From Nonomuraea cavernae (lineage in GTDB: Bacteria; Actinomycetota; Actinomycetes; Streptosporangiales; Streptosporangiaceae), in contig NZ_BMNH01000002.1 in NCBI RefSeq assembly GCF_014646355.1, positions 62,001-126,000 of the forward strand: a stretch of DNA of 64,000 nucleotides. Reading direction: 5' to 3'. The translations under genes were made by a program, and so were the position numbers. The notes under the pieces were generated by a model. That model was not told the origin of the DNA. It worked only from the letters and a program-made list of their open reading frames with translations, and did no database searches. Every line of letters starts with the position of its first letter. Position 1 is the stretch's first letter. Of this stretch, positions 1-64,000 are shown piece by piece.

Positions 1-30
1 AACTGGATCCGCCACTACCTGTAACCCGCT

Positions 31-66
31 GCGCCTGATGCCAGCAATAGTGCTGGCATCAGGCGC
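31..66. terminator. Perfect 16-bp stem-loop, probable terminator
   Basis: Arms 31-46 and 51-66 are perfectly complementary around a 4-nt ATAG loop. No T-run follows, as is common in high-G+C actinomycete terminators. It lies before the first gene of the rightward operon and probably ends transcription from a gene beyond the left edge. Its core, CCAGCA-loop-TGCTGG, recurs at 55851-55874. Confidence 0.7.
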
Positions 67-119
67 TCAGACCCGGCCGCCCGGCCGAGCCTGATCCCTC
101 CAACCCGAAAGGGAACAAC

Positions 120-728
120 ATGCCCAACCCGAACCGCGGCCTCATCACGGTCATCCTCGACCGCTCCGGCAGCATGCACTCCGTCAAGGCCGACACCGAA
201 GGGGGCCTGAAGGCATTCCTCGCCGAGCAGGCCACCAACCCGCGCGAAACCTTTGTGTCGCTCTACCAGTTCGACGACCGCTGCGAGCCGGTGTACGAGT
301 ACTGCGCCCTGGCTGACGTCCCCGACTACCGTCTCCAGCCGCGCGGCAGGACCGCGCTGCTCGACGCCATCGGCAAGACCCTCACCACCATGCGCGACCA
401 GTTCGACGCCATGCCCGAGGGCGACGTCCCCGGCCACGTCTCCATCGTGATCCTCACCGACGGGGAGGAGAACGAGTCCAAGGAGTGGCGCTCACGCCGC
501 CAGATCCGCCGCCTGATCGCGGACCTGCAGAAGAACGGCTGGACGTTCATCTTCCTCGGCGCGGACCAGGACGCGTTCGCCGCCGCACGCGACATCGGCA
601 TCGGCGCCGACACGACGCTGTCGTACTCCTCCCGCCGCACCACCGAGAGCATGACCCGCGCCGGGCGTCTGGTGTCGCGCGGCGGTAGCGGGTTCACCCA
701 GGACGACCGCGACGCCACCCGCTACTGA
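120..728 (+). CDS. vWA-domain protein
   Basis: This 202-aa cytoplasmic protein carries a von Willebrand factor A fold. The metal-ion-dependent adhesion site DxSxS is seen as D14-R-S16-G-S18, and the later TDGEE segment fits the second metal-binding loop. vWA proteins bind protein partners through a coordinated divalent metal; the partner here is unknown. The ATG follows a purine-rich GAAAGGGAA stretch. It is the first gene of a long rightward operon and is followed by a GC-rich hairpin. I am sure of the domain and not of the role. Confidence 0.85.
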   Translation: MPNPNRGLITVILDRSGSMHSVKADTEGGLKAFLAEQATNPRETFVSLYQFDDRCEPVYEYCALADVPDYRLQPRGRTALLDAIGKTLTTMRDQFDAMPEGDVPGHVSIVILTDGEENESKEWRSRRQIRRLIADLQKNGWTFIFLGADQDAFAAARDIGIGADTTLSYSSRRTTESMTRAGRLVSRGGSGFTQDDRDATRY

Positions 729-735
729 CCCCCCT

Positions 736-762
736 GCGGCCCCGCCCACCCAGCGGGGCCGC
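736..762. terminator. GC-rich hairpin with CCACCCA loop
   Basis: A 10-bp perfect stem (736-745 with 753-762) encloses the loop CCACCCA just after the vWA stop codon. The same 7-nt loop appears in unrelated stems at 2376-2398 and, nearly, at 9884-9907. It may be a terminator or an RNA-processing or protein-binding hairpin. Confidence 0.55.
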
Positions 763-774
763 CAATCCCAACCG

Positions 775-792
775 GCAAGCAGAAAAGCTAGC
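775..792 (+). repeat. Dispersed 18-nt element, copy 1
   Basis: GCAAGC-AGAAAA-GCTAGC. It lies 20 nt upstream of the ATG at 812. It belongs to a family of about 15 elements in this window with the form GCAAGC-N6-GCTWGC. Confidence 0.8.
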
Positions 793-811
793 CAGAAAGG
801 CCACCCAACCC

Positions 812-1465
812 ATGGGCAAGACCGCCACGAAAGGCCGCAAGCGGCGCACCGTCACTCCGGCAATGCAGGCCAGATCTGCGGCGAGCAAGGCCGCCGCGAA
901 CGAGCTGCTGCACAACTACGCCGTGCTGTGCCTGAACAACCCCGTCGAGTTCGAGGCGTACAGGCAGGCCGCGGCCAGCCTCGGCTGGAAGCTCGACCCC
1001 GCGAGTAGCGAGCCGGGCTACTCCCTGCTGAACATCGCCCTGCTCCTGTCGCAGAGGCGTGGCCTGACCCACTGCGCCGGCTTCCGTGACTGGCTCGCGC
1101 AGGGCCGTCAGGTCGCCGTTAGCGAGGAGGCGCTGGGGACGTTCCGCCGTATCGGCCGCAAGAAGCAGAACGAGGCCCAGGGCAAGCCGAAGCCGGAGGA
1201 CGGCCAAGACGGCGAGAAGAGGAAGGAACGCAACCGCGGCTACTACGTGAAGCGCGGCACGTTCGACGTGTCCCAGACCGTCCCCAACACGCGCTGCCCG
1301 CACTGCGGCACCGAGCCGGACGGCACCGAGCGCAGCACCGCCCAGTGCCCCCCGACGTGTCCGGTGTTCCTGCCGAGGGACAGCGTGCTCCCTCCGAGGG
1401 ACTACATCACGAACCTCCTGTCCGCGCAGATCAAGGACGACGACGAAGACGAGGGCGACGAGTGA
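812..1465 (+). CDS. ArdC N-terminal-like ssDNA-binding domain protein with zinc motif
   Basis: This is a 217-aa protein. Residues about 70-110 (YSLLNIALLLSQ, then GFRDWLAQGRQV) resemble the N-terminal single-strand DNA-binding domain of ArdC antirestriction proteins. No metallopeptidase domain follows. The middle is Lys/Glu-rich and the C-terminal part has CPHCG with later cysteines, which suggests a zinc ribbon, before an acidic tail. By analogy it may bind phage ssDNA or protect incoming DNA; that is inference. Its end overlaps the next gene by 4 nt (GTGA). Confidence 0.6.
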   Translation: MGKTATKGRKRRTVTPAMQARSAASKAAANELLHNYAVLCLNNPVEFEAYRQAAASLGWKLDPASSEPGYSLLNIALLLSQRRGLTHCAGFRDWLAQGRQVAVSEEALGTFRRIGRKKQNEAQGKPKPEDGQDGEKRKERNRGYYVKRGTFDVSQTVPNTRCPHCGTEPDGTERSTAQCPPTCPVFLPRDSVLPPRDYITNLLSAQIKDDDEDEGDE

Positions 1466-1698
1466 CCCGACCTCCGAACCCGGCCACGAAGACCGGCCGC
1501 GCCCAGATCGCCCGGCAGGCCCGCCGCCACGGCTACTTCCACAACCGGGACAACTTCACGATCGCAGTGAAGTGCCCCCTGTGCGACGAGAGGCCGAGCG
1601 GTCCCGAACCCGGCTACGGCGAGAGCGTCACCAAGGCGCTCGACGCCCTCATGGACACCCACCTCCTCTACGACTGCCCGAAGGGACCACAGCAGTGA
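1462..1698 (+). CDS. Small zinc-binding protein
   Basis: This 78-aa protein starts at a GTG overlapping the stop of the upstream gene, so it is probably translationally coupled. It has a basic N-terminus and a CPLC pair followed by a distal cysteine, consistent with a small treble-clef or ribbon. No family is recognised. It overlaps the next gene through another GTGA junction. Confidence 0.7.
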   Translation: MTRPPNPATKTGRAQIARQARRHGYFHNRDNFTIAVKCPLCDERPSGPEPGYGESVTKALDALMDTHLLYDCPKGPQQ

Positions 1699-2354
1699 CC
1701 ACCGAGATCACCCTGGCGAAGCGGTACGTTCTCGCCGGTACGCCCGGCTGGGGCGAGCACGACCACACGATCCGCTCGCAGGGCCTGGCCGTCGCCAACG
1801 CGCCCCGCCCGCTCATCGGCAACCCCACCTGGTACGGCGACTGGATGCACGGCCGCCATTACGCGGCCGGTCCGCTCGACCAGCTGGTGAAGCACTGGCA
1901 TGCGGACGACGCCGTCCTGCTCGTGGAGCTCACGCCTCAGACCATCGTACGGAAGGTCGCGAGCTACATCACCAGCTGCGGCCACACGCTGGAAAAGGTC
2001 GCCGAGTCCTACGAGGACGCTGTCGGTGACCTCGCACACGAGATGGGCCTGCCATGGGATGACGCTTGGCTACAGGTGGCGTTCCTCCCCGCCCCGAAGG
2101 GGGTTGACGCGTTCACCCGCATCCCGGTGTGCGAGCACAACGTCCAGGCGCAGGCGTGGTTCCTGCAGGTCGTCCAGCCCGGCAACCCGCTGCCGGAAGA
2201 CGTTGAGCTCGGCCTGATCGGCCAGGGTGCCCCGGACTCTCTGCTGACCCTGATGGCCAGGGCCGCCGCGATCGAGGGCCGGGCTGACCAGTTCCAAATC
2301 AGCTACCTGCACAAGGACCTGTGCCGCACTGCGGACGACCCTGCCGGCATCTGA
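1695..2354 (+). CDS. Conserved hypothetical phage protein
   Basis: A 219-aa soluble protein starting at the GTG (1695-1697) that overlaps the previous stop. It contains a CGHT segment and several Trp/His-rich stretches but no motif I can assign. The coupled start and the coding bias support a real gene. It is followed by a hairpin at 2376-2398. Confidence 0.7.
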   Translation: MTTEITLAKRYVLAGTPGWGEHDHTIRSQGLAVANAPRPLIGNPTWYGDWMHGRHYAAGPLDQLVKHWHADDAVLLVELTPQTIVRKVASYITSCGHTLEKVAESYEDAVGDLAHEMGLPWDDAWLQVAFLPAPKGVDAFTRIPVCEHNVQAQAWFLQVVQPGNPLPEDVELGLIGQGAPDSLLTLMARAAAIEGRADQFQISYLHKDLCRTADDPAGI

Positions 2355-2375
2355 CCATCCCAGTTCTAGCTGCGA

Positions 2376-2398
2376 GGCGGCGGCCACCCACCGCCGCC
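2376..2398. terminator. GC-rich hairpin with CCACCCA loop
   Basis: A perfect 8-bp stem (2376-2383 with 2391-2398) with loop CCACCCA lies between two same-strand genes. The stem sequence differs from that at 736-762 while the loop is identical. Confidence 0.55.
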
Positions 2399-2432
2399 CC
2401 GCCCCACCCAACCGACCCGGAAAAGAGGCAAG

Positions 2433-4049
2433 TTGATCACCATCAGGCACAACCACGAGGACGGCACCCTCGTGTACGGCACCCGCAAGGGCGACGGCGT
2501 GTTCGAGATCATCAAGAAGTGGGAGAATGGCGGCTTCCGGTTCTTCCCCTCCCTCCGGATGCTCGGCCTGCGCAACAGCCGCGACCAGGTCGCCGACCGA
2601 TACGCGATCAACGCCGCGGCGAAGGCCCTGCGCGAGGCCGGGTACGAGGTCGAGATCGAGATTGATGACAGCTTCCGCGACCGCGCGCAGGTCCTGGAGG
2701 ACAAGGCGGACCGGCTTGAAGACCGCCGCGACGCGCTGGAGAACAAGGCCGGTCGGCACGCTGGCGCGGCGTCGGCCGCGCATGACCGGGCGCACCAGAT
2801 CAGTGAGCGGTTCGCCGCTGGCCAGCCCATCCTGGTCGGCCACCACTCCGAGGGGCGGGCCCGAGCTGACCGGAAGCGGATGGACCAGGCGATGCGCAAG
2901 AGCATCGCCGAGAACGACACCGCGCAGGAAGTGGCCCGCCGCGCGAACGCGGTCGGCAGCCAGATGCGGCGCTCCGCGACTCCGGCCGTGACCGCGCGCA
3001 GGATCAAGACAGCCGAGTCCGAGCTGCGCAAGATCCAAAAGTCGCTGGACGGCTACACCCGCAGGCACCTCGACCACAAGGGACAGCCGTACTACATCGA
3101 GGTCCACGAGGGCGCCACCGGCGACCACCGGGAGATGCTGCTCGCCCGCAAGGCGCAGTTGGAGAACCAGCTCGAATACGACCGGGCGCAGCTCGCCGCC
3201 GCAGTCGAGGCGGGCGAGTACGTCCAGTGGGGCAAGCACAACGTGCACGTCGGCGACGTCGTGCACTACTGGGGGATTCGGGCGCGACCCGTGGTCAAGG
3301 TCAACACGGTCACGGTCGCTGTCGAGTCCGACTACTCCTGGCCCGACAAGGTGAGGTACACCGAAATCCGCGCCGTGGAATGCCCGCACGGCCAGGACGG
3401 GCCGACCGTCACCGCGCCGAAGCGGCCCGCGAAGCAGGCCCAGGCCAAGCCGAAGGCCGAGGTCCCGACGATCGACACCGACAAGCTCAAGGCCGCCGCC
3501 CAGACCGTCAGCCACATGCACGTCGGCGCCGACCGGGAGGCGTTCGTGTCGCCCCCCGCCGTGGTGGCACGGCTGATGGAGCTGGCCGAGATCGAGCCCG
3601 GCATGACGGTGCTCGAACCCTCGGCGGGCACCGGCAACATCGCTCTGGCGGCCGTCGAACTGGGCGCGGTCGTGGACTGCGTCGAGCTCGACAACAACCT
3701 CGTGGAGGTCCTGGCGTCCCGCGTCCCCGGCACGAACCTGCTGTACCGCCACGACTTCCTGGAGACGGACGCGTCGCAGCTCGGCACCTACGACCGGATC
3801 GTGATGAACCCGCCGTTCTCCGGCGGCAAGGACATCGCGCACGTCACCCACGCGCTCGACTTCCTCAAGCCCGGCGGCCGGCTCGTCGCGGTCATGGGCG
3901 GCGGCGTGGCCTTCCACAAGGTGAAGGCTGCGGCCGAGTTCCGGCAGCTCGTCGAGGACCGGGGCGGCTCGATCACCGCGCTCCCGGCCGACGCGTTCAA
4001 GTCGGCCGGGATCACGGTCACCACGGTCATCGTCACCATCCCCTGCTGA
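2433..4049 (+). CDS. DUF3560-like domain fused to SAM-dependent DNA methyltransferase
   Basis: A 538-aa two-part protein. Residues about 1-290 are charged and partly coiled-coil and resemble DUF3560 proteins of actinomycete mobile elements. Residues about 360-538 form a class I methyltransferase with SAM-binding motif LEPSAGTGN and catalytic motif NPPF, as in N6-adenine or N4-cytosine DNA methylases. The start is TTG at 2433, preceded by AAAAGAGG. It probably methylates DNA; specificity is unknown. It is the first of two DNA-methyltransferase-type genes here, and a hairpin follows it. Confidence 0.8.
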   Translation: MITIRHNHEDGTLVYGTRKGDGVFEIIKKWENGGFRFFPSLRMLGLRNSRDQVADRYAINAAAKALREAGYEVEIEIDDSFRDRAQVLEDKADRLEDRRDALENKAGRHAGAASAAHDRAHQISERFAAGQPILVGHHSEGRARADRKRMDQAMRKSIAENDTAQEVARRANAVGSQMRRSATPAVTARRIKTAESELRKIQKSLDGYTRRHLDHKGQPYYIEVHEGATGDHREMLLARKAQLENQLEYDRAQLAAAVEAGEYVQWGKHNVHVGDVVHYWGIRARPVVKVNTVTVAVESDYSWPDKVRYTEIRAVECPHGQDGPTVTAPKRPAKQAQAKPKAEVPTIDTDKLKAAAQTVSHMHVGADREAFVSPPAVVARLMELAEIEPGMTVLEPSAGTGNIALAAVELGAVVDCVELDNNLVEVLASRVPGTNLLYRHDFLETDASQLGTYDRIVMNPPFSGGKDIAHVTHALDFLKPGGRLVAVMGGGVAFHKVKAAAEFRQLVEDRGGSITALPADAFKSAGITVTTVIVTIPC

Positions 4050-4055
4050 CCTTCC

Positions 4056-4092
4056 GGAGCTAGCAGTTGACGCGAGCACAACTGCTAGCTCC
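4056..4092. promoter_or_regulatory. 14-bp perfect inverted repeat containing GCTAGC
   Basis: Arms 4056-4069 and 4079-4092 pair perfectly around a 9-nt loop. Each arm contains GCTAGC, the right half-site of the dispersed 18-nt family, and the loop contains GCGAGC. It sits between a stop codon and the Shine-Dalgarno of the alpha-CTD-like gene, so it may be an attenuator, a terminator or a protein-binding site. Confidence 0.6.
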
Positions 4093-4112
4093 TCTTCTCA
4101 AGGAGTTGCATC

Positions 4113-4583
4113 GTGCCCACCGACTCGAACCGGATGCTGACTGTCGCCCTGACCAGCGACATCTGGGACCACATCATCGACAGGCTCGGCGACTACGCCG
4201 ACGAGGCCGAGGAACGCCCGTGGCTGGGCGACTGCCACGACTGCGACAAGGCCGACCCCGGCAAGTGCCCCCAGCACCAGCAGGAGGCCGAGTACGGCGC
4301 GCAGGTCCGCGTCTGGCGTGACCAGATCGTGGACCAGCTCACCGTCCAGACCGCGACGACGGCCGACCTGGTCAGGCGGACCGGGATGCCGCTGGACACG
4401 TCGCTGCGCGACGTGATCCTCCGCCCGTACATCGCGGTGCGGAACCTGCTCATGCGGGACGGCATCCTCACCCTCGGCGACCTGGCCGCCGTCAACGACG
4501 AGGACCTGTGTGGGATCAGGAACTTCGGCGCGGGCAGGTACGCCGAACTGCGGGCCGTGCTGCGCAAGGTCACCGCGAGCTGA
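4113..4583 (+). CDS. Protein with RNA polymerase alpha-CTD-like domain
   Basis: A 156-aa protein with GTG start and AAGGAG Shine-Dalgarno. Residues about 1-90 are acidic and contain CHDC and a further Cys, possibly a metal site. Residues about 100-152 match the helix-hairpin-helix C-terminal domain of bacterial RpoA: VRNLLMRDGILTLGDL aligns with the actinobacterial NCLKREGIHTVGEL segment, and GIRNFGAGRYAELRAVL follows with the conserved RNFG. Alpha-CTD binds UP-element DNA and activators. A phage copy could redirect host transcription, which is inference. It shares one base with the next start (TGATG). Confidence 0.75.
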   Translation: MPTDSNRMLTVALTSDIWDHIIDRLGDYADEAEERPWLGDCHDCDKADPGKCPQHQQEAEYGAQVRVWRDQIVDQLTVQTATTADLVRRTGMPLDTSLRDVILRPYIAVRNLLMRDGILTLGDLAAVNDEDLCGIRNFGAGRYAELRAVLRKVTAS

Positions 4584-5344
4584 TGCTGCCGCAGCCGCTC
4601 TACCTCGCACCGCCGTCGACCCCGTCCATCCGGGAGCAGGTCGCCGCCGGCCGGTTGGGCGCGATCCTCAACCCCGCCAGCGGCAACGGGCTGCCCGAGG
4701 TGGGCCTGTTCGGCGTGGACAACGCGGTGTACGGCGGCAAGTACCCCGGCAACCGGAAGTACCTGAAGTACCTGGAACGGTTCGTCCCGTACGCCGACCG
4801 GTGCCTGTTCGTGACCGCGCCCGACGAGGTAGGCGACGCGTTCGCCACCGTGGCGCGGTCACGGTGCATGCTCAAGGAGATCCGCGCCATGGGGTTCCCT
4901 GCCGCTCTGGTCGCGCAGGACTTTATGGAGTTCTGCCCGCTGTGGGACTGGGACGAGTTCGACTGCCTGTTCATCGGCGGCAGCACGGCCTGGAAGCTGT
5001 CGCCTGCTGCGGAGAACCTCGGCCGTATCGCTAACAGCATCGGCATCTGGACGCACGTCGGGCGGGTCAACTCCCTGCTGCGTTACCGGATAGTCCGCTG
5101 GGCCCTCTCCGTTGATGGCACGTACCTGCAGCGCGCGGGTCCTGACCGGGCGCTGCCGACCGTCCTCGGCTGGGTCGACGCACTGCCTAAGGACGACGAC
5201 CAGCCGCCTGGCCTGTTCGACACGCCTCCTCCGGACGACCTCGACCCGTGGGACGGCGGATACGACCTGGCGTCGTGGCACAAGCCCCCACCGCTGCTGC
5301 AGGCGACGCGGCGGCCCGTGCATGAACAACTTGCCTTGCTGTGA
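4583..5344 (+). CDS. TGT/DpdA-like TIM-barrel protein
   Basis: A 253-aa protein whose ATG overlaps the upstream stop. The motifs LFIGGSTAWKLS, HVGRVNSLLRYR and SVDGTYLQRAGP, with an early LFGVDNAVYGGKYPG stretch, resemble compact phage relatives of tRNA-guanine transglycosylase and DpdA. Those enzymes exchange guanine for 7-deazaguanine bases in RNA or DNA. No 7-deazaguanine synthesis genes (FolE, QueD, QueE, QueC) are visible here, so substrate and role are uncertain. It could instead be a catalytically different TIM-barrel protein. Confidence 0.5.
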   Translation: MLPQPLYLAPPSTPSIREQVAAGRLGAILNPASGNGLPEVGLFGVDNAVYGGKYPGNRKYLKYLERFVPYADRCLFVTAPDEVGDAFATVARSRCMLKEIRAMGFPAALVAQDFMEFCPLWDWDEFDCLFIGGSTAWKLSPAAENLGRIANSIGIWTHVGRVNSLLRYRIVRWALSVDGTYLQRAGPDRALPTVLGWVDALPKDDDQPPGLFDTPPPDDLDPWDGGYDLASWHKPPPLLQATRRPVHEQLALL

Positions 5345-5357
5345 AAGGACAACCCCC

Positions 5358-5843
5358 GTGGAAAACACCCTGTTCGACCCGCCGCCGGCCGCTGAGAGGG
5401 CCGGGGCCACGCGAGGCTGGACGACGGTCACCCGCAAGAAGGTGACGGTCATCGTTGAAGACGAGTTCGCCGCCGCCGAGCCCATCATCCGGCCGGGCCA
5501 GCGCGACTTCTTCCCCCGCAACGCTACCTACCAGTGGGAGTGGACACCGGAACGCGGCTGGCTGCTCGGCCGGTACGAGGTGAGCGGGCCGAACCGGAAG
5601 GTGAACGGCGAGGTCGGCCTGATGATTGTGACTGAGCGCAGGTTCGGAACTGCCCCAGAGACCTGGGCAGGCTTCCCGGACTGGCTGTACCTGGCGATGG
5701 TTACCACCTGCCCCGACTGGGAGCCGCCCGCAGCACAGCTGCAGCCGACCGATGGCGCGGTCGAAGCTGTCATGGCGGCGGCGGCAGACCGTGAGTCCGT
5801 CAGCGTGAGCGATGACGACCTGGACCGGGGGCAGGGATGGTGA
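5358..5843 (+). CDS. Hypothetical protein
   Basis: A 161-aa protein starting at GTG 5358 with AAAGGA 8 nt upstream. It is Trp-rich in the middle and acidic at the C-terminus. No family is recognised. Its end overlaps the start of the next gene by 7 nt, which supports the operon. Confidence 0.65.
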   Translation: MENTLFDPPPAAERAGATRGWTTVTRKKVTVIVEDEFAAAEPIIRPGQRDFFPRNATYQWEWTPERGWLLGRYEVSGPNRKVNGEVGLMIVTERRFGTAPETWAGFPDWLYLAMVTTCPDWEPPAAQLQPTDGAVEAVMAAAADRESVSVSDDDLDRGQGW

Positions 5844-6292
5844 CCAGCGTCCCGAGAGCAGCGAAGAAGCGAGTCACGCCGAAGGAGCGGGCCTCACGGA
5901 AGGAGCAAACCGCGCAACTGCGTAACCTCGGCATCACCGACCCGGCCTTGATCGGGGACCGTCTCGGCGTTCACGCACGGACTGTTCAGCGGTACCTGCG
6001 GGAGTTGGAGGGCGACGTCGACCGGCGGGTGATCCTTTACCCGGAGATCAAGCCGCAGGTGTTGGAGCACTTGCGCAGGTACCCACATCTGCGGCTTCCC
6101 GCTTACCAGCTCGCCCGAGTGCTCCAGGTGTCGGAGCGGTCGGGCAAGACCGTGAAACGCGCGTTGAGGAGCCTGGAACGGGAGGGCCTCGTGCGGCATG
6201 AGATCGGCACTCGCAAGGAGGGCGACTACAGCAGGGCCGTGAGGGTGATCCTGTGGTCGCTCGCCGAGCAGGGGCAGCCCGATGGCCAGTGA
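5837..6292 (+). CDS. Winged-helix DNA-binding protein
   Basis: A 151-aa basic protein. The first third contains a helix-turn-helix-like segment (DPALIGDRLGVHARTVQRYL). The second half reads as a winged helix (LPAYQLARVLQVSERSGKTV, then RALRSLEREGLVRHEIGT). It is probably a phage transcription factor acting on early operons. It starts inside the end of the previous gene; GTG 5840 is an alternative start. Confidence 0.75.
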   Translation: MVTSVPRAAKKRVTPKERASRKEQTAQLRNLGITDPALIGDRLGVHARTVQRYLRELEGDVDRRVILYPEIKPQVLEHLRRYPHLRLPAYQLARVLQVSERSGKTVKRALRSLEREGLVRHEIGTRKEGDYSRAVRVILWSLAEQGQPDGQ

Positions 6293-6833
6293 GCCGCGCG
6301 GCGTGGACGCTCGCCAGGCCGCGATCAGACAGACTCCCATCGGTCAGGGGCGCGGCATGTGGGGCATCTACTTCGGCCACCCAGGAGCGAACGAACGTGA
6401 CGGGGTCACCTCCACTGCGCCTGACCACCGGCCGACCCTGTTGTCCCGCGTGGTCGACGAACCGTCCTGGCACCAGCTGTACCGGGGCGGCTGTCTCGGC
6501 TGCGACTGGGAAGGCGAGACGCGGCCCAGGAACGGCGACGCGGTAGAGGACGCGCACGACCATGCGTGGCCCGGCTGGCGTGACCTGCCCGCCGTGCAGC
6601 AGCCGAAAGCCAACTACGAGCGGTGGCTGACCGAGGTGAAACGCGCGTACCCGCCCGGCTGGCTGGCGGCTGGCGGCCCGATCGTCACCATCCGACCCGA
6701 TTCCCGGTTCTCCCGGCACCAGCCCGGAAAAGCGCCGGGCGGCGGCTACGACCTGGCCGCCACGTACTACCAAGCCAGAAGATCGCGGGACAATCACCCT
6801 CAACCGACCCTTGACCTGGAGTTCCCTTCATGA
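6282..6833 (+). CDS. DUF6349-like actinophage protein
   Basis: A 183-aa protein. The segment GGCLGCDWEG and the following DAHDHAWPGWRDLP look like a family common in Streptomyces phages and mobile elements (DUF6349 from memory). It has a CxxC pair but no known activity. The ATG overlaps the previous gene by 11 nt, and the end overlaps the next by 4 nt. Confidence 0.6.
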   Translation: MASEPRGVDARQAAIRQTPIGQGRGMWGIYFGHPGANERDGVTSTAPDHRPTLLSRVVDEPSWHQLYRGGCLGCDWEGETRPRNGDAVEDAHDHAWPGWRDLPAVQQPKANYERWLTEVKRAYPPGWLAAGGPIVTIRPDSRFSRHQPGKAPGGGYDLAATYYQARRSRDNHPQPTLDLEFPS

Positions 6834-7483
6834 CCGACCTGACGAAGTGGCCGAGGCTGCTCGTTGCCGGTGACCCGGTGACGCGCGAGCAGGCCAACGA
6901 AATCCTCATCCGCACCGACGACTGGTGCATGACCGTCAACGACCGGGCGTGGAATGCGGCGGTGACGAGCCTGGCCGCCGAGTACGGCATGCCGATCGAG
7001 CCGCCCTTCGGCGTGGACATCGAGGTGAGGAAGGCGAGTTGGCAGGCGATGAAGGCGTGGCGTAAGCGGATAGGTGTCCTGCAGCTGCACTACCTGGACA
7101 ACGCGCGTATCGGGTCGCCGTGGATCGGCGGCCCGAAGGGCTGGTGCGACTGGGACGGGCGGATCGGCTGTTCCACGTACAACATCGGCAAGTGGCCGAC
7201 CGTGGAGGAACTGACCGCCGATTGGGAGATCATCGCCGCGGCGTTCCCGTTCCTCAAGCTGCACGCCCAGGTCGTCACGCACGAGGGGGAGGACGAGGTG
7301 GCTGCCACGTGGGCGGTCATGGGCGGCCGTGCCGCGCTGGTCGAACCGGTCGGCAAGGTAGCCCGCATCGAGCAGTTGGAAAGCGCGGACATCATCGCTC
7401 GCCTGGGGCCTGGCGGGGAACGCGGCGTCACCCTGGAGCGGCTGCGCGAGGCCCTGGAGCAGGTTGCGAAGGCGGCACTGTGA
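6830..7483 (+). CDS. Hypothetical protein
   Basis: A 217-aa soluble protein with an ATGA start overlapping the previous gene. The middle part, GWCDWDGRIGCSTYNIGKWP, is followed by predicted helices. No family is recognised. It is the last substantial gene of the first rightward operon. A GTG at 7480 would open a 15-codon reading frame that ends inside a dispersed 18-nt element. Confidence 0.65.
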   Translation: MTDLTKWPRLLVAGDPVTREQANEILIRTDDWCMTVNDRAWNAAVTSLAAEYGMPIEPPFGVDIEVRKASWQAMKAWRKRIGVLQLHYLDNARIGSPWIGGPKGWCDWDGRIGCSTYNIGKWPTVEELTADWEIIAAAFPFLKLHAQVVTHEGEDEVAATWAVMGGRAALVEPVGKVARIEQLESADIIARLGPGGERGVTLERLREALEQVAKAAL

Positions 7484-7510
7484 GCGACTGGACCGACCAA
7501 TTGAAAGGGT

Positions 7511-7528
7511 GCAAGCAAAAGGGCTAGC
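7511..7528 (+). repeat. Dispersed 18-nt element, copy 2
   Basis: GCAAGC-AAAAGG-GCTAGC. It lies 27 nt after the stop of the upstream operon and not immediately before a gene. Confidence 0.8.
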
Positions 7529-7643
7529 ACCGTCTCGCGCTTGAGGCCGGAGAACACGCTGAATACGTGGGACAACGAGCTATGTAAGGCGCGCATGCTC
7601 GCCCGCGCCGCCACCATGTAGACGCCAGCAGAGACACGAGGCG

Positions 7644-7679
7644 AAAGGCCCGAATTCACTCACATGGGTTCGGGCTTTT
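7644..7679 (+). terminator. Intrinsic terminator-like hairpin
   Basis: GCCCGAA (7648-7654) pairs with TTCGGGC (7669-7675), and AAAG/CTTTT flanks extend the stem with one bulge. A TTTTCC tail follows. It ends the 0.1-7.5 kb operon. The stretch 7529-7839 holds no supported gene, only this hairpin and a further inverted repeat (GACCAGG at 7765 with CCTGGTC at 7784). Confidence 0.6.
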
Positions 7680-7839
7680 CCGTACCATGACTTCAATTCC
7701 ACCAAGAAACGCGCAAGGACAGGAAGGGGGCGCGCCAGAGAGAACACGTCAGCCGGGATGTTGCGACCAGGGCGAACACACTGCCTGGTCCCTGCCCTGG
7801 CCGTAATGTGTCCGCTCATAGATTGGTGGAACTGACTAC

Positions 7840-8019
7840 ATGTCATCCGAACGTGCGATCTTGATCGCTCTCGCGGCCATCGCCGCTACCGCCATCGCCG
7901 CCGCCCTCATGCTCGCGGACGGTTCGACATGGCCCGCCGCGCTCTTGACCGGCCTTGCCGCTGGCGGAGCCACGCTTTGGGGGTTGCTCGGCTGGTTCGC
8001 CCGTCACTCGCGACCCTGA
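7840..8019 (+). CDS. Small membrane protein
   Basis: A 59-aa protein. Two hydrophobic segments (ILIALAAIAATAIAAALML and ALLTGLAAGGATLWGLLGWF) flank a short loop, and the C-terminus is basic. It is isolated between a terminator and a strong hairpin, as if expressed separately. A holin-like or superinfection-exclusion role is possible but has no direct support. Confidence 0.55.
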   Translation: MSSERAILIALAAIAATAIAAALMLADGSTWPAALLTGLAAGGATLWGLLGWFARHSRP

Positions 8020-8030
8020 GCATGGGGAAG

Positions 8031-8069
8031 GGCCCGAACTCCCCTCTGGGCTGCCGGGGGTTCGGGTCC
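8031..8069 (+). terminator. GC-rich hairpin terminator
   Basis: GGCCCGAACTCCCC (8031-8044) pairs with GGGGGTTCGGGTCC (8056-8069) with one bulge, 12 nt after the stop of the small membrane protein. The remaining stretch to 8257 contains nothing I can support as a gene. Confidence 0.65.
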
Positions 8070-8257
8070 TACGTGCTGTACGGGGCTACCAGCCGCCCAG
8101 GTGCCGCATGCCGCCGCCTACGGTCGCAGCCCACCCACCCGTGTCGCTCGCTGTCCAACCGCCTGTGTCGCTCCCGTGTCTGATCATGGTCGCGAGCTTG
8201 CCAGCCCGGTCCGCCGGCCACAACCCCCGCTAGTTCGGCCGCCTCGATCCGCTCGGC

Positions 8258-8764
8258 CTACGGCTGGTCAGGTCCCGTCCCTGGTGTGCGTGGGTAGAGC
8301 GGGATGCCTCGCTTACGCAGCCATGCCTTGAGGGCGGTTTCGAGGATGTCCACCGGGCCGGTGGCGGTGTCCAGGCAGGCGACGGTGAGCCGGTTGTCCG
8401 TCTGGCGGGTGATGCGCGGCCCGATGGCCACGTCGTCGACCTCTTCTGCTGCCCGGCGGGTGCGCTTCTTCACGCTGCGTTCCCGCTTGGGGCGGGTGCC
8501 ATCCGGGCTGCGGGGCGGCTCGGCGTCGTCAGGGATGCCGAGGAACTCGAAGTAGTCGACGAGGGCGGCTTCGACGATGCCGGAGATGCCGAGGCCGGTC
8601 TTCTCGTTGGCGAAGGTGAGGCGTTCGTTGGTGTGGTAGCTGATGCGGACGGCGAGGGTGGGTTTGTCCTGGCGGGTTTTGGTGCGCGGGCGAGATGCCG
8701 CTTGCTGTTCCGCTTGCTTGACCAGTGCCTTGCGGGCGGCGGCGGTTTGGGTCGAGCGGGCCAT
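8258..8764 (-). CDS. Ribbon-helix-helix-like DNA-binding protein
   Basis: A 168-aa basic protein. The segment TLAVRISYHTNERLTFANE followed by GISGIVEAALVDYFEFLGIP looks like a CopG/ParG-type ribbon-helix-helix. A second similar unit may lie at the C-terminus (RLTVACLDTATGPVDILE). The start MARSTQ at 8764 has AAGGAG upstream; an in-frame extension further upstream is basic and low-complexity and is rejected. The gene is alone on the minus strand, divergent from the DUF2786 operon, so it may be an autoregulator or partition-like factor. Confidence 0.6.
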   Translation of the reverse strand: MARSTQTAAARKALVKQAEQQAASRPRTKTRQDKPTLAVRISYHTNERLTFANEKTGLGISGIVEAALVDYFEFLGIPDDAEPPRSPDGTRPKRERSVKKRTRRAAEEVDDVAIGPRITRQTDNRLTVACLDTATGPVDILETALKAWLRKRGIPLYPRTPGTGPDQP

Positions 8765-8834
8765 GGGCGGCTGTGTCTCCTTGGTGGGGCGGGCGTGGTG
8801 TCGTCTCCCACCTTTCCGTGCTTCGGTTTTTTCT

Positions 8835-8852
8835 GCAAGTGACGTTGCTTGC
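8835..8852 (-). repeat. Dispersed 18-nt element, copy 3
   Basis: GCAAGT-GACGTT-GCTTGC on the plus strand, that is GCAAGC-N6-ACTTGC in the direction of the leftward gene. It lies 71 nt upstream of the start at 8764. Confidence 0.6.
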
Positions 8853-9030
8853 GTTTCGGGTGGCTGTGGGGGCGACGGGCGTATGGGAAACGTCCTTCGA
8901 CGTGACGCTGAGAGTGTGCGCGTGTGGTGCTCAGGGCCAGCGTGAGCGTTGTTGATCATGGTTCGCGGGCGAGTGATCGTCTCGTGTCTCACGTCCGCGT
9001 AGGGAGCGTTTCAGCACCCTCTAAGGGTCG

Positions 9031-9059
9031 TTGCGAATTCGGAACGATCGTGCAAGAAT
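9031..9059 (+). promoter_or_regulatory. Sigma70-like promoter for the DUF2786 operon
   Basis: TTGCGA (9031-9036), a 17-nt spacer and AAGAAT (9054-9059) lie about 90 nt before the GTG at 9149. The divergent stretch 8765-9148 otherwise holds two dispersed elements and a lone GCAAGC half-site at 9075. Confidence 0.5.
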
Positions 9060-9104
9060 AGCCAAGATCCAAACGCAAGCGAACGTGAGCACAACCCAAC
9101 TCAC

Positions 9105-9122
9105 GCAAGCGAAACCGCTAGC
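9105..9122 (+). repeat. Dispersed 18-nt element, copy 4
   Basis: GCAAGC-GAAACC-GCTAGC. It lies 27 nt before the GTG at 9149. Confidence 0.8.
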
Positions 9123-9148
9123 ACCAACCAACCCAGAAAGGCAGACAC

Positions 9149-9874
9149 GTGACCGACGCTCCCGAGAAGACACTCGACCGGATCCGCAAATACCTCGCCG
9201 TCGCAGAACACCCCGGCACCGGCGCCGAGGAGGCCGAAACCTTCCGCGAGCGCGCCTACAAACTCATGGCCACGTACGGCATCGAACGAGCGCACCTCGC
9301 CGCCGCCGGACAAATCACCGACGAACTCGCCAGCTTCCCCCTTGTCGTCGACAAGACCCACCAGGCCGAGCGGATCCTCCTCCTCACCGCCATCACCAGC
9401 GCCAAGCAGTGCCGCGTCCTGCAGTGGAAGCTCAACGGCAAGACGTACCTGATGGTCTCCGGCTACCAGAGCGACCTCGAAGCCGTTCAGATGCTCTACG
9501 CCTCCCTGTCGCTGCAGATGATCAAGGAAGTCGCCCACGTCACCCCTGCCGGACGCAAGAGCCTCGTCACCGCCCGCAAGTCCTTCATGGCCGGGTTCGC
9601 CAGCCGCGTCGGCGAGAAGCTTCGCGCGGCCAACAAGGCCGCCACCGTTGAGGCCGCGCACGTCGAAGGCCGCTCCACCGACGTCGTCCTGCGTGACCGG
9701 CAGGCCGCCGTCAACGACTACTTCAACCGCATGACCCCCAACACCGGCACCATCAAGGCGCGGAAGGTCGGAGACACGGACGCCTACTACGCCGGCCGCG
9801 AGGCAGGCGACCGCGCCGACCTCGGCGGCGGCGCCCGCCTCGGCTCCAGCGGCCAGCGCGCCCTCAACGCTTAA
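9149..9874 (+). CDS. DUF2786-domain protein
   Basis: A 241-aa protein. Residues 1-45 (KTLDRIRKYLAVAEHP, then EAETFRERAYKLMATYGIE) match the DUF2786 helical domain found in phages and mobile elements, often with DNA-metabolism genes. The remainder is helical, with a basic region about residues 150-175. The start is GTG with AGAAAGG upstream. It is the first gene of a new operon, behind its own promoter and a dispersed element. Function is unknown. Confidence 0.75.
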   Translation: MTDAPEKTLDRIRKYLAVAEHPGTGAEEAETFRERAYKLMATYGIERAHLAAAGQITDELASFPLVVDKTHQAERILLLTAITSAKQCRVLQWKLNGKTYLMVSGYQSDLEAVQMLYASLSLQMIKEVAHVTPAGRKSLVTARKSFMAGFASRVGEKLRAANKAATVEAAHVEGRSTDVVLRDRQAAVNDYFNRMTPNTGTIKARKVGDTDAYYAGREAGDRADLGGGARLGSSGQRALNA

Positions 9875-9883
9875 CCCCCCGGC

Positions 9884-9907
9884 GGCGGGTGCCACCCAGC
9901 GCCCGCC
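9884..9907. terminator. GC-rich hairpin with CACCCA loop
   Basis: A 9-bp stem (9884-9892 with 9899-9907, one G-T pair) with loop CACCCA follows the DUF2786 stop. The loop is nearly the same as in the hairpins at 736 and 2376. Confidence 0.5.
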
Positions 9908-9944
9908 CCCGCTCCAACCAACCAACCAACCCCGAAGGAGAACC

Positions 9945-10565
9945 GTGAAGAACACGGAATCGACCTGCACCAGCTGCGGCGACCCCATCCGTAACCTGGC
10001 TGCGGAAGGCCGCCCCGACCTGTGGGACCACATCACCACCACCAGGCGCTGCATCGACGCGACACCGCCTCATGAGGTCGCAAAGACCCTGCCCCGCGAG
10101 ACCCGCAGGATCCGGATCCGGGTCGAGGAGATGGTCAGCTACGAGGTGGAGAAGGAGTTCGAGGTCCACGTCGGCGTGGCCCCGCAGGAGCTGGCCGCCT
10201 ACCTCGCATCCAACGACGAGCAGTGGTCCGACGATATCGAGAACCACTTCTTCGACGCCTGCGAGCGGGAAGTCCACGACGACCACACGTTCTTCGCCGA
10301 TGACGCCGGGTACCTCGCCAAGCTCGCCATCCAGATTGATGAGTGGCCCACGCACATCGTGAGGTGGCTGACCCTGGCCTGCCCGGTGTGCGGCGTCCAG
10401 CCCGCCAAGGACGACACCGCGCACCAGAACGTCGGTTACTTCGTCGCCATCGCCTGCAACGGCACCCGCCTGGTCGACCCCGGCTGGATCGGCATGGACG
10501 GCACCGGCTGGGAGGACTGGACCAAGCCGCAGGCTGTTGACGCAAGCGGAAAGGCTGGCAGCTGA
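9945..10565 (+). CDS. Zinc-motif hypothetical protein
   Basis: A 206-aa protein with GTG start and AAGGAGAA upstream. Two cysteine pairs (CTSCG near residue 8 and CPVCG near residue 146) suggest separate or joint zinc sites. The middle is acidic with a charged strand-rich stretch (RIRIRVEEMVSYEVEKEFEV). No family is recognised. Its last codons contain a dispersed 18-nt element, and it shares one base with the next start. Confidence 0.65.
   Translation: MKNTESTCTSCGDPIRNLAAEGRPDLWDHITTTRRCIDATPPHEVAKTLPRETRRIRIRVEEMVSYEVEKEFEVHVGVAPQELAAYLASNDEQWSDDIENHFFDACEREVHDDHTFFADDAGYLAKLAIQIDEWPTHIVRWLTLACPVCGVQPAKDDTAHQNVGYFVAIACNGTRLVDPGWIGMDGTGWEDWTKPQAVDASGKAGS
10542..10559 (+). repeat. Dispersed 18-nt element, copy 5
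   Basis: GCAAGC-GGAAAG-GCTGGC (one change in the right half). It lies inside the last codons of the upstream gene and 5 nt before the next ATG, so it covers the ribosome-binding region. Confidence 0.65.
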
Positions 10566-10816
10566 TGGCCCGGATCGTCGTGAAGATTGAGCCGGTCGAG
10601 GTCGAGGGCAACCCCCGTCACCAGGCCGTCTGCGACACCCCCGGCTGCGCGCTCGGGGTCGACGGCGGATCGTGGGCCGGTCACCCGGGCGTGGTCAAGG
10701 CCGCGTCGGAGGAGCTGGCCAAGCTTCACCGGAGTGACCATCGCAACCCCGACCGGCGGCCGGTCTCCACCGCTTCGGCGGCGCTGCTCATCCGAGACGC
10801 AGAGCTGCCCGACTGA
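10565..10816 (+). CDS. Small Cys/His hypothetical protein
   Basis: An 83-aa protein with two cysteines (CDTPGC) and His residues, perhaps a degenerate zinc knuckle. The start ATG is one base inside the upstream stop. No family is recognised. Confidence 0.55.
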   Translation: MARIVVKIEPVEVEGNPRHQAVCDTPGCALGVDGGSWAGHPGVVKAASEELAKLHRSDHRNPDRRPVSTASAALLIRDAELPD

Positions 10817-10823
10817 CACTCCA

Positions 10824-10852
10824 GGGTGGCCCGGCCGCGCGCCGGGCCACCC
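10824..10852. terminator. 12-bp perfect GC-rich hairpin
   Basis: Arms 10824-10835 and 10841-10852 pair perfectly around CGCGC just after the stop at 10816. It is probably a partial terminator or RNA-stability hairpin inside the operon. Confidence 0.6.
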
Positions 10853-10876
10853 GCCCTTCACCCCAGGAGAACCTCC

Positions 10877-11410
10877 TTGCCCGGTCCCAGACAACCGCCA
10901 TGGACCCCGCCGCACCGTACGGTGCCCCTCGACTACCTCGACGGCGACACCAGCGATGTCCTGCGCGGCTACCGGTACGAACTGCTCGTCGAGTGCCGCG
11001 AGCGCTACATCCACCGCAAGTCCGTCACTCCGTTCACCGGCCGTCTCGGCGGCTACGGCTTCGTCATCCAGGGCGGCGACTTCTACGACAAGAACACCGT
11101 CACCCTCTGGACCACCCGACGCACCTGGCAGACGTTCCGCCTCAAGGCCGGCAGCGTCCGGTACCGCACCCTGATGGACCTACCGGCGTACGGCGAGCTG
11201 CTGCAGGCGGTCGAGGCGGACTACCCGCCGGGCAGCCTGACCTACGAACTGACGGCCGCCCTGGCGCAGATCCTCCAGCTGTGGGCCGGCGCCAAGGACG
11301 ACGGCCTGAACCACCTGGACCTGCGGCCGGTCGACGAGGTTGTGGCCGCCCGGCTCAACCACTTCGTCAAGGCGTGGCTCGACAAGGAGTCGGACCAGGA
11401 GAACACCTGA
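10877..11410 (+). CDS. Hypothetical protein
   Basis: A 177-aa protein. A TTG start at 10877 is chosen because AGGAGAACC lies just upstream; the in-frame ATG at 10826 falls in the hairpin and gives a low-complexity leader. It is strand-rich at first (GGYGFVIQGGDFYDKNTVTL) and helical later. No family is recognised. One base overlaps the next gene. Confidence 0.65.
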   Translation: MPGPRQPPWTPPHRTVPLDYLDGDTSDVLRGYRYELLVECRERYIHRKSVTPFTGRLGGYGFVIQGGDFYDKNTVTLWTTRRTWQTFRLKAGSVRYRTLMDLPAYGELLQAVEADYPPGSLTYELTAALAQILQLWAGAKDDGLNHLDLRPVDEVVAARLNHFVKAWLDKESDQENT

Positions 11411-11652
11411 TGCGGTGCGTCGAGTGCCGCCAGAAGAACTTTCCCTGGACCAGGCAGCACGTCTACGAACACAGCCTCTGCCAGCACCCGATCTGCGTGT
11501 ACTCCCAGGAATGCCACGACATCCATATGCGGACCTGCGTGAGCTACTGCCGCGATGTCGGCCGGACACCTGAACCCCACCCGCGCGACCTCGCCCGCCA
11601 GGCCGAGGAAGCCGCCAACCCCCGACAGCTCGACCTGTTCGCCGAGCTGTAA
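11410..11652 (+). CDS. Cysteine-rich zinc protein
   Basis: An 80-aa protein with at least seven cysteines (CVEC, CQHPIC, CHDIH, CVSYC) spaced like two interleaved zinc sites. The C-terminus is helical. Such small zinc proteins are frequent in actinophage early operons; the role is unknown. Confidence 0.65.
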   Translation: MRCVECRQKNFPWTRQHVYEHSLCQHPICVYSQECHDIHMRTCVSYCRDVGRTPEPHPRDLARQAEEAANPRQLDLFAEL

Positions 11653-11670
11653 CCCGCAGAAAGGACACCT

Positions 11671-12348
11671 GTGAAATACGCGATTCTCGACACGGAGTCG
11701 ACCCACCTCGACACCGAGTTCGGCCACCTCTGGGAGGCCGCCCTGATCATCCGCGACACCGACTTCCCTGACGGTGGCGACCTGGAGTTCTGGTGGCAGG
11801 TGAGGCCCGACCTCACCACCGCCGACCCTAGGGCGCTGCAGATCAACAAGTACTACGACCGGGCCCACGTCGCTCACCTGCCTATCGGCCACGGCGTGCA
11901 GCTGACGTGTGGCGCGGAGTGGGAAGCCACCGCTGACGGCGAGGTCATCAAGAACGTGACGGTGGAGCAGATCGCGCTCCAGCTCGCCCGGCTCCTCGAC
12001 GGCGCGACGATCGTGGCGAATAACCCCCGCCACGACAGGGACTTTCTGCGCGCGTTCATGCGCGCCAACGGGCAGGCGTTCACGGCGTCGCACCGGATGG
12101 ACGACATCCGGGCCCTGCTGAAGGGCTACGTCTACGGCCGCCTGGCCGCGCACGGCGGCAAGGTGGACAAGGCGTTCGGGCTTGAGCCCGCACGGTACGT
12201 GCGTGACTGGCTCGAAGGTGCCACGAACACGCTGGCCTGGGAGATCGTCGGCGTCACGCAGGACTCGGCGACCAAGCACACCGCCCTCGGCGACGCCCGC
12301 TGCGTGCGGGACGTGCTCGACGGCATCACGCACGGCATCCTCCAGTGA
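11671..12348 (+). CDS. DnaQ-like 3'-5' exonuclease
   Basis: A 225-aa protein of the DEDDh exonuclease superfamily. Motif I is seen as LDTEST (D7, E9), motif II as NNPRHDRDFL, and motif III as the His and Asp of KHTALGDARCVRDVL near the end. The size fits a stand-alone proofreading or RNase T-like exonuclease acting on phage or host nucleic acid. GTG 11671 follows AGAAAGGA. The end overlaps the next gene by 4 nt. Confidence 0.85.
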   Translation: MKYAILDTESTHLDTEFGHLWEAALIIRDTDFPDGGDLEFWWQVRPDLTTADPRALQINKYYDRAHVAHLPIGHGVQLTCGAEWEATADGEVIKNVTVEQIALQLARLLDGATIVANNPRHDRDFLRAFMRANGQAFTASHRMDDIRALLKGYVYGRLAAHGGKVDKAFGLEPARYVRDWLEGATNTLAWEIVGVTQDSATKHTALGDARCVRDVLDGITHGILQ

Positions 12349-12878
12349 GCGACGAACGCCGTACGGATGTGCCGCTGGAACGGCCGACAGACCCGTACGT
12401 GGCTGCGGGCGAGGTCCTGCGCGCCTACCAGCAGGAGTCCGGCGTGCTCCCGACATGGCGGCACCTGGTCGGCCTCGCCGGGCGCCCGGCCGCGTTGGCG
12501 ACGCTGCTGCTGCGCTGCGACAACGAGTCCGCTGCCGCCGGGGACAAGCTGGCCAGCAAAATCCTGCGGGCCGTCAACGACGCGCGACACCAGGAGGAGA
12601 CCACGGACATGCCTCCCTACTGGGGGCCCGGCGGCTACCTGGAGAGCGCCGTCGACCCGGCCGCGAGAGTCGTGGTCAACGGCGAGCACTACGCAATCGG
12701 CGGCGACACCGGCGGCTTCCGCGGATTCGGCGGACGCCGCTTCGACATCGAGTGGTTCGACGGCCGGACAGCCACCACCCGGAACCTGTGGCACCAGGGC
12801 GAGATCCCGCCCGAATGGCGGCACCGGTACCCGGACAACGCCCGATTCGTACAACCCCAGGAAGGAACCCAGGCATGA
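12345..12878 (+). CDS. Hypothetical protein
   Basis: A 177-aa protein with GTG start in a GTGA overlap. The N-terminal half is helical; the C-terminal half is Gly-rich with repeated GGF/GGR motifs (residues about 115-145). An internal ATG at 12610 would give a shorter product. No family is recognised. Confidence 0.6.
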   Translation: MSDERRTDVPLERPTDPYVAAGEVLRAYQQESGVLPTWRHLVGLAGRPAALATLLLRCDNESAAAGDKLASKILRAVNDARHQEETTDMPPYWGPGGYLESAVDPAARVVVNGEHYAIGGDTGGFRGFGGRRFDIEWFDGRTATTRNLWHQGEIPPEWRHRYPDNARFVQPQEGTQA

Positions 12879-13063
12879 GCTACGGAGACGACTGCTCGGC
12901 CGCCCGCGACGCGCAACGAGCCGCCGACGACGCCCGGCACGAGGTGGACATGCTGTCTCGCACCGTCGACTCGAACCAGTGGGCGGCGGAGAACCGCGAC
13001 GAGGCTCTGGAGAGGCGTATCCGCGACCTGGAGCAGCGCATCAAGGAGCTTGAGAGCCAATGA
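12875..13063 (+). CDS. Small coiled-coil protein
   Basis: A 62-aa, highly charged helical protein. The last 20 residues (RRIRDLEQRIKELESQ) form a clear heptad pattern. It overlaps both neighbours by 4 nt. It is probably an oligomerising accessory protein. Confidence 0.65.
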   Translation: MSYGDDCSAARDAQRAADDARHEVDMLSRTVDSNQWAAENRDEALERRIRDLEQRIKELESQ

Positions 13064-13473
13064 GCGCGTGGGGCTACATCACCCGCGACGAGATCGCCGA
13101 GGTGGCCGGCCTGCTGTGTGCCCGGCCCGGCCAGCCGTCCGAGACTGTCGCCGTGCAGGCCACCACGATCAACGGCACATACGAGAACGCGCTCTGTCTG
13201 GAGCGGGCATGGGTTGAGATCCGGACCGTCTTGGACGGCGCGCGGCGGGACGCCGAGCACTACGAGGACGACTGGCGCGACCACATGCCCGACCGGCCTG
13301 AGCTGTTCGAGGTCGAGTACCACAACTACGACCTCGACACCGAAACGGGCCAGAAAACCTACAGCCACGTCGAGGACTACAACGAAGCCGAGGACCGGCG
13401 CGTCGCCCTCGACATCATCCGGGCACTCGCCGCCCGGTATCCCCTCACCACCGAAGAAAGGAACTCCCTGTGA
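13060..13473 (+). CDS. Hypothetical acidic protein
   Basis: A 137-aa acidic protein in an ATGA overlap with the upstream gene. It is rich in Asp, Glu and Tyr (EVEYHNYDLDTETGQ). No family is recognised. Confidence 0.6.
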   Translation: MSAWGYITRDEIAEVAGLLCARPGQPSETVAVQATTINGTYENALCLERAWVEIRTVLDGARRDAEHYEDDWRDHMPDRPELFEVEYHNYDLDTETGQKTYSHVEDYNEAEDRRVALDIIRALAARYPLTTEERNSL

Positions 13474-13676
13474 GCGTCGACCTGACCCATCTGGGTCTCA
13501 CCGACGACCAGGTGCGCGAGCTGGTCAAGCTCGCCGCCGGAGCCTGCGCGAGCACGGCCTGGGAGGAGCCGAACCCGCTGCACTGGGCGCTCGATTTCTT
13601 CGACGATCCCGAGGCCCTGGTCGAACTCGGCACCGCCGTGTGGGACCAGATCGACAACAAGTACGGAGCAGTGTGA
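13470..13676 (+). CDS. Small hypothetical protein
   Basis: A 68-aa helical, acidic protein with GTG start in a GTGA overlap and AGAAAGGAA upstream. No family is recognised. Confidence 0.6.
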   Translation: MSVDLTHLGLTDDQVRELVKLAAGACASTAWEEPNPLHWALDFFDDPEALVELGTAVWDQIDNKYGAV

Positions 13677-14380
13677 TGCACATCCGGTACGCGACCCCCC
13701 TCACCGGCCTGCACGTGTCGATCGTGCCCCGTGACGACGACCTGGTGAAGGACCTCGCCCCCGGCAAGGATGGCAGCCACGCGCTCGTCATCACCGACGA
13801 CAACACCGAAGTGTTCGCCGTCGTAGGCAACACCCTGGACCTGGACTGGTTCGTCCGCCGCATCAACCGCCAGGCCGTCACGTCTCTGCGTGAGGCCAGC
13901 CGGCCCGAGGCGGGGTACATCCTGGCGGCAGAGCTGGACCGCGACGAGGCGATTGGCCCGTTCGCCACCGAAGAGGACCGGCTGGCAGTCGCCGACCGGC
14001 TGCTCATGGCGCTGGACATCAGGCAGTACGACGTCGTGAAGCGGGCCAGGAAGGTCGAGGCGCCGCTGCCCATGGTCTTCTCGGCGAGCAGGCACGTGAC
14101 GGTCGGCGAGCTCTGCTCCGAACCCGGGATGATCGTGCAGCGGCACACCAGGCAGGAGGAAGGCTCCGACCATGTGGAGACCGACCTGCCGTGCTGCGCG
14201 CGATCCGTGACCGTCGCCGCGGACCCCGACCTCGAGGTGGAGCTGGTGTGTCCGTTCGATCGTGTCCGCTACACGCTTCGGCTCGCGGAGGAGTGGGACG
14301 GCGGACTGCTGGCGTGCTGGGAGATGGGCAGTGAGGTGCTGCTCGTCAAGCGGCGCTCGGCGAAGAGGAGGGCGCGGTGA
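13676..14380 (+). CDS. Hypothetical protein with C-terminal Cys pairs
   Basis: A 234-aa protein. The first half has mixed strands and helices. The second half contains LPCCARSVTVAADPDLEVEL followed by VCPFDRVRY and LLACWEMG, suggesting a zinc-stabilised beta domain. The C-terminus is strongly basic. One-base overlap with the previous stop. Function unknown. Confidence 0.6.
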   Translation: MHIRYATPLTGLHVSIVPRDDDLVKDLAPGKDGSHALVITDDNTEVFAVVGNTLDLDWFVRRINRQAVTSLREASRPEAGYILAAELDRDEAIGPFATEEDRLAVADRLLMALDIRQYDVVKRARKVEAPLPMVFSASRHVTVGELCSEPGMIVQRHTRQEEGSDHVETDLPCCARSVTVAADPDLEVELVCPFDRVRYTLRLAEEWDGGLLACWEMGSEVLLVKRRSAKRRAR

Positions 14381-14709
14381 TCGGGCCGTGGGACGTCATC
14401 GTGCTGGTGTACGTGCTGGGCGTCGCTTACCAGGCGCCGCGCGTCCTGAAGCGGTGGGCGCTGATCACGAGTTGCGAACCGATTCAGCTGTGCGACGCCT
14501 GCCGGGATGAGCGCAGGCAGGTCATGCACGACGCTGACCAATGGGAGGTCTTGGGGGTGTTCGGCTCGGCGCTGATGGTGATGCTGGAGGCGGCGGCCTG
14601 GTACCTGAAGCCGCTCGTTCCTGCCAGCAGAAAGGCTCTCGGGAAGGAGCTGCTGCCCCGCTGCTCGAAGGGGACGTGCCTGGCACACACGGGGAAGGCG
14701 GCAGCATGA
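14377..14709 (+). CDS. Membrane-associated protein with Cys motifs
   Basis: A 110-aa protein with an N-terminal hydrophobic segment (VIVLVYVLGVAYQAP), a CDAC motif near residue 39 and a second hydrophobic segment near residues 58-75. GTG start in a GTGA overlap. It is possibly membrane-anchored with a cytoplasmic zinc site. Confidence 0.55.
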   Translation: MIGPWDVIVLVYVLGVAYQAPRVLKRWALITSCEPIQLCDACRDERRQVMHDADQWEVLGVFGSALMVMLEAAAWYLKPLVPASRKALGKELLPRCSKGTCLAHTGKAAA

Positions 14710-14900
14710 ACACCAACGAGGACAGGAAGTACGGCACGCCGTACGTGGAGACGGAGATCGTGGCGGCCATGACCGTCCAGGACGTCGATCACGTCCGCGC
14801 GCTCCTGGCCCAGATGCTGCCGGGGGAGCGGCGTGCGCTGGAGCACCGCTGCATGGAGATCGCCGGAATGATCCAGGTGATGCGAGAGGAGGAGGAGTGA
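14706..14900 (+). CDS. Small acidic helical protein
   Basis: A 64-aa protein with an acidic helical C-terminus (MREEEE). It overlaps both neighbours by 4 nt. No family is recognised. Confidence 0.6.
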   Translation: MNTNEDRKYGTPYVETEIVAAMTVQDVDHVRALLAQMLPGERRALEHRCMEIAGMIQVMREEEE

Positions 14901-15280
14901 ACGACAACGGCATGCCGCACCGCAGGTACCCGTGCAGTGAATGCCCGTGGCAGGTCAAGGCCGAGCTCGGGAAGTTCCCCCCGGAGCGGTACGAGCGGCT
15001 GCGTTCCACATGCCGGCCGGACGCGGCCGGGATCCCGCCGCTGCCTGGTTCGCCGATGTTCGGCTGTCACGTCGGTGACCCGGGCACGGGCGAGGACCTG
15101 GCGTGCGCGGGCTGGCTCGCCGTCGAGGGTCACAACCACATGGGTGTTCGGATGGCGGTGATCGACGGCAGGTTGCCCATGGAGGCGCTAGACCGGGGAG
15201 ACAACTCGCCGGAGCTGTACGAGTCGTACGAGGCGATGGCCGAGGCGAACGGCACCTCTACCAGGGAGGACGTACCGTAG
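14897..15280 (+). CDS. DUF6283-like cysteine protein
   Basis: A 127-aa protein. YPCSECPWQVKAELGKFPPE, MFGCHVGDPG and ACAGWLAVEGHNHMGVRMAV match an actinophage and Streptomyces family I recall as DUF6283. The four conserved cysteines and histidines suggest a metal or Fe-S site. Function is unknown. It is the last gene before a 70-nt gap. Confidence 0.65.
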   Translation: MNDNGMPHRRYPCSECPWQVKAELGKFPPERYERLRSTCRPDAAGIPPLPGSPMFGCHVGDPGTGEDLACAGWLAVEGHNHMGVRMAVIDGRLPMEALDRGDNSPELYESYEAMAEANGTSTREDVP

Positions 15281-15351
15281 TCCGTTAACGCTGGCTGTAT
15301 TGCTGGCGACAGTGATACAGCTCGCTACCCCTCGGACTTGGAAGGACAGCG

Positions 15352-16077
15352 TTGACCGACACGAACCCACTGTGCATCGGCCCTCGCTGCGGACGGGGCG
15401 ACCCCCGCCAGGCAGCCAACGGGAGTCTCATCTGCGCGACCTGCGCGACCAGGCTGCGGCGCGACCTGGAGATCGCGCCGCAGCTCATGCGGTGGTTGGA
15501 GCAGCACAAAACGCCAGGCCAGGGCGGCGGGGACCGGGTGTCCGGGTCGCAGGAGGCCAGCACGCCGACGCGGCTCGATGTGCTGTCGATGTTGCACGAG
15601 GGGGCGACGCCGATCCACGGTGACGATGACGACCAGATCGGGCCGCCGTCGATCCCGTCGACGTTGAAGAACTGGGCGTGGCTGATCGCCGAGCACCGCG
15701 GCCTGGTCTATCCGCAGCGGGCCGACGTCGGCGAGCTGTCGGCGTGGCTGCTGCGGCATCTCGACTGGGCGACTGGCCAGCCCTGGATTGACGACATGAT
15801 CGGCGAGGTCGGGGCGTTGCGCCGGTGGGCGCTTGGGCTCGCGCCGTGGGCTGTTCACGTGCAGGAACTCGTGGGGCCGTGCCGGTCGTGCGGCAAGCGG
15901 GCGCTGGTCCGGGCGGCGGGGGAGCGGTACATCGAGTGCGACGCCCGTGAGGAGGTCGGGGGGTGCGGCAGCTTGTGGACCGAGGAGGAGTACGAAGAGC
16001 ACGTGGCCGAGTTGGTCGGCAGGCGCCGCCAATCTCGCAAGGTTAGCGCGAAAACGAAACGAGGCGTGGCAGAATAG
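15352..16077 (+). CDS. Zinc-finger phage protein
   Basis: A 241-aa protein with TTG start and GGAAGGA upstream. The N-terminus has C-x-C-G then CATCATRLRRDLEIAP, and the C-terminal part has CRSCGKRAL with two later cysteines, so two zinc ribbons flank a helical middle. This layout is common in unassigned actinophage proteins. The TAG stop overlaps the next GTG. Confidence 0.65.
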   Translation: MTDTNPLCIGPRCGRGDPRQAANGSLICATCATRLRRDLEIAPQLMRWLEQHKTPGQGGGDRVSGSQEASTPTRLDVLSMLHEGATPIHGDDDDQIGPPSIPSTLKNWAWLIAEHRGLVYPQRADVGELSAWLLRHLDWATGQPWIDDMIGEVGALRRWALGLAPWAVHVQELVGPCRSCGKRALVRAAGERYIECDAREEVGGCGSLWTEEEYEEHVAELVGRRRQSRKVSAKTKRGVAE

Positions 16078-16373
16078 TGTTCATGAAGAACCCCGGGAGG
16101 CTCCCCCCGAAGGAGCAGAGGATCGCGGCGGAGAATGCACTCCTGGAGGCGGCCCGCGCCTACTACGAGGCGATTGCGGAGCCGACCAGAAAGTTCAACG
16201 AAGCCCTCGCCGCCGCGGCGGGCCCACCCGAAGGGGTGCCCGCCAGCGACAAGAAATCCCTGGTGACCCGCCGCCGCATGGTGGAGATCACCAAGGAGGC
16301 CGACCCGGCGGGGGAGGGCCTCTCTCTCTACACCCTGTTGAAAGTCGTGTCGGACCTCACGCAGGAAGAGTAG
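16077..16373 (+). CDS. Small charged helical protein
   Basis: A 98-aa protein. It starts at GTG 16077 within TAGTG (ATG 16083 is an alternative), so it is probably coupled to the upstream gene. Mostly helical and basic. Its 3' end overlaps the convergent membrane-protein gene by 46 nt. Confidence 0.55.
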   Translation: MFMKNPGRLPPKEQRIAAENALLEAARAYYEAIAEPTRKFNEALAAAAGPPEGVPASDKKSLVTRRRMVEITKEADPAGEGLSLYTLLKVVSDLTQEE

Positions 16374-16774
16374 ATCTCCCAGTCGAACGGGCAGCGGAAA
16401 GCTCCGGCGGCGGCCGGAGCTTTCTGCGTTTCGGAGCTCCACGGCGCGAAATCGCCGAGGGATTCGCGGCCGGGGGCCGCGATCGAATCCCGGATGTCGA
16501 TGCCATGCTCCAACCCGAGCGCGTACACCTGCTGTGTGTCGCCGATCATGCGCTGGAAGGCGCGCAGCGCGACCAGCACCACGGTGTTGATGGTCGCAGC
16601 GATCGCGAAGCTGTGCAGCCACAGCAGGTAGACGGGGGCATAGTGCAGGTGCGGGGCGAGGACGACCCAGCTGGTGGCGACCCCCGCCGCGAGCCAGCTA
16701 AGCACGGTGACGGTCACGGACATTACCAAGGCGCGATCGGTGCGCAGCATCAGAAAATCCCCCAGTAGTGACAT
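16328..16774 (-). CDS. Two-TM membrane protein of the lysogeny-like block
   Basis: A 148-aa protein. Two hydrophobic segments (residues about 17-38 and 48-70) precede a soluble tail. The start ATG lies 4 nt after the stop of the TrmB/LuxR-like gene, so they form one leftward operon; the longer frame upstream is rejected. The last third reads through the bidirectional hairpin at 16397-16424, so the true C-terminus may be non-conserved. Confidence 0.55.
   Translation of the reverse strand: MSLLGDFLMLRTDRALVMSVTVTVLSWLAAGVATSWVVLAPHLHYAPVYLLWLHSFAIAATINTVVLVALRAFQRMIGDTQQVYALGLEHGIDIRDSIAAPGRESLGDFAPWSSETQKAPAAAGAFRCPFDWEIYSSCVRSDTTFNRV
16397..16424. terminator. Bidirectional terminator hairpin
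   Basis: GAAAGCTCCGGC (16397-16408) pairs perfectly with 16413-16424 around a 4-nt loop. It lies between the converging early and lysogeny-like operons. Confidence 0.7.
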
Positions 16775-16778
16775 TGGG

Positions 16779-17705
16779 TTACAGCCAGTTCTTCGTTGCG
16801 TAGTGAATGAGCTGCCCTCGGGTGGACACACCTGCCAGTTGGCGCATCCGCGCGATGCGGCGGCCCACGGTCCGTGTGGAGGCATCGCACACGCGGGCGA
16901 TCAACTTGTCGGTTTCGCCGGCGACAACCTGCTGCAGGATCCTGCGATCCTGCGCGTCCAGGTCTGAGGGTGCGTGGGAGATGTCGGCGTTGTACGGCAT
17001 CGCCTTCGCCCACTCCTCCTCGAAGCGGGCGATCTGCCCGGCGATAAGCGGGGCCGACTTGATCATCAGCATGGGCAGACTGCCCCGCTCCTCGGCTGGC
17101 GTCAGCACCACGGCACTGTCCACAATGAGTAGCTTCGTCGGCAGCCGGTCGGTGAACCGGATTTGTGCCCCTCCCCAACGCAGGGTGTTGCGTAGGCCAT
17201 CCATGACGGCCGGGTTGTCCATGACCTCTTTCTCGTACACCACTCGCCTGCGGCAGGTGAGGCCGCTGGCGGAGGTAGCGCTCCGCTCAGGCGGGAGAGG
17301 CCCGGCGAGGGGGAGGAAAGGCCCCGTGATGAGTTGCATCCAGTCCTGCCTGACGGTGTTCTGCAGCAGGTCGAAGACGCTGGTGACCTCTTCTCTGCTG
17401 GTCAGTTTGAATACGGGCTCGCCCACGCTGTAGTGGCCGCTGGCCTCGTAGCGCCGCTCCAGGTCCTCCATGAGTTGCCTCAGCCGGTCCAGGGTGTGGG
17501 CCGCTTTGGAGACGGCCGGGCTGAGCGCGTGACGTGGGCGGCGGGCGCGGGGCGGGTCGCCGATCACGAACCCTCGAACGCGTAGCCAGTCCAGGCTGCG
17601 GTCTAGGTCTTTCACGACGTCGAGCAGGTTCTCCGCTCGGGTGGGCCCGTAGTCGATCAGGTACTTGTATAGGCGCAGCTCATCGCTGTCCCGATGGAAT
17701 GGCAC
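16779..17705 (-). CDS. TrmB/LuxR-type transcriptional regulator
   Basis: A 308-aa protein. The N-terminal 65 residues read as a winged helix. Residues about 115-235 resemble the TrmB effector-binding region (RRRVVYEKEVMDN, then LPTKLLIVDSAVVLTP). The last 60 residues are a LuxR HTH (LDAQDRRILQQVVAGETDKL, then STRTVGRRIARM). Such regulators are frequent in Streptomyces chromosomes and unusual in phages. GTG start with GAGGA upstream. The gene sits between a secreted protein and a two-TM protein. Confidence 0.8.
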   Translation of the reverse strand: MPFHRDSDELRLYKYLIDYGPTRAENLLDVVKDLDRSLDWLRVRGFVIGDPPRARRPRHALSPAVSKAAHTLDRLRQLMEDLERRYEASGHYSVGEPVFKLTSREEVTSVFDLLQNTVRQDWMQLITGPFLPLAGPLPPERSATSASGLTCRRRVVYEKEVMDNPAVMDGLRNTLRWGGAQIRFTDRLPTKLLIVDSAVVLTPAEERGSLPMLMIKSAPLIAGQIARFEEEWAKAMPYNADISHAPSDLDAQDRRILQQVVAGETDKLIARVCDASTRTVGRRIARMRQLAGVSTRGQLIHYATKNWL

Positions 17706-17780
17706 GAAAGGTGTCCTCGGGGGGCGGGTTGAGGAGATCCGCTAGAACCGCCTCGGTCGGGTTGGTTGGGTGCCGGTCTG

Positions 17781-18101
17781 TTACATGCCGCCTGTGGTGT
17801 TGGTCGAGTCCATCGGCAGGGTGGCTTCGGGGGAGGGCGTGGAATCCGGCGCCGGGATGGTGGTGACGGTGACGCTGGTGGTGATGTCGGTCTTAGTGAT
17901 CACTTTGCTGCCGTCAGGATTGGAGACCGTCTGGGTGGACGTGGTCACGGTCTTTGTCACGCCGGGGGTGGTGGTTGGGCTGGCTGGGGTCCGGGTCTGC
18001 ACGGTGTTCGGGGTGTCGGCGTAGGCGGCCGTGGCTCCGGACAGGAGTAGCACGAGGGCGAGGGCGGCGGCGGGGAGACGCAGACGGTTGAACGAAGACA
18101 T
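17781..18101 (-). CDS. Small secreted Thr/Val-rich protein
   Basis: A 106-aa protein with an N-terminal signal peptide (basic RLRLP, hydrophobic core ALALVLLLSGATAAYA, likely cleavage after AYA). The mature part is low-complexity and Thr/Val/Pro-rich (TKTVTTSTQTV, TTSVTVTTIPAP). ATG with GGAGCA upstream. It lies upstream of the TrmB/LuxR-like gene on the same strand. It could be a surface-coating or signalling protein; both are inference. Confidence 0.65.
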   Translation of the reverse strand: MSSFNRLRLPAAALALVLLLSGATAAYADTPNTVQTRTPASPTTTPGVTKTVTTSTQTVSNPDGSKVITKTDITTSVTVTTIPAPDSTPSPEATLPMDSTNTTGGM

Positions 18102-18409
18102 GATGGTGCTCCAGACGGTTTGGCTTAGCTGAATCGTTCCAACTGCGGCGGGCTGTCTGCGTCCGCTGACGGCTATGGAACGGCGACAACTAGTAGTAAA
18201 GCTTCCGAATGGTATCCGTCTAGGGAAATATATGACCGAAACGTGTCATGTCTAATGTTGGCCATGCAGACACGCGCCGTCCGTGAAGGTGCACAAAGTG
18301 CCTGCTTGGCGGCTACGACGCGTGCCTCACGGGTTTGGTTGTCATGCGAATCATTCGAATTCAATGAGTTTTCGGAGTCCGTAATATAACGAAGCCGTTT
18401 TCCGTAATG
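18102..18409. other. AT-richer intergenic region
   Basis: About 300 nt between the XRE repressor and the secreted-protein gene, visibly lower in G+C than the surroundings. It probably holds the promoter of the leftward cassette. I could not settle on one -35/-10 pair. A 63-codon minus-strand frame here (18173-18364) lacks supporting features. Confidence 0.4.
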
Positions 18410-18907
18410 TCACTGCGCTTCGTTTCGCATGATCTCCACCTGTCGCCCGTGGAGGTCAATCATGGCGTCTACCTGCTGTTGGAGTACCTCGACCATCTGG
18501 TCCCGTACCTTCTGATCGAAGGGGAGCGCTTGGATCTGCGCGATGGCGGCGTCCATCCGCTCGGCCGTTCTCTTAGATACGCCACTTGCGGTGGGTGCGC
18601 GGCGCCGGTCGATCTCCTGGCGGAGGAGTTCGCTGGCCCTGTCGCGGCCGGCGGCCTTCACGTCTTCCGGGGTTGCGCCGACGACGAGGGCCATGAGGAC
18701 ATACTCCCTGTCGGGGATGTCTCTCTTGCCCTGCTCGTAGGCGGACCAGGAGCGGTCGCTAAACGGCTTGGTGGTGTAGGTGCCCAGCATCTCGGCGCAC
18801 CGGGCGACGCTCAGAGGGCCTTCGAGCCCTCGGTCAGTGCGTAGTCGCTGGATGAGGGCGGCGTCGGGTGGGAGGAGGGGGGTTTCGCCTTGAGGTGACG
18901 ACGGCAT
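18410..18907 (-). CDS. XRE-family repressor (immunity repressor candidate)
   Basis: A 165-aa protein. The N-terminal 75 residues form a helix-turn-helix (ALIQRLRTDRGLEG, then WSAYEQGKRDIPDREYVLM), followed by a helical region that could oligomerise. ATG with AAGGAGG upstream. It is divergent from the early operon at 19147, with an array of TTTCGCGAAA palindromes between, as expected for a lysogeny repressor that represses its neighbour and itself. The assignment as main repressor is by context. Confidence 0.75.
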   Translation of the reverse strand: MPSSPQGETPLLPPDAALIQRLRTDRGLEGPLSVARCAEMLGTYTTKPFSDRSWSAYEQGKRDIPDREYVLMALVVGATPEDVKAAGRDRASELLRQEIDRRRAPTASGVSKRTAERMDAAIAQIQALPFDQKVRDQMVEVLQQQVDAMIDLHGRQVEIMRNEAQ

Positions 18908-18977
18908 GGTGGCGCGCCTCCTTCGGTTCTTGCGGCTACCTTCTGTTTTTGCCGAACGGCGCCACCGTAGCAGTTAC

Positions 18978-19073
18978 TGCGCGAACATGCGGCTATTTCG
19001 CGAAAGGTCAGTCACGCTAAGTAGTTTCGCGTCGCTTCGCGAAATTTCGCGAAAGCGCTTGCTTTTCGCGAAC
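18978..19073. promoter_or_regulatory. Operator array of TTTCGCGAAA palindromes
   Basis: Full sites lie at 18996-19005 (TTTCGCGAAA), 19035-19044 (CTTCGCGAAA), 19045-19054 (TTTCGCGAAA) and 19064-19073 (TTTCGCGAAC). Half-sites are at 18978-18986 and 19024-19031. They fill the gap between the leftward repressor and the rightward HTH gene, and one lies inside the spacer of the rightward promoter. They are probably bound by the 18410-18907 product. Confidence 0.8.
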
Positions 19074-19086
19074 AACCGAGTAATGT
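19059..19086 (+). promoter_or_regulatory. Rightward early promoter (PR-like)
   Basis: TTGCTT (19059-19064), a 16-nt spacer and TAATGT (19081-19086) lie about 60 nt before the ATG at 19147. The operator at 19064-19073 sits between the two boxes, so repressor binding would block RNA polymerase. Confidence 0.6.
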
Positions 19087-19146
19087 CCCTCCTGGCGCTC
19101 GTTGATCTTCAAAACGGAGATCAGCAAAAGCACTCGGGAGGTGCCA

Positions 19147-19566
19147 ATGACCAGCACAAACACGGCAATGACGCCGGAGCGAATCGTCGGCGACCTCATT
19201 GACGCCGCAGCACCGGACGGCGAACAGATGCTCCAAGTCGGGCAGGTCGCAAAGGTCCTCGGAGTGACCGACCGCGCCGTCCTCTACCTCCTTCAGGACA
19301 ACCGGCTCGGATACATCCGCACCGGAAAGCGCGGGTATCGCATCCCCCGCCCACTGCTGGCCGAGTACCTGCTGCAGGGCTTCATCCCCCGGCAGCTCAC
19401 AGCCGCGGAGCAGCTGCTCGCTGAAACACGGCAGGCCGTCAAGGAAGCGACGGACAAGCTGGCGGCCCTCGCCGCACGCATCGCGGCGGCGGAAGCCACG
19501 CTTGCCCTGGTCGACGGAACCGACGCGATCCCTCACCGTGGACGGTCCACCCAAACCGTCCCGTAG
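19147..19566 (+). CDS. Excisionase-type HTH protein
   Basis: A 139-aa protein. Residues about 28-75 (LQVGQVAKVLGVTDRAVLYL, then YIRTGKRGYRIPRPLLAEYL) form the MerR-like winged helix of excisionase/DNA-binding proteins. A helical C-terminus (TRQAVKEATDKLAALAARIA) may dimerise. ATG 19147 has GGGAGG upstream. It is the first gene under the operator-controlled promoter, so it is probably a Cro/Xis-like early regulator. Confidence 0.75.
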   Translation: MTSTNTAMTPERIVGDLIDAAAPDGEQMLQVGQVAKVLGVTDRAVLYLLQDNRLGYIRTGKRGYRIPRPLLAEYLLQGFIPRQLTAAEQLLAETRQAVKEATDKLAALAARIAAAEATLALVDGTDAIPHRGRSTQTVP

Positions 19567-19604
19567 CCAACCCACCAGCATCACAAATAGGAGACCCGAC
19601 GATC

Positions 19605-19946
19605 ATGAGTGTTGATGCAAGCACTCTCGCTAGCAGCAATGCAGGCCCGCCACTGAAAGGCCCGGACCTGCCGTTCGACCGGAAGTACGCCCTCGTCGCC
19701 ATGCACGCCGCGCGGCACCTGACCTGCCCCGCTTTCGAGCCGCTGCGCAAGCTCCTCGCCAGTCTGCTCCTCGAAGACGGCTACTCGCCCACCTACGCAG
19801 GACTGCACACCGACGACCTGATCAGCGTCGCGTGCGGCGTGATCGCCAGCGTCGAAGCGGACGAGCCCCGGAAGATCCCATGGCCCGGCGGCCAGCAAAG
19901 GCACCCGTACGCGCAGGCCATGTACGAAATGGAGACCAGCAAGTGA
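19605..19946 (+). CDS. Hypothetical protein
   Basis: A 113-aa protein with ATG start and AGGAGA upstream. Its first codons contain a dispersed 18-nt element. It is helical with no recognised motif. The stop overlaps the GTG of the nuclease gene. Confidence 0.6.
   Translation: MSVDASTLASSNAGPPLKGPDLPFDRKYALVAMHAARHLTCPAFEPLRKLLASLLLEDGYSPTYAGLHTDDLISVACGVIASVEADEPRKIPWPGGQQRHPYAQAMYEMETSK
19617..19634 (+). repeat. Dispersed 18-nt element, copy 6
   Basis: GCAAGC-ACTCTC-GCTAGC, located inside codons 5-10 of the gene at 19605 rather than upstream of it. Confidence 0.75.
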
Positions 19947-21028
19947 CCCGACTCGCGGCCTCCGCCGCGGAGATGATCAACGGCCTGGCCGAGGAGGGCG
20001 GCGACGGCTGGGCCGAGGCCGAGAAGGCGGTGTTCCCCGACCTTTACCTCTGCCCTGGGGAGTGCCAGCGGCCCCAGAAGGTCAACAAGGGCGGCACGAT
20101 CCGCAAGCACAAGGCGAACAAGGGCGACGTGCTGCCGTGCACCGGCTCCGGAGCTCCGATCCTGACCGCCCGCATCCCGCGCCGCAGCAAGTCCGGGTTC
20201 TACAAGGACCCCGTGACCGAGGTGCTGCTGCGGTCGGTGACGACGATCCTCAACCAGGGGTCCGCGCACGAGGCGCTGGTCTACTGGGCCGCGAAAGTCA
20301 CCGCCGAGACGGCGATGGACAACGTGTTCGCGATGCTCGAAGCCGCCCGCACCGAGGAGGGCCGGGCCGAGTTCATCAAGTGGCTCAAGCAGGAGCCCAA
20401 CCGGCGCAAGGACGAGCGGGCCGACGTCGGGAGCGCGGTCCACAAGCTGGTCGAGTGCAAGATCCTCGGCGAGCCCGCCCCGGTGGGGCTGCTGGCCAAC
20501 CCGGACCTGCGCCCGTACATCGACCACTTCAACCGGTGGGTCGACGAGTGGGAGATCGACTTCGAGGCGTCGGAGATGGTCGTCGCCAACTACGAGGAGC
20601 CGTACGCCGGGACGCTCGACTACCTGTTCCGCTCCCGGCCGCTCGCGCGGAAGCTCGGCGTGCCCTCCGACACCCTCTTCCCTGGCGACACCAAGACGGG
20701 CGGCACGCTCAACGGCCAGACATACGACGGCAACGTGCACGGCGTCTACCCGGAGGCCGGCCTGCAGATGAGCGCGTACCGCGCCGCCCCATGGGGGTGG
20801 CTGCGCGACGGCACGCGCATCAAGTTGCCGCCCCGGCACGACGTGGGCGTGATCCTGCACCTGCGCCCGGAGGGCTACAACCTCTACCCGGCTCGGTGCG
20901 GCGACGACATGTACGAGGTGTTCCAGACGATCCGCCGTGTCGCGGAGTTCAACACCGGTCTCGCCAAGAACGTGATCGGCGAGCCGCTGACCCTCGACGA
21001 CGACGAGACCAAGGAGGAGGCAGCCTGA
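19943..21028 (+). CDS. Cas4/RecB-like PD-(D/E)XK nuclease
   Basis: A 361-aa protein. GSAVHKLVECKI, YAGTLDYLF and GDTKTGG followed by YPEAGLQMSAYR trace the PD-(D/E)XK core (His, Asp, D-x-K, and the QxxxY helix). Cys pairs near the N-terminus (CPGEC) may bind a metal. Phage proteins of this type act as recombination exonucleases. GTG start in a GTGA overlap. It is directly followed by the Gp3-like gene, which suggests joint work in recombination. Confidence 0.85.
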   Translation: MTRLAASAAEMINGLAEEGGDGWAEAEKAVFPDLYLCPGECQRPQKVNKGGTIRKHKANKGDVLPCTGSGAPILTARIPRRSKSGFYKDPVTEVLLRSVTTILNQGSAHEALVYWAAKVTAETAMDNVFAMLEAARTEEGRAEFIKWLKQEPNRRKDERADVGSAVHKLVECKILGEPAPVGLLANPDLRPYIDHFNRWVDEWEIDFEASEMVVANYEEPYAGTLDYLFRSRPLARKLGVPSDTLFPGDTKTGGTLNGQTYDGNVHGVYPEAGLQMSAYRAAPWGWLRDGTRIKLPPRHDVGVILHLRPEGYNLYPARCGDDMYEVFQTIRRVAEFNTGLAKNVIGEPLTLDDDETKEEAA

Positions 21029-22716
21029 TGGGCGGTCGCATCAAGGACCTGCAGCACCGCATGCGGACAATTGGCCGGATCCGTCTCGGCACGTACGAGG
21101 GCAGGCCGAAAGCGTCGGAGTTCTTCATCCCGACCTCGGAGTTCGAGCACTTCATCCGGCAGCTCGCCGACATCTACGGCGGCGACGTCGAGCAGTGGAA
21201 GCCGCAGGGCGACGGCGGCATGCAGTGGCGGCTGATGAACCCCGACCTGAAGTCCCTCGACGCGATCATCCCGCCCCTCCGCGACCCCCTTGACCAGGCG
21301 TACGAGAAGTGGTCGCGGGGCGGCAAGCAGGCCCGCTGCGACGGCGAGACCGTCGCGAACCTGGGCCGACCCTGCGTCTGCAAGGCCCAGTGGGGGCCCC
21401 GCTTCTGGGAGAACGCGCCGCCACAGCAGGCGTGCAAGCTGCACACCCGCCTGAACATCTGGATCCCCGAGATTCAGGACATCGGAACGTGGCTGCTGGA
21501 GACCAAGGGCGCGAACGCAGGGAAGGAACTGCCCGGCTTCGTCGACATGATTCAGGCGATGTTCGGCACCAAGGTGGCGGTCCCGATCAGCCTGTGGCTG
21601 GTCCCCGGTACAGCCCGAGAGAAGGGCAAGCTCAAGCTCTACACCAAGGTCGAGGCTGCGATCCGCGGCATGACCTCCATGCAGGCCGCTGCGCGCATCA
21701 TGGCCGCCGCGCCCGAGCACGCCGAGCTCGGCGCCGGAGCGTCAGAGGACCGGCTGGCGATCGAGTCGGGCAAGCCCGAACAGACCGACTACATCGGGGC
21801 CATCCGCGTCGCGCAGACCCGCGAGACCGTGACCCACCTGTGGCGGCAGGCCAAGGCCGACCGCGACACGTGGATGACCAGCGGCGCGAAGATCGAGGCG
21901 GAAGCGGCCAAGCGAGCCAAGGAAATCGACCGGCTGGCCGAGGCGTGGAAGGACGTCGTCACCGCCTGGGAGGGCGGCAACATGGACGCGCTGCACGCCG
22001 AGTTCGCGGACTTCTCCCGAGGCCGCCGCATCGAGGAGGCCACGGCCGACGAGCTGGTGGCGTTCCTCAAGCGCATCCAGCCCGCCGAGCCGGATGAGGC
22101 CCAGGCCGACAAGCAGGCCCCGCCCGTACAGGCCCCCGCCGGCCGCAGCACGGAGGACATCGTGGTGCCGCCGGACGACGACGTTGTGGACGCCGACGTC
22201 GTCGACGACCCTCAGGTGGCGAAGGAACGCCTGCCCCGTCTCAACATCATGATCGGTGAACGCGGCATCGCCTCGCACACCGGCAAGGGCAGCACCGCGG
22301 CGAACAAGGCGGCCAAGGCCGAATGGCTGACCGAGACCGTCAAGCGGCCCGTCGAGTCCACCGCAGACCTCACCGAGAGCGAAGCCGACACGGTGATGGC
22401 GCGCCTCAAGAGCATGCCGATCACCAACCCCGGCAAGCCCAAGCAGGCAACCGCCGAGCAGCCCCAGCAGCAGGACCCGGCCGAACGCCGCACCCACATG
22501 CTGCACCTGTTCGGCCAGCTCGGCATCACCGGCGACGACATGCTGCGCGACATCAGCATCATCGCCGGGACCACCGTGACCATGGCCGCCCCGCCGACCC
22601 CGGAGCAGATCAACGACGCGATCGACGTCCTGGAGTCCGCCACGGGCGACCCCGACGCCTACGACACGATCATCGGCCAGATCCAGGAAGCCCGCGCCCA
22701 GCAAGCCACGAACTGA
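21028..22716 (+). CDS. Gp3-like (recombination directionality factor-like) protein
   Basis: A 562-aa protein. Residues 1-200 match the Gp3-like family named after the phiC31 recombination directionality factor: IGRIRLGTYEGRPKASEFFI, then GGDVEQWKPQGDGGMQWR, LDQAYEKWSRGG and a conserved Cys cluster (CDG, CVCKAQWG). Residues 200-562 are helical and acidic with Gln-rich stretches. The integrase here is of the tyrosine type, so an RDF role is doubtful; pairing with the RecB-like nuclease suggests a recombination function instead. Confidence 0.75.
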   Translation: MGGRIKDLQHRMRTIGRIRLGTYEGRPKASEFFIPTSEFEHFIRQLADIYGGDVEQWKPQGDGGMQWRLMNPDLKSLDAIIPPLRDPLDQAYEKWSRGGKQARCDGETVANLGRPCVCKAQWGPRFWENAPPQQACKLHTRLNIWIPEIQDIGTWLLETKGANAGKELPGFVDMIQAMFGTKVAVPISLWLVPGTAREKGKLKLYTKVEAAIRGMTSMQAAARIMAAAPEHAELGAGASEDRLAIESGKPEQTDYIGAIRVAQTRETVTHLWRQAKADRDTWMTSGAKIEAEAAKRAKEIDRLAEAWKDVVTAWEGGNMDALHAEFADFSRGRRIEEATADELVAFLKRIQPAEPDEAQADKQAPPVQAPAGRSTEDIVVPPDDDVVDADVVDDPQVAKERLPRLNIMIGERGIASHTGKGSTAANKAAKAEWLTETVKRPVESTADLTESEADTVMARLKSMPITNPGKPKQATAEQPQQQDPAERRTHMLHLFGQLGITGDDMLRDISIIAGTTVTMAAPPTPEQINDAIDVLESATGDPDAYDTIIGQIQEARAQQATN

Positions 22717-22776
22717 CCTTCTTCGGCCCCGGCCCGCACCCACGGCCGGTGCCCCCAACCCGCAAGGAGAACCGAC

Positions 22777-23322
22777 GTGCGACCCCTCTATGTGCAGACC
22801 GACGACCTCGCCACCGACCGCATCACCTACGTCCGCTACGAGACTGAGGCAGCGCTGGCGATCGGCGACTACCGGCTCCCGACGTCCACCACCGACGTGA
22901 GCAAGCTGCGGGAGGCCGCCGCCATCTACCAGAAGCTCGCGACTACGGCCGATGGCGCCCACCGCGACGTGATGGCCCGCATCGCGTTCCTGGACAACCA
23001 GGAGGAGCAGCGGAGATTGGCCTCTGCCGCTCAGAACCCGCACGCCGGACCCGCGCAGTGCATGTGCGGCAACCCGGCCGCGCCGGGCATCGTGCACCGC
23101 CAGGACGGGCCCTGTTACCGGGTCGACAACCCGCCCTGCCAGACCTGCAAGGGGAACGGCTGCCCGCACTGCGCGGGCCACGGCCTCGCCGTCGTCAACC
23201 CTCCGCAGGAGGCCACGCAGACCCGCGACCTGAAGCTCGTCCACGACGGACGCGCGCCCATGCCGAGCGCGGCCAGCTTCACGCCGCCCACCCGAACCCC
23301 GGCGCCCACGCCGGGCAACTGA
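22777..23322 (+). CDS. Zinc-ribbon hypothetical protein
   Basis: A 181-aa protein with GTG start and AAGGAGAA upstream. It has CMCGNPAAPG and CQTCKGNGCPHCAGHG, the latter like a DnaJ-type CxxCxGxG zinc repeat. The C-terminus is Pro/Thr-rich. No specific function is known. Confidence 0.65.
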   Translation: MRPLYVQTDDLATDRITYVRYETEAALAIGDYRLPTSTTDVSKLREAAAIYQKLATTADGAHRDVMARIAFLDNQEEQRRLASAAQNPHAGPAQCMCGNPAAPGIVHRQDGPCYRVDNPPCQTCKGNGCPHCAGHGLAVVNPPQEATQTRDLKLVHDGRAPMPSAASFTPPTRTPAPTPGN

Positions 23323-23349
23323 CCCAGCACCACCACGAAAGAAGGACAC

Positions 23350-23658
23350 ATGAGCGACAACACCCGCAACCTCAGCGACATCGCCGCGGTCGTCGCGGAC
23401 GCGACCGGCCTCAGCGCGAAGGACGCGAAGAAGGCCGTCCAGGCGACGGTGTACGCGATCCAGCAGGAGGTGGCCCAGGGCAACAAGGTGAAGTTCATCA
23501 ACTTCGCCGTCTTCGAGCTGGCCCACAGCAAGGCCCGCAAGGCGCGGAACCCCAGCACCGGCGAGGAGGTCGACGTGCCGGAGACGTGGAAGCCGAAGGC
23601 CACCTTCGGCCGGGGCTTCCTCGGCCTGGTCCAGCAGACGCAGAGGCCGACGAACTGA
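23350..23658 (+). CDS. HU-family DNA-binding protein
   Basis: A 102-aa protein. LSAKDAKKAVQATVYAIQQE, KVKFINFAVFELAHSKARKA and ARNPSTGEEVDVPETWKPKA match the HU/IHF fold with the DNA-binding arm around the RNP motif. It would bind and bend phage DNA in replication, recombination or packaging. ATG with AAAGAAGGA upstream. Confidence 0.9.
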   Translation: MSDNTRNLSDIAAVVADATGLSAKDAKKAVQATVYAIQQEVAQGNKVKFINFAVFELAHSKARKARNPSTGEEVDVPETWKPKATFGRGFLGLVQQTQRPTN

Positions 23659-23939
23659 TGCCCGCCCACATGTTCCGAGGGTGGGGCAGGCTGCGGGTCT
23701 ACGCGGTCTGGGACGCCCAGCGGCACACGTTCACCGCGTACGCCAAGGACGTCAACGACACGATCGTGTGGCAGGTCGGCCAGGACGACGTCGAGCTGCC
23801 GACGATCACCGCCCTCAACAAGGCGCTTGAGTCGCGCCGGGCGTACCTCACCGTCGAGGTGGTGGCTGCTCTCCTGGGAGACCAGGAGGGCGGCCCTGCC
23901 GCTCTCGCCGACAGCTGCAGGGTGGGAGGTGCGCAGTGA
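23658..23939 (+). CDS. Hypothetical protein
   Basis: A 93-aa protein whose ATG overlaps the HU stop by one base. Predicted strands at the start (RLRVYAVWDAQRHTFTAYA) are followed by a helix. No family is recognised. Confidence 0.6.
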   Translation: MPAHMFRGWGRLRVYAVWDAQRHTFTAYAKDVNDTIVWQVGQDDVELPTITALNKALESRRAYLTVEVVAALLGDQEGGPAALADSCRVGGAQ

Positions 23940-24235
23940 CCGGAGCACCCGACACGGCCGTCATCGTCGGCGTTGTGATCGCTGTTCTCGGTGGTGTTCT
24001 CGTCTTCTGCTACCTGGCGTCCGGCTCGCGTCAGCGCCATCAGTGCCGGTGGTCGCCGGTGGGCGTGTCGAGCGTGAAAACGATGCCGTTCGGGCCGGTC
24101 CAGACCGCCGTGCTCCAGCGGTGCAACGGCTGCGGAGAGCACCAGTCGACGACGCTGGTCGGCGAGTGGACGCTGGCCCAGCTGCTCGGAGTCGAGGCCG
24201 AGGCCGGCACCGCCGCCGAGGGCATCGCCCGATGA
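23936..24235 (+). CDS. Membrane-anchored zinc-ribbon protein
   Basis: A 99-aa protein. One N-terminal hydrophobic segment (AVIVGVVIAVLGGVLVFCYL) is followed by a HQC..CNGC motif pair. GTG start in a GTGA overlap. It is probably anchored with a cytoplasmic metal site. Confidence 0.55.
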   Translation: MTGAPDTAVIVGVVIAVLGGVLVFCYLASGSRQRHQCRWSPVGVSSVKTMPFGPVQTAVLQRCNGCGEHQSTTLVGEWTLAQLLGVEAEAGTAAEGIAR

Positions 24236-24411
24236 GGCCGCTGATCTACGTTCTCGTCGGCGTGCTGCTCGGCCTCACGGCACTCGCCATCCTCTTCTGG
24301 GTTCTGGCCAGCGCCCAAGACGATCACATCGTCGAGCACGACACCCCCGGCCCGGACAGGTATCTGCCGGTCGGCGTCCGGGTCGACGTCAACGCTGCCC
24401 GGAAACCGTAA
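24232..24411 (+). CDS. Small single-TM protein
   Basis: A 59-aa protein with an N-terminal membrane segment (LIYVLVGVLLGLTALAILFW) and a short polar tail. It overlaps the upstream gene by 4 nt. Function unknown. Confidence 0.55.
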   Translation: MRPLIYVLVGVLLGLTALAILFWVLASAQDDHIVEHDTPGPDRYLPVGVRVDVNAARKP

Positions 24412-24418
24412 GACAACC

Positions 24419-24471
24419 GGTGAGAAGGTGCGCTGATCACGGCGGGGGCCTGATCATCGCACCCTCTCACC
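24419..24471. terminator. 21-bp stem-loop with two mismatches
   Basis: Arms 24419-24439 and 24451-24471 pair with two mismatches around an 11-nt G-rich loop. It lies between two small membrane-protein genes. It is a strong candidate terminator or processing site. TGATCA occurs next to the loop on both sides. Confidence 0.65.
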
Positions 24472-24495
24472 ACGTGAGTTGAGATTGGAGGAGTT

Positions 24496-24747
24496 GTGAG
24501 ACCGCTTTTGGTGCTGGCCGCGTGGGTCGCCATCACGGTCCTGGTGTGGATCATGGCGTACGTGTGGCCGCTGCTCGGCCACCTACTGGTCCCCCTCGGC
24601 GCGACCAGCATGGCGTTCGCCGTGCTGGTCGTCGGCGAGGGCGTCGCCCAGGAGGTGCGCCTCACCATCCGGATGCGCCGGTACGAGCGGCAGCGGGAGG
24701 CGTTCCTCGCCCACCGCAAGCGCTTCGAGCGCAAGGACGGCGAGTGA
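24496..24747 (+). CDS. Small two-TM protein
   Basis: An 83-aa protein with GTG start and GGAGGAG upstream. Two hydrophobic segments span residues about 4-52, and the basic/acidic helix at the C-terminus (RYERQREAFLAHRKRFER) is likely cytoplasmic. GTGA overlap with the WhiB-like gene. Confidence 0.55.
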   Translation: MRPLLVLAAWVAITVLVWIMAYVWPLLGHLLVPLGATSMAFAVLVVGEGVAQEVRLTIRMRRYERQREAFLAHRKRFERKDGE

Positions 24748-25163
24748 CGCTCCTCGTCGCCATCGGGACCGTGCCAGCGTGGCACCGGGACGCCGCGTGC
24801 GGCGACCTCGGGAAGCTGTTCGCACGCAAGGCCCCCAACGACGTCGAGGCGCAGCGGAAGGTGTGCGCGGCCTGCCCTGTGCGGGGCAGGTGCCGCGCGG
24901 ACGCTGCGACGAAGCGGAAAGACCAGCTGCCGGACCTGGTCGTGGCCGGGCTGACGCGGGCTGAACACCTGGGCGGCGGCCTGGTCGACGCGCCCCGCGA
25001 ATGCACGAAGTGCGGCAAGAAGAAGCCGCTGACCGAGTTCGTCAGCAAGAAGCGCGGCAAGACCGGCCGGTCGTCGATGTGCAAGACGTGCACGAACGCG
25101 CGCCAGCGGGCCGCCTACCAGGCCCGGAAAACGAAATCCACTACGAAAGGAACAACCGCATGA
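24744..25163 (+). CDS. WhiB-like iron-sulfur protein fused to a zinc ribbon
   Basis: A 139-aa protein. The WhiB part has four cysteines (C19, C41, C44, C50; CX21CX2CX5C) in the context PAWHRDAACGD and VCAACPVRGRC, the ligands of a 4Fe-4S cluster that lets WhiB proteins bind sigma factor. Residues about 88-125 (CTKCGKKKPLTEF, then MCKTCTNARQ) form a separate CxxC/CxxC ribbon as in phage endonuclease and recombinase accessory domains. The fusion is unusual. It probably acts as a transcription regulator. Confidence 0.75.
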   Translation: MTLLVAIGTVPAWHRDAACGDLGKLFARKAPNDVEAQRKVCAACPVRGRCRADAATKRKDQLPDLVVAGLTRAEHLGGGLVDAPRECTKCGKKKPLTEFVSKKRGKTGRSSMCKTCTNARQRAAYQARKTKSTTKGTTA

Positions 25164-25408
25164 GCGGCTCCATGGAGGACGAGCAGCCCACCGAGTACCG
25201 CAACCGCAAGAAGAAGAAACCCCGCAGGATCGACGGCAAGCGGGTCGTCAAGCGCAAGGGGAAGGAGCAGCAGATGCCGAGGCGTCAGGTCGTGTGCAGC
25301 GACAACGTCGTGGCGGTTGTGGAGGGGTACGGCGTCACGGAGGCGGACCTGGCCAGTGTCCGCGCGATGGTGCTCGGCATCCCTCTGGCGTCCATGGGAG
25401 GCATGTGA
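25160..25408 (+). CDS. Small basic protein
   Basis: An 82-aa protein. The N-terminal half is Lys/Arg-rich (NRKKKKPRRIDGKRVVKRKG), which suggests nucleic-acid binding; the rest is hydrophobic. It overlaps both neighbours. No family is recognised. Confidence 0.55.
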   Translation: MSGSMEDEQPTEYRNRKKKKPRRIDGKRVVKRKGKEQQMPRRQVVCSDNVVAVVEGYGVTEADLASVRAMVLGIPLASMGGM

Positions 25409-25770
25409 TGCCGGGCGTCGACTTTCTGGCCAACGCCAGGGTGCGAGCCTTCATCACTCGCGAGGTGCTGGCGGAGCGGATGCGTCAGCACGACAAGCTC
25501 GGCCAGCAGCGGTTCCGCGACCACGGCACCTACGACAGGGCCGAGTTCGAGTTCTTGGCGATGCTCGCCCACGCCGAGCGGCAGATCAGCGCCGACCCGG
25601 AGACGAAGACGTGGCAATCGCTCCTGCTGGAGCAGGTGTACGGGGCGATGGCCGCCGACGAGCTGCCCGCGATGCGTCAGGGCCTCGTCCAGGCCGCCGC
25701 AGTTCTCATGGCGTGGATCGAGGACATCGACACCAGGCCAGCCCCGGGGGGCGGTGTCGATGGCAGTTGA
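25408..25770 (+). CDS. MazG-like protein
   Basis: A 120-aa all-helical protein. The spacing of EVLAERMRQHDKLGQQRF, a mid-protein Glu-rich helix and the ending LVQAAAVLMAWIEDID resemble small phage MazG-type NTP pyrophosphohydrolase relatives. These clear nucleotides or modulate (p)ppGpp. The metal-binding EExxE/ExxD residues are not fully evident, so catalysis is uncertain. Confidence 0.5.
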   Translation: MPGVDFLANARVRAFITREVLAERMRQHDKLGQQRFRDHGTYDRAEFEFLAMLAHAERQISADPETKTWQSLLLEQVYGAMAADELPAMRQGLVQAAAVLMAWIEDIDTRPAPGGGVDGS

Positions 25771-26656
25771 GCAGGCCCGCCGCGTGACCGCGGCGACCAG
25801 GCAGCGTAAGGCGTACCAGCTCGGCATCAAGAGGCGCGTGGACGCCACCCGCGTCCGCCAGCACCTGCAGCTCCTGCGCCGCACCATGAGCGTCACCGAT
25901 ATCGCGGAGGCGTCCACCATCACCAAAACGTCCATCTGGAACATCCTGCTCCACGGCCAGAAGACCGTCTTCCCGGAAACCGAAGCGAAGATCCTGGCGG
26001 TGGCTCCCATCAACGGGTGGGTCTTGGTGGACTCGACCGGGACGCAGCGCCGCATACAGGCGCTCGCCACGATGGGCTGGACAGGCGAGGAGATCGGCCG
26101 CCGCGTCGCCAGGCGGCGAGGAGACAGCTGGGCGAACATCAGCCGCATCATGCAGGGGACGCGCCTCACGGCCAGTCTCGCGGCTGAGGTCAACGTCGTC
26201 TACGGAGAGTTGTGCCAGCAGGTCCCGCCCACCGACCTGGCCGCCAAGCGGGCCAGGTCGCGCGCCCAGCGCCGCCGGTGGGCGCCGCCGGCCGCGTGGG
26301 AGGCTGTCGACATCGACGACCCGGACGCCCTGCCGGACTGGGCGGCGGTCCGGTGCGAGTTCGTTGAGTGTGCCCGCCCTGTGAAGCCGGGCCATTGCCA
26401 CTGCGAGGCGTGCCTGAAGCGGCTGCAGAAGCACGGCACGCTGGACGGCTACAGCCCGTTGAAGACCGGGCAGTCGCTCATCGAAGACGCGCTATGGATC
26501 TCCGAGCATGAGGGGCTGTCGCTCCGCGACGAGGACGAGGCGAAGCTGATCGCGGAACGTCTCGGCGTGACCCGCGCGGCGCTGCGGCAGGGACTCAAAC
26601 GGCACAGCGCAGCAGACATGCAAGCAAAAGAGCTAGCAGAAGGAGGGGTGCAGTGA
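25760..26656 (+). CDS. HTH DNA-binding protein with Cys-rich insert
   Basis: A 298-aa protein; GTG 25754 is an alternative start. An HTH-like unit (SVTDIAEASTITKTSIWNIL) is followed by a second (GWTGEEIGRRVARRRGDS) and a third near the C-terminus (LIAERLGVTRAALRQGL). In the middle a CxxC-type cluster (CEFVECARP, CHCEACLKRL) suggests zinc. It is likely a phage regulator. A dispersed 18-nt element forms its last codons. Confidence 0.65.
   Translation: MAVEQARRVTAATRQRKAYQLGIKRRVDATRVRQHLQLLRRTMSVTDIAEASTITKTSIWNILLHGQKTVFPETEAKILAVAPINGWVLVDSTGTQRRIQALATMGWTGEEIGRRVARRRGDSWANISRIMQGTRLTASLAAEVNVVYGELCQQVPPTDLAAKRARSRAQRRRWAPPAAWEAVDIDDPDALPDWAAVRCEFVECARPVKPGHCHCEACLKRLQKHGTLDGYSPLKTGQSLIEDALWISEHEGLSLRDEDEAKLIAERLGVTRAALRQGLKRHSAADMQAKELAEGGVQ
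26620..26637 (+). repeat. Dispersed 18-nt element, copy 7
   Basis: GCAAGC-AAAAGA-GCTAGC. It lies inside the end of the upstream coding region, directly before AGAAGGAGG and the GTG at 26653. Confidence 0.8.
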
Positions 26657-26931
26657 AGGGGAAGTCGCAGGCGTTCAGGCCGATCGACGCCGACCGCCAC
26701 TTCGGCTGCTGTACGAAGTGCGGCAGGGTCCGGTACGGCACGAAGCGGACGGCGAAGGTTGCGGCCCGGCAGGTCCACCCGGGCCAGAACCTGCGGGCGT
26801 TCAAGTGCGGCGACTACTGGCACTACGGCCCGCACACGGTGGCGAAGAGGAACCGCCGGGAGTTCCGGGGCGCCCGGCCGACCCTCCTGATCGTCGACGA
26901 GGCCACGCGCCTGCCGTGGGAGGCGTCATGA
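26653..26931 (+). CDS. Small zinc-ribbon protein
   Basis: A 92-aa basic protein with GTG start behind GAAGGAGG. CCTKCGRVRYGTKRTAK and CGDYWHYGPH give a Cys4 or Cys3His ribbon. Typical of small actinophage nucleic-acid-binding proteins. Confidence 0.6.
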   Translation: MKGKSQAFRPIDADRHFGCCTKCGRVRYGTKRTAKVAARQVHPGQNLRAFKCGDYWHYGPHTVAKRNRREFRGARPTLLIVDEATRLPWEAS

Positions 26932-27467
26932 TCAAGACGCTTGGCGTCGACTTCGACGGCGTGATCCACCGCTACAGCAAGGGGTGGTTCGACGGCACCA
27001 TCTACGACGAGCCGATGCCTGGCGCGTTCAACGGGCTGCGCCTCCTGATGCAGCGCTACGCGATGTTCATCCACACCGCCCGCAGTGCCCGCCAGGTGGC
27101 CGAGTGGCTGGCCAAGCACGGATTCGAGACGTGCGTCGAGGACGAGATTCACGCGCCGATGAAGTTCTGGACCGACCGCGACCGCCTGCTCGTCACGAAC
27201 AGGAAGCTCCCGGCGACGGCGTACCTCGACGACCGCGCCGTCAAGTTCACCTCGTGGGAGCTCGCGCTCGCCGAGCTACTGCCGAAGGCCGCCAAGGAAG
27301 CATCCAGCGTGGGTGACGACCAGGTGTTGGTGCCGGTCGAGGACCTGCGCCGGGCCGTGCAGCTCGCGCGCTGCCACGCCGAGAGCTTCTCCTGCACCAC
27401 CACCACCACTGAGGACCTGGCGGCCGTCCAGCGGCTGCTCGGCCAGGTCGGGAGCGAGAAGCGATGA
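26928..27467 (+). CDS. HAD-superfamily phosphatase
   Basis: A 179-aa protein. HAD motif I is VDFDGVIHRY (D9xD11), motif II lies in FIHTARSARQ, and motif III/IV may be AYLDDRAVKF. The family includes phage polynucleotide 3'-phosphatases and nucleotidases. The C-terminal third is a helical extension (DLRRAVQLARCH). It overlaps both neighbours, so it is part of the early operon. Confidence 0.75.
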   Translation: MIKTLGVDFDGVIHRYSKGWFDGTIYDEPMPGAFNGLRLLMQRYAMFIHTARSARQVAEWLAKHGFETCVEDEIHAPMKFWTDRDRLLVTNRKLPATAYLDDRAVKFTSWELALAELLPKAAKEASSVGDDQVLVPVEDLRRAVQLARCHAESFSCTTTTTEDLAAVQRLLGQVGSEKR

Positions 27468-27799
27468 AGAGATCACGCGTGATCGAGCTCGGCGCGGTCG
27501 CCGCCATCTCCGCGCTCGTCGCCGCCGGCTGCGCTGATGAGGTGACCGCGGACTGCGTGCTCGTGAAGCCGCAGCCGGACGGCAGCTACGTCGTGGTCGA
27601 CGAGCGGCTGTGCAACAGCAGCAGCGGCTCGCACAGCGCGTACGTGCTGCGATACGGCGGCCACCGCGCTGGCACCGTCCTGCGGGGCGGCACGACGGTG
27701 CGGCCGAAGAACAGCCGGATCGTCACCAGGCAGGGGACGATCATCCAGCGAGGCGGGTTCGGCAAGAGCGCCACCACCGGCAAAGGCGGTGGCGGATGA
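27464..27799 (+). CDS. Small lipoprotein
   Basis: A 111-aa protein. The N-terminus KRSRVIELGAVAAISALVAAGC is a lipoprotein signal with lipobox LVAAGC, so the Cys would be lipidated and the protein held on the outer face of the membrane. The mature part has two further Cys and a Gly-rich basic tail. Phage lipoproteins often block superinfection at the surface; that role is inferred. Confidence 0.65.
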   Translation: MKRSRVIELGAVAAISALVAAGCADEVTADCVLVKPQPDGSYVVVDERLCNSSSGSHSAYVLRYGGHRAGTVLRGGTTVRPKNSRIVTRQGTIIQRGGFGKSATTGKGGGG

Positions 27800-28353
27800 G
27801 GTTCCCCAAGCGGCCGAGGGTCAGCGTCGACCAGCGGCAGGACATGGCCCGCAAGCTCCACCTCACCCTGCGCGAGAACGGGGTGCCGCCCGAGCAGACC
27901 AGGCGCATCGTGTACAGCTTCTTCTTCACGGACGTGTCGTCCTGGTGCGAGCCGGACTGGTTCACCCTGGGCTACACGGGGTGGCGGCACGCGTCCCGGG
28001 CGAAGGTGTGGACCGACCTGACGCGGATCCGCGAGCAGGTCGGCCCGATGCGGCTGATCGTCGGGTTCGACCCGACGCGGCGCACCCCGAAGGGCGGCGA
28101 CATGCACGCCTACGACTGGGGTGTACAGGCGCCGGGCGTGACCGTGGAGTGCCTGCCCGCGCCGTGGCACCTGCCCGAGCTCGACAAGTCCGCAGGGCCG
28201 TACCGGAACGGCGCGATCGTGGAACGCACCCTGGCAGCGGTTGGCGACAGAGCGATGCTGGCACACCTGCACCCGAAGTCGCGCGGCGCGGCCGGCACCG
28301 CCGCGTACGCGAAGTGGCGGGGCCTGAGAGTGATCGAGGAGACGGCGATATGA
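27796..28353 (+). CDS. SLOG-like (DUF2493-type) protein
   Basis: A 185-aa protein. LIVGFDPTRRTPKGGDMHAY, ECLPAPWHLPE and AGPYRNGAIVERT match the SLOG fold region of phage DUF2493 proteins, which bind nucleotides or nucleotide-derived ligands. Role in the phage is unknown. It overlaps both neighbours by 4 nt. Confidence 0.65.
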   Translation: MRFPKRPRVSVDQRQDMARKLHLTLRENGVPPEQTRRIVYSFFFTDVSSWCEPDWFTLGYTGWRHASRAKVWTDLTRIREQVGPMRLIVGFDPTRRTPKGGDMHAYDWGVQAPGVTVECLPAPWHLPELDKSAGPYRNGAIVERTLAAVGDRAMLAHLHPKSRGAAGTAAYAKWRGLRVIEETAI

Positions 28354-28754
28354 GCGCCAACCCGGTGGATGACCAGATCTCGGCGGCGGCAGAACACACG
28401 GAACGCATCGTGTCTGCCATCTTCGCTTCTGCTGCTGCTCCGGTGATTGACCCGGTTGGGTGGGTGAGTAGCGTGACGAAGGACTTCCTGGCCGCCTACC
28501 TGCGGTGCCGTCGAAGGTGTGGACACCTGCAGAGCCCTCAGCCGGTGTTCGGCACGCCACAGCAGATGGGTGTCATGCGGTGCAGGGCGTGCTTCCTCTC
28601 GTACTTCGGCGAAGCTGAGGCGTTCTCGACGTGTGACCGGTGCGCCGCAACCGGCGACGGCCTGGGCGGTACCGCCGTGACGGCGGGCCCGATCCTCCTC
28701 GTGCTGATGCTGTGCGAGGCGTGCCGGACGGCGACGTTGGCCGAGCAGGAGTAA
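28350..28754 (+). CDS. Zinc-ribbon hypothetical protein
   Basis: A 134-aa protein with CRRRCGH, CRACF, CDRCAATGDGL and CEAC clusters, so probably two zinc sites in the C-terminal half. The N-terminal half is helical. No family is recognised. Confidence 0.6.
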   Translation: MSANPVDDQISAAAEHTERIVSAIFASAAAPVIDPVGWVSSVTKDFLAAYLRCRRRCGHLQSPQPVFGTPQQMGVMRCRACFLSYFGEAEAFSTCDRCAATGDGLGGTAVTAGPILLVLMLCEACRTATLAEQE

Positions 28755-28758
28755 CGCG

Positions 28759-29019
28759 GTGCTCCCCGACCAGACGTGCGTCATCGTCGACATGCCGCAG
28801 GACGAGTGCTGCACCCGGCAGACGGTGATGGTGCTGCTCATGGCGTGCGTCCACGAGCACATGGGCAACACCCCCGTGTGCCAGTTCCACGTCCAGTGCG
28901 CGGCGGACGGCGAGCTGCTGTGCCCGAAGTGCTACTCGGCGGCCGAGCATCACGAATGCCGCCTTGAGGCCTTGGCTGAGGTGATGGAGTCGGGGGAGCG
29001 CCGTGTTCTCCAAGGCTGA
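28759..29019 (+). CDS. Small Cys-rich protein
   Basis: An 86-aa protein with GTG start 5 nt after the previous stop. About eight cysteines with His residues (CCTRQ, CVHEHMG, CPKCYSAAEHHEC) suggest two zinc sites. It overlaps the J-domain gene by 17 nt. Confidence 0.55.
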   Translation: MLPDQTCVIVDMPQDECCTRQTVMVLLMACVHEHMGNTPVCQFHVQCAADGELLCPKCYSAAEHHECRLEALAEVMESGERRVLQG

Positions 29020-29542
29020 TCTGAAGCCCTGCGGCGGGGGCCGCGGCGGTCGTGCCGGGTGCGGCAAGCCGGTTCGGTGGACGAAGACGGAAGCGGGCAG
29101 CCTGCTCGGCGTCAACCCCGCCCCGGACCCGAACGGCAACACGGCGGTGTGGCGTGACGTGACCGGGGTTCTCCGGTCACGTCGCGTCACCCCCGAGCAT
29201 CCGCTTGCGCCGTGGGAGCGGCTGATGATGCCGCACGTCGCGACGTGCAAACCAGCAGCGCGGAAACCGCCACCGCCGCCACCACCGCAGCCGCCGAGGG
29301 CCCGGCCGGCGGCGGGCGCCACGTTCTACGCGGTGCTCGGCGTCGACCGGGACGTCGACCAGGCCGGGTTGAAGACGGCCTACCGGCGGCTGGCCCGGCA
29401 GCTGCACCCGGACGTCAACCCCGGTGACGAGGCGGCGGCCGAACGGTTCAAAGCGGTGACGGAGGCGTACGCGATCCTGTCGGACCCCGCCAAGCGCCGC
29501 ATCTACAACTTGACCGGCCGGGCTCCGCGCCCAGGCCGGTGA
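29003..29542 (+). CDS. J-domain (DnaJ-like) protein
   Basis: A 179-aa protein. The N-terminal part has a Cys/Gly zinc-like stretch (CGGGRGGRAGCG) and a later HVATC. A Pro-rich linker (about residues 88-105) leads to a J domain at residues about 110-170: FYAVLGVDRDVDQAGLKTAY, HPDVNPGDEAA with the invariant HPD, and AYAILSDPAKRRIYNL. It should recruit host DnaK. The added N-terminal zinc region is not part of classical DnaJ. Confidence 0.85.
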   Translation: MFSKADLKPCGGGRGGRAGCGKPVRWTKTEAGSLLGVNPAPDPNGNTAVWRDVTGVLRSRRVTPEHPLAPWERLMMPHVATCKPAARKPPPPPPPQPPRARPAAGATFYAVLGVDRDVDQAGLKTAYRRLARQLHPDVNPGDEAAAERFKAVTEAYAILSDPAKRRIYNLTGRAPRPGR

Positions 29543-29562
29543 CTCATTTTGGAGGAAACCAC

Positions 29563-29643
29563 ATGGCAGATGACGAGAGCCGCCGCCGTCGCGGCCGGTA
29601 CTACGGTGTTGAGGCCGAGGACGACCGGAGTGACCTGATATGA
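29563..29643 (+). CDS. Very small basic protein
   Basis: A 26-aa frame behind a strong Shine-Dalgarno (GGAGGAAACC). It is Arg-rich then acidic (ESRRRRGRYYGVEAEDD). The strong ribosome-binding site is the main support; it could be a leader peptide. Confidence 0.4.
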   Translation: MADDESRRRRGRYYGVEAEDDRSDLI

Positions 29644-29682
29644 CCGCCCTTCCCTCAAGGACGATGATGCGCGACAGGGGGA

Positions 29683-30075
29683 GTGGTGGCCGAAAGCCTG
29701 GTCGGGGAGGTGTGTGCCTGGTTCGAGACGCCCGCAGCGCAGGGGATGACGCAAGCGGAGCGGCTGGTGCTGGTTGTGGTCGCGGAGCGGAGCAACAAGA
29801 AGACCCGCCAGATGTGGGCGTATAAGGGTGACGGCAAGACGTTGACGGAAGTCATCGCGGCCCGGGTTGGGGTCGAGGTCGACAGCCTGACGAAGGTGTT
29901 CCGTCGTCTCGCGGCACGGGGCCTGGAGGTGCGGGTGCCGATCGCGACCAACAGCCGGGGCGAGCCGGTGTTCGCCGTCCGGGGGCGCGCCAGCGACTAC
30001 GTGCTGCCGGAGCTGCCGGCGTCGGTGGAACTGCCGCCCCCACGGGCGAAGCCCGGACCACCGTCCGGGCAATGA
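29683..30075 (+). CDS. Winged-helix protein, replication-initiator candidate
   Basis: A 130-aa protein with GTG start and AGGGGGA upstream. Residues about 20-90 form a winged helix as in phage replication initiators (MTQAERLVLVVVAERSN, then LTEVIAARVGVEVDSLTKVF). The C-terminus is Pro-rich. The last codons lie in the first of four hairpins of the adjacent origin-like region, which supports an initiator role by position. Confidence 0.55.
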   Translation: MVAESLVGEVCAWFETPAAQGMTQAERLVLVVVAERSNKKTRQMWAYKGDGKTLTEVIAARVGVEVDSLTKVFRRLAARGLEVRVPIATNSRGEPVFAVRGRASDYVLPELPASVELPPPRAKPGPPSGQ

Positions 30076-30240
30076 GGAGGCGGGGGGCCTGTGGATAACT
30101 CGTCTACGGACCCCCCAAAACCGCGAGAAAGCCCGGACGAGAATCCGGGCAATCGCGGACGAGCGTCCGGGCAATCGACCGGAATGCCCGGACGAGCGTC
30201 CGGGCCCATCCCTATAGAAGCTCCCTATCTCTCCCTATAG
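30051..30240. other. Candidate replication origin: four hairpins and direct repeats
   Basis: Four related stem-loops with GCCCGGAC-type arms lie at 30051-30070, 30131-30150, 30156-30169 and 30186-30205. The loops vary (CACC, CGAGAA, GAGC, GAGC). A perfect DnaA-box sequence lies at 30090-30098. A pyrimidine-rich tract follows with TCCCTATAG at 30209 and 30232 and TCCCTAT at 30222. It follows the winged-helix gene. There is no gene between 30076 and 30340. Confidence 0.6.
30090..30098 (-). promoter_or_regulatory. DnaA box
   Basis: TGTGGATAA, the exact reverse complement of the consensus TTATCCACA. It lies between the first and second hairpins of the candidate origin. Confidence 0.65.
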
Positions 30241-30310
30241 CGACACATCCCGCCGTACGTGGCTAAGGAGGAAGGGGAAGATCACGCGACTCAGAAGACG
30301 ATCAGCTCAC

Positions 30311-30328
30311 GCAAGCACTCACGCAAGC
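30311..30328 (+). repeat. Dispersed 18-nt element, copy 8 (direct-repeat variant)
   Basis: GCAAGC-ACTCAC-GCAAGC. The right half is GCAAGC instead of GCTAGC, with the same 12-bp period. It lies 12 nt before the ATG at 30341. Confidence 0.6.
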
Positions 30329-30340
30329 AGGAAGGACCCC

Positions 30341-30640
30341 ATGACCGACCAGCCCACCCTCCGAACCGCCTACGGCCCCCTCGCCGCACTCCTCGTCGAA
30401 ATGCGCGCCGACTGGAACCTCGACCAGGTCATCCGCGAACTCGTCGGCTGCCCCTGGAGCCCCCGCCTCGTCCACGAGGCATTCATCGCCGCCAGAGACG
30501 ACCCCAGCCAGCAGCTCCGCGTCCGAGACGCCGTCATCAAAGTCCGATCCCAGCAACAGCAGCTCACCCCCGAGCAAGTCGCCGCCTACCGCGCCCACGC
30601 CCAACGCATCATCAGCCGGCGCCCCGGAGGCGACGCATGA
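30341..30640 (+). CDS. Small helical protein near the origin
   Basis: A 99-aa helical protein with ATG start and AGGAAGGA upstream. It has LAALLVEMRADWNLDQVIRE and a Gln-rich helix (KVRSQQQQLTPEQV). No family is recognised. Its place after the origin-like region makes a replication accessory role (loader or regulator) possible. Confidence 0.6.
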   Translation: MTDQPTLRTAYGPLAALLVEMRADWNLDQVIRELVGCPWSPRLVHEAFIAARDDPSQQLRVRDAVIKVRSQQQQLTPEQVAAYRAHAQRIISRRPGGDA

Positions 30641-30804
30641 TCCGCGCGCTGGACCCACGCTGGAGGACGGACGACTGCGCGACCCGCAGCTCCGCAGCCG
30701 GCCCCCGGCTCCCCTCCTCGTCGCTGATGGTTTTCGACCACGACGCAACCAGCACGCGAGAACACGACCAGGACCCCCCTAGAACGCACTCAGACGCAAG
30801 CTGA
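30637..30804 (+). CDS. Possible small protein
   Basis: A 55-aa frame in an ATGA overlap with the upstream gene, with His/Asp-rich sequence and no motif. Overlap is the only support. Confidence 0.3.
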   Translation: MIRALDPRWRTDDCATRSSAAGPRLPSSSLMVFDHDATSTREHDQDPPRTHSDAS

Positions 30805-30813
30805 AGCGCTAGC
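30796..30813 (+). repeat. Dispersed 18-nt element, copy 9
   Basis: GCAAGC-TGAAGC-GCTAGC, at the start of the 220-nt gap before the secreted-protein gene at 31027. Apart from the promoter at 30992, the gap shows nothing else I can name. Confidence 0.75.
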
Positions 30814-30991
30814 ACGTGAGATTCGTCCAGAGACACGTGGAGCGTGATCAACGACGCTCAACGGGCCACGTAGCGCCACGCAAGGGAAAAGACGCCACAA
30901 GGGCAGCAGCAGGCATAACACAAAAGGACGTTTGGCCAGGCCACAACGTCGGGCGCCCGGAAAATTCCTGAAATTCGGCACCGGAAAATGG

Positions 30992-31020
30992 TTGTCACGA
31001 AAACAGGATGACCCTAGGAT
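30992..31020 (+). promoter_or_regulatory. Strong sigma70-like promoter, leaderless transcript predicted
   Basis: TTGTCA (30992-30997), 17-nt spacer, TAGGAT (31015-31020). The ATG at 31027 lies 7 nt after the -10 box, where transcription should start, and no Shine-Dalgarno fits between. The mRNA is probably leaderless, as is common in actinomycetes. Confidence 0.7.
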
Positions 31021-31026
31021 AGAGAC

Positions 31027-31722
31027 ATGAAGTTAACGAGAGCGCACAGGGGAGCGGTGGCTGTTGGCGGTGCCATGCTCATGTGCGCGGCATTCGCCCC
31101 GTCCCTGGCCTGGGGGTACACCCTCGCGCCGGACCCACCGCCCACCGTGACGGCGGAACCGACCGAAACCGTGACCGCGACCGCCACCGTGACCGTTACG
31201 GTGACGGCTCCGGCCACCACCGTCACCGCCACCCCGGCGGCGTCGGTCCGGACCGTCACGCCCGAGCCGTCAGTGTCGGTCCGGACAGTGACGCCCGAAC
31301 CGTCCACCTCGGTCCGGACCGTCACGCCCGCACCGGTCGTGACCACGGTCACGCCCTCGCCGTCAACGGTGTTCGTCACGACGGCACCGCTGCCCACGCT
31401 GCAAGGTCCCACGCAGCCGGGTGGCCTGCCCGCCGTGTCCGACCCGTCCGACCCGGACGTCAAGATGCCGGTAGCCATATGCGCAACCCCGCCGATCCCC
31501 GGCTTCGCATGCGTCCCGGCAACCCCCATGCCCACCGTCACCCTGACCGCTGCCCCGGCGGCCATAGACGCCCCCATGGGCATCACCGTCGGCGTCCTCG
31601 GCGTGATCGCCGTGGGCGCGGCGGGCACGGCAGTATGGCTCGTCAGGCGAAACGCACGCCACAGCCGTTCACGCAAGCAAAATCGCTTGCCTGACACCCT
31701 CCCAACCAACCCGGAGAACTGA
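31027..31722 (+). CDS. Secreted, membrane-anchored Thr/Val/Pro repeat protein
   Basis: A 231-aa protein. Signal peptide (residues about 1-30, core GAVAVGGAMLMCAAFAPSLA) is followed by a Thr/Val-rich region with 11-residue repeats of the type SVRTVTPEPS (about residues 70-110). A Pro-rich, two-Cys stretch precedes one C-terminal TM segment (ITVGVLGVIAVGAAGTAVWL) with a basic stop (RRNARHSRSRK). It would stand out from the cell surface as a stalk. It may be a prophage-expressed surface or superinfection-exclusion protein. It has its own leaderless promoter. Confidence 0.7.
   Translation: MKLTRAHRGAVAVGGAMLMCAAFAPSLAWGYTLAPDPPPTVTAEPTETVTATATVTVTVTAPATTVTATPAASVRTVTPEPSVSVRTVTPEPSTSVRTVTPAPVVTTVTPSPSTVFVTTAPLPTLQGPTQPGGLPAVSDPSDPDVKMPVAICATPPIPGFACVPATPMPTVTLTAAPAAIDAPMGITVGVLGVIAVGAAGTAVWLVRRNARHSRSRKQNRLPDTLPTNPEN
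31673..31690 (+). repeat. Dispersed 18-nt element, copy 10 (perfect dyad)
   Basis: GCAAGC-AAAATC-GCTTGC, a perfect 6-bp inverted repeat. It lies in the last codons of the secreted-protein gene, 34 nt before the ATG at 31725. Confidence 0.8.
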
Positions 31723-31724
31723 TC

Positions 31725-32363
31725 ATGACTGAGAACACGACCGCCCCCGCCACTCCTGAGATCAAGCTCACCACCGAGCAGGCCACCCTGCTGCTGCCCG
31801 TGTTCGCGTGGCTGACTCGCGCCGAGACCCCCAAGGGCGGCTCCGCCCGTGGCACCGCTAGCTTCTGGTCGTTCGTCGGCGGGATGCGCCCCAGCATCGC
31901 CGCCCTGGTCGCCCTCCACCAGATGGAGGAGTTGGCCGGTGACGTGGTCATCACCGAGGAACTGATCGAGGTTCCCGAGATCGCCGACTACCCCGCCACG
32001 TACGTGTACGCCCAGGGCACCGGCAAGCAGGCCAAGCGTTACACCACGCTCCGCCAGTACGGGATGTACCTCCTCGCGGTGGACGCCGAGCACCCGCTGG
32101 CCAAGACCGCTGGCGCAAGCGTCCCGGACCTCACGAAGTGGATCAAGGATGTGATCCCCGACGCCATGGACCGGATCAAGGCCCAGCGTGAAGCCGCCCG
32201 CAAGGCCGCCGAGCGCAAGGCCGCCGGGGAGCTGCTGGAGAACACCATCAAGGACCTCAAGGCGGCAATCGAGGTGGCCCGTACGCACGGGCTGGACGTG
32301 ACCGCCCAGGAAGCCATGCTCGCGACCTTCGAGGCCCAGCAGCAGGCCACCACCAGCAAGTAA
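31725..32363 (+). CDS. Hypothetical protein
   Basis: A 212-aa protein, mostly helical, with an Ala/Lys/Glu-rich coiled region near residues 145-180. ATG with GGAGAA upstream. No family is recognised. It is followed by a strong hairpin. Confidence 0.65.
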   Translation: MTENTTAPATPEIKLTTEQATLLLPVFAWLTRAETPKGGSARGTASFWSFVGGMRPSIAALVALHQMEELAGDVVITEELIEVPEIADYPATYVYAQGTGKQAKRYTTLRQYGMYLLAVDAEHPLAKTAGASVPDLTKWIKDVIPDAMDRIKAQREAARKAAERKAAGELLENTIKDLKAAIEVARTHGLDVTAQEAMLATFEAQQQATTSK

Positions 32364-32370
32364 GCACCAC

Positions 32371-32398
32371 GCCGGGCCGCGTACCCGCGCGGCCCGGC
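32371..32398 (+). terminator. 11-bp perfect GC-rich terminator hairpin
   Basis: Arms 32371-32381 and 32388-32398 pair perfectly around a 6-nt loop, followed by TTCCCTCCC. It lies 7 nt after the stop of the 31725 gene. Confidence 0.7.
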
Positions 32399-32434
32399 TT
32401 CCCTCCCAACCAACCCAGAGCCGGAAGGCGCATC

Positions 32435-32842
32435 ATGTACCGCACCACGACCCCCACCAACGAACTCATCACCGAGGCTGCCGAGGTGTACGTCCTGCTG
32501 TTGACGAACCTGTTCATCCCGGTTGGCTGCCTGGTCGCTGCGACCCAGAACCCCAAGCGTGTCGCCGTGACCTTCGACTTGGGGCACCGCTTCGCGGTGC
32601 AAGACGCGCTCGTCTTCTGGCATGAGGCCATCGCCGCACCTCTCGCCGAAGCGCACAGCGCCGCCCTGGCGCTGGAAGATGTCAGCAAGGCGCGCATGCG
32701 CAGCAAGGCGGGACCCAACTCTCTGGACGCCATGGTCGCGCGTCGCGACGTCAAGCGGCTGCGCGTCATCATCGCCGAGAGCGACGCCACGATCCGTCGT
32801 GAGCTGGTCAAGCTGCAGGAACAGCTGACCCGCAACCTGTAG
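32435..32842 (+). CDS. Hypothetical protein
   Basis: A 135-aa protein. A hydrophobic stretch near residues 18-40 is followed by a charged helical C-terminal half with coiled-coil character (ESDATIRRELVKLQEQLTR). ATG with GGAAGG upstream. No family is recognised. Confidence 0.6.
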   Translation: MYRTTTPTNELITEAAEVYVLLLTNLFIPVGCLVAATQNPKRVAVTFDLGHRFAVQDALVFWHEAIAAPLAEAHSAALALEDVSKARMRSKAGPNSLDAMVARRDVKRLRVIIAESDATIRRELVKLQEQLTRNL

Positions 32843-32856
32843 CGCTCCGCGTCTCC

Positions 32857-32887
32857 GAACCCCGTACGCAGCCAGCGTGCGGGGTTC
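32857..32887. terminator. Terminator hairpin
   Basis: GAACCCCGTACGC (32857-32869) pairs with 32875-32887 (one G-T) around AGCCA, followed by TTCCGTTCC. It ends the 31.7-32.8 kb unit. Confidence 0.7.
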
Positions 32888-33026
32888 TTCCGTTCCCGAG
32901 TCATCGCGCGACCCCCCACCCCCCGGGGCCCCCGGGAGGGGCGGGCGCGGTGGACGTCGGGTTGCCGCGCTGGCTTTTGGTCTTTGCGTCTCTGGTCCTG
33001 GTGTCTGCCTGTCTGGTGTGTGGTGC

Positions 33027-33278
33027 ATGGTTGGTGGTGTGTGGGTGGATCTTGGGGTGGCTGCGCGTAGGGCTGGTGTGGATCGGTCGACGGTGGGCCG
33101 GTGGGTGTCGTCGGGCCGCTTGCGGTGTCTGGTGGTTGACGAGGTGTCGGGGTTGCCGAGGGCTCGTCGGCCAGGGGAGGCGGGGGGCCTGGTGAATGTG
33201 CGGGAGTTGTTGGAGGTGGAGTTGGAGCGCCGCCGTTCGCGGGGCCGGCCTGGGCCACGGTTGCCGTCACATTCGTAG
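33027..33278 (+). CDS. HTH protein, excisionase candidate
   Basis: An 83-aa basic protein: VDLGVAARRAGVDRSTVGRW followed by RARRPGEAGGLVNVRELLEV, a MerR/Xis-type HTH. It lies 1 kb before the tyrosine integrase on the same strand, a usual place for Xis. The start at ATG 33027 is uncertain because no clear Shine-Dalgarno precedes it; an earlier start would add a hydrophobic leader. Confidence 0.5.
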   Translation: MVGGVWVDLGVAARRAGVDRSTVGRWVSSGRLRCLVVDEVSGLPRARRPGEAGGLVNVRELLEVELERRRSRGRPGPRLPSHS

Positions 33279-33301
33279 GAGCGGGGGCGTACGTTGGAGC
33301 T

Positions 33302-33538
33302 GTGGCGGAACGGGCACTCCAACGACGTCGGACGCGCGCCTTGTTGGTAACTCTGTCGTGTCTGTGCATTTTGGCCGGGGTGGCAGCGAACTTCGACGGA
33401 GCACCGACGCTGTCGCAGGTCCTATTCGGCCTGCTCGCGGTGATCTGTGCGGGCTTTCTTGCGGCGGTGACGCCTCCTACGGAGTTGGGTTCACCGCCGG
33501 CCTTGTCGTTGCCCGTAAAAAAAATGCCCCGGCAATGA
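33302..33538 (+). CDS. Small two-TM protein
   Basis: A 78-aa protein with GTG start behind TTGGAG. Two hydrophobic segments (LLVTLSCLCILAGVAANF and QVLFGLLAVICAGFLAAV) and a basic N-terminus. It sits in the integrase region, where prophage-expressed membrane proteins often lie. Role unknown. Confidence 0.5.
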   Translation: MAERALQRRRTRALLVTLSCLCILAGVAANFDGAPTLSQVLFGLLAVICAGFLAAVTPPTELGSPPALSLPVKKMPRQ

Positions 33539-33571
33539 CTCTCCGTGTGTTCGCGAGAACCTAATTCGTCC

Positions 33572-33601
33572 TTGACGTCCTCGGCGGGCGTATCTTAAAG
33601 T
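33572..33601 (+). promoter_or_regulatory. Sigma70-like promoter
   Basis: TTGACG (33572-33577), 18-nt spacer, TAAAGT (33596-33601), about 70 nt before the ATG at 33672. Confidence 0.55.
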
Positions 33602-33671
33602 GTCTGCCCCCGTGAGCGGGTTACCCGTACGCGCCCGGTAACGATCTGTTGCTGACCTGCGATTCTCTGTC

Positions 33672-34130
33672 ATGTCGGGTTTCCAGCTGGTGGCGTCTCT
33701 CGTGGGTTCTCTCGCCTGGCCTGTGGCTGTGGTGGTGGCGGTGTGGGTGTTGCGCCGTTCGTTGGCTGCCGCGTTGGGGCGGGCAAAGCGTGTGGAGGCT
33801 GCGGGGGTGGCAGTGGAGTTGGCGGAGGTGGAGCAGGCTCGGGAGAGCGTGGAGGAGGAGTTGGCGCAGGCCGACGCGGAGGGCGCATCTCTTGAGGCCC
33901 CCGAGGTGGATGAGTTGGTGCAGAAGGCTGCCCAGTTGGGCTGGCACTTGGCGAAGTTGGGGCCGGGCACCACCCCGGATGTCGTGGTGGATCGGTCGGG
34001 GGGGAAACCGGTGGTGCGGTTGCGGGCGGAGGAGAGGTTCCGGAGGTGGCTCGCCTTCAACGCGGTGGCGCAGCGGCAGCGCCCACCCTTGTGGGTGGCA
34101 ATGCACAATCAGCGCCGCCCGAGTGAGTGA
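33672..34130 (+). CDS. Membrane-anchored coiled-coil protein
   Basis: A 152-aa protein. An N-terminal TM segment (SLVGSLAWPVAVVVAVWVLR) is followed by a Glu/Ala-rich coiled coil (residues about 40-80) and a soluble C-terminal part. It has its own promoter and lies next to the integrase, which fits a lysogeny-expressed gene. No family is recognised. Confidence 0.6.
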   Translation: MSGFQLVASLVGSLAWPVAVVVAVWVLRRSLAAALGRAKRVEAAGVAVELAEVEQARESVEEELAQADAEGASLEAPEVDELVQKAAQLGWHLAKLGPGTTPDVVVDRSGGKPVVRLRAEERFRRWLAFNAVAQRQRPPLWVAMHNQRRPSE

Positions 34131-34174
34131 CGCGTGTGGGCGCGCCGGTGGGTCGGAAATACCTCTTCGCGAGT

Positions 34175-34251
34175 TCGTGATCAAGCCCTCCAACTCACGA
34201 TAATGTCCCTTATCGTGAGTTAGAATGATCTTTGAGAGCACTTGATCACGA
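34175..34251. promoter_or_regulatory. Nested inverted repeats upstream of the integrase
   Basis: The outer pair TCGTGATCAAG (34175-34185) and CTTGATCACGA (34241-34251) is perfect over 11 bp. The inner pair AACTCACGATAA (34192-34203) and TTATCGTGAGTT (34210-34221) is perfect over 12 bp with a 6-nt TGTCCC centre. This could be an integrase/Xis binding region or part of attP, or an operator controlling the integrase. The stretch 34131-34338 holds no gene. Confidence 0.6.
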
Positions 34252-34317
34252 GCTGGCCAGAACGCTCTGAAGGCCCGCCCGGCGCCACCCAACGCCAGGG
34301 GAACGATCAACCAACAC

Positions 34318-34335
34318 GCAAGCAGAACGGCTTAC
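34318..34335 (+). repeat. Dispersed 18-nt element, copy 11
   Basis: GCAAGC-AGAACG-GCTTAC (one change in the right half). It ends 3 nt before the integrase ATG, so it occupies the ribosome-binding position. Confidence 0.65.
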
Positions 34336-34338
34336 AAG

Positions 34339-35364
34339 ATGACTGTGACCCCCGATCGCCCCGGAGGCCGAGAGGCGATCGGCGAGCTGGAACTCCACGG
34401 CGGCGGCGAGCTGGTGCCCGCCGACGACGCCGCGCTATGGGCCCGGCTCGCCGAACTCGACGCGGCGGCCGAGGCGTTCGAGCCCCGCTCGGAGAACACG
34501 CTGCGTTCGTACGCAAGCGACTGGCGGGTGTGGGAGCGGTACGTCGCCGAGGTGAGCATCCCACTGGAGGCCGGCACGCCGGGCGCGTTCCTTGGGTTCG
34601 TGATCTGGCTCGGCAAGCAGGGCAAGGCACCATCGACGATCGAGCGGAACCTGTACGGCGCGGCGGTGTCCCTGCGGGAACGCGGCGTCGCGGTGCACCC
34701 GAACGGGCCGAAAAAGGCGAAGAAGGCGGTCGACGCGCTCGCCCGCATGCTGGCCGAGGAGGGCGAGCAGCGCGGCCGTGGCCAAGCCCCGCCGCTGACG
34801 GTGATGCAGCTCCGCGCGATGTCGGAGGCGCTGCCGGACACCCTGAAGGGGAGGAGGGACCGGGCGATCCTCACGGTCGGGTTCGGCATGGCGGCGCGCA
34901 GGAGCGAGTTGGCGAACCTGCTCGCCCGCGACGTGGTGGTGACGGAGGAGGGGCTGAAGGTGTTCGCCCGGTATGGGAAGACCGGTGCCCGCTCGCCCGC
35001 GATCAGGAAAGGTGAGAACGAGTGGACGTGCCCCCGGCGTGCCTGGCTGGCGTGGGCGGCGGCTGCGGACCTCGATCCGGACGGTCCCGCGTTCCTGCGT
35101 TTCAACCGGCACAAGATGCTGGGCCCGATCAGCGCGCAGGGTATTGGGATCGCCGTCGCGGACGCGGCCGAGGCGGTGGGCCTGGAGGGCATCACCGGGC
35201 ACAGCATGCGTGCCGGCCTCGCCACGGCGGCGCGGAAGGCCGGGCACGACTACAAGACGATCGCTGAGCAGGGCGGATGGTCACCGAACGGCACCGCGTT
35301 GCACGAGTACCTGCGGATCGTCGATCAGTGGGCAGACAACGCCACGGCGGGCATCGGCATGTGA
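34339..35364 (+). CDS. int: Tyrosine recombinase / phage integrase
   Basis: A 341-aa protein. The N-terminal SAM-like core-binding domain (residues about 45-140, SENTLRSYASDWRVWERY) is followed by the catalytic domain. Catalytic residues are visible: R187 in ARRSEL, H288-x-x-R291 in GHSMRAG, W314 in GGWSP and nucleophile Y324 in LHEYLR. It would integrate the phage at attB. No normal Shine-Dalgarno lies between the dispersed element and the ATG, so translation may be regulated. Confidence 0.93.
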   Translation: MTVTPDRPGGREAIGELELHGGGELVPADDAALWARLAELDAAAEAFEPRSENTLRSYASDWRVWERYVAEVSIPLEAGTPGAFLGFVIWLGKQGKAPSTIERNLYGAAVSLRERGVAVHPNGPKKAKKAVDALARMLAEEGEQRGRGQAPPLTVMQLRAMSEALPDTLKGRRDRAILTVGFGMAARRSELANLLARDVVVTEEGLKVFARYGKTGARSPAIRKGENEWTCPRRAWLAWAAAADLDPDGPAFLRFNRHKMLGPISAQGIGIAVADAAEAVGLEGITGHSMRAGLATAARKAGHDYKTIAEQGGWSPNGTALHEYLRIVDQWADNATAGIGM

Positions 35365-35429
35365 GCCGTCTGGCGCACAGACGTGACCAAAGATTGCCGC
35401 TTGGGCATATTGACTACTTTACGACTATT

Positions 35430-35834
35430 CTACCTTTTCGTGCGCCGACGCGCGGTTTGCGTGCTGGGACTGGCAACTGCGGCAGATAGAACAGGCGTAT
35501 CGCCGATGGGCTGAAGGGGATCAGGACCCTTTCCCAGCACGAGACGCCACACACTGAGAACTAGACCGAGGGTATCGACGAGTAGCGCAGCGGTGACAGC
35601 AGCAACCGTCGTCGAGCTGAAGTTCTGGTGATTAAAGATCACCCAGCCGCTAGTGAACGCGATGCCCGGCAGAAGCACCACGGATGTCCAACCCATCACA
35701 AGCTTCAAAAGAAACCAACGGCCATCTTGCCGCTTACGTTGGTCAAACGTCTCCTGCATCTGGCGAAGTTGTTCTTGTGCTCGCAACAGCTCGATCTCTT
35801 CGCCGACGACTCCACCCGACGATTCAGGAGTCAT
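35430..35834 (-). CDS. Two-TM membrane protein partner of the TIR gene
   Basis: A 134-aa protein. The N-terminal 40 residues form a charged coiled coil (LLRAQEQLRQMQETFDQRKR). Two TM segments follow (VMGWTSVVLLPGIAFTSGWV and VAAVTAALLVDTLGLVLSVW), then a Pro/Ser/Arg tail. The start lies inside the end of the TIR gene (11-nt overlap), so the two are translationally coupled. G+C is lower than in the phage core. It may be a membrane effector or anchor for the TIR protein. Confidence 0.65.
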   Translation of the reverse strand: MTPESSGGVVGEEIELLRAQEQLRQMQETFDQRKRQDGRWFLLKLVMGWTSVVLLPGIAFTSGWVIFNHQNFSSTTVAAVTAALLVDTLGLVLSVWRLVLGKGPDPLQPIGDTPVLSAAVASPSTQTARRRTKR

Positions 35835-36510
35835 TTCGCGACCTCGCGGAGTAGATGGTCAGCCCTGTAGCGGTTAATGTGGAAGCGACTGAGATTACCA
35901 ATGCTATGGCGGTCTGCGCCTCCGAACCGGCAGTGATCGACACTGCAGCTAGTATCGTGGCCACGACGCCAGCTACGAGACCGACGATGCTGGTCACCCG
36001 GGACAGTGCCCTCCAGGACTTGGCTGATGCTGCAGCTTGCTGGGCAGCCAACAAGTGCAGCTTTGCCAGCTCAACTTCAACAGTCACGCGCTCCAGGTTG
36101 ACATTCGGATGCGAGACGACTCTGGTGAGGCTTTCCTGAATAAGATCCGCGACCCGATCCGGATCTCTCGCAATTTGAGCGCCGATATATTGAAACCTAG
36201 ATACAAGCGGCGACAGTTCCGCGCCTCTATCCAGCATCACCGGTATTAGCCGGATATTCGGATCATTAAGTGTCCGAGCTGTTGCAGCGGCTACTTCACG
36301 ATCGATCCAGGCGCTCCCCGCAGAAGACTTGGATGCGAGCAAGACGAAGGCATCAGCCTCGTCCATCATTCTTCGAAGCTCAGTGGCCCAACTCGCCCCA
36401 GCAGTGATCGCCATATCGCTTGACGTGTCGATGCCGCGCCGCCGAAGGGCCTCAGACAGCTTACGGGCATAAGGCTCATCTTCCCGTGCATAGCTGACGA
36501 AGACCTTCAT
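35824..36510 (-). CDS. TIR-domain membrane protein
   Basis: A 228-aa protein. Residues 1-115 are a TIR domain: MKVFVSYAREDEPYARKLSE, AITAGASWATELRRMMDEAD, FVLLASKSS, then SAWIDREV with E72 in the position of the catalytic glutamate of NAD-cleaving TIR domains. Residues about 160-222 hold two TM segments (SIVGLVAGVVATILAAVSI and AIALVISVASTLTATGLTIY). The start MKVF at 36510 follows GGAAGGG. TIR proteins act in bacterial antiphage signalling or NAD depletion. Here it is a prophage-borne moron beside the integrase. Confidence 0.8.
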   Translation of the reverse strand: MKVFVSYAREDEPYARKLSEALRRRGIDTSSDMAITAGASWATELRRMMDEADAFVLLASKSSAGSAWIDREVAAATARTLNDPNIRLIPVMLDRGAELSPLVSRFQYIGAQIARDPDRVADLIQESLTRVVSHPNVNLERVTVEVELAKLHLLAAQQAAASAKSWRALSRVTSIVGLVAGVVATILAAVSITAGSEAQTAIALVISVASTLTATGLTIYSARSRNDS

Positions 36511-37037
36511 TTGACCCTTCCCGCTCATATGCTGCCCGAGCACAGCCAGTCATAGGATATTCTCTCTCAACCTGCCGCGTTATGGGCTTCAACCAGAAGC
36601 GGTACGCGCGATCACCGTATCTAGACGACATAACGCCGTTTGTCATGGCAGCTAGCGCCACAACGGGCGGCCCAACGGGCCGTATCAGCGACACGCCTTG
36701 TCGGGCGCCTGCTTGCGGTACTTGACAACAGTGCATATGCTGCGCGTCAGAGTGGAACACGCATGCCAAAGTGCTTGCATGTTTGCACGCTCGCGTCTCT
36801 GAATCCGCGCGTGTTGGACGTTCACGACTGCCCGCATGCTCTGCGATCCCCCGGAGAGCTGATCTTGTCTCAGACGCTCTGAGACGCGCATAGCTGGAAG
36901 GCCCCGATCCCCGAGATGGGACGGGGCCTTCCCCATGACCACCCGACCCCGGCGCGGCCCTGCGTCCGCACGGGGGAGGCGCGGAAAACGTGCCGGGGTC
37001 GGGTTCCCCTCCACCCTCGCCTCCTGGAGGTTCCCTC
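36511..37037. other. Intergenic region between TIR module and modification operon
   Basis: About 525 nt, lower in G+C than the flanks, without a convincing gene. It holds a GCTAGC half-site near 36651, a TTGACA at 36722-36727 with no good -10 partner, a perfect 8-bp hairpin GTCTCAGA-CGC-TCTGAGAC (36867-36885) and a strong hairpin at 36896-36932. Promoters for both divergent operons must lie here. Confidence 0.5.
36896..36932. terminator. GC-rich hairpin before the modification operon
   Basis: GGAAGGCCCCG (36896-36906) pairs with CGGGGCCTTCC (36922-36932), and inner TCCC/GGGA extends the stem. It may stop readthrough or act as an attenuator for the operon starting at 37038. Confidence 0.6.
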
Positions 37038-38096
37038 ATGTACTGGCACACCTCCGACAACGCAGAGCAGGAAGGCCGCCAACCTGGCCGCCTGGCCGAC
37101 CGCAGCTTCTGGCTCAACGACGCGCCCCGGCTCATGCTGTGGTGTCGCCTCTTAGGCCACAAGCCGGTCGTCGACGGGTACGGCCCGGCCGGGGCCACCC
37201 TGCGCGCGGCACGCTGGGTGACGTGCGACCGGTGCGGAGTCCGTCCCGACCCGCAGGGCAACCTCGACCCGGACGAGTGGCCTGTCGGTGTGCCGTACGA
37301 CGGCCCGTGGATCCCGCTGACCAGGGTCCTAGCGATGTCGGGAGCCATGTCCCTGCTGGACCTGAAAAGGCCCCCGATACACGCCAGCGACCTGGGCAAG
37401 CCCGGCCCGTTCCCGGACAAGCCGACCGGCACGATCGGCGGTCAGCTGCTGCTCGGCCGGACGTTCGGCGGGTTCTCCGCCGAGGTGAAGGTGGGCAACG
37501 CTGGCAGCGAGCACACCCTGGCCGCGCACCTGCGGATCCACCCGCTGGGCGCCCTCTACCTGCACACTGAACGGTTCGGCACCTGGCTGCAGCGTCGTCT
37601 GAACCCGACCGGCTACGACTCGCGGGTGATCAGCCTGTCGTTCGACGACTGGGCGATCCGTACGCAGCTGTGGGCGCGCCGCGGCTGCTGGTCACGCGAC
37701 GACCCGTGGTGGATGCACGGCCGTGTCAGCCTCGACCTGGTGGAGAAGGTGCTTGGCCACAAGCGGTTCAGCTACCGGACCGTCGACGGGCCCGTCATGG
37801 GCTGGATCAAGATGCCCGAAGGCGACAGCCACCAGGTGCAGCTCACGCTCAAGCGGGTACGGCTCGGCCGGTCGCGCGCCGAGTGGGCCGCGAAGTACCA
37901 CTGGTCGGTCGAGTGGGAGTCCGCCACGCCGATCGTCACCCGCCCAGGTAAGGGCGGCACGGTGTCGGCGTCCGTGCAGGTGCCCGACCAGGCCGTGGAG
38001 GCACGCTGCTGGGACGTCCTGGCCTGCGCGGTGGCCGCCAAGCAGCTGAGCGAACGACGCGCCGAGTACGGCTACCAGCCGGAGGCCGCGGAGTGA
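37038..38096 (+). CDS. Conserved hypothetical phage protein
   Basis: A 352-aa protein. ATG 37038 is chosen because TGGAGGT lies just upstream. A CDRCG motif near residue 64 suggests metal binding; the remainder is mixed with Trp/Arg-rich stretches (DDWAIRTQLWARRGCW). I recognise no family. It opens a tightly packed operon with the DNA-modification genes and shares bases with the next start (GTGATG). Confidence 0.65.
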   Translation: MYWHTSDNAEQEGRQPGRLADRSFWLNDAPRLMLWCRLLGHKPVVDGYGPAGATLRAARWVTCDRCGVRPDPQGNLDPDEWPVGVPYDGPWIPLTRVLAMSGAMSLLDLKRPPIHASDLGKPGPFPDKPTGTIGGQLLLGRTFGGFSAEVKVGNAGSEHTLAAHLRIHPLGALYLHTERFGTWLQRRLNPTGYDSRVISLSFDDWAIRTQLWARRGCWSRDDPWWMHGRVSLDLVEKVLGHKRFSYRTVDGPVMGWIKMPEGDSHQVQLTLKRVRLGRSRAEWAAKYHWSVEWESATPIVTRPGKGGTVSASVQVPDQAVEARCWDVLACAVAAKQLSERRAEYGYQPEAAE

Positions 38097-38689
38097 TGGC
38101 AGCCCTCACGATCCCCGCCGCTCTGACCGTGCGCGTCGGCCCCCATGAGACAACCCTCGCCACGTTCGACCTGCCGCTCAGGGCCGAAGCCACCGACGAC
38201 CCCGGCGTGACGAACCTGATCCTGGATGTCCCCGAGTTCCGCAGCCTCCTCGCCGCTTCGCTCCGCGAGGCCGCGACCGAGGTGGAGAAGATCCCCGACG
38301 ACACCCCCGCGCCCCCAAAGGACCCCAGCATGAAGGTGTACGTGACCACGATCGCCCGCGTGTGCCACGAGGCGAACCGCGTCCTGCAGATCGCGCAGGG
38401 CGATCCGGCGCCGTCACCGCACTGGGCGGACGCGCCCGACTGGCAGCGGGAGTCCGCGATTAAGGGCGTCGAGGCTGCCCTGTCCGGTGCGACGCCGCAG
38501 GAGCTCCACGAGTCGTGGTGCGAGGTGAAGCGCGCGGACGGCTGGATGTACGGCCCGGTCAAGGACGAAGCCGCGAAGACACACCCGTGCCTGGTGCCGT
38601 ACAGCAACCTCCCGGAAGCCGAGCGGGTCAAGGACCACCTGTTCTATGCGATCGTCTGCGCCTTTCCTGCGGCCAGGACGGAAGCGTGA
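38096..38689 (+). CDS. RyR-domain protein
   Basis: A 197-aa protein (GTG 38093 is an alternative start). Residues about 125-195 match the ryanodine-receptor repeat domain seen in phages: SAIKGVEAALSGATPQELHE, DGWMYGPVKDEAAKTHPCLV, PYSNLPEAERVKDHLFYAIV. RyR domains probably bind nucleotide-like ligands. Overlap with both neighbours ties it to the modification operon. Confidence 0.8.
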   Translation: MAALTIPAALTVRVGPHETTLATFDLPLRAEATDDPGVTNLILDVPEFRSLLAASLREAATEVEKIPDDTPAPPKDPSMKVYVTTIARVCHEANRVLQIAQGDPAPSPHWADAPDWQRESAIKGVEAALSGATPQELHESWCEVKRADGWMYGPVKDEAAKTHPCLVPYSNLPEAERVKDHLFYAIVCAFPAARTEA

Positions 38690-39318
38690 TGCAGCGCTAC
38701 ATCGAGTACATGCGGCTCCCGGACATCCCGTCCGCGATCAGGAACGCCAAGGACCACGACCTGGTCGGGATCCGCGCCTCGATCGAGACGTTCGGCTGCG
38801 TCGTCGCTGGGGAGATCGACGAACGCACCGGCCGGCTCGTCGTCGGCCACGGCCGCAAAGAGGTCCTGGCCATGATGGCCGCCGAGGGCGCCAGCCCTCC
38901 GGAGGGTGTGCAGCTGGACGACGACGGCACGTGGCTCGCGCCGATCGTCCGCGGCTGGTCGTCGAGGTCCGACACGGACGCTGAGGCGTACCTGATCGCT
39001 CACAACCGGACCGGCGAGAAAGGCGGCTGGTACGAAGACGTGTTGGCCCAGTCGCTGCTGGACATCCAGCAGGCAGACACGGCCCTGCTCGCGGCCACGG
39101 GCTACTCCTCCGACGAGCTGGCCAACCTCAAGGAAGTGCTCGCGGTGGACGCGCACGTCACGGTCGGGGTGCACGACGACGAGTACGGCGACGACGGCGG
39201 GGCCGATGACGCTGCGGACGGCCCGTCGCCGGAGGCGTTCCAGTCGTTCGACGACGACATCAGCACCGACTACCAGTGCCCACGCTGCGCGTACGAATGG
39301 AGCGGCAAGCCCCGATGA
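38689..39318 (+). CDS. ParB-like domain protein with zinc motif
   Basis: A 209-aa protein. The N-terminal part (SIETFGCVVAGEIDERTGRL, VVGHGRKEVLAMMAAEG) is a ParB/Srx-type fold with the GHGR-like motif. AYLIAHNRTGEKGGWYED and ATGYSSDEL are typical of phage ParB-like proteins found next to DNA methylases. The C-terminus has CPRCAYEW. It may bind DNA or nucleotides and assist the modification enzymes. ATGA overlap with the methyltransferase. Confidence 0.75.
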   Translation: MQRYIEYMRLPDIPSAIRNAKDHDLVGIRASIETFGCVVAGEIDERTGRLVVGHGRKEVLAMMAAEGASPPEGVQLDDDGTWLAPIVRGWSSRSDTDAEAYLIAHNRTGEKGGWYEDVLAQSLLDIQQADTALLAATGYSSDELANLKEVLAVDAHVTVGVHDDEYGDDGGADDAADGPSPEAFQSFDDDISTDYQCPRCAYEWSGKPR

Positions 39319-40406
39319 CCAAGCCGCCATACCGAGTGCCGTCAATGGCCGAGGTTCGGGCGGTGCCGTGGAACGGCTTCAACGCCATCAGCACCTTCTC
39401 CGGTTGCGGGGGTTCGTCGCTCGGCTACCGCATGGCCGGCCTCCGTATGCTGTGGGCGTCGGAGTTCATCCCCGCGGCCGCCGACACCTACCGGGCCAAC
39501 GCCAGCGAGCACACCGTGCTCGACACCCGCGACATCCGCCAGGTCACTGCCAAGGACATCCTCGACACGGTCAACCTCAAGGCCGGGGAGATCGACCTAA
39601 TGGACGGCTCCCCACCGTGCGCCGCGTTCTCCACCTCCGGCAAGCGAGAAGCCGGGTGGGGCGTCGTCAAGACGTACAGCGACACCCGCCAGCGCGTCGA
39701 CGACCTGTTCTTCGAGTTCACCCGACTCCTGGGCGACCTGCAGCCGCGCACGTTCGTCGCGGAGAACGTCGCGGGCCTGGTGCAGGGCACCGCGAAGGGC
39801 TACTTCAAGGAGATCCTGGCCGCGCTGCGGCGGCCCGGCTACCGCGTCAGCGCGAAGCTACTCGACGCGCAATGGCTCGGCGTCCCGCAGCGCCGTCACC
39901 GGCTCATCTTCGTCGGCGTCCGCGAAGACCTCGCCATGGTGCCCGCCCACCCGAAGCCGCTGACATACCGCTACACGGTGCGCGACGCGGTTGGTGATCT
40001 GCCCGGCGCGTTCGACGACCTGCAGAACGACCCGGAGACTGGGCAGCCGCTCACCCTGCGGGGCTACTCCGTAGAGAAGCTTTGGCACGAGCTCCGCCCC
40101 GGCGAGGGGCACAAGCTGCGGACGAGCCTCAAGCGGCTGAGCTGGGACCAGCCGTGCGCGACCATCGTGGCCAGGGCGGGCACGGCGGGTACCGCGGCCA
40201 TTACCCACCCCGACCACCCGCGATACCCGACTCTCGCGGAGCTACGCCGCCTGGGCGGCTTCCCGGACGACTTCGTGCTCACCGGCAACTACTACCGGCG
40301 GTGGGAGCGCATCGGACGTGCGGTGCCGCCCGTGATGATGGCGCGGATCGCCGAGACCGTCCGTGATGAGCTGCTCGTCCCTCTGCGTGATGCGGGGAGG
40401 ATCTGA
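39315..40406 (+). CDS. C5-cytosine DNA transferase with Arg in motif X (predicted carboxymethyltransferase)
   Basis: A 363-aa C5-cytosine methyltransferase. Motif I is FSGCGGSSLGY, motif IV is DGSPPCAAFS with the catalytic Cys, motif VI is AENV, and motif VIII is QRRHRL. The target-recognition region is short, and GGFPDDFVLTGN leads into motif X. There the usual GNAVPP reads GRAVPP, with R335 (codon 40317-40319) replacing the Asn near the transferred methyl group. An engineered enzyme of this family with a basic residue here accepts carboxy-SAM (from memory of M.MpeI N374K). With a CmoA homolog two genes away, carboxymethyl transfer to cytosine is inferred. Confidence 0.85.
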   Translation: MTKPPYRVPSMAEVRAVPWNGFNAISTFSGCGGSSLGYRMAGLRMLWASEFIPAAADTYRANASEHTVLDTRDIRQVTAKDILDTVNLKAGEIDLMDGSPPCAAFSTSGKREAGWGVVKTYSDTRQRVDDLFFEFTRLLGDLQPRTFVAENVAGLVQGTAKGYFKEILAALRRPGYRVSAKLLDAQWLGVPQRRHRLIFVGVREDLAMVPAHPKPLTYRYTVRDAVGDLPGAFDDLQNDPETGQPLTLRGYSVEKLWHELRPGEGHKLRTSLKRLSWDQPCATIVARAGTAGTAAITHPDHPRYPTLAELRRLGGFPDDFVLTGNYYRRWERIGRAVPPVMMARIAETVRDELLVPLRDAGRI

Positions 40407-41818
40407 TGTGCGGTGTTGTCGCCGGTCTCGGCAAGCTGGACATCGCCCCGGCCGTGGCCGCGCTCACGCATCGCGGTCCGGACGCGGCCAGGACGGCGAC
40501 GGTGGCCGGCGTGCACCTCGGGCACACCCGGCTCGCGGTCCAGGACCTCGACGCCCGATCTGACCAGCCGTACAAGGACGGGCCGGTCACGATCGCGTAC
40601 AACGGCGAGATCTACAACGCCGCTGAGCTGCGCAAGGTCGTGGAGGAGCGCGACCCGGGCCGGGCCTGGTCGACGACCGGTGACACGGAGGTCCTGGCCG
40701 CCGCGCTCGCCGTACTCGGTCCTGACCGGGCGCTGCCGCTGGTGAACGGCATGTTCGCCGTGGCGTGGGCAGATGAGCGTCGCCCCGGCGTGCTCCACGT
40801 CGCCCGCGATCGGCACGGCGAGATCCCGCTACACCTGCACCTGGCGCAGCCGGTCATGGCCGCGTCGGAGCTGAAGGCGTTCGCCGCGGTGGGCCGCCCC
40901 ATGGCGTCGCACCTGATCGCTGACGTCCCCTCTGGCCAGTGGGGGACGATCCATGGTGGCCGCGCCTCCTGGTCGCGGTTCCACACCCAGCGGTGCACGC
41001 CGGCGGGCTACACCTTGGCGCAGGCGTCGACCCGGTTGAAGGGCGCGCTGGCGCAGGCCGTGCAACGGCGGCTCATCGCTGACGTGCCGGTGTGCGCGCT
41101 GCTGTCCGGCGGGATCGACTCGGCCGCCATCACGTACGAGCTGGCGCAGCACGTGCCGGGCCTGGTCGCCTACACCGCCCGCATGGACCCCAGGTCGCGG
41201 GACCTGCGGTGCGCGCGCGAGACCGCCCAGCACCTCGGGATCGAGCTGCTCGAGGTCGACATCCCGGCGCCGACCGCCGACGACCTGGCCCGCGTTGTCC
41301 AGGTCATCGAGATGCCGCACAAAGCGCAAGTCGAGATCGGTTGGGCATGCTTGCTGCTCGCCGAGCGGATCCGCTCGGACGGCTTCAAGGTCACCTACTC
41401 CGGCGAGGGGTCCGACGAGCTGTGGGCCAGCTACGGCTTCGCCTACCACGCGCTGAAGACCACTGACTGGCACATCTACCGGCGCGACCTGATGGCCACC
41501 CAGAGCAGGAAGAACTTCCCCCGCGTCAACAAGACGTTCATGGCGCACTCGGTGGAGGGCCGCCTGCCGTTCTGCGACCCGGACGTGGTCGACCTGGCGC
41601 TGTCTCTGCAGCAGCACGCCGTCGCGGACGGCAAGGCCCACCCCAAGGCCGTGCTCCAGCGGGCATACGCCGGACTGCTGCCCGAGTCCGTGGTGCGTCG
41701 GCCGAAGGTCGCGTTCCAGGACGGCCTCGGGTTGAAGACGGCGATCACGAGCGTGCTGCCGAACCCGGCCCGCTTCTACCGGGCCGAGTACCAGCGCCTC
41801 GTCAGGAGCACAGCATGA
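40406..41818 (+). CDS. Asparagine synthetase-like amidotransferase (predicted modified-base amidase)
   Basis: A 470-aa protein homologous to glutamine-dependent AsnB (E. coli AsnB is about 554 aa). Cys2 is the glutaminase nucleophile (MCGVVAGLG); HRGPD and YNGEIYN complete that domain. The synthetase domain has the P-loop LLSGGIDSAA, YSGEGSDELWASYG and KVAFQDGLG. AsnB adenylates the CH2-COO side chain of aspartate and amidates it; a carboxymethyl group on cytosine is chemically the same end group. One-base overlap with the transferase stop (TGATG) and 4 nt with CmoA. Ordinary Asn synthesis is the alternative. Confidence 0.88.
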   Translation: MCGVVAGLGKLDIAPAVAALTHRGPDAARTATVAGVHLGHTRLAVQDLDARSDQPYKDGPVTIAYNGEIYNAAELRKVVEERDPGRAWSTTGDTEVLAAALAVLGPDRALPLVNGMFAVAWADERRPGVLHVARDRHGEIPLHLHLAQPVMAASELKAFAAVGRPMASHLIADVPSGQWGTIHGGRASWSRFHTQRCTPAGYTLAQASTRLKGALAQAVQRRLIADVPVCALLSGGIDSAAITYELAQHVPGLVAYTARMDPRSRDLRCARETAQHLGIELLEVDIPAPTADDLARVVQVIEMPHKAQVEIGWACLLLAERIRSDGFKVTYSGEGSDELWASYGFAYHALKTTDWHIYRRDLMATQSRKNFPRVNKTFMAHSVEGRLPFCDPDVVDLALSLQQHAVADGKAHPKAVLQRAYAGLLPESVVRRPKVAFQDGLGLKTAITSVLPNPARFYRAEYQRLVRSTA

Positions 41819-42552
41819 GCAACGACACCGACATCGCTGAGCAGTTCGGCGCGGGCGGGTGGGCGTTCACCAGCAACGTCGCCGAGGTGTTCGACGACCA
41901 CGTACGCGCCAGCGTGCCGCACTACGACGTGATCCAGGACCTCGTGGCCGAGACGACCGACTGGCTGGTCCCGGCCGGCGGCCTGGTCGCGGACCTCGGC
42001 GCGTCAACCGGCGCGTCAGCGCGGCGCATCCTGCAACGGCACCCGAACCGGGGCATCCGGTTTGCGCTGTACGACGAGCAGCCCGCGATGCTCGACCAGG
42101 CCGCGATCGAGCTGAAGGAGATCGGCGGCGAGCACGACGTCATTCTGAGCGCGACCCGCATCCAGCAGGGGCCGCTGGTGCACGAGGACGCGGACCTGAC
42201 GTTGTGCCTGTTCACGTTGCAGTTCCTGCCGCAGCAGGAACGCGTGGACGCGCTGCGGCTCGCGCGGGCGTGCTCGGCTGAGACCGGCGCGCTGATCGTC
42301 GCGGAGAAGATCCGCGCGGTCGATTCGCGGTGGGCGGAGATCGGCACCGACGTGGCGCACGACTACAAGGCGGCGCACGGCATCACGGACGCGTCGATCC
42401 GAGCAAAGTCCCGCGCGCTGCGCGGGGTGCTGAGGCCGTACCCGCAGCAGACGACCATGCAGGCCATGGCCGATGCCGGATGGCACGCGCCGGAGGTCCT
42501 GTTCCGGTGGCATTCGTGGGCGGTGATCGGGGCGTTCGCCTCGGCACAGTAG
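41815..42552 (+). CDS. cmoA: CmoA-like carboxy-SAM synthase
   Basis: A 245-aa class I SAM enzyme close in length and sequence to E. coli CmoA (247 aa): VAEVFDDHVRASVPHYDVI, LVADLGASTGASARRI, LCLFTLQFLPQQERVDALR, GALIVAEKIRAVDSRWAEIG and VAHDYKAAHGITDASIRAKS all have CmoA counterparts. CmoA converts SAM plus prephenate to carboxy-SAM for tRNA cmo5U synthesis. No CmoB is visible here. The substrate-carboxylate arginine (R199 in E. coli, from memory) should lie in the AKSRALRG region; register needs alignment. Coupled to the amidotransferase by ATGA. Confidence 0.85.
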   Translation: MSNDTDIAEQFGAGGWAFTSNVAEVFDDHVRASVPHYDVIQDLVAETTDWLVPAGGLVADLGASTGASARRILQRHPNRGIRFALYDEQPAMLDQAAIELKEIGGEHDVILSATRIQQGPLVHEDADLTLCLFTLQFLPQQERVDALRLARACSAETGALIVAEKIRAVDSRWAEIGTDVAHDYKAAHGITDASIRAKSRALRGVLRPYPQQTTMQAMADAGWHAPEVLFRWHSWAVIGAFASAQ

Positions 42553-42570
42553 CGAGTCGGGGGTGACGCG

Positions 42571-42963
42571 ATGTGGTTCGACGAGCGCCCGCCCCCGGAC
42601 TGGACCATCGAGCTGCCGCCCGGCATGGAACTGCTGAACAGCAACCAGCGCCTGCATCCGATGGCCAAGGGCCGACTCACGAAGCTGCTACGCCGCGCTG
42701 GCCAGAGAGCATCCCTGGCGGTCGGCCTGCCCCGGCTTGATCGGGTGTACGTCGTCGGCGAGCTCCGGCCAACCGACCGCCGCCGGCGCGACCCCGGCAA
42801 CTGGTACCCCAGCGCGAAGGCCGCGGTCGACGGCGCGATGACCGACGCCGGCGTGCTGATCGACGACGACGCCGAACACCTGGTCGGCCCGGACATGCGG
42901 CTCGGGCCCGTGGTGAAGGGCGGCCAACTCGTCCTCCACGTCTGGCGCGGCACCCACACCTGA
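42571..42963 (+). CDS. RusA-like Holliday junction resolvase
   Basis: A 130-aa protein. LNSNQRLHPMAKGRLTKLLR, then DRRRRDPGNWYPSAKAAVDG, MTDAGVLIDDDAEHLVGPDM match the RusA family, with the acidic residues (RRDPxN and DDD) that bind magnesium. It resolves branched DNA before packaging. ATG with GGGGGTG upstream. It sits between the modification genes and terminase, a usual place. Confidence 0.88.
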   Translation: MWFDERPPPDWTIELPPGMELLNSNQRLHPMAKGRLTKLLRRAGQRASLAVGLPRLDRVYVVGELRPTDRRRRDPGNWYPSAKAAVDGAMTDAGVLIDDDAEHLVGPDMRLGPVVKGGQLVLHVWRGTHT

Positions 42964-43011
42964 CCCGCGCTAACTGATCGTTCCTCCCACACCTCGGACG
43001 GGGGTCCCCTC

Positions 43012-43488
43012 ATGGTTTCCAGCAAGAAGCGCGCATCGGCCACCGTCGTTGCCGAGCGTAGGGCCAAGGCCGTACAGATGCGGATCGCGGGCATCAGCCC
43101 CACGATCATCGCCGAGAACCTCGGCTACTCCGGTTCCGCGGCCGTCATCAAGGACATCACCCGCTCGATGCAGAAGGCCGCCAAGGCTGAGCATCTCGCG
43201 TCGGAGCACCTGCTGCAGATTGAGATCGACCGGCTGGACCGGCTCATGGCGTCCGTCTGGGCCAAGGCCCTGTCTGGCGATGTGAAGGCCGTCGACCAGG
43301 CCGAGAAGCTGATCGCCCGCCGGTGCTCGTTGCTGGGGCTGGACCTGATTAACCGTAACGGGTCGGAGAACAGCGACGTCGTCAGCCTCCTGGGCAACCT
43401 GTTCGCGTCGCTGCAGGCCCGGAACGCCCCGGACGACGTGGCGGTCGAGGTCGTCGACGCCATCGAGACCGGCGAGGACAGCCAGTGA
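43012..43488 (+). CDS. terS: Terminase small subunit
   Basis: A 158-aa protein. A basic N-terminal HTH (RAKAVQMRIAGISPTIIAEN, GYSGSAAVIKDI) is followed by a helical oligomerisation region and an acidic C-terminus. It would recognise the packaging site and load the large subunit. It ends in a GTGA overlap with terL. Confidence 0.75.
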   Translation: MVSSKKRASATVVAERRAKAVQMRIAGISPTIIAENLGYSGSAAVIKDITRSMQKAAKAEHLASEHLLQIEIDRLDRLMASVWAKALSGDVKAVDQAEKLIARRCSLLGLDLINRNGSENSDVVSLLGNLFASLQARNAPDDVAVEVVDAIETGEDSQ

Positions 43489-44780
43489 GTCTGGCGGTTG
43501 TCACGCTGTCGCCTGCGCAGGAGCGCAGCATCGCGGAGTCCACGGCGCGGATCAACTGCTGGACGGGCAGCGTGAGAAGTGGGAAGACGATCGCCTCGTT
43601 GCTCCGCTTCTTGATTTTCGTGGCGCAGGCGCCGCGTGGTGGCCACCTGGTGGTCGTCGGCAAAACGAGCGACACGATCGCGCGAAATGTGTTCGAGCCG
43701 CTGATGGACCCGTCGCTGACGGGGCCAGTAGCGCGGCGCATCTTTTACACGCGCGGCGCGGTCACCGCGAACATTCTGGGCCGCCGTGTCGAGATCATCT
43801 CCGCGAACGACGTCCGGTCGGAGTCGCGACTGCGAGGCTTGACCTGCGCAGGCGCTTACGTCGACGAGGCGACCCTGATTCCTGAGGCGTTCTGGGACCA
43901 GCTGCTCGCCCGCTGCTCCGTCCCTGGTAGCAAGATCTTTTGCACGACGAATCCCGATGCGCCAAACCACTGGCTGAGGAAGAGATTCCTGCTCAGGGCC
44001 CATGAGCTGGACCTGAAGTGGTGGCACTTCACGCTGGACGACAACCCGAGCTTGGACCCGATCTACGTGGCCAATCTCAAGGACGAGTACACCGGCCTGT
44101 GGTACCGCCGGTACGTGCTCGGCGAATGGTGCATGGCCGAAGGCGCCATCTTCGACATGTGGGACCCTGACCGGCACATCGTGGACGAGCTGCCGCTCAT
44201 GGAACGGTGGCTCGGTGTGGGCATCGACTATGGCACGGTCAACCCGTTCTCGGCCCTGCTCGCCGGGGTGTCCACCCCGGACGTGGACGGGCAGCGGCGC
44301 ATCTACCTGGCCAGCGAGTGGCGATGGGACTCCCGCCTTGAACGGCGGCAGCTGACCGACGCGGAATACTCGGCGAAGATCACCGAATGGCTGGACAACG
44401 TGCCGGACACCTACGGGCCCGGCACGCGGGGTCTCAGGCCTGACTGGATCATCGTCGACCCCAGCGCGGCGAGCTTCGTTACCCAGCTCCACCACGACGG
44501 GCTGTTGCCACAGCTCGGCGACAACGCCGTACTCGACGGCATCCGCACCGTCAGCAACCTGATCGCTGGGGACCTGCTGCGGGTGCATCGCTCCTGCCAC
44601 GGCTGGCTCGGCGAGGTCGGCTCCTACTCCTGGGACGACCGGAAAGCCGAGCGAGGTGACGACGCCCCGGTGAAGGTCGATGACCACAGCGTTGACGCTG
44701 GCCGGTACATCCTGCACACCACGCAGGCGGCCTGGATGCCGCTGATGGAGCGCATGTCCGACTACTGGCGCAAGCCATAA
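43485..44780 (+). CDS. terL: Terminase large subunit
   Basis: A 431-aa PBSX-type terminase. The ATPase domain has Walker A GSVRSGKT and Walker B AGAYVDEAT. The nuclease domain begins about residue 240 (GVGIDYGTVNPFSAL with the first metal Asp, WIIVDPSAASF with the second, and VDDHSVDAGRY near the third). It pumps DNA into proheads and cuts it. GTG start, coupled to terS. Confidence 0.93.
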   Translation: MSLAVVTLSPAQERSIAESTARINCWTGSVRSGKTIASLLRFLIFVAQAPRGGHLVVVGKTSDTIARNVFEPLMDPSLTGPVARRIFYTRGAVTANILGRRVEIISANDVRSESRLRGLTCAGAYVDEATLIPEAFWDQLLARCSVPGSKIFCTTNPDAPNHWLRKRFLLRAHELDLKWWHFTLDDNPSLDPIYVANLKDEYTGLWYRRYVLGEWCMAEGAIFDMWDPDRHIVDELPLMERWLGVGIDYGTVNPFSALLAGVSTPDVDGQRRIYLASEWRWDSRLERRQLTDAEYSAKITEWLDNVPDTYGPGTRGLRPDWIIVDPSAASFVTQLHHDGLLPQLGDNAVLDGIRTVSNLIAGDLLRVHRSCHGWLGEVGSYSWDDRKAERGDDAPVKVDDHSVDAGRYILHTTQAAWMPLMERMSDYWRKP

Positions 44781-44857
44781 GGCTGGCGCTACTGACGCCC
44801 ACCGCCTCTCAGGCGTGGGCCGCTCGACGGCCCCCGAGGGGCGCGTCGAGCCCCGGC

Positions 44858-44904
44858 GTGGCCCCGGCCGCCGCTGTTGAGGGGCAGCCGGCGGCCGGGG
44901 CCAC
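44858..44904. terminator. 16-bp perfect hairpin after terL
   Basis: Arms 44858-44873 and 44889-44904 pair perfectly around a 15-nt loop. A second hairpin (GCTCGACG/CGTCGAGC at about 44822-44850) precedes it. The 170-nt gap between terL and the next gene is thus highly structured, and may hold a terminator or the packaging signal. Confidence 0.6.
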
Positions 44905-44951
44905 ACCTCAAGCCATCCCGCGTCAACCACCCGCCCAAGGAGGGCAGCAGC

Positions 44952-45422
44952 ATGGCCGACTTCACCTTCAACGTCGCGAAGGGCCGCGTCGTCGAGTTCT
45001 ACCGGCAGGTCAAGGCGGACACGCCCACTGGCGCCGCCCTGGTCGTGGTCGTGCTCGCCGCGGCGAGCATCGAGGCTGACGCGGCGATGAACGACCGCAC
45101 GACTCTCGCTGATGTGCTGTCGGCCTCCAGCGAGGCGTCCAACGCCGGCTACGCGCGCAAGGCGCTGGTGGGCGCCGATCTTGCCGCTCTGGTGGTCGAC
45201 AACACCAACGACCGGGTGGACCTTGACATCCCTGACCTGACGTACGCCAACGTGCAGGCGGCCGGCGGCGACTGGGGAAAGATCCTCATCTGCTTCCGGC
45301 CCGGCAGCGTGGTGCCCGACGCGCAGATCATCCCCGTGACGGCGCACGACTTCCCGATGAGCCCTGACGGCGCGAACATCATCGTCCAGACCGATGCCAT
45401 CGGTTTCTACCGCGCTACCTGA
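44952..45422 (+). CDS. Phage structural-region protein
   Basis: A 156-aa protein starting at ATG 44952 behind AAGGAGG. It is Ala/Val/Asp-rich with predicted strands and no signal peptide. Its position between terminase and portal suggests a virion or decoration protein. No family is recognised. Confidence 0.65.
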   Translation: MADFTFNVAKGRVVEFYRQVKADTPTGAALVVVVLAAASIEADAAMNDRTTLADVLSASSEASNAGYARKALVGADLAALVVDNTNDRVDLDIPDLTYANVQAAGGDWGKILICFRPGSVVPDAQIIPVTAHDFPMSPDGANIIVQTDAIGFYRAT

Positions 45423-47398
45423 TGTTCATCGTTGAGGACTTCGAGGACGAGCCCCCCGTTCTCGACATCACCGGTACATGGGTCCGGACGAACGCCACAG
45501 CGGGCTCCGGCTCCTGGTCGATGCGCAGCGCGCCAATCGACCACAACGAGACCTCCGACATGGTCGTGCAGGTTCCTGTCGGAGCCACCCACCTGATCTT
45601 CGACATCCGCCTGTCGACCGAGGGAGGCGGCTACGACCCGTTCGAGCTGCGCGGGGTGGGCGAGTTCGGCGAGCTCCTCATCGACAACGCCTGGGGCGAG
45701 TTGTCCTGGTACAGATGGACGTACGCCGTCGAGGTCAGCTCCTTCACCTCGGTCATCTTCCGCTATACGCGGGACAATATCGACGGCGGCGGCCTCGATG
45801 CAGTCTTCGTCGACAATCTGACCTTTGCCGCCGCGGTGCCAGAGCGTCCCCCTGCGGTTGCGAACAACTTCGACCACGGCACCGATGAACAACTGCTCGT
45901 CCCGGAGGACTCCGGCGGGCTGAACGGCCTGGCGTTCGACTACTACTTCGGCGAGCCCCGCTACACCAGCGAGCTGGCGAGGTTCCCGGGCGCGCTCGCG
46001 ATCGACTGCGGCACACCAGATTACGGCCAAGGCTTCTTCGGATGGGAAGGGCCGGAGCAGCTCGCGGGAGCGACGACGGTCTACGCCCGCTTCTACTGGT
46101 GCATGGTCGGCGCCATCGGCGAAGACGAAATGTACACGGTGCTGGCGATCGACAGCCTGTCCGACTGGCTCATCGGCCTCTGGACCACCGCGTCCGACGA
46201 ACTGCGGCTGGACTTTGCCGGTCAGGCCGGTCCTACGCTTGTGGGGCTGCCCGCAGATCAGTGGATCCGCGTCGAGGTATGTCTCACCATGGACGGGTCC
46301 CTGTCGGGCCACGCCGAGGCATGGGTCTTCTACGATCCTGACTCCACCATCGCTGATCAGCACGTCGTCACTTCGACGGCCACGTTCGGCGGCCTGCCGT
46401 ACAAGTACGACTTCGGTGTCCAACTGGACTCCACCGGCCACACGCTGATCGACGACATCGCCTTGGGCACCACTATGATCGGCCCGGCCGGGCTGCCGAG
46501 CACGGGGGCGATCGACGCGGTGGTTGCGCCGGAGACGGCGATGGGCCTCTACCGCCTCACGCGGGGGAGCATCGCGCCGGTCACGGGTGTCGACACGGCG
46601 CGGCTGATCAGCGGCGGCAAGCAGGGCCTGCTGGTGCCGCCCGTGGGTGTCGAGACGGCGATCACGCTTGGCGCGGCCAAGGGACGGGTTGCGGGCGCGG
46701 CTGTCGCGGCTGATCTGGCCAGGCCGCTGATCGCCGCGAAGGTGGTCACGCTCGGCGCGGCCACGGAGGACAACCAGGCCCTACGGCTGTTCAGCGACCG
46801 GCGACTCGGCCTGGCCCGTGACCAGTCACAGGCCAGGCCGCTCATGCGGATCAAGGCGCGCGGCATCGGCGCGGTCACGGAGCACGGCATCCCCGCCGCC
46901 CTCCATCCGGGGCGAGGTCGCGTTCTGGGACCGGCTGTCACGAGCGAGACCGGCACGTCCCTGCGCTGGACCAAGCTCCGGGCCATCGGACCCGTGACCG
47001 GCCAGAACGTGGCTGGCGTCTTCTACCCCGTGCTTCCGCCGCTGCAGGTGGGCCTGCCGTACCGGTCGTGGGGCGTGCGCACGCCTGAGCTGCTGAGAGG
47101 AGTCGTTGTGGACCCGATCTCTTCCCTGTCGCTGGAGTACCTGAAGGTCTTCGTGCAGCACGCCCGAGGCAACGAGCCGGTGGAGATTGCCTTTACCGCG
47201 CCCGGTGTCGAGCCGGGGCTTGAGGACTGGAGGCCGGCGAGCTGGGCCGAGACCAAGAAGAGAGGCGCGGTCGCGCAGATCCTCGTCGGCCCAGGCGGGA
47301 CGGTGACGCTCCCGGACGGCACGTATCAGGTGTGGGTGCGCACGGTGCGGGCCGACGAGCGGCCGGTCCTGCCGTCCGGGCTGATCCCCATCATCTGA
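45422..47398 (+). CDS. Large repeat-containing virion protein (lectin-like beta-sandwich)
   Basis: A 658-aa protein. Residues about 1-350 look like one or two beta-sandwich (LamG/carbohydrate-binding-like) domains (SDMVVQVPVGATHLIFDIRL, TVYARFYWCMVG, VCLTMDGSLSGHAEAWVF). Residues about 370-560 contain repeats of about 27 residues ending in patterns such as LGAATEDNQALRL, IGAVTEHGIPAAL and IGPVTGQNVAGVF. This fits an extended surface or receptor-binding protein, unusual between terminase and portal. One-base overlap with the previous gene. Confidence 0.65.
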   Translation: MFIVEDFEDEPPVLDITGTWVRTNATAGSGSWSMRSAPIDHNETSDMVVQVPVGATHLIFDIRLSTEGGGYDPFELRGVGEFGELLIDNAWGELSWYRWTYAVEVSSFTSVIFRYTRDNIDGGGLDAVFVDNLTFAAAVPERPPAVANNFDHGTDEQLLVPEDSGGLNGLAFDYYFGEPRYTSELARFPGALAIDCGTPDYGQGFFGWEGPEQLAGATTVYARFYWCMVGAIGEDEMYTVLAIDSLSDWLIGLWTTASDELRLDFAGQAGPTLVGLPADQWIRVEVCLTMDGSLSGHAEAWVFYDPDSTIADQHVVTSTATFGGLPYKYDFGVQLDSTGHTLIDDIALGTTMIGPAGLPSTGAIDAVVAPETAMGLYRLTRGSIAPVTGVDTARLISGGKQGLLVPPVGVETAITLGAAKGRVAGAAVAADLARPLIAAKVVTLGAATEDNQALRLFSDRRLGLARDQSQARPLMRIKARGIGAVTEHGIPAALHPGRGRVLGPAVTSETGTSLRWTKLRAIGPVTGQNVAGVFYPVLPPLQVGLPYRSWGVRTPELLRGVVVDPISSLSLEYLKVFVQHARGNEPVEIAFTAPGVEPGLEDWRPASWAETKKRGAVAQILVGPGGTVTLPDGTYQVWVRTVRADERPVLPSGLIPII

Positions 47399-47409
47399 GC
47401 GAGGGTTAC

Positions 47410-47559
47410 GTGACCGTCGATGAGGCCGTTCAAAATGCGGCCCGGCTGCTGTCCAATGCCGAGCTGGAGACGGATCTGGCCCGCATGGAGCGCATCGAAA
47501 AGCTAGCCGACTTATGGCTGTCGCTAGCAAATCTGCTTGCTGAAAGAGAGAGGGTGTGA
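47410..47559 (+). CDS. Small helical protein
   Basis: A 49-aa protein with GTG start. Amphipathic helices (AELETDLARMERIEKLADLW) are followed by SLANLLAERERV encoded by a dispersed element. It lies directly upstream of the portal gene. No family is recognised. Confidence 0.5.
   Translation: MTVDEAVQNAARLLSNAELETDLARMERIEKLADLWLSLANLLAERERV
47523..47540 (-). repeat. Dispersed 18-nt element, copy 12 (inverted)
   Basis: GCTAGC-AAATCT-GCTTGC on the plus strand, that is GCAAGC-N6-GCTAGC on the minus strand. It lies inside the end of a small gene, 20 nt before the portal GTG. An extra GCTAGC lies at 47502. Confidence 0.8.
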
Positions 47560-47560
47560 C

Positions 47561-49132
47561 GTGCCGCTCCCCACTGAAGATCAGGAGTGGCCGCCCCCGC
47601 ATATGCGTGCCGAGACGCGCCTGTACCGGCAGCATGGGGCCTGGTACAGCGGTGACCCTGACCGGCTCGCCGAGGTGTACGGCAACGGGGCGGTGACGCC
47701 GGGCCTGGGCCTCGACTTGAAGGGCTGGGATCGGCCGCTGCAGTTCGCTGGCGGCGCGGTCGGCCGCGTTGCCCGGTGGTTCTGGGGCAGCCCGATCCCC
47801 GCCGGACAGTCGAGGTCGACGAAACTCCACGTCCCGCTGGCGGCGGACATCGCAGCCAAGAGCGCTGACCTGCTATTTTCTGAGCCGCCGACGCTGCGCG
47901 GCTCGGGGAAGAAGACGCAGAAGCGGCTCGACAAGATCTTGAACGAAGGCAGCGTCTATGCCGGGCTGTTGGAGGCCGGCGAGCTGGACAGCGCGTACGG
48001 CGGCGTCTATCTGCGGGTCGGTTGGGACACCGAGATGGCTGACCATCCGGTGGTCGACTCAGTCCCGGCCGACAGCGCGGTGCCGGAGTTCCACTCGGGC
48101 AGGCTGGCGGCGGTGACGTTCTGGCGGGTCGTGGGCGAAGATCAGAAAGTCGTGTGGCGGCACCTGGAGCGACACGAACGCGGGCGGGTTTACCACGGCC
48201 TCTACCAGGGCGACGATGCCCGCCTGGGCCACCCGGTGCCGCTGCAGGACCACCCCGCGACCTCCGGGTTCGCAGAGATGGTCGACGCGGACGGCGGGTT
48301 CGACTCCGGCTATCAAAAGGGCTTGCTTGTCTACTACGTGCCCAACATGCGCCCGCACCGGACGCTGAGGGGCACAGCGCTGGGCCGCTCCGACTACGCC
48401 GGGGTCGAACCCCTGATGGATGCGCTCGACGAGACGTGGACGTCCTGGATGAGGGACCTGCGGCTCGGCAAGGCGCGGATCATTGTGCCCGAGGTGTACC
48501 TGCAGAACACGGGCCGCGGCAAGGGCTCGTACTGGGACCCGGACCGGGAGATCTACAGCGGGCTCGGCATGCTGCCGCCAGCGAACGGCGGCGGCAACAT
48601 GATCACCGTCTCCCAGTTCGACATCCGGGTGCAGGAGCACCAGCAGACCGCCAAGTCCCTGGTCGCGCAGATCCTTCGCGGCGCCGGGTACAGCGTGCAG
48701 TCCTTCGGCGAGGCCGGGGAGGGCGTGGAGGCGACCGCGACGGAGATCCACTCCCGTGAGCGGCAGTCCCTCACCACCCGAGGCCGGAAGATCGGCTATT
48801 GGACGCCCGCGCTGGCGTGGCTGGGCGACTGCCTCCTGCACGTCGACCACTACATCTACAAGTCGAAGGTCACCGCCGAGCGCCCGCAGATCGAATGGCC
48901 GGACGGCGTGTTCCTGGAGACCGAGGCCGTGGCCCGCACCGTGGAACTGCTCAACCGGGCGCAGGCCGCGAGCATCGACACCCGCATCCGGATGATCCAT
49001 CCCGACTGGGATGACGAGCAGGTGAGTGCGGAGATGAAGCGGCTGCGGGACGAGATGGGCCTGAACGTGAAGGACCCGGACTTGTTCTCTGACCAGATCA
49101 TCCCCGACGTCGCTGACGACCTCGATGGCTGA
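47561..49132 (+). CDS. Portal protein
   Basis: A 523-aa protein with GTG start behind AAAGAGAGAGGG. The length, position between terminase and MuF, and helical DNA-channel region fit siphophage portals. Segments such as LHVPLAADIAAKSADLLFSEP, SRERQSLTTRGRKIGYWTPA and RIRMIHPDWDDEQVSAEMK are typical of SPP1-like portals of actinophages. It forms the ring at the head vertex. It overlaps the MuF gene by 8 nt. Confidence 0.85.
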   Translation: MPLPTEDQEWPPPHMRAETRLYRQHGAWYSGDPDRLAEVYGNGAVTPGLGLDLKGWDRPLQFAGGAVGRVARWFWGSPIPAGQSRSTKLHVPLAADIAAKSADLLFSEPPTLRGSGKKTQKRLDKILNEGSVYAGLLEAGELDSAYGGVYLRVGWDTEMADHPVVDSVPADSAVPEFHSGRLAAVTFWRVVGEDQKVVWRHLERHERGRVYHGLYQGDDARLGHPVPLQDHPATSGFAEMVDADGGFDSGYQKGLLVYYVPNMRPHRTLRGTALGRSDYAGVEPLMDALDETWTSWMRDLRLGKARIIVPEVYLQNTGRGKGSYWDPDREIYSGLGMLPPANGGGNMITVSQFDIRVQEHQQTAKSLVAQILRGAGYSVQSFGEAGEGVEATATEIHSRERQSLTTRGRKIGYWTPALAWLGDCLLHVDHYIYKSKVTAERPQIEWPDGVFLETEAVARTVELLNRAQAASIDTRIRMIHPDWDDEQVSAEMKRLRDEMGLNVKDPDLFSDQIIPDVADDLDG

Positions 49133-51008
49133 CCTGATGGAGGCGGTGGACGAGCGTATCGCGTTCGCCGCCTCGATCTCTGCCAGGTACGCCGAGGCTG
49201 AGGAGCACCTGTTCGAGGTCATCGCCAAGGCGCTGGCCAAGGGCGGGAACACGCCGCAGCAGGCGAGCGCCCGGCTTGCCGAGGTTCAGGCGCTCGGCCT
49301 GCAGGCTGAGAAGGTCCTCAAGGAGTTGGAAGCGCTCGCGTCCAAGTCCCTTGAGGAGGGCGTCACGAAGGCGTGGCAGGACGGCTTCGTGCGGGCGAGC
49401 CAGGAGCTGGAGCGCTTGGGCGAGGACCAGGGCATCACTCCTGGGAAGGGTCTGGCGCAGCTGCTGAAGGAGGCGCTGGGCCTGCTGCCGCCCCTCACCA
49501 CGGGGGCGTTGCGGATGGTCAACGACGTCTACCGTCAGGTGATCGCTGAGACGACGCCGTTGGCGTTGACCGGCGCGATAACGCGGGAGCAGGCGACGAC
49601 CCAGGCGCTGCAGAAGTTCGCCGCGAAGGGCATCACGTTTTTCGACGGCAAGAACCGGACGTGGTCCATCTCCAGCTACGCGGAGATGGCGGCTCGTACG
49701 GCGATGGCGCGGGCAGCGAACGAGGGGCACCTGCAGACGCTGGCCGCGAACGGCCGTGACCTGGTCATGGTGTCGCGGGCGCCGTACCGGTGCCCGAGAT
49801 GCTTGCCGTGGGAAGGCAAGGTGCTGTCCCAGACCGGCTCGACCGGGGACCGGCAGGAGAAGAACGTCCTGACGGGCGAGATGGTGACCGTGCGCGTCGC
49901 GGGCACGGTGGCTCAGGCCCGAGCGGCGGGCCTGCAGCACCCGAACTGCAAGCACACCTTCGGCGTCTACCTGCCGGGGATGACGAAGCCGCCGCCGAAG
50001 GTGGAAGCGAAGGGCACGTACGAGGACACGCAGCAACAGCGGTACCTCGAACGGCAGATCCGGGGGTGGAAGCGACGCGCGGCGGCGGCCCCGGCGGGCA
50101 GCCCGGAGAAGAAAGTCGCGGAGCAGCACGCCAAGGCGTACCAGGCCCAGATGAAGGAGCACCTGGACAAGACCGGGCTGCTGCGGCAGTCGTCTCGTGA
50201 GCGGATCCGCCCCGATGAGACAACGTCTCCGGATCTCCACCCGTCATTGAAGCCTCCGAAGCCCAAGCCGGCACCGGCTGGCCCGGCGGCATCTACCACG
50301 CAAGCAAAACAGCTTGCAGCTACTGCGCCGACCATCAGCGGCCGTACGTCGTCGATGCGAGACGCTGCCCGCCATCGGACTAACGCTGAGGGGCTGCAGT
50401 GGATTCAGTCCAAGATGCCCGGTATCCCTAAGAAGGGATGGGCTCGGGATGAGCTGCAGGCAATTCGGAAGTACACGGGCTTCTCGTACAGTCCGATGAA
50501 CAGGGCTCTGAGGGGTCCTGCTGGTACCGGCAGCCCTGAGACTCGCCAGCTGATCGATGACCTCGATAAGGCGATGACTCGGCAGTCGGTTCCTGAGCCG
50601 GTCATCGTGCATCGAGGCGTTAAGTCGGACTTCACTAAGGCCAACGGCGTGGATCTTGGATCCCAGGAGGAGATGGAAGGGCTGGTCGGCCGGGTCCTAC
50701 GCGACAAGGCATATATGAGTACCAGCGTCGGCCGGAATGCCGCATTTTCCGACAATCCTATTGCTCTCGCAGTGCGTGTTCCTGCTGGTCATAACGCACT
50801 TAATGTGGACGGCCTTACGGTCAATCCCGGTGAGCGTGAATTGATTTTGCGTCGCAATACGACGTATATCGTCCATGCGGTGTATAAAGTGAATAATAAA
50901 TGGTTCGTGGAAGTCGAAGTTGTTCCCGACGATTGGTTTGATAACGGGCCACCTGCCGACTGGCGACCCGATCCGCTGGGTGACGTCGACACGGGATACA
51001 GCTACTAG
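49125..51008 (+). CDS. MuF head protein fused to ADP-ribosyltransferase toxin domain
   Basis: A 627-aa protein. Residues about 1-330 are a MuF/minor capsid domain with the Cys/His set CPRCLPWEGKV and HPNCKHTFGVY. After a Pro/Ala linker (about 370-400, containing a dispersed element) residues about 400-610 form an ADP-ribosyltransferase exoenzyme domain. The R-S-E triad is visible: R497 in VIVHRGV, S532-T-S534 in YMSTSVG and E570-R-E572. The ExE form usually means arginine-specific transfer. G+C falls sharply at the end (about 40% near 50900). It is probably packaged and injected. Confidence 0.87.
   Translation: MADLMEAVDERIAFAASISARYAEAEEHLFEVIAKALAKGGNTPQQASARLAEVQALGLQAEKVLKELEALASKSLEEGVTKAWQDGFVRASQELERLGEDQGITPGKGLAQLLKEALGLLPPLTTGALRMVNDVYRQVIAETTPLALTGAITREQATTQALQKFAAKGITFFDGKNRTWSISSYAEMAARTAMARAANEGHLQTLAANGRDLVMVSRAPYRCPRCLPWEGKVLSQTGSTGDRQEKNVLTGEMVTVRVAGTVAQARAAGLQHPNCKHTFGVYLPGMTKPPPKVEAKGTYEDTQQQRYLERQIRGWKRRAAAAPAGSPEKKVAEQHAKAYQAQMKEHLDKTGLLRQSSRERIRPDETTSPDLHPSLKPPKPKPAPAGPAASTTQAKQLAATAPTISGRTSSMRDAARHRTNAEGLQWIQSKMPGIPKKGWARDELQAIRKYTGFSYSPMNRALRGPAGTGSPETRQLIDDLDKAMTRQSVPEPVIVHRGVKSDFTKANGVDLGSQEEMEGLVGRVLRDKAYMSTSVGRNAAFSDNPIALAVRVPAGHNALNVDGLTVNPGERELILRRNTTYIVHAVYKVNNKWFVEVEVVPDDWFDNGPPADWRPDPLGDVDTGYSY
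50300..50317 (+). repeat. Dispersed 18-nt element, copy 13 (perfect dyad)
   Basis: GCAAGC-AAAACA-GCTTGC, a perfect inverted repeat. It lies in frame inside the linker between the MuF and ART domains, encoding QAKQLA. Confidence 0.85.
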
Positions 51009-51020
51009 GAGGATGGCGGA

Positions 51021-51353
51021 ATGGCAGAGGAACAGAAGCCCCATCCACGGTTCTCAGAAACCATCACAGTCGTCGGCCGATCGGCTGGGACCTACAGCCG
51101 CAAGGCTGCAAACCCGGCTGACGTGCGCCGAGCGCCACTGAAGGACCAGGACGGCATGCTCCTCGGCCACGTGTGGACAGACGACAAGGACGCGGCCGGG
51201 TTCGTCAAGAACGAGGACGCGGGCAGGCCCGCCATTACGGCGGGCGCACGACTGTGGAGCATCCTCAAGGACGCCCACGATGCGGGCAGACCCGCCAGCG
51301 ACGTCCTCGACCCCGCCCTGTACGCCCCAGAGTTTGAGCTGGTCGTCGACTAG
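51021..51353 (+). CDS. Small protein after the ART toxin, immunity candidate
   Basis: A 110-aa protein with ATG behind AGGAGGATGG, 12 nt after the MuF-ART stop. Mixed strand/helix composition with no known family. A gene directly after a toxin domain is a usual place for an immunity protein, but it may equally be an ordinary head protein. It is followed by two terminator hairpins, so it ends the portal-MuF unit. Confidence 0.6.
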   Translation: MAEEQKPHPRFSETITVVGRSAGTYSRKAANPADVRRAPLKDQDGMLLGHVWTDDKDAAGFVKNEDAGRPAITAGARLWSILKDAHDAGRPASDVLDPALYAPEFELVVD

Positions 51354-51369
51354 CTCACCCTTTATCACC

Positions 51370-51404
51370 ATGTGAAAGGCCCGCCCGGCGCGGGCCTTTC
51401 ACAT
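51370..51404 (+). terminator. 15-bp perfect terminator hairpin
   Basis: ATGTGAAAGGCCCGC (51370-51384) pairs with 51390-51404 around CCGGC, followed by TTCC. Confidence 0.8.
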
Positions 51405-51408
51405 TTCC

Positions 51409-51436
51409 AGGCGCACCCCACCAGGTGCGCCTTTTT
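51409..51436 (+). terminator. Rho-independent terminator with T-run
   Basis: AGGCGCACC (51409-51417) pairs with GGTGCGCCT (51424-51432), followed by TTTT. It is a second terminator directly behind the first. A 17-nt direct repeat (GCCCGCAGGCCGGGCGG) follows twice between 51440 and 51485. Confidence 0.8.
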
Positions 51437-51514
51437 CATGCCCGCCCGCAGGCCGGGCGGCGTGCGACAGCCCGCAGGCCGGGCGGTACATCACGATTCG
51501 CAAGGAGTCAGCTC

Positions 51515-52276
51515 ATGCCAGACGAGCAGATCGAGGTCACCTCCACCGTCGACCCGGCCAGCCAGGACACCCCCGCGCCGCCGGAGGTGGTCGAGGCCAT
51601 CGTGCCCGAGCAGGCCCCGGCCGCCGACGACGACAAGGCCAAGCCTGACGCGCGGAAGATCAACGACCTTCCCGCGTGGGCGCAGGCTGAGCTGCGGCGA
51701 GCCCGTAACGACGCAGTCAAGTACCGCACACAACTCCAGGAAAAGGAGAAGGCCGCTGAGCAGCAGGCCGGGCCGTCCCCTGAGGAGGTCGCGGCGCAGG
51801 CGAAGTCTGAGCTGGCCCAGCAGATCGGTAAGGCCCTCGGCCTCGTCGCCGAGGAGGAGAAGCCGGTCGACCCGAAGGACATGATCGACCGGCTCACCAC
51901 CGAACGGGACAGCACAGCGAAGGAACGCGACGCCGAGCGGGAGCTGCACCGACGTGCGCTGACTGAGCTGGGGGTGCACCGGACGGCGCTCAAGCTCGGC
52001 GCGGACGGGGACGCGCTGCTCGACAGCAGATCGTTCCTGCGATCCATCAAGGACCTCGACCCGAACGCCGAAGACTTCGGCACCGCTCTGGGTGAGCGGA
52101 TTCAGCAGGCGATCGAGGACAACCCGAAGTTCAAAGCGGCCTCGCTGAGCGGGCCGCCCGCGAGGAGCGGAGGCGAGTTCACCGGTGGGCCCGGTGGCCG
52201 ATCCAGCGACCCCGACGAGATGACCACCGACGACTTCCGCGCGCAACGGCGCCGGAAGGCCAACGCCAAGGAGTAG
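51515..52276 (+). CDS. Scaffolding protein
   Basis: A 253-aa protein starting at ATG 51515 behind CAAGGAG. It is highly charged and helical, Asp/Glu/Ala-rich at the N-terminus and basic at the C-terminus (TTDDFRAQRRRKANAKE), with coiled-coil stretches. It lies directly before the major capsid gene. This is the usual composition and place of a head scaffold. Confidence 0.8.
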   Translation: MPDEQIEVTSTVDPASQDTPAPPEVVEAIVPEQAPAADDDKAKPDARKINDLPAWAQAELRRARNDAVKYRTQLQEKEKAAEQQAGPSPEEVAAQAKSELAQQIGKALGLVAEEEKPVDPKDMIDRLTTERDSTAKERDAERELHRRALTELGVHRTALKLGADGDALLDSRSFLRSIKDLDPNAEDFGTALGERIQQAIEDNPKFKAASLSGPPARSGGEFTGGPGGRSSDPDEMTTDDFRAQRRRKANAKE

Positions 52277-52282
52277 GCCCAC

Positions 52283-53218
52283 ATGCCGAACACTTTTCTG
52301 ACCCCGACCGTGATCGCCCGCGCTGCGCTGGCCACCCTGTACGAGACCACCGTGATGGCGATGCTGGTGCACAGGGATTACGAGGAGGAGTTTGCGTCCC
52401 GCATCGGCGACACCGTGAACGTGAGGAAGCCGGCGGTTTTCACCGCGAACGAGTACGTCCGCGCGAACGGCATCCAGATCCAGAACGCGCAGGAGACCAG
52501 CATCCCGGTCACCCTGAACCACTTCGCCGACGTCAGCTTCGCCGTGACCACGGAAGAGCTCACTCTGAAGATCGAAGATTTCGGCGTGCAACTGCTCAAT
52601 CCTGCGATGGAGGCCATCGCTCAGAAGATCGACCGCGACATCCTCGCCCTGCGTGACGATGTCCTGCAGGAGGTCGGTGTCGTCGGCCAGCACGCCGCGA
52701 ACCCGGCTGGCGCAAACGTGTTCGCCTACGGCAACCCCAGGACCGCGATCGACGCGCGGCGCGTCCTGAACCAGCGCAACGTTCCGGCCGCGGACCGATA
52801 CCTGGTGGTCGGCCCGGAGATCGAGGCCAAGTGGCTCGGCGACGAGCTTTTCCACCGGGCGGACGCCAGGGGCGACACCGATGGTCTGCGTGAGGCGTCG
52901 CTTGGTCGTCGCGTTTTCGGTTTCGACCCGTATCAGACGCAAAACATCAAGGTTCCCGCGCAGACCAGCGGCAATTCAACGACCGAGGTAGGAGTCGCTT
53001 TCCACAGGACCGCGTTCGCTCTCGTGACGCGCCCTCTGGTGCTCCCGCAGGGCGCGGCAAACGCTGCTGTCGCAAGCTATAAGGGTTTCGGGCTGCGGGT
53101 CGTGATGGACTACGACATCGACAAGAAGCAGGACGTGGTCAGCATCGACTGCCTGTACGGAACCAAGACCCTCGACCCACAGAGGGCCGTCCTTGTGAAG
53201 GGCGCTGACGTCGCCTAA
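52283..53218 (+). CDS. Major capsid protein (P22-coat-like)
   Basis: A 311-aa protein. FLTPTVIARAALATLYETTV, FASRIGDTVNVRKPAVFTAN, ALRDDVLQEVGVVG and a C-terminal Asp/Lys stretch (MDYDIDKKQDVVSIDCLYG) resemble the P22 gp5-type HK97-fold coat proteins of many actinophages. It follows the scaffold at 7 nt and is followed by a terminator, as expected for a highly expressed coat gene. Confidence 0.88.
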   Translation: MPNTFLTPTVIARAALATLYETTVMAMLVHRDYEEEFASRIGDTVNVRKPAVFTANEYVRANGIQIQNAQETSIPVTLNHFADVSFAVTTEELTLKIEDFGVQLLNPAMEAIAQKIDRDILALRDDVLQEVGVVGQHAANPAGANVFAYGNPRTAIDARRVLNQRNVPAADRYLVVGPEIEAKWLGDELFHRADARGDTDGLREASLGRRVFGFDPYQTQNIKVPAQTSGNSTTEVGVAFHRTAFALVTRPLVLPQGAANAAVASYKGFGLRVVMDYDIDKKQDVVSIDCLYGTKTLDPQRAVLVKGADVA

Positions 53219-53219
53219 C

Positions 53220-53237
53220 GCAAGCTCTTCAGCTTGT
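53220..53237 (+). repeat. Dispersed 18-nt element, copy 14
   Basis: GCAAGC-TCTTCA-GCTTGT (last base changed). It lies 2 nt after the major capsid stop and before a terminator. Confidence 0.65.
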
Positions 53238-53246
53238 ACGTTCACC

Positions 53247-53273
53247 AGGCCCGCCCGCACCACGGGCGGGCCT
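53247..53273 (+). terminator. Terminator after the capsid gene
   Basis: AGGCCCGCCCG (53247-53257) pairs perfectly with 53263-53273 around CACCA, followed by TCC. Confidence 0.75.
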
Positions 53274-53305
53274 TCCATCTCCCAGCCTCACAGGAGGGGC
53301 CACTG

Positions 53306-53683
53306 ATGGGCCACAAGGTCAACAGCGTGGACGGCCGGGCAGGCGACGTCGATCTGTCCGCCGTCCGCACCTTCACCAAGGAGTACCGCGTCCCAGCGGG
53401 GAAGGCCGGCACCTACATGGTGACCAGGCTCCCGGTCGCCTGCACGGCTATCGCCGTGCGCGCCTACCGGGCAGGCGGGACGGGCGGCACCGTGAACGCG
53501 CAGCGCAACGGCGGCGACCTGCTCGCGGAGCCCCTTGCCACCGTCACGGACGCGTGGGCGGGCTGGACTCACCTGCAGAACGCGGTGTTCGCCGCTGGCG
53601 ACGCCCTGTCGGTGGTCACCGCCGCCCCTGCCGGTAGCCCGGCCGAGGTGGTCGTGCAGGTCGACTTCCGAGTGAACCCGTAG
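53306..53683 (+). CDS. Capsid-region protein, possible decoration protein
   Basis: A 125-aa protein starting at ATG 53306 behind AGGAGGGG. Predicted to be mostly beta (AGTYMVTRLPVACTAIAVRA, SPAEVVVQVDFRVNP). Size and place after the coat gene fit a head decoration or tail-interface protein. No family is recognised. Confidence 0.6.
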   Translation: MGHKVNSVDGRAGDVDLSAVRTFTKEYRVPAGKAGTYMVTRLPVACTAIAVRAYRAGGTGGTVNAQRNGGDLLAEPLATVTDAWAGWTHLQNAVFAAGDALSVVTAAPAGSPAEVVVQVDFRVNP

Positions 53684-53693
53684 GGCGGCGCGC

Positions 53694-53981
53694 GTGTACG
53701 TGTATCGCAACAGCAACACCGGCGGAATCTACGAGACGCCGCAGCGGTCGGCCCGGCTGGACGGCCTGCCGAACTGGCTGCTGATCGACGCCCCGGACGA
53801 GCAGCCGGCCGAGCCGGTGACCGCGCCCCTGGCTCGGCCGTCGCGACCGCTCGACACCGACAACAAGGCCGCGTGGATGGAATACGCGATCTCCAGAGGC
53901 ATGCCCGAGAGGGACGCTCGCGCCCTCAGTAAGGCATCCCTCGTCAAGGAGTTCGGCCAGGAGGAGGACGACGATGCCTAG
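53694..53981 (+). CDS. Small head-region protein
   Basis: A 95-aa protein with GTG start. Short N-terminal strands and an acidic C-terminal helix (KASLVKEFGQEEDDDA). It overlaps the next gene by 8 nt. The LVKEFG-type C-terminus resembles LEM/SAP-like helical tails in phage head proteins; uncertain. Confidence 0.6.
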   Translation: MYVYRNSNTGGIYETPQRSARLDGLPNWLLIDAPDEQPAEPVTAPLARPSRPLDTDNKAAWMEYAISRGMPERDARALSKASLVKEFGQEEDDDA

Positions 53982-54324
53982 AGCCGACCTGCCAGTCACG
54001 AAGATCACCCGCGCCGGTCACGACCTGGCGGCTGCGCTGCCTACGCCCGCCGCAACGGACGGGCACGCGTTCGTCAACAACGGCCGCCGCATGGTCCGCG
54101 TGAAGAACACCAATGCCGCGCCGCGGACGGTCACGGTGCAGATCCCCGGCGAGGTCGAAGGGCAACCGCTGCCCGACGTGCCGTACACGATCCCGGCGGA
54201 TGACGGGGACGTGCTGATCCCGCCGCTGCCCGCGATCTACAACCAGAGCGACGGCAAGGTCTACCTGGACTACTCGGCCCCGGCCGGGCTGACGGTCCAC
54301 GTCCTCGAACTGCCTGCGGGGTAG
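53974..54324 (+). CDS. Beta-rich head protein
   Basis: A 116-aa beta-rich protein (RMVRVKNTNAAPRTVTVQIP, GLTVHVLELPAG), consistent with a head decoration or accessory protein of actinophages. It overlaps its upstream neighbour. Confidence 0.65.
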   Translation: MPRADLPVTKITRAGHDLAAALPTPAATDGHAFVNNGRRMVRVKNTNAAPRTVTVQIPGEVEGQPLPDVPYTIPADDGDVLIPPLPAIYNQSDGKVYLDYSAPAGLTVHVLELPAG

Positions 54325-54327
54325 CCG

Positions 54328-54708
54328 ATGCCGACCTACGCCACGGCGGAGGAGTATCTCGACTACACCGGGCAGTCAGGCCCGGCCGACATTGACCGGC
54401 GGCTCGCGCGGGCGTCGGAACGCGTTGACGAGCTGCTGGCCGAAGCCATTTATGAGGTCGACGACCAGGAGTTCGCTCTCGATCCGGTGCTCAAGAAGGC
54501 GATGATGCAGGCGACCTGCGTCCAGGCCGCCTGGACGCTCGCCGTGGGCGACGAGTTCGGCACGGCGTCGGCGTTCAAGGACGTGTCGATGGGGTCCGTC
54601 CGACTCGCGCGGGTGGACAGCAAGGACGGGACCGCGCCCCGCTACGCGCAGGATGCCGTGTCGATCCTGCTCCGGGCCGGGTTCCTGATTGCGGTGATGA
54701 CCTGGTGA
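54328..54708 (+). CDS. Head-tail adaptor (gp15/gp6-like)
   Basis: A 126-aa helical protein: YATAEEYLDYTGQSGPADID, RASERVDELLAEAIYEVD, then a helix ending in YAQDAVSILLRAGFL. This is the usual pattern of first head-to-tail connectors. ATG 3 nt after the previous stop. GTGA overlap with the next gene. Confidence 0.8.
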   Translation: MPTYATAEEYLDYTGQSGPADIDRRLARASERVDELLAEAIYEVDDQEFALDPVLKKAMMQATCVQAAWTLAVGDEFGTASAFKDVSMGSVRLARVDSKDGTAPRYAQDAVSILLRAGFLIAVMTW

Positions 54709-55019
54709 CCAGCATCCCGGACTTCATGTTCCGGCACACGGCGGCGATCGAGCCGCTCATCGGCGAAGGCGCGTACGGGCCGGTGTACGGGCCTGAAGTG
54801 ACGGAGCCGTGCCTGGCCGACGACAAGCGGCAGCTCGTCCGGGACGCCAACGGCTTGGAGATCGTGTCCGACACGACGGTGTACTTCAAGCCCGGTGTCG
54901 TGTGCCCGCCCGGCAGCCGGGTCACGGTCAACGGCCGGTCGACCACGGCCATCACGTCGCTGATCCGCGATGGCGGCGGCTTGCCCACACCCGATCATGT
55001 GGAGGTGGCGCTGAAGTGA
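54705..55019 (+). CDS. Head-tail stopper-like protein
   Basis: A 104-aa beta-rich protein with GTG start. Size and order (adaptor, stopper, tail completion, terminator) fit the second connector. RHTAAIEPLIGEGAYGPVYG and the VYFKPGVVCPPGSRVTVNG stretch resemble actinophage stoppers. Confidence 0.7.
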   Translation: MTSIPDFMFRHTAAIEPLIGEGAYGPVYGPEVTEPCLADDKRQLVRDANGLEIVSDTTVYFKPGVVCPPGSRVTVNGRSTTAITSLIRDGGGLPTPDHVEVALK

Positions 55020-55378
55020 AGGACAGCATCGACGTAAAGCTGGACATGCACCTCAACCCGGTCGCCTTCAACGAGGAGACCAAGACGGTGGCCGCCCGGG
55101 TGCTCAAGGACGCGGCGCTGCACGTCCTGAACGTCGCGAACACCAGGGTTCCGCTGCAGGAGGGTCACCTGCAGAACTCGGGTGACACGGCGGTCGACCG
55201 CGACGAGATGCGGGCCTCCATCAGCTACAGCCAGCCGTACGCCGTGGCGCAGCACGAAAACCTCGACTGGAAGCACGCGCCCGGCCGCGAAGCGAAGTAC
55301 CTGGAGAAGGCGCTGGAAGAGGAAGCCTCCGCGGTGCAAGCGCTGATCGCGCAGCAGCTCAAGGAGCTGTTCCGGTGA
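55016..55378 (+). CDS. HK97 gp10-like tail-completion protein
   Basis: A 120-aa protein with GTG start in a GTGA overlap. VKLDMHLNPVAFNEETKTVA, RVPLQEGHLQNSGDT and YSQPYAVAQHENLDWKHAPG (the YA..QH...KH element) are typical of the gp10-like minor capsid/tail family. Confidence 0.78.
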   Translation: MKDSIDVKLDMHLNPVAFNEETKTVAARVLKDAALHVLNVANTRVPLQEGHLQNSGDTAVDRDEMRASISYSQPYAVAQHENLDWKHAPGREAKYLEKALEEEASAVQALIAQQLKELFR

Positions 55379-55830
55379 CGCCGCCGCAGGGCTGGACTCG
55401 GCTGCTGCTGACGGGGCTTGGCCAGCTCCTGGAGGACGCTGGCGCGGGCGACTGGAACCCGGACGGCATCTACACCGCCGCCCAGACCGCGATAACGGTC
55501 GGTGGGCTGCCGTCCGCTCCGGACCTGGCCATCTCGCTCGCGACGTACGGCCTCGGCCAGGCCGGTGACGACATCGAGCAGACCGACTCGTCGGTGTTGG
55601 TGCAGTTCCGGATGCGGGGCGGCGCGGACCCGCGCGTCGCTGACGACCTGGCTGACGCCGTGTTCAACGCGGTGCACGGCTTGAGTAACCGCCGGCTGTC
55701 GACCGGCGTGTTCGTGCTGCTGGCTCAGCGGCGCATCATCGCCCCGCACACGCGGGACGGCTCAGGCCGGGTGGAGCGGGCCGACAGCTACGAGCTGCGG
55801 TGCGTCCGGCCCTCCACCTACCGGGACTGA
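55375..55830 (+). CDS. Tail terminator-like protein
   Basis: A 151-aa protein with GTG start. It has LLLTGLGQLLEDAGAGDWNP at the start and later strand/helix pairs (SSVLVQFRMRGGADPRVADD) as in actinophage minor capsid/tail-terminator proteins. It closes the connector cluster. Confidence 0.72.
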   Translation: MTPPQGWTRLLLTGLGQLLEDAGAGDWNPDGIYTAAQTAITVGGLPSAPDLAISLATYGLGQAGDDIEQTDSSVLVQFRMRGGADPRVADDLADAVFNAVHGLSNRRLSTGVFVLLAQRRIIAPHTRDGSGRVERADSYELRCVRPSTYRD

Positions 55831-55850
55831 CCTTCCCCCTTTCTTCCCTT

Positions 55851-55874
55851 GCTGCCAGCAGTAGTGCTGGCGGC
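55851..55874. terminator. Hairpin with CCAGCA-GTAG-TGCTGG core
   Basis: A 10-bp stem (one G-T) with loop GTAG between the connector cluster and the major tail gene. It shares a 16-nt core with the hairpin at 31-66. Confidence 0.65.
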
Positions 55875-55901
55875 TTCCTCATGCGCTCACAAGGAGATGA
55901 G

Positions 55902-56372
55902 ATGACGCTGCGCAGCCTGCTTGCCAAGGACTGGGTTGTCGAGATCAACACCGGCACACCCGTTGCACCGACCTGGACGCCCGTCAAGGGCCTGACCGAG
56001 TTCGCCGAGGAGATCAACACCGAAACCGAGGATGACTCGGACTTCGACGGCGACGGTTGGGCCAGCCAGGTCGTCACCCAGCGCGGTTGGACCCTGACTC
56101 TCAACGGCAACCGCAAGCGCGACGCCGACGCCACGACGTTCGTTCCCGACCCTGGGCAGGAGTTCCTGCGCAAGGCCGGTCTCGTCGTCGGCCCCGGCGC
56201 GGACGTGCATTGCCGCTGGTACCGTCGCGACGGATCGCCCGACGCGTTCGAGGGACGCGCCGGAGTCGACTACAAGGGCGCTGGCGGCGAGACAACCGAC
56301 CTGGAGCCTTTCGAGGTCGAACTACTCGGCCAGGGCAAGCCCGAGGAGATCGAGAACCCGGTGGCGGCGTAA
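55902..56372 (+). CDS. Major tail protein
   Basis: A 156-aa protein starting at ATG 55902 behind AAGGAGATG. DWVVEINTGTPVAPTWTPVK, EINTETEDDSDFDGDGWASQ and VTQRGWTLTLNGNRKRD match the tail-tube fold of actinophage major tail proteins. It forms the tail tube. The next gene follows 3 nt downstream. Confidence 0.88.
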   Translation: MTLRSLLAKDWVVEINTGTPVAPTWTPVKGLTEFAEEINTETEDDSDFDGDGWASQVVTQRGWTLTLNGNRKRDADATTFVPDPGQEFLRKAGLVVGPGADVHCRWYRRDGSPDAFEGRAGVDYKGAGGETTDLEPFEVELLGQGKPEEIENPVAA

Positions 56373-56375
56373 CCC

Positions 56376-56855
56376 ATGGCAAAGCTCAAGGCCCTCGACG
56401 AGTTTTTCGACGACACACTCACCTTGCCGGTCGGCGGCAAGGACTACACCGTTCCCGCGCCGACTGCGGAGACCGGCCTGCTGTGCCAGAGGCTCATGCA
56501 GGCCGGTGTCGCCGCCGCGTCCGGCAAGGAAACGGACCTGACGGACCTGGCGGACCTGGACGACGACCAGGAGACCGACCTCTACAAGCGCTGCCTCGGC
56601 CCGGTCTATGACCAGTTGCTCGCCGCCAAGGTGTCGTGGCCGGTGCTGAAGCACTGCGGCGTCACCACGTTCCTGTGGATCGCGGTCGACGTCGACGCCG
56701 CGATGAAGTTCTGGAACTCCGGCGGCGACCCGGAAGCCCTCGCCCCGAACCGGGCCGCGTCAGAGGCGGCGGCGAGTTCGACCCGGTCACGGGGCTCTGG
56801 GAGTGGTACGAACCCGTCCCGGCAGGCCCAGCGCTCACGTGGCAAGACCTCCTGA
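56376..56855 (+). CDS. Tail assembly chaperone G
   Basis: A 159-aa protein. The folded part is residues about 1-125 (LTLPVGGKDYTVPAPTAETG, then acidic DLADLDDDQETD). The C-terminal tail in this frame is Ser/Arg low-complexity. It lies between the tail tube and tape-measure genes and probably chaperones tape-measure assembly. Confidence 0.8.
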   Translation: MAKLKALDEFFDDTLTLPVGGKDYTVPAPTAETGLLCQRLMQAGVAAASGKETDLTDLADLDDDQETDLYKRCLGPVYDQLLAAKVSWPVLKHCGVTTFLWIAVDVDAAMKFWNSGGDPEALAPNRAASEAAASSTRSRGSGSGTNPSRQAQRSRGKTS

Positions 56856-57058
56856 GCCACTGGGACCTCATCGAGGCCGATCTGCACAGCCACTACGGGA
56901 TCGACCTCGAAGAGCCCGGTCTGATGGCGGGCCGCACCTGGCGGTGGCTCCGCACGAAGATTTTCGGCCTGCTGACGGCTGATACCCGGCTCAGCCGCCA
57001 GTTCGCCCCACCCCCCGACAAGACGGCCAGCCGTGCGCGTGGCCGCGCTCTCGACTGA
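56636..57058 (+). CDS. Tail assembly chaperone T segment, probably made by -1 frameshift
   Basis: A second frame overlaps the end of G and continues 203 nt past it. The frame is -1 relative to G. Its C-terminal part (EFDPVTGLWEWYEPVPAGPA, LTWQDLLSHWDLIEADLHSH, RTWRWLRTKIFGLLTA) is typical of the T domain, so a GT fusion is expected. No ATG/Shine-Dalgarno unit fits a separate start. I could not pick out a classical slippery heptamer; the Pro/Gly-rich stretch 56695-56790 is the likely zone. Confidence 0.7.
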   Translation: MAGAEALRRHHVPVDRGRRRRRDEVLELRRRPGSPRPEPGRVRGGGEFDPVTGLWEWYEPVPAGPALTWQDLLSHWDLIEADLHSHYGIDLEEPGLMAGRTWRWLRTKIFGLLTADTRLSRQFAPPPDKTASRARGRALD

Positions 57059-57072
57059 CCAGTGCCGTAGCT

Positions 57073-57090
57073 GCAAGCGCTACTGCTCGC
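57073..57090 (+). repeat. Dispersed 18-nt element, copy 15
   Basis: GCAAGC-GCTACT-GCTCGC (one change). It lies 28 nt before the GTG of the first tape-measure gene. Confidence 0.6.
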
Positions 57091-57118
57091 AGCAGATGAC
57101 CACCCGGGGAGGTGAACC

Positions 57119-59113
57119 GTGGCTCTGTCGATCGGCGACCTGTACGCGACCCTGAGCCTGCGCGACAAGATGTCGGGCCCGCTGGGCAAGGCCGTCGCGG
57201 GGATCAAGGTTCACGCCACCGGCATCGAGGCCGCCATGGTCGCCGCTGGCATGGCGGCCACGCGTATGTCGAGCACCGTCGCCTCGGCGGGCAAGTCCCT
57301 CGCCTCAGCCGGTGTGAAGAGCAGCGCGCTGCTGGCCGGGGTGGGCGCGGCCGGCGTCGCGGTGGGCGGCGGCCTGGCGGCCGTGTTCGCGGGCGCGACG
57401 CTCGCCATCGCCAAGATCGGCATCACCGCGGCCGCCGCCGCACCGGCCGTGAAGGCGGCCTTCGCCGACCTGGGTGCGTCGGTCAAGGGGCAGCTCGCGG
57501 ACGCGGCATCGGTGTTCCAGGGGCCGCTGATCGCGGCAGCGGGCCAGCTCAAGGGCATGTTCGGCTCGCAGATCGCCCCGGCGCTGACGGGCATGTTCCA
57601 GCAGATCTCACCCTTGATCGGCCAGTTCACGGCCGGTCTTGGGCAGCTGCTCACGCCTCTGCTGCCCGCGATCCAGGGGATCGTGGGCGCGACCACTCCT
57701 CTGCTCAGCCAGCTCGCCGGATCTCTCGGACAGTTCGGTGGCCAGCTCGCCGGGTTTCTGGAGCCGGTGTCGGCCGCGTTGTCGCAGAACAGCGGCTTGC
57801 TGGCCACCTTGGTTACAGGGGTCGGCGGTCTTCTTCAGGCTCTCGGGCCGCTGCTGGCCGCTCTGGTGCAGCTTGCCGGGTCGGTGTCCGGGCCGCTGAT
57901 GTCCGGGCTTCAGCTGATCGCGACCACGCTGTCCGCGCAGCTGGCTCCCGTCCTGGTGCAGCTTGGGCCGCTGATCGGTCAGCTGCTCACGGGTTTCGCG
58001 GGGATCGTGGCTGCGCTGATTCCGCTTCTGCCGCCGATTCTGCAGCTCGCGGGCACTTTGGCCAACGCCTTCATGCCGGTGTTGGTGCAGGTTGCTCAGA
58101 CGATCGCCTCGTCACTGCAGCCCGTGCTAACTCAGCTTCAGCCGGTCATTGGCCAGTTGGCGACTGCCTTCGGCCAGGTGATCACCGCCGTGCTCCCTCT
58201 GCTGCCGCCCATCGCGCAGCTCGTCGGAACCTTGGCGTCAGCGCTTCTACCTGCGATAACACCTCTGATCCCGCTGGTGGCAGAGATCGCCGCAGCGCTG
58301 GGCGGCGCCCTCGTTCAGGCCCTTTCGACCATCATGACCGCTTTCACTCCGGTTCTTCCGGTGTTTGTCCAGCTGGGGCAGTCGCTCCTGCCTCCCATCC
58401 TGCAACTGATCCAGGCGCTAAACCCGATCTTGCAGTTCCTCGCGACCGTGTTTGCCCAGGTCGTCGGCGCGGTGACGCCGTTCCTTCCGCCCTTGATCCA
58501 GCTCAGCACGTCCATCCTCCCGTTGGTGATCAGCATCGTGACCGCCCTGGCCAAGCTACTCACCGGGGATTTTTCGGGCGCGTTCACGACCATCAAGAAC
58601 GGCGTCGTCACCTTCGGCAACACGATCACCGGGGTCTTCAAGAAGCTGTGGACCTTGGGCAGCGATCTCGTCGCCGGGATCAAGGACGGCTTCATCAAGG
58701 CTTGGGACGCCTTCCTCAACACGATCAAGAATCTCGCCAGCGGCGCGGTCGACCTGGTTAAGGGCATCTTCGGCATCTCCAGCCCGTCCAAGGTGTTCGC
58801 CGAGATCGGCCGTCAGAACGTGCAGGGCTTGATCAACGGCATGGCCTCCAAGCAGAAGCTCCTGCAGAGCATGGCCAGCAGGGTGGCCAGCACTGTGCAG
58901 CGCTACGCGACACCCGCGCCGCAGGTGATCAGCGCGTCCCAGCTCGCCCCGATGGCCTCGGCGGACCCCGCCGCGCCGGCGAGCTCCGGCAGTGGCGGCG
59001 ACGGCCGCCAGATCCACATGACGATCAACAACCACTACCCGCAGGCCGAACCCACCAGCAAGTCGATGAATCGCGGCTTGCAGTACGCCGCAGCGGTCGG
59101 CCTTCTCTCCTGA
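57119..59113 (+). CDS. Tape measure protein 1
   Basis: A 664-aa protein with GTG behind GGGGAGGTG. The N-terminus ALSIGDLYATLSLRDKMSG leads to a Gly/Ala-rich hydrophobic region. Next come repeats of the form LLPPxLQLxxxL (residues about 280-480), then GISSPSKVFAEIGRQN and the C-terminal SKSMNRGLQYAAAVG. This is the hydrophobic, repetitive architecture of siphophage tape measures. It is paralogous to the next gene, with which it shares both termini and several internal blocks. Confidence 0.88.
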   Translation: MALSIGDLYATLSLRDKMSGPLGKAVAGIKVHATGIEAAMVAAGMAATRMSSTVASAGKSLASAGVKSSALLAGVGAAGVAVGGGLAAVFAGATLAIAKIGITAAAAAPAVKAAFADLGASVKGQLADAASVFQGPLIAAAGQLKGMFGSQIAPALTGMFQQISPLIGQFTAGLGQLLTPLLPAIQGIVGATTPLLSQLAGSLGQFGGQLAGFLEPVSAALSQNSGLLATLVTGVGGLLQALGPLLAALVQLAGSVSGPLMSGLQLIATTLSAQLAPVLVQLGPLIGQLLTGFAGIVAALIPLLPPILQLAGTLANAFMPVLVQVAQTIASSLQPVLTQLQPVIGQLATAFGQVITAVLPLLPPIAQLVGTLASALLPAITPLIPLVAEIAAALGGALVQALSTIMTAFTPVLPVFVQLGQSLLPPILQLIQALNPILQFLATVFAQVVGAVTPFLPPLIQLSTSILPLVISIVTALAKLLTGDFSGAFTTIKNGVVTFGNTITGVFKKLWTLGSDLVAGIKDGFIKAWDAFLNTIKNLASGAVDLVKGIFGISSPSKVFAEIGRQNVQGLINGMASKQKLLQSMASRVASTVQRYATPAPQVISASQLAPMASADPAAPASSGSGGDGRQIHMTINNHYPQAEPTSKSMNRGLQYAAAVGLLS

Positions 59114-59151
59114 CCTCCCCCACCCGCCAACGAACCTCAGGGAGGTGAGGC

Positions 59152-61350
59152 GTGGCGCTCAACGTCGGCGACTTGTTCGCCACGATCTCCCTGCGAGACA
59201 ACCTCACCCCCGGCCTCGGCCGGGCGGTCGTCGCGCTGCGCGCCATGGCGAGCCGATTCGACGACGGGGCCGCCCAGATCGCGAAGACCGGCGCCGCGAT
59301 CTCACTTGCGACCTCGGTGGCCAGCGCGGCACTCGCCGGGCTCGGCGTGGCCGCGTCCGCGGTCGCGGTCGGGGCCGCCGGGGCGTTCGTCGGCCTTGTC
59401 GGCGGGATCGCCGCGATCGGCATCGCCGCAGCCGCGACCGCTGACGGCGTCAAGGGGGCGTTCGCCTCGATGGCGAGTACCGTCGCGGCGCAACTGAAGG
59501 CGGCAGCGGCCACGTTCGAGCAGCCGCTGATACAGCTGGCAGGCAACCTGCAGACGATCTTCACCCAGATGATCGCCCCGCAGCTGGCGGCCATGTTCCA
59601 GCAGATCTCGCCGCTGATCGCGCAGTTCACCACGGCGCTGGTGCAGGTGCTCGTGCCGATCCTCCCGGCGGTGCGGCAGATCATCGCGGCCATCGTCCCG
59701 ATGCTGTCGCAGTTGGCGGGCGCGATGGGCACCTTCGCCGGGCAGGTTTCCGCGTTCCTCGCTCCGATCACGGCCGCCTTCGCGGCGAACTCCGGCCTGC
59801 TCGCCCAGTTCGTGCTCGGCGTCGGCGGGCTCCTGCAGATCCTCGGCCCGTTCATCGCCGGGCTGGTCCAGGTCGCCGGGCAGCTCCTCGGCCCGGTGCT
59901 GGGCGCTCTGCAACTGATCGTGCAGGCCCTCTCCGGGGCGCTGCTGTCCGCGATCGTGCAGGTCACCCCAGCCATCTCCCAGCTGCTGGTGAGCGTCGGC
60001 CAGCTGGTCGCCGCCGTGGCACCGCTTCTTCCTCCGCTTCTGCAGCTCGTAGCGGTGCTCGCCACAGCGTTGATGCCAGTGATCGTGCAGGCCGTGTCGA
60101 TCATCTCCAGCGCGCTGGTTCCGGTGCTGGCGCGGCTTCAGCCGGTCGTCGGCCAGATCGCGACGGCCTTCGGCCAGTTCCTCCTCGCCGTGGTGCCGCT
60201 GGTCGGCCCGCTGGCGGACCTGGTGGCACAGCTCGCGTCCGCGCTGCTCCCAGCCCTGGCTCCTCTTCTGCCGCTCGCCGGGCAGGTCGCGGCGGTCCTC
60301 GGCGGCGTCCTCGTACAGGCCCTCGGCGTGCTCGTCCAGGCCGTCACGCCGATTCTGCCGATGCTGTCGCAGGCCGTGGTCCTGTTCGGGGTGCAGCTCA
60401 TGCAGGCGATGCTCGACCTGTCGCCAGTGACGCTGCAGCTCGTGCAGACGTTCTCCGCGCTGCTGCCCGCCGTGGCGCCGATTCTGCCGATGCTTCTGCA
60501 GCTCGGAGCGTCGATCTTGCCGCAAGCCGTGCAGCTCACCGTGGCGCTGGCCCCGCTGCTTATGCAACTCGCGGCGGGGTTCATCCAGATTCTCCAGGCC
60601 GTCATGCCGCTTCTGCCGTCTCTGGTGCAGCTGTCGGGCGCGGTGCTGCCACAGGTCGTCAGCCTGGTTTCCCTGATCGCACAGGGCCTGACGACACTGC
60701 TGGGCCCCGCGTTCCAGATGGTCACGACCATCGTGTCCACGATGGTGCAGAGCGTCGCCCAGCTGTTCGGCTGGCTGTACGACGTGCTGATCGGCCACTC
60801 GATCATCCCGGACCTGGTGACCGGAATCGGCCGGTGGATCGGCGGCACCCTCGTGGCCTTCTTCGCCGACCTGCCGGGCGGGATCGTACGCGCGGTCGGC
60901 GACATCGGCTCCGTGACGAGCGGCATCGGCCAGGCCATCATGACCGGCGTCTGGACCGGCGTCGTCAGCATGTACGACTGGCTGAAGAACGCCCTGTACG
61001 GCTTCTTCTCCTCGATCATGCCGGACTGGGTGCGGCAGGCCCTCGGCATCTCCAGCCCGAGCCGCGTGTTCGCGCAGATCGGCGGGTTCACGATGCTCGG
61101 CATGGCGCAGGGCATGCAGCAGTCGGCCGGCGAGGTGATGCGCACGGCCCGCAGCATCGCCGGGCAACTCACCGCGGCGTTCGCGCCGGATCTGTCCGCA
61201 TCGGTCAGTCCAGGCGCGGCCGTGGGCGGCGGGCCGGGCCGGAGCGGGGGAGTGGTCATCAACCTGACCTCGATCAACCCGGTCGCTGAGCCGTCATCGC
61301 AGACGATCAACCGCGGCCTTCAGATGGCTGGCGCTATGGGGGTGGTGTGA
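59152..61350 (+). CDS. Tape measure protein 2 (paralog)
   Basis: A 732-aa protein with GTG behind GGGAGGTG. It mirrors the preceding gene: ALNVGDLFATISLRDNLTPG at the start, MFQQISPLIAQFT inside, GISSPSRVFAQIGG near the end and SQTINRGLQMAGAMG at the C-terminus. It adds a helical/hydrophobic insert at residues about 520-640 (VSMYDWLKNALYGFF). The two genes are intact, each with its own start, so this is a real tandem duplication followed by divergence. GTGA-type overlap with the next gene. Confidence 0.88.
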   Translation: MALNVGDLFATISLRDNLTPGLGRAVVALRAMASRFDDGAAQIAKTGAAISLATSVASAALAGLGVAASAVAVGAAGAFVGLVGGIAAIGIAAAATADGVKGAFASMASTVAAQLKAAAATFEQPLIQLAGNLQTIFTQMIAPQLAAMFQQISPLIAQFTTALVQVLVPILPAVRQIIAAIVPMLSQLAGAMGTFAGQVSAFLAPITAAFAANSGLLAQFVLGVGGLLQILGPFIAGLVQVAGQLLGPVLGALQLIVQALSGALLSAIVQVTPAISQLLVSVGQLVAAVAPLLPPLLQLVAVLATALMPVIVQAVSIISSALVPVLARLQPVVGQIATAFGQFLLAVVPLVGPLADLVAQLASALLPALAPLLPLAGQVAAVLGGVLVQALGVLVQAVTPILPMLSQAVVLFGVQLMQAMLDLSPVTLQLVQTFSALLPAVAPILPMLLQLGASILPQAVQLTVALAPLLMQLAAGFIQILQAVMPLLPSLVQLSGAVLPQVVSLVSLIAQGLTTLLGPAFQMVTTIVSTMVQSVAQLFGWLYDVLIGHSIIPDLVTGIGRWIGGTLVAFFADLPGGIVRAVGDIGSVTSGIGQAIMTGVWTGVVSMYDWLKNALYGFFSSIMPDWVRQALGISSPSRVFAQIGGFTMLGMAQGMQQSAGEVMRTARSIAGQLTAAFAPDLSASVSPGAAVGGGPGRSGGVVINLTSINPVAEPSSQTINRGLQMAGAMGVV

Positions 61351-62225
61351 CGATGTCCGCGACGTACATCCTGGACGGGGTGCCCCTGGACCATCCGGCG
61401 GGGTGCTGGCGGCTGAAGAAGGGCACCCAGCGTCGGCCGTTGCCGGGGGTGCGAACGGTGAACCTGGCCGTGCCCGGCCGGTCGGGTGACCTGCCGGTCC
61501 TCGGCCTGGACCATGAGGCGGCAACGCTCGGGCTGGCGTTCACCGTCTACCCGTACACGCCGTCCGGCGCGGACGGCGGGGCCGAGCAGATGGAGCACAA
61601 CCTCGAAGCGCTCGGCGCGCTGCTCGGGACGCGGCACCGGCTCATGGTGCTCAAGTGGGTGACAGGGTCGATCGTCCGCGTCGCCGGAGTGACCGTGGAG
61701 GCGACATCGGAACCGGAGTACTTCGCGGGTGCGGCCATGGCCCGGCTGACCGCCGTGGTGAAGATCCCGGAGGTGTACTGGCGTGACGAAGCCGACTCGA
61801 CCTGGACCGGGACGCTGCCGGGCGCGGGCCAGATCGTCACGCCGCTGGCGGGCAGCACCGGCCCGATCGTGGACTCGGTGCTGCAGGTCACCGGCCCGGC
61901 CGTCCAGCCAGCTGTACGCGACGTGGCGACCGGCGGGACGGTGGCCTACACGGACACAGTGCAGGCCGGCCACCACCTGCTGGTCGACTGCGGCCGGTTG
62001 ACGGCGGCGATCGTCACGACGGACACATGGGACCTTGACGCCGGGACGGACGTGACCAGCGACATCAACGCGACCGGCCCCGGCAGCGCGTTCCGCTGGC
62101 TGCACCTGACCCCGGCCATGGCGGTGGGTGACCCGCACTCCCGGGCCGTCCTGGTCGATACGACGGCCTCTGGCACGTCGGCAGCATCTCAGTTCGAGAT
62201 TCGGGCTCGTCGTTCCTACCTGTGA
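61347..62225 (+). CDS. Distal tail protein (Dit-like)
   Basis: A 292-aa protein; GTG 61347 or ATG 61353 as start. YILDGVPLDHPAGCWRLKKG, then LAVPGRSGDLPVLGLDHEAA, match actinophage Dit-type phage tail family proteins. A later beta-sandwich-like region (ITGPGSAFRWLHLTP-type segment near residue 245) ends it. It caps the tail tube. The next plus-strand tail gene is separated by a minus-strand moron. Confidence 0.8.
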   Translation: MTMSATYILDGVPLDHPAGCWRLKKGTQRRPLPGVRTVNLAVPGRSGDLPVLGLDHEAATLGLAFTVYPYTPSGADGGAEQMEHNLEALGALLGTRHRLMVLKWVTGSIVRVAGVTVEATSEPEYFAGAAMARLTAVVKIPEVYWRDEADSTWTGTLPGAGQIVTPLAGSTGPIVDSVLQVTGPAVQPAVRDVATGGTVAYTDTVQAGHHLLVDCGRLTAAIVTTDTWDLDAGTDVTSDINATGPGSAFRWLHLTPAMAVGDPHSRAVLVDTTASGTSAASQFEIRARRSYL

Positions 62226-62237
62226 CCTTGGCGCGGT

Positions 62238-63107
62238 TCACCATGGTGCTGGCCAGTTCAGCCATTGGCCAAGCCCGGCATAGGCTCCCACAATCGCGAT
62301 CAGAATTCCGATCCACCAACCTATAAGGGGCCACACCTTACGGTTGCTGGCACCACCGTCGCTGCTTACAAGCTCATTGACTCTGGCTGTGATATCCCCA
62401 GAATCACTCATCTGGACGGTCACGGTGTTGTGATCACCCTCGATCTTGATGTCTCCAACCGCTTTCCTGAGTGCCTTGTCCGTATCGGCCGGAGTGGGGA
62501 ACTCTTGGCCTGCAGAAGTGGCCTCACGAAGTTCTGCCACGAGCACAACCAGAGCCGTCCGGATCCGGTCGAGCACGCCGAGCAGCACAGGACGAGGGAT
62601 CTTCCAGTAGACGGCGGCGACAACAATGTTCGGCCTTATCGAGCCGTTCTGCTGCCAGCGACCGGTGAGGAACTGCGCCAACATCTCTGAGTTGCCGAAG
62701 GTAAAACGCAGTTCATCCTCGTGATCGTTGGCATGCTCTTCGAGAGTTCTGATCGGGTCAGGCAGGCGGAGCTCCTCGTCGATCCCGTCAAGCACGCCTT
62801 CGGGCAGATCCCGACTGAGAAGTTGCGGGCTGACTCGTTGCGACAGACGGTTGAGACCCGCCACGTTCGTCTGGTCCATGAAGAGGGACGCTGGCACGAT
62901 GCGATAGTCCGGCAGGTCCTTCTTGCCCGCGTAGCCGTTGAGCTCATGACTTGCCCAATCTCGCAGGGCGGTAGACCCTACACGGCCTCCCAGCGCGATG
63001 CATATACGCAGGGCATCCGAAAGCGGGACGCTTCGGTCCAGCGCCGCGTTTTCGATCCGGTCGAGTAGGGATGCCCCGTTCTCGGGGGTCGGGGAAGCAG
63101 TCGACAC
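62238..63107 (-). CDS. AbiTii-like abortive-infection protein (moron)
   Basis: A 289-aa protein from GTG 63107; an upstream ATG at 63221 would overlap the divergent tail gene and is less likely. The N-terminal 175 residues match the AbiTii toxin family (SLLDRIENAALDRSVPLSDA, DWASHELNGYAGKKDLPDYR, KIPRPVLLGVLDRIRTALVV). GDHNTVTVQ follows, then one C-terminal TM segment (LIGWWIGILIAIVGAYAGLG). It is on the opposite strand inside the tail operon and somewhat lower in G+C, as expected for a moron. It probably protects a lysogen against other phages. Confidence 0.8.
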   Translation of the reverse strand: MSTASPTPENGASLLDRIENAALDRSVPLSDALRICIALGGRVGSTALRDWASHELNGYAGKKDLPDYRIVPASLFMDQTNVAGLNRLSQRVSPQLLSRDLPEGVLDGIDEELRLPDPIRTLEEHANDHEDELRFTFGNSEMLAQFLTGRWQQNGSIRPNIVVAAVYWKIPRPVLLGVLDRIRTALVVLVAELREATSAGQEFPTPADTDKALRKAVGDIKIEGDHNTVTVQMSDSGDITARVNELVSSDGGASNRKVWPLIGWWIGILIAIVGAYAGLGQWLNWPAPW

Positions 63108-63158
63108 CGTTCCAGTGTCCCGCGCCTGGATGGTGTCTTGCACCAGAAGTGGAGTGCC

Positions 63159-64000
63159 GTGTACGAGCTCAGGTTGGTTGCGTACGCCCCCAACGGCACC
63201 AGGTTGGGCCTGTTGCCACACCCGCTGTCAGTCGAGGTCGGGCACCCGCTGAACGACGTGCCCGCGATGACGTTGCGGTATAGCCGTCACGCCCTCGGCG
63301 CCGACTTGCTCACGCAGCCGCGCGAGGTCGCCGTGGAATGGTCGGAAGACGGGAAGACGTGGGTCGAACCGCCGGACGCGCGGTTCCTGCTGATCAGGCG
63401 CGGCACGGACGTCACCGACGAGACCGGCGTCGACACGTTCGAGCTGCCCGGCTACGGCTGGCAGCTTCGCAAGGTCGTGCTGTACGCGGGGCCCGCGCCG
63501 CTGGTCGACGGCAAGCGCGGGTTCACCTCGGCGACGCCCGGCAGCATCCTGCAGGCGTTCCTCGCTGAGGCGCAGGCGCGTGGCGCGCTGCCCGCGCTCG
63601 ACTGGACGTTCGACACGACCCACGACAGCGCTGGCCAGCCGTGGGCGAAGATCTTGACGATCTACTACCAGCCGGGCCTGGACGCGCTCACGACGCTGAT
63701 CAACCTCGCTGAGCAGTCCGTCGTCGACTTCCGGATGCAGGGCCGGACCTTGCACGTCTACAACGCGGACACCGAGTTGGCGCGCGACCTGACGACTGCA
63801 CCTCGCGTGGACCTGCTGCTCGGCCGTGACGTGCTCGACGCCCCGGACACGGGCACCCTGGAGGACGCCGCGTCCGCCGTGCTCGTCGTCGGCGACGACG
63901 GGTTCCGCCGGTCGTACTCCTCCAGCGCGGTCCTGCCGTGGGGCCGGTGGGAGAACTACATCGGACAGGGCGGCGTGAGCGACGAGGGGACCGCGTTCCT
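63159..64000 (+). CDS. Minor tail protein (Tal-like), partial
   Basis: The gene starts at GTG 63159 behind AAGTGGAG and runs off the window (at least 280 residues). LRLVAYAPNGTRLGLLPHPL, then VAVEWSEDGKTWVEPPDARF and VDFRMQGRTLHVYNADTELA, resemble actinophage minor tail proteins located after Dit. It probably forms the tail tip or baseplate hub. Confidence 0.75.
   Translation, partial: MYELRLVAYAPNGTRLGLLPHPLSVEVGHPLNDVPAMTLRYSRHALGADLLTQPREVAVEWSEDGKTWVEPPDARFLLIRRGTDVTDETGVDTFELPGYGWQLRKVVLYAGPAPLVDGKRGFTSATPGSILQAFLAEAQARGALPALDWTFDTTHDSAGQPWAKILTIYYQPGLDALTTLINLAEQSVVDFRMQGRTLHVYNADTELARDLTTAPRVDLLLGRDVLDAPDTGTLEDAASAVLVVGDDGFRRSYSSSAVLPWGRWENYIGQGGVSDEGTAF

Follow-up and report, generated by a model that had tools for sequence, protein, structure and literature searches.

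Analysis of the window (the whole 64,000-nucleotide stretch of Nonomuraea cavernae DNA examined here) identified a compact cassette flanked on one side by a phage integrase and on the other by genes for a RusA-like resolvase, terminase, portal, minor head and coat proteins. The features on which our analysis draws are the following:

34339..35364, + strand: phage integrase, on the left side of the prophage (Phage_integrase, 34.7 bits; phrog_216, 52.7 bits)
38689..39318, + strand: ParB-like gene, first of the operon (209 aa; phrog_620 ParB-like, 78.4 bits)
39315..40406, + strand: cmoX, predicted DNA cytosine C5-carboxymethyltransferase (363 aa; Pfam DNA_methylase, 175 bits)
39618..39620, + strand: codon of the catalytic Cys102 of cmoX, in the SPPC motif (aligned with SpCmoX Cys98)
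40317..40319, + strand: codon of Arg335 of cmoX (IGRAVPP), predicted binder of the Cx-SAM carboxyl (aligned with SpCmoX Arg350)
40406..41818, + strand: cmoY, predicted AsnB-like glutamine-dependent ATP amide ligase (470 aa; Pfam Asn_synthase, 158 bits; GATase_6, 105 bits)
40409..40411, + strand: codon of Cys2 of cmoY, predicted N-terminal glutaminase nucleophile (invariant in 18 aligned sequences)
41105..41122, + strand: PP-loop SGGIDS of cmoY, residues 234-239, in the adenylating half (S234, G235, G236, D238 and S239 invariant)
41815..42552, + strand: cmoA, predicted carboxy-SAM synthase (245 aa; TIGR00740, 109 bits; phrog_4752, 171 bits)
42421..42423, + strand: codon of Arg203 of cmoA, four residues beyond the E. 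coli Arg199 position (the active SpCmoA also has Arg there)
42571..42963, + strand: RusA-like resolvase, directly downstream of cmoA (phrog_34, 69.2 bits)
43485..44780, + strand: terminase large subunit, start of the packaging and structural genes (phrog_2, 169 bits)

The genes cmoX, cmoY and cmoA are complete ORFs on the plus strand, with cmoA located two genes downstream of cmoX. Their coordinates confirm the three coupled genes, with overlaps of 1-4 nt, that a previous sequence-only reading had placed at 39315-42552: cmoX and cmoY share 1 nt (40406), and cmoY and cmoA share 4 nt (41815-41818). The profile scores likewise agree with its assignment of a C5-cytosine DNA methyltransferase and an asparagine synthetase homolog. 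That reading missed an operon member, as the ParB-like gene overlaps cmoX by 4 nt, giving a four-gene unit in the order parB-like, cmoX, cmoY, cmoA. A Pfam search of the ParB-like ORF at a threshold of 0.001 returned no match. A chance arrangement is untenable, given the high profile scores and the identical gene order in Streptomyces phage TurkishDelight.

Taking into account that the window is part of a 543-kb contig in an 8.12-Mb genome, the cassette lies within a prophage. Tail-like phage ORFs, judged by eye, run on beyond the end of the window, and a search for attachment sites, comparing positions 30001-37000 with 60001-64000 plus the next 20 kb, found no direct repeats of at least 18 nt. 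The closest CmoY proteins come from Nonomuraea (94%, 91%, 91% and 88% identity). We also searched 59 genomes, including that of the host itself and 35 others of the same genus. CmoY (E ≤ 1e-80) was present in two, the host and G029 (88%), and CmoA (E ≤ 1e-15) in four: the host, G029 (82%), G035 (67%) and, weakly, G028 (27%). G029 encodes an Arg-type CmoX, CmoY and CmoA, the latter two separated by about 0.9 kb; in G035 an Arg-type CmoX adjoins CmoA, with no CmoY within the 10 kb examined. This patchy distribution of CmoY and CmoA fits a mobile element. A CmoY scan of the genome contigs also returned at least 80 loci with 26-36% identity, which look like ordinary AsnB relatives; they were left out and carry no weight as to distribution.

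A pathway of this kind has been known since December 2025, when the enzymes of Synechococcus phage S-B43 were described (Yang et al., Nat Commun, Dec 2025; PMC12783734). In the S-B43 system, as shown in that article, CmoA makes Cx-SAM, CmoX forms 5-carboxymethylcytosine (5cxmC) at GC motifs, and CmoY ligates glycine onto this base to give a glycine amide; the crystal structure of SpCmoX shows Arg350 contacting the carboxymethyl group. The same source reports frequent ParBc neighbours, and a second cluster of ligases (A0A7T0Q3R0), found on contigs with CmoX, which have a domain for glutamine hydrolysis and are predicted to use ammonia derived from glutamine (PMC12783734). The novelty implied by the sequence-only reading was therefore overstated: the pathway had already been published, together with the glutaminase-type branch of ligases, whose amide chemistry stood there as a prediction; what the cassette adds is a glutaminase-type member.

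We consider it probable that the cassette is a phage DNA modification operon of the CmoA-CmoX-CmoY kind, predicted to turn cytosine into 5-carboxymethylcytosine, from which it would likely make 5-carbamoylmethylcytosine, and so to block restriction. CmoA would first make carboxy-SAM from SAM and prephenate, the latter presumed available from ordinary host metabolism. Cys102 of CmoX would then attack cytosine C6 while Arg335 engages the carboxyl group of carboxy-SAM, and C5 would thereby receive a carboxymethyl rather than a methyl group. In a third step, the N-terminal half of CmoY would split glutamine via Cys2, and its C-terminal half would adenylate the carboxymethyl group with ATP, with ammonia giving the primary amide. 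The ParB-like protein may help CmoX to engage DNA, and the resulting bases would protect the replicating phage from restriction. The order of cytosine, carboxymethyl and carbamoylmethyl had been proposed by the sequence-only reading, and the published pathway (PMC12783734), Arg335 and the intact glutaminase half of CmoY argue for it. We infer the chemistry, target motif and protective role of the cassette from its sequence, the first two steps being in print for the S-B43 homologs.

With regard to the ligase, 18 aligned sequences, including that of the window and taken from the 23 glutaminase-type CmoY proteins found, have the glutaminase and synthetase residues Cys2, R42, N66, G67, D93, the PP-loop, E334 and K434 invariant. 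Residues R42, N66, G67, D93, E334 and K434 align to AsnB R49, N74, G75, D98, E348 and K449. CmoY is thus an Asn-synthetase-like ligase with an intact glutamine-hydrolysing domain and with CmoX and CmoA alongside, and its full GATase half sets it apart from the glycine-type SpCmoY (L010:5135-5950), which gave no GATase match. Against the equivalog model TIGR01536 (asn_synth_AEB) it scored 254.1 bits, under the cut-off of 267.1. With the glutaminase half intact, the amine is most naturally predicted to be ammonia, which would give a primary amide. It could also be that 5-carboxymethylcytosine is made and CmoY joins another amine to it, such as glycine or hydroxylamine, so that the end base is not a primary amide; we regard this as unlikely. 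TsnB9 is a hydroxyamidotransferase that uses hydroxylamine, but in a sequence search with CmoY it scored 81 bits, well below AsnB (136 bits). Glycine is the amine of the only CmoY assayed in the published study; that enzyme, however, is without a glutaminase domain, the glutaminase residues checked are kept in the CmoY of the window, and ammonia is the substrate predicted there for the glutaminase cluster (PMC12783734). We thus retain the primary amide, with 5-carbamoylmethylcytosine as the likely product of the cassette in view of the ligase sequence.

Restriction escape is the usual role of phage DNA hypermodification. The modification could be made and yet mainly regulate packaging, transcription or lysogeny of the prophage, a reading that draws on the position of the cassette directly before the terminase genes and on the many loci that hold ParB-like genes related to that of the window. 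Against it stand the usual role just mentioned and the finding that 5cxmC blocks HhaI in vitro (PMC12783734), and we judge a mainly regulatory role to be rather improbable.

Support for a carboxymethyl transfer by CmoX comes from its closest structural relative, as the best PDB sequence match was 8YF3 (SpCmoX with Cx-SAM), at 210.6 bits compared with 88.6 bits for the runner-up. The SpCmoX residues named for Cx-SAM or catalysis (F25, E47, F48, D69, C98 and R350; PMC12783734) are all kept, as F28, E50, F51, D73, C102 and R335. CmoX therefore has the SPPC motif, the Arg at the SpCmoX R350 position and a neighbouring cmoA gene. The link between this Arg and CmoA was examined in 99 viral loci (92 distinct CmoX ends; L195 and L200 carry the same CmoX), of which 80 were found with a CmoX alignment query that held Arg types only and 19 with an Asn-type phage C5-methyltransferase query. 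The residue was typed by profile alignment in 98 of them (L319 was untyped), and CmoA was sought in the same locus. CmoA was present in 77/81 Arg-type and 0/17 Asn-type loci (Fisher p 1.3e-15, the rows being related by descent), and the four Arg-type loci without it (L195, L196, L200 and L320) may reflect losses at contig ends. In a tree of 98 rows, reference phages and the window among them, the residue changes between Arg and Asn three times, two of them forced by supported branches, and a sign test on these independent switches has two pairs only, too few for significance. The link is thus consistent in direction and thin in independence, with few independent events. It should be noted that the CmoA-linked C5-methyltransferases of two staphylococcal phages (L004 and L005) have Gly at this site, neither Arg nor Asn. 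As to the co-occurrence of the three families, which the sequence-only reading had proposed to look for, the ligase is missing from 87 of 147 loci with CmoX and CmoA, some of which may reach contig ends. So many ligase-free relatives indicate that amidation is inessential to the CmoA-CmoX kind.

Pfam and NCBIfam label CmoX a DNA cytosine methyltransferase, and it could accordingly be an ordinary enzyme making 5-methylcytosine, with CmoA and the AsnB-like enzyme as unrelated passengers. However, Arg335 replaces the Asn of the Asn-type relatives, which never had a linked CmoA, the gene order is kept in TurkishDelight, and the nearest solved sequence is SpCmoX, whose wild type accepts Cx-SAM only (PMC12783734), making this a very unlikely reading. 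Carboxymethylation by CmoX remains our preferred interpretation.

The description of the third protein as a clear CmoA homolog needs qualifying. The protein has the CmoA fold, but it scored 109.1 bits against NCBIfam TIGR00740, whose cut-off is 193.3, and is therefore filed only as CmoA-like; its identity to the E. coli enzyme is 27%. The salt bridge of Arg199 to the Cx-SAM carboxyl is described as a mark of carboxy-SAM binding (PMC3663124). At this position the CmoA of the window has Ser and the active SpCmoA has Glu, and since an active enzyme departs from the mark likewise, we set it aside. At E. coli position 203 both proteins have Arg, but the argument from Arg placement is soft, because 67 of 167 CmoA matches have Arg at neither place. 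The prophage CmoA, at 108.5 bits, has no strong counterpart in the host genome, where the next match reaches 29.8, and the phage would therefore need to supply its own carboxy-SAM synthase. CmoA classically serves cmo5U in tRNA, and its PHROG family bears the annotation tRNA methyltransferase, but use of carboxy-SAM for tRNA wobble modification or host metabolism rather than DNA was rejected as very improbable, because, in line with the earlier argument from a missing CmoB, the host genome (8.12 Mb, 99.6% complete) has no near-cut-off CmoB (best 32.6 bits; cut-off 275) and no second strong CmoA, while translational coupling ties cmoA to a DNA-transferase operon and no tRNA genes were found in the window.

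Gordonia phage Evaa encodes a CmoA 49% identical to that of the window, and its whole 61-kb genome gave no match to the C5-methyltransferase of the window at E ≤ 0.001. In Evaa gp2 a ParB-like domain precedes one that contains DFGAG and NSVPF strings, which are invariant in eight relatives, and relatives of gp2 occur at nine further CmoA loci without CmoX. Among 28 CmoA loci without CmoX, the gp2 family was present in 10 and absent in 18, several of the latter being cut by contig ends or derived from jumbo phages with CmoX elsewhere. Five relatives were scanned; four were of the gp2 family, all phrog_5475, annotated as 'unknown function'. A reverse scan, which favours CmoA-linked loci because its query alignment was built from CmoA-linked members, found CmoA in 79 of the 80 loci listed out of 265, always downstream and on the same strand, within 600 nt in 75 and within 1.5 kb in 78 of the loci listed. 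L344 alone was without CmoA, and 3 of these 80 loci had a weak C5-methyltransferase match (51-55 bits). The phrog_5475 family showed no homology to the CmoX and CmoA profiles (probability 0.1 and 1.2%), and a PDB search with it returned ParB-like chains and, at E 0.03, phosphomethylpyrimidine synthase. The FGAG and SVPF strings resemble what we take to be motifs I and IV of amino-methyltransferases, and the family is a candidate second carboxymethyl-transferase. A preliminary search for CmoA-linked N6 or N4 candidates is reported to have come up empty (PMC12783734). We tentatively put forward the possibility that the prophage carries 5-carbamoylmethylcytosine via a glutaminase-type CmoY and, in addition, that carboxy-SAM serves quite generally as an alkyl donor for phage DNA, with an unrelated, ParB-fused phrog_5475 transferase carboxymethylating outside cytosine C5. 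If the phrog_5475 link holds, carboxy-SAM would modify phage DNA at positions other than cytosine C5, a result that, if true, would outweigh the cassette itself in importance.

Our search of open-access titles and opening abstracts found no report of 5-carbamoylmethylcytosine in natural DNA; passages from two of the matches dealt with a tRNA base, 5-carbamoyloxymethylcytosine and adenines that bear a carbamoylmethyl group. Should the predicted amide be detected, one carboxyl handle would yield at least two end products, a glycine amide and a primary amide, and 'one handle, many amides' would become a tested rule. The A0A7T0Q3R0 cluster, the second-largest ligase cluster of the published survey, yielded no soluble protein there (PMC12783734), and the CmoY proteins of the window and of TurkishDelight are further proteins to try.

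Compared with the S-B43 system, the cassette has the same three enzyme families, a CmoX that is 40% identical and keeps the active-site residues, including the Cx-SAM-binding Arg, the same Arg placement in CmoA, and no CmoB. It differs in its CmoY, of 470 aa with a complete glutaminase half as opposed to 271 aa in SpCmoY, in its gene order (ParB-X-Y-A instead of A-Y-X), in its integration as a prophage in an actinobacterium, and in a CmoA just 25% identical to SpCmoA. It resembles the A0A7T0Q3R0 cluster in having an Asn-synthetase-like ligase with a glutamine-hydrolysing domain beside CmoX; in an attempt to tie this cluster to the TurkishDelight protein, A0A7T0Q3R0 was not among the 50 of 525 BFVD matches listed. 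With E. coli AsnB (1ct9), CmoY shares 28% identity in a structural alignment, but the match stops short of the AsnB C-terminus and CmoY is coupled to DNA-modification genes. As in the engineered M.MpeI N374K, a single basic residue would let a C5-methyltransferase accept Cx-SAM (PMC12783734), a laboratory Lys variant in that enzyme and a natural Arg in the CmoX of the window. The most similar arrangement is that of TurkishDelight gp122-gp125 (NC_073473), which has the same order of ParB, CmoX, glutaminase-type CmoY and CmoA, with identities to the window of 58% for CmoX, 65% for CmoY and 62% for CmoA, and which differs in that the phage has two ParB-like genes and a linear record of 93.6 kb whose right end carries the cassette.

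A reverse scan showed that, among the best 80 of 265 loci, the gene of phrog_5475, a ParB-fused family annotated as 'unknown function' in which DFGAG and NSVPF are invariant across eight relatives, has cmoA downstream in 79, and that CmoX, the C5-cytosine transferase, is nearly always absent. We propose this family as a candidate second carboxymethyl-transferase, one that would act at a position other than C5. Its members include:

L002:702-2237, Gordonia phage Evaa gp2
L226, L229, L238, L253, L290, L292, L296, L299, L301 and L323-L401, further family loci

In 7/15 loci compared (L226, L229, L299, L323, L340, L353 and L369), the phrog_5475 gene and cmoA are separated by a small relative of Evaa gp4 (annotated as 'phosphatase'; 33-69% identity), which possibly belongs to the same pathway.

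The window itself encodes:

35824-36543 (-), TIR-domain protein (PF13676, 80.5 bits), adjoining the integrase
49125-51008, minor capsid protein (Phage_min_cap2, 189.8 bits) with a C-terminal ADP-ribosyltransferase domain (ADPrib_exo_Tox, 99.7 bits)
62238-63221 (-), AbiTii-domain protein (PF18864, 95.5 bits), set among tail genes on the strand opposite to theirs

The TIR-domain gene, with a weak ThsB_TIR match, is a possible defence gene, and the AbiTii-domain protein possible abortive-infection cargo.

In a same-genus genome (L409), an Arg-type CmoX abuts CmoA and the AsnB-like CmoY was not found within the 10 kb taken; this is a natural variant that may stop at 5-carboxymethylcytosine. Arg-type CmoX is also linked to a distant CmoA-like subclass, in which both candidate carboxyl-binding places (E. 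coli Arg199 and position 203) are without Arg:

L012:5049-5699, plus, within L132-L209, the KELSL[SAG]G class

Finally, in two staphylococcal phage C5-methyltransferases adjoining CmoA, the residue that aligns at the motif X site is Gly instead of Arg or Asn:

L004:7491-8498
L005:6681-7679

Both would be missed by the Arg350 filter published for the CmoA-CmoX-CmoY system of phage S-B43 (PMC12783734).
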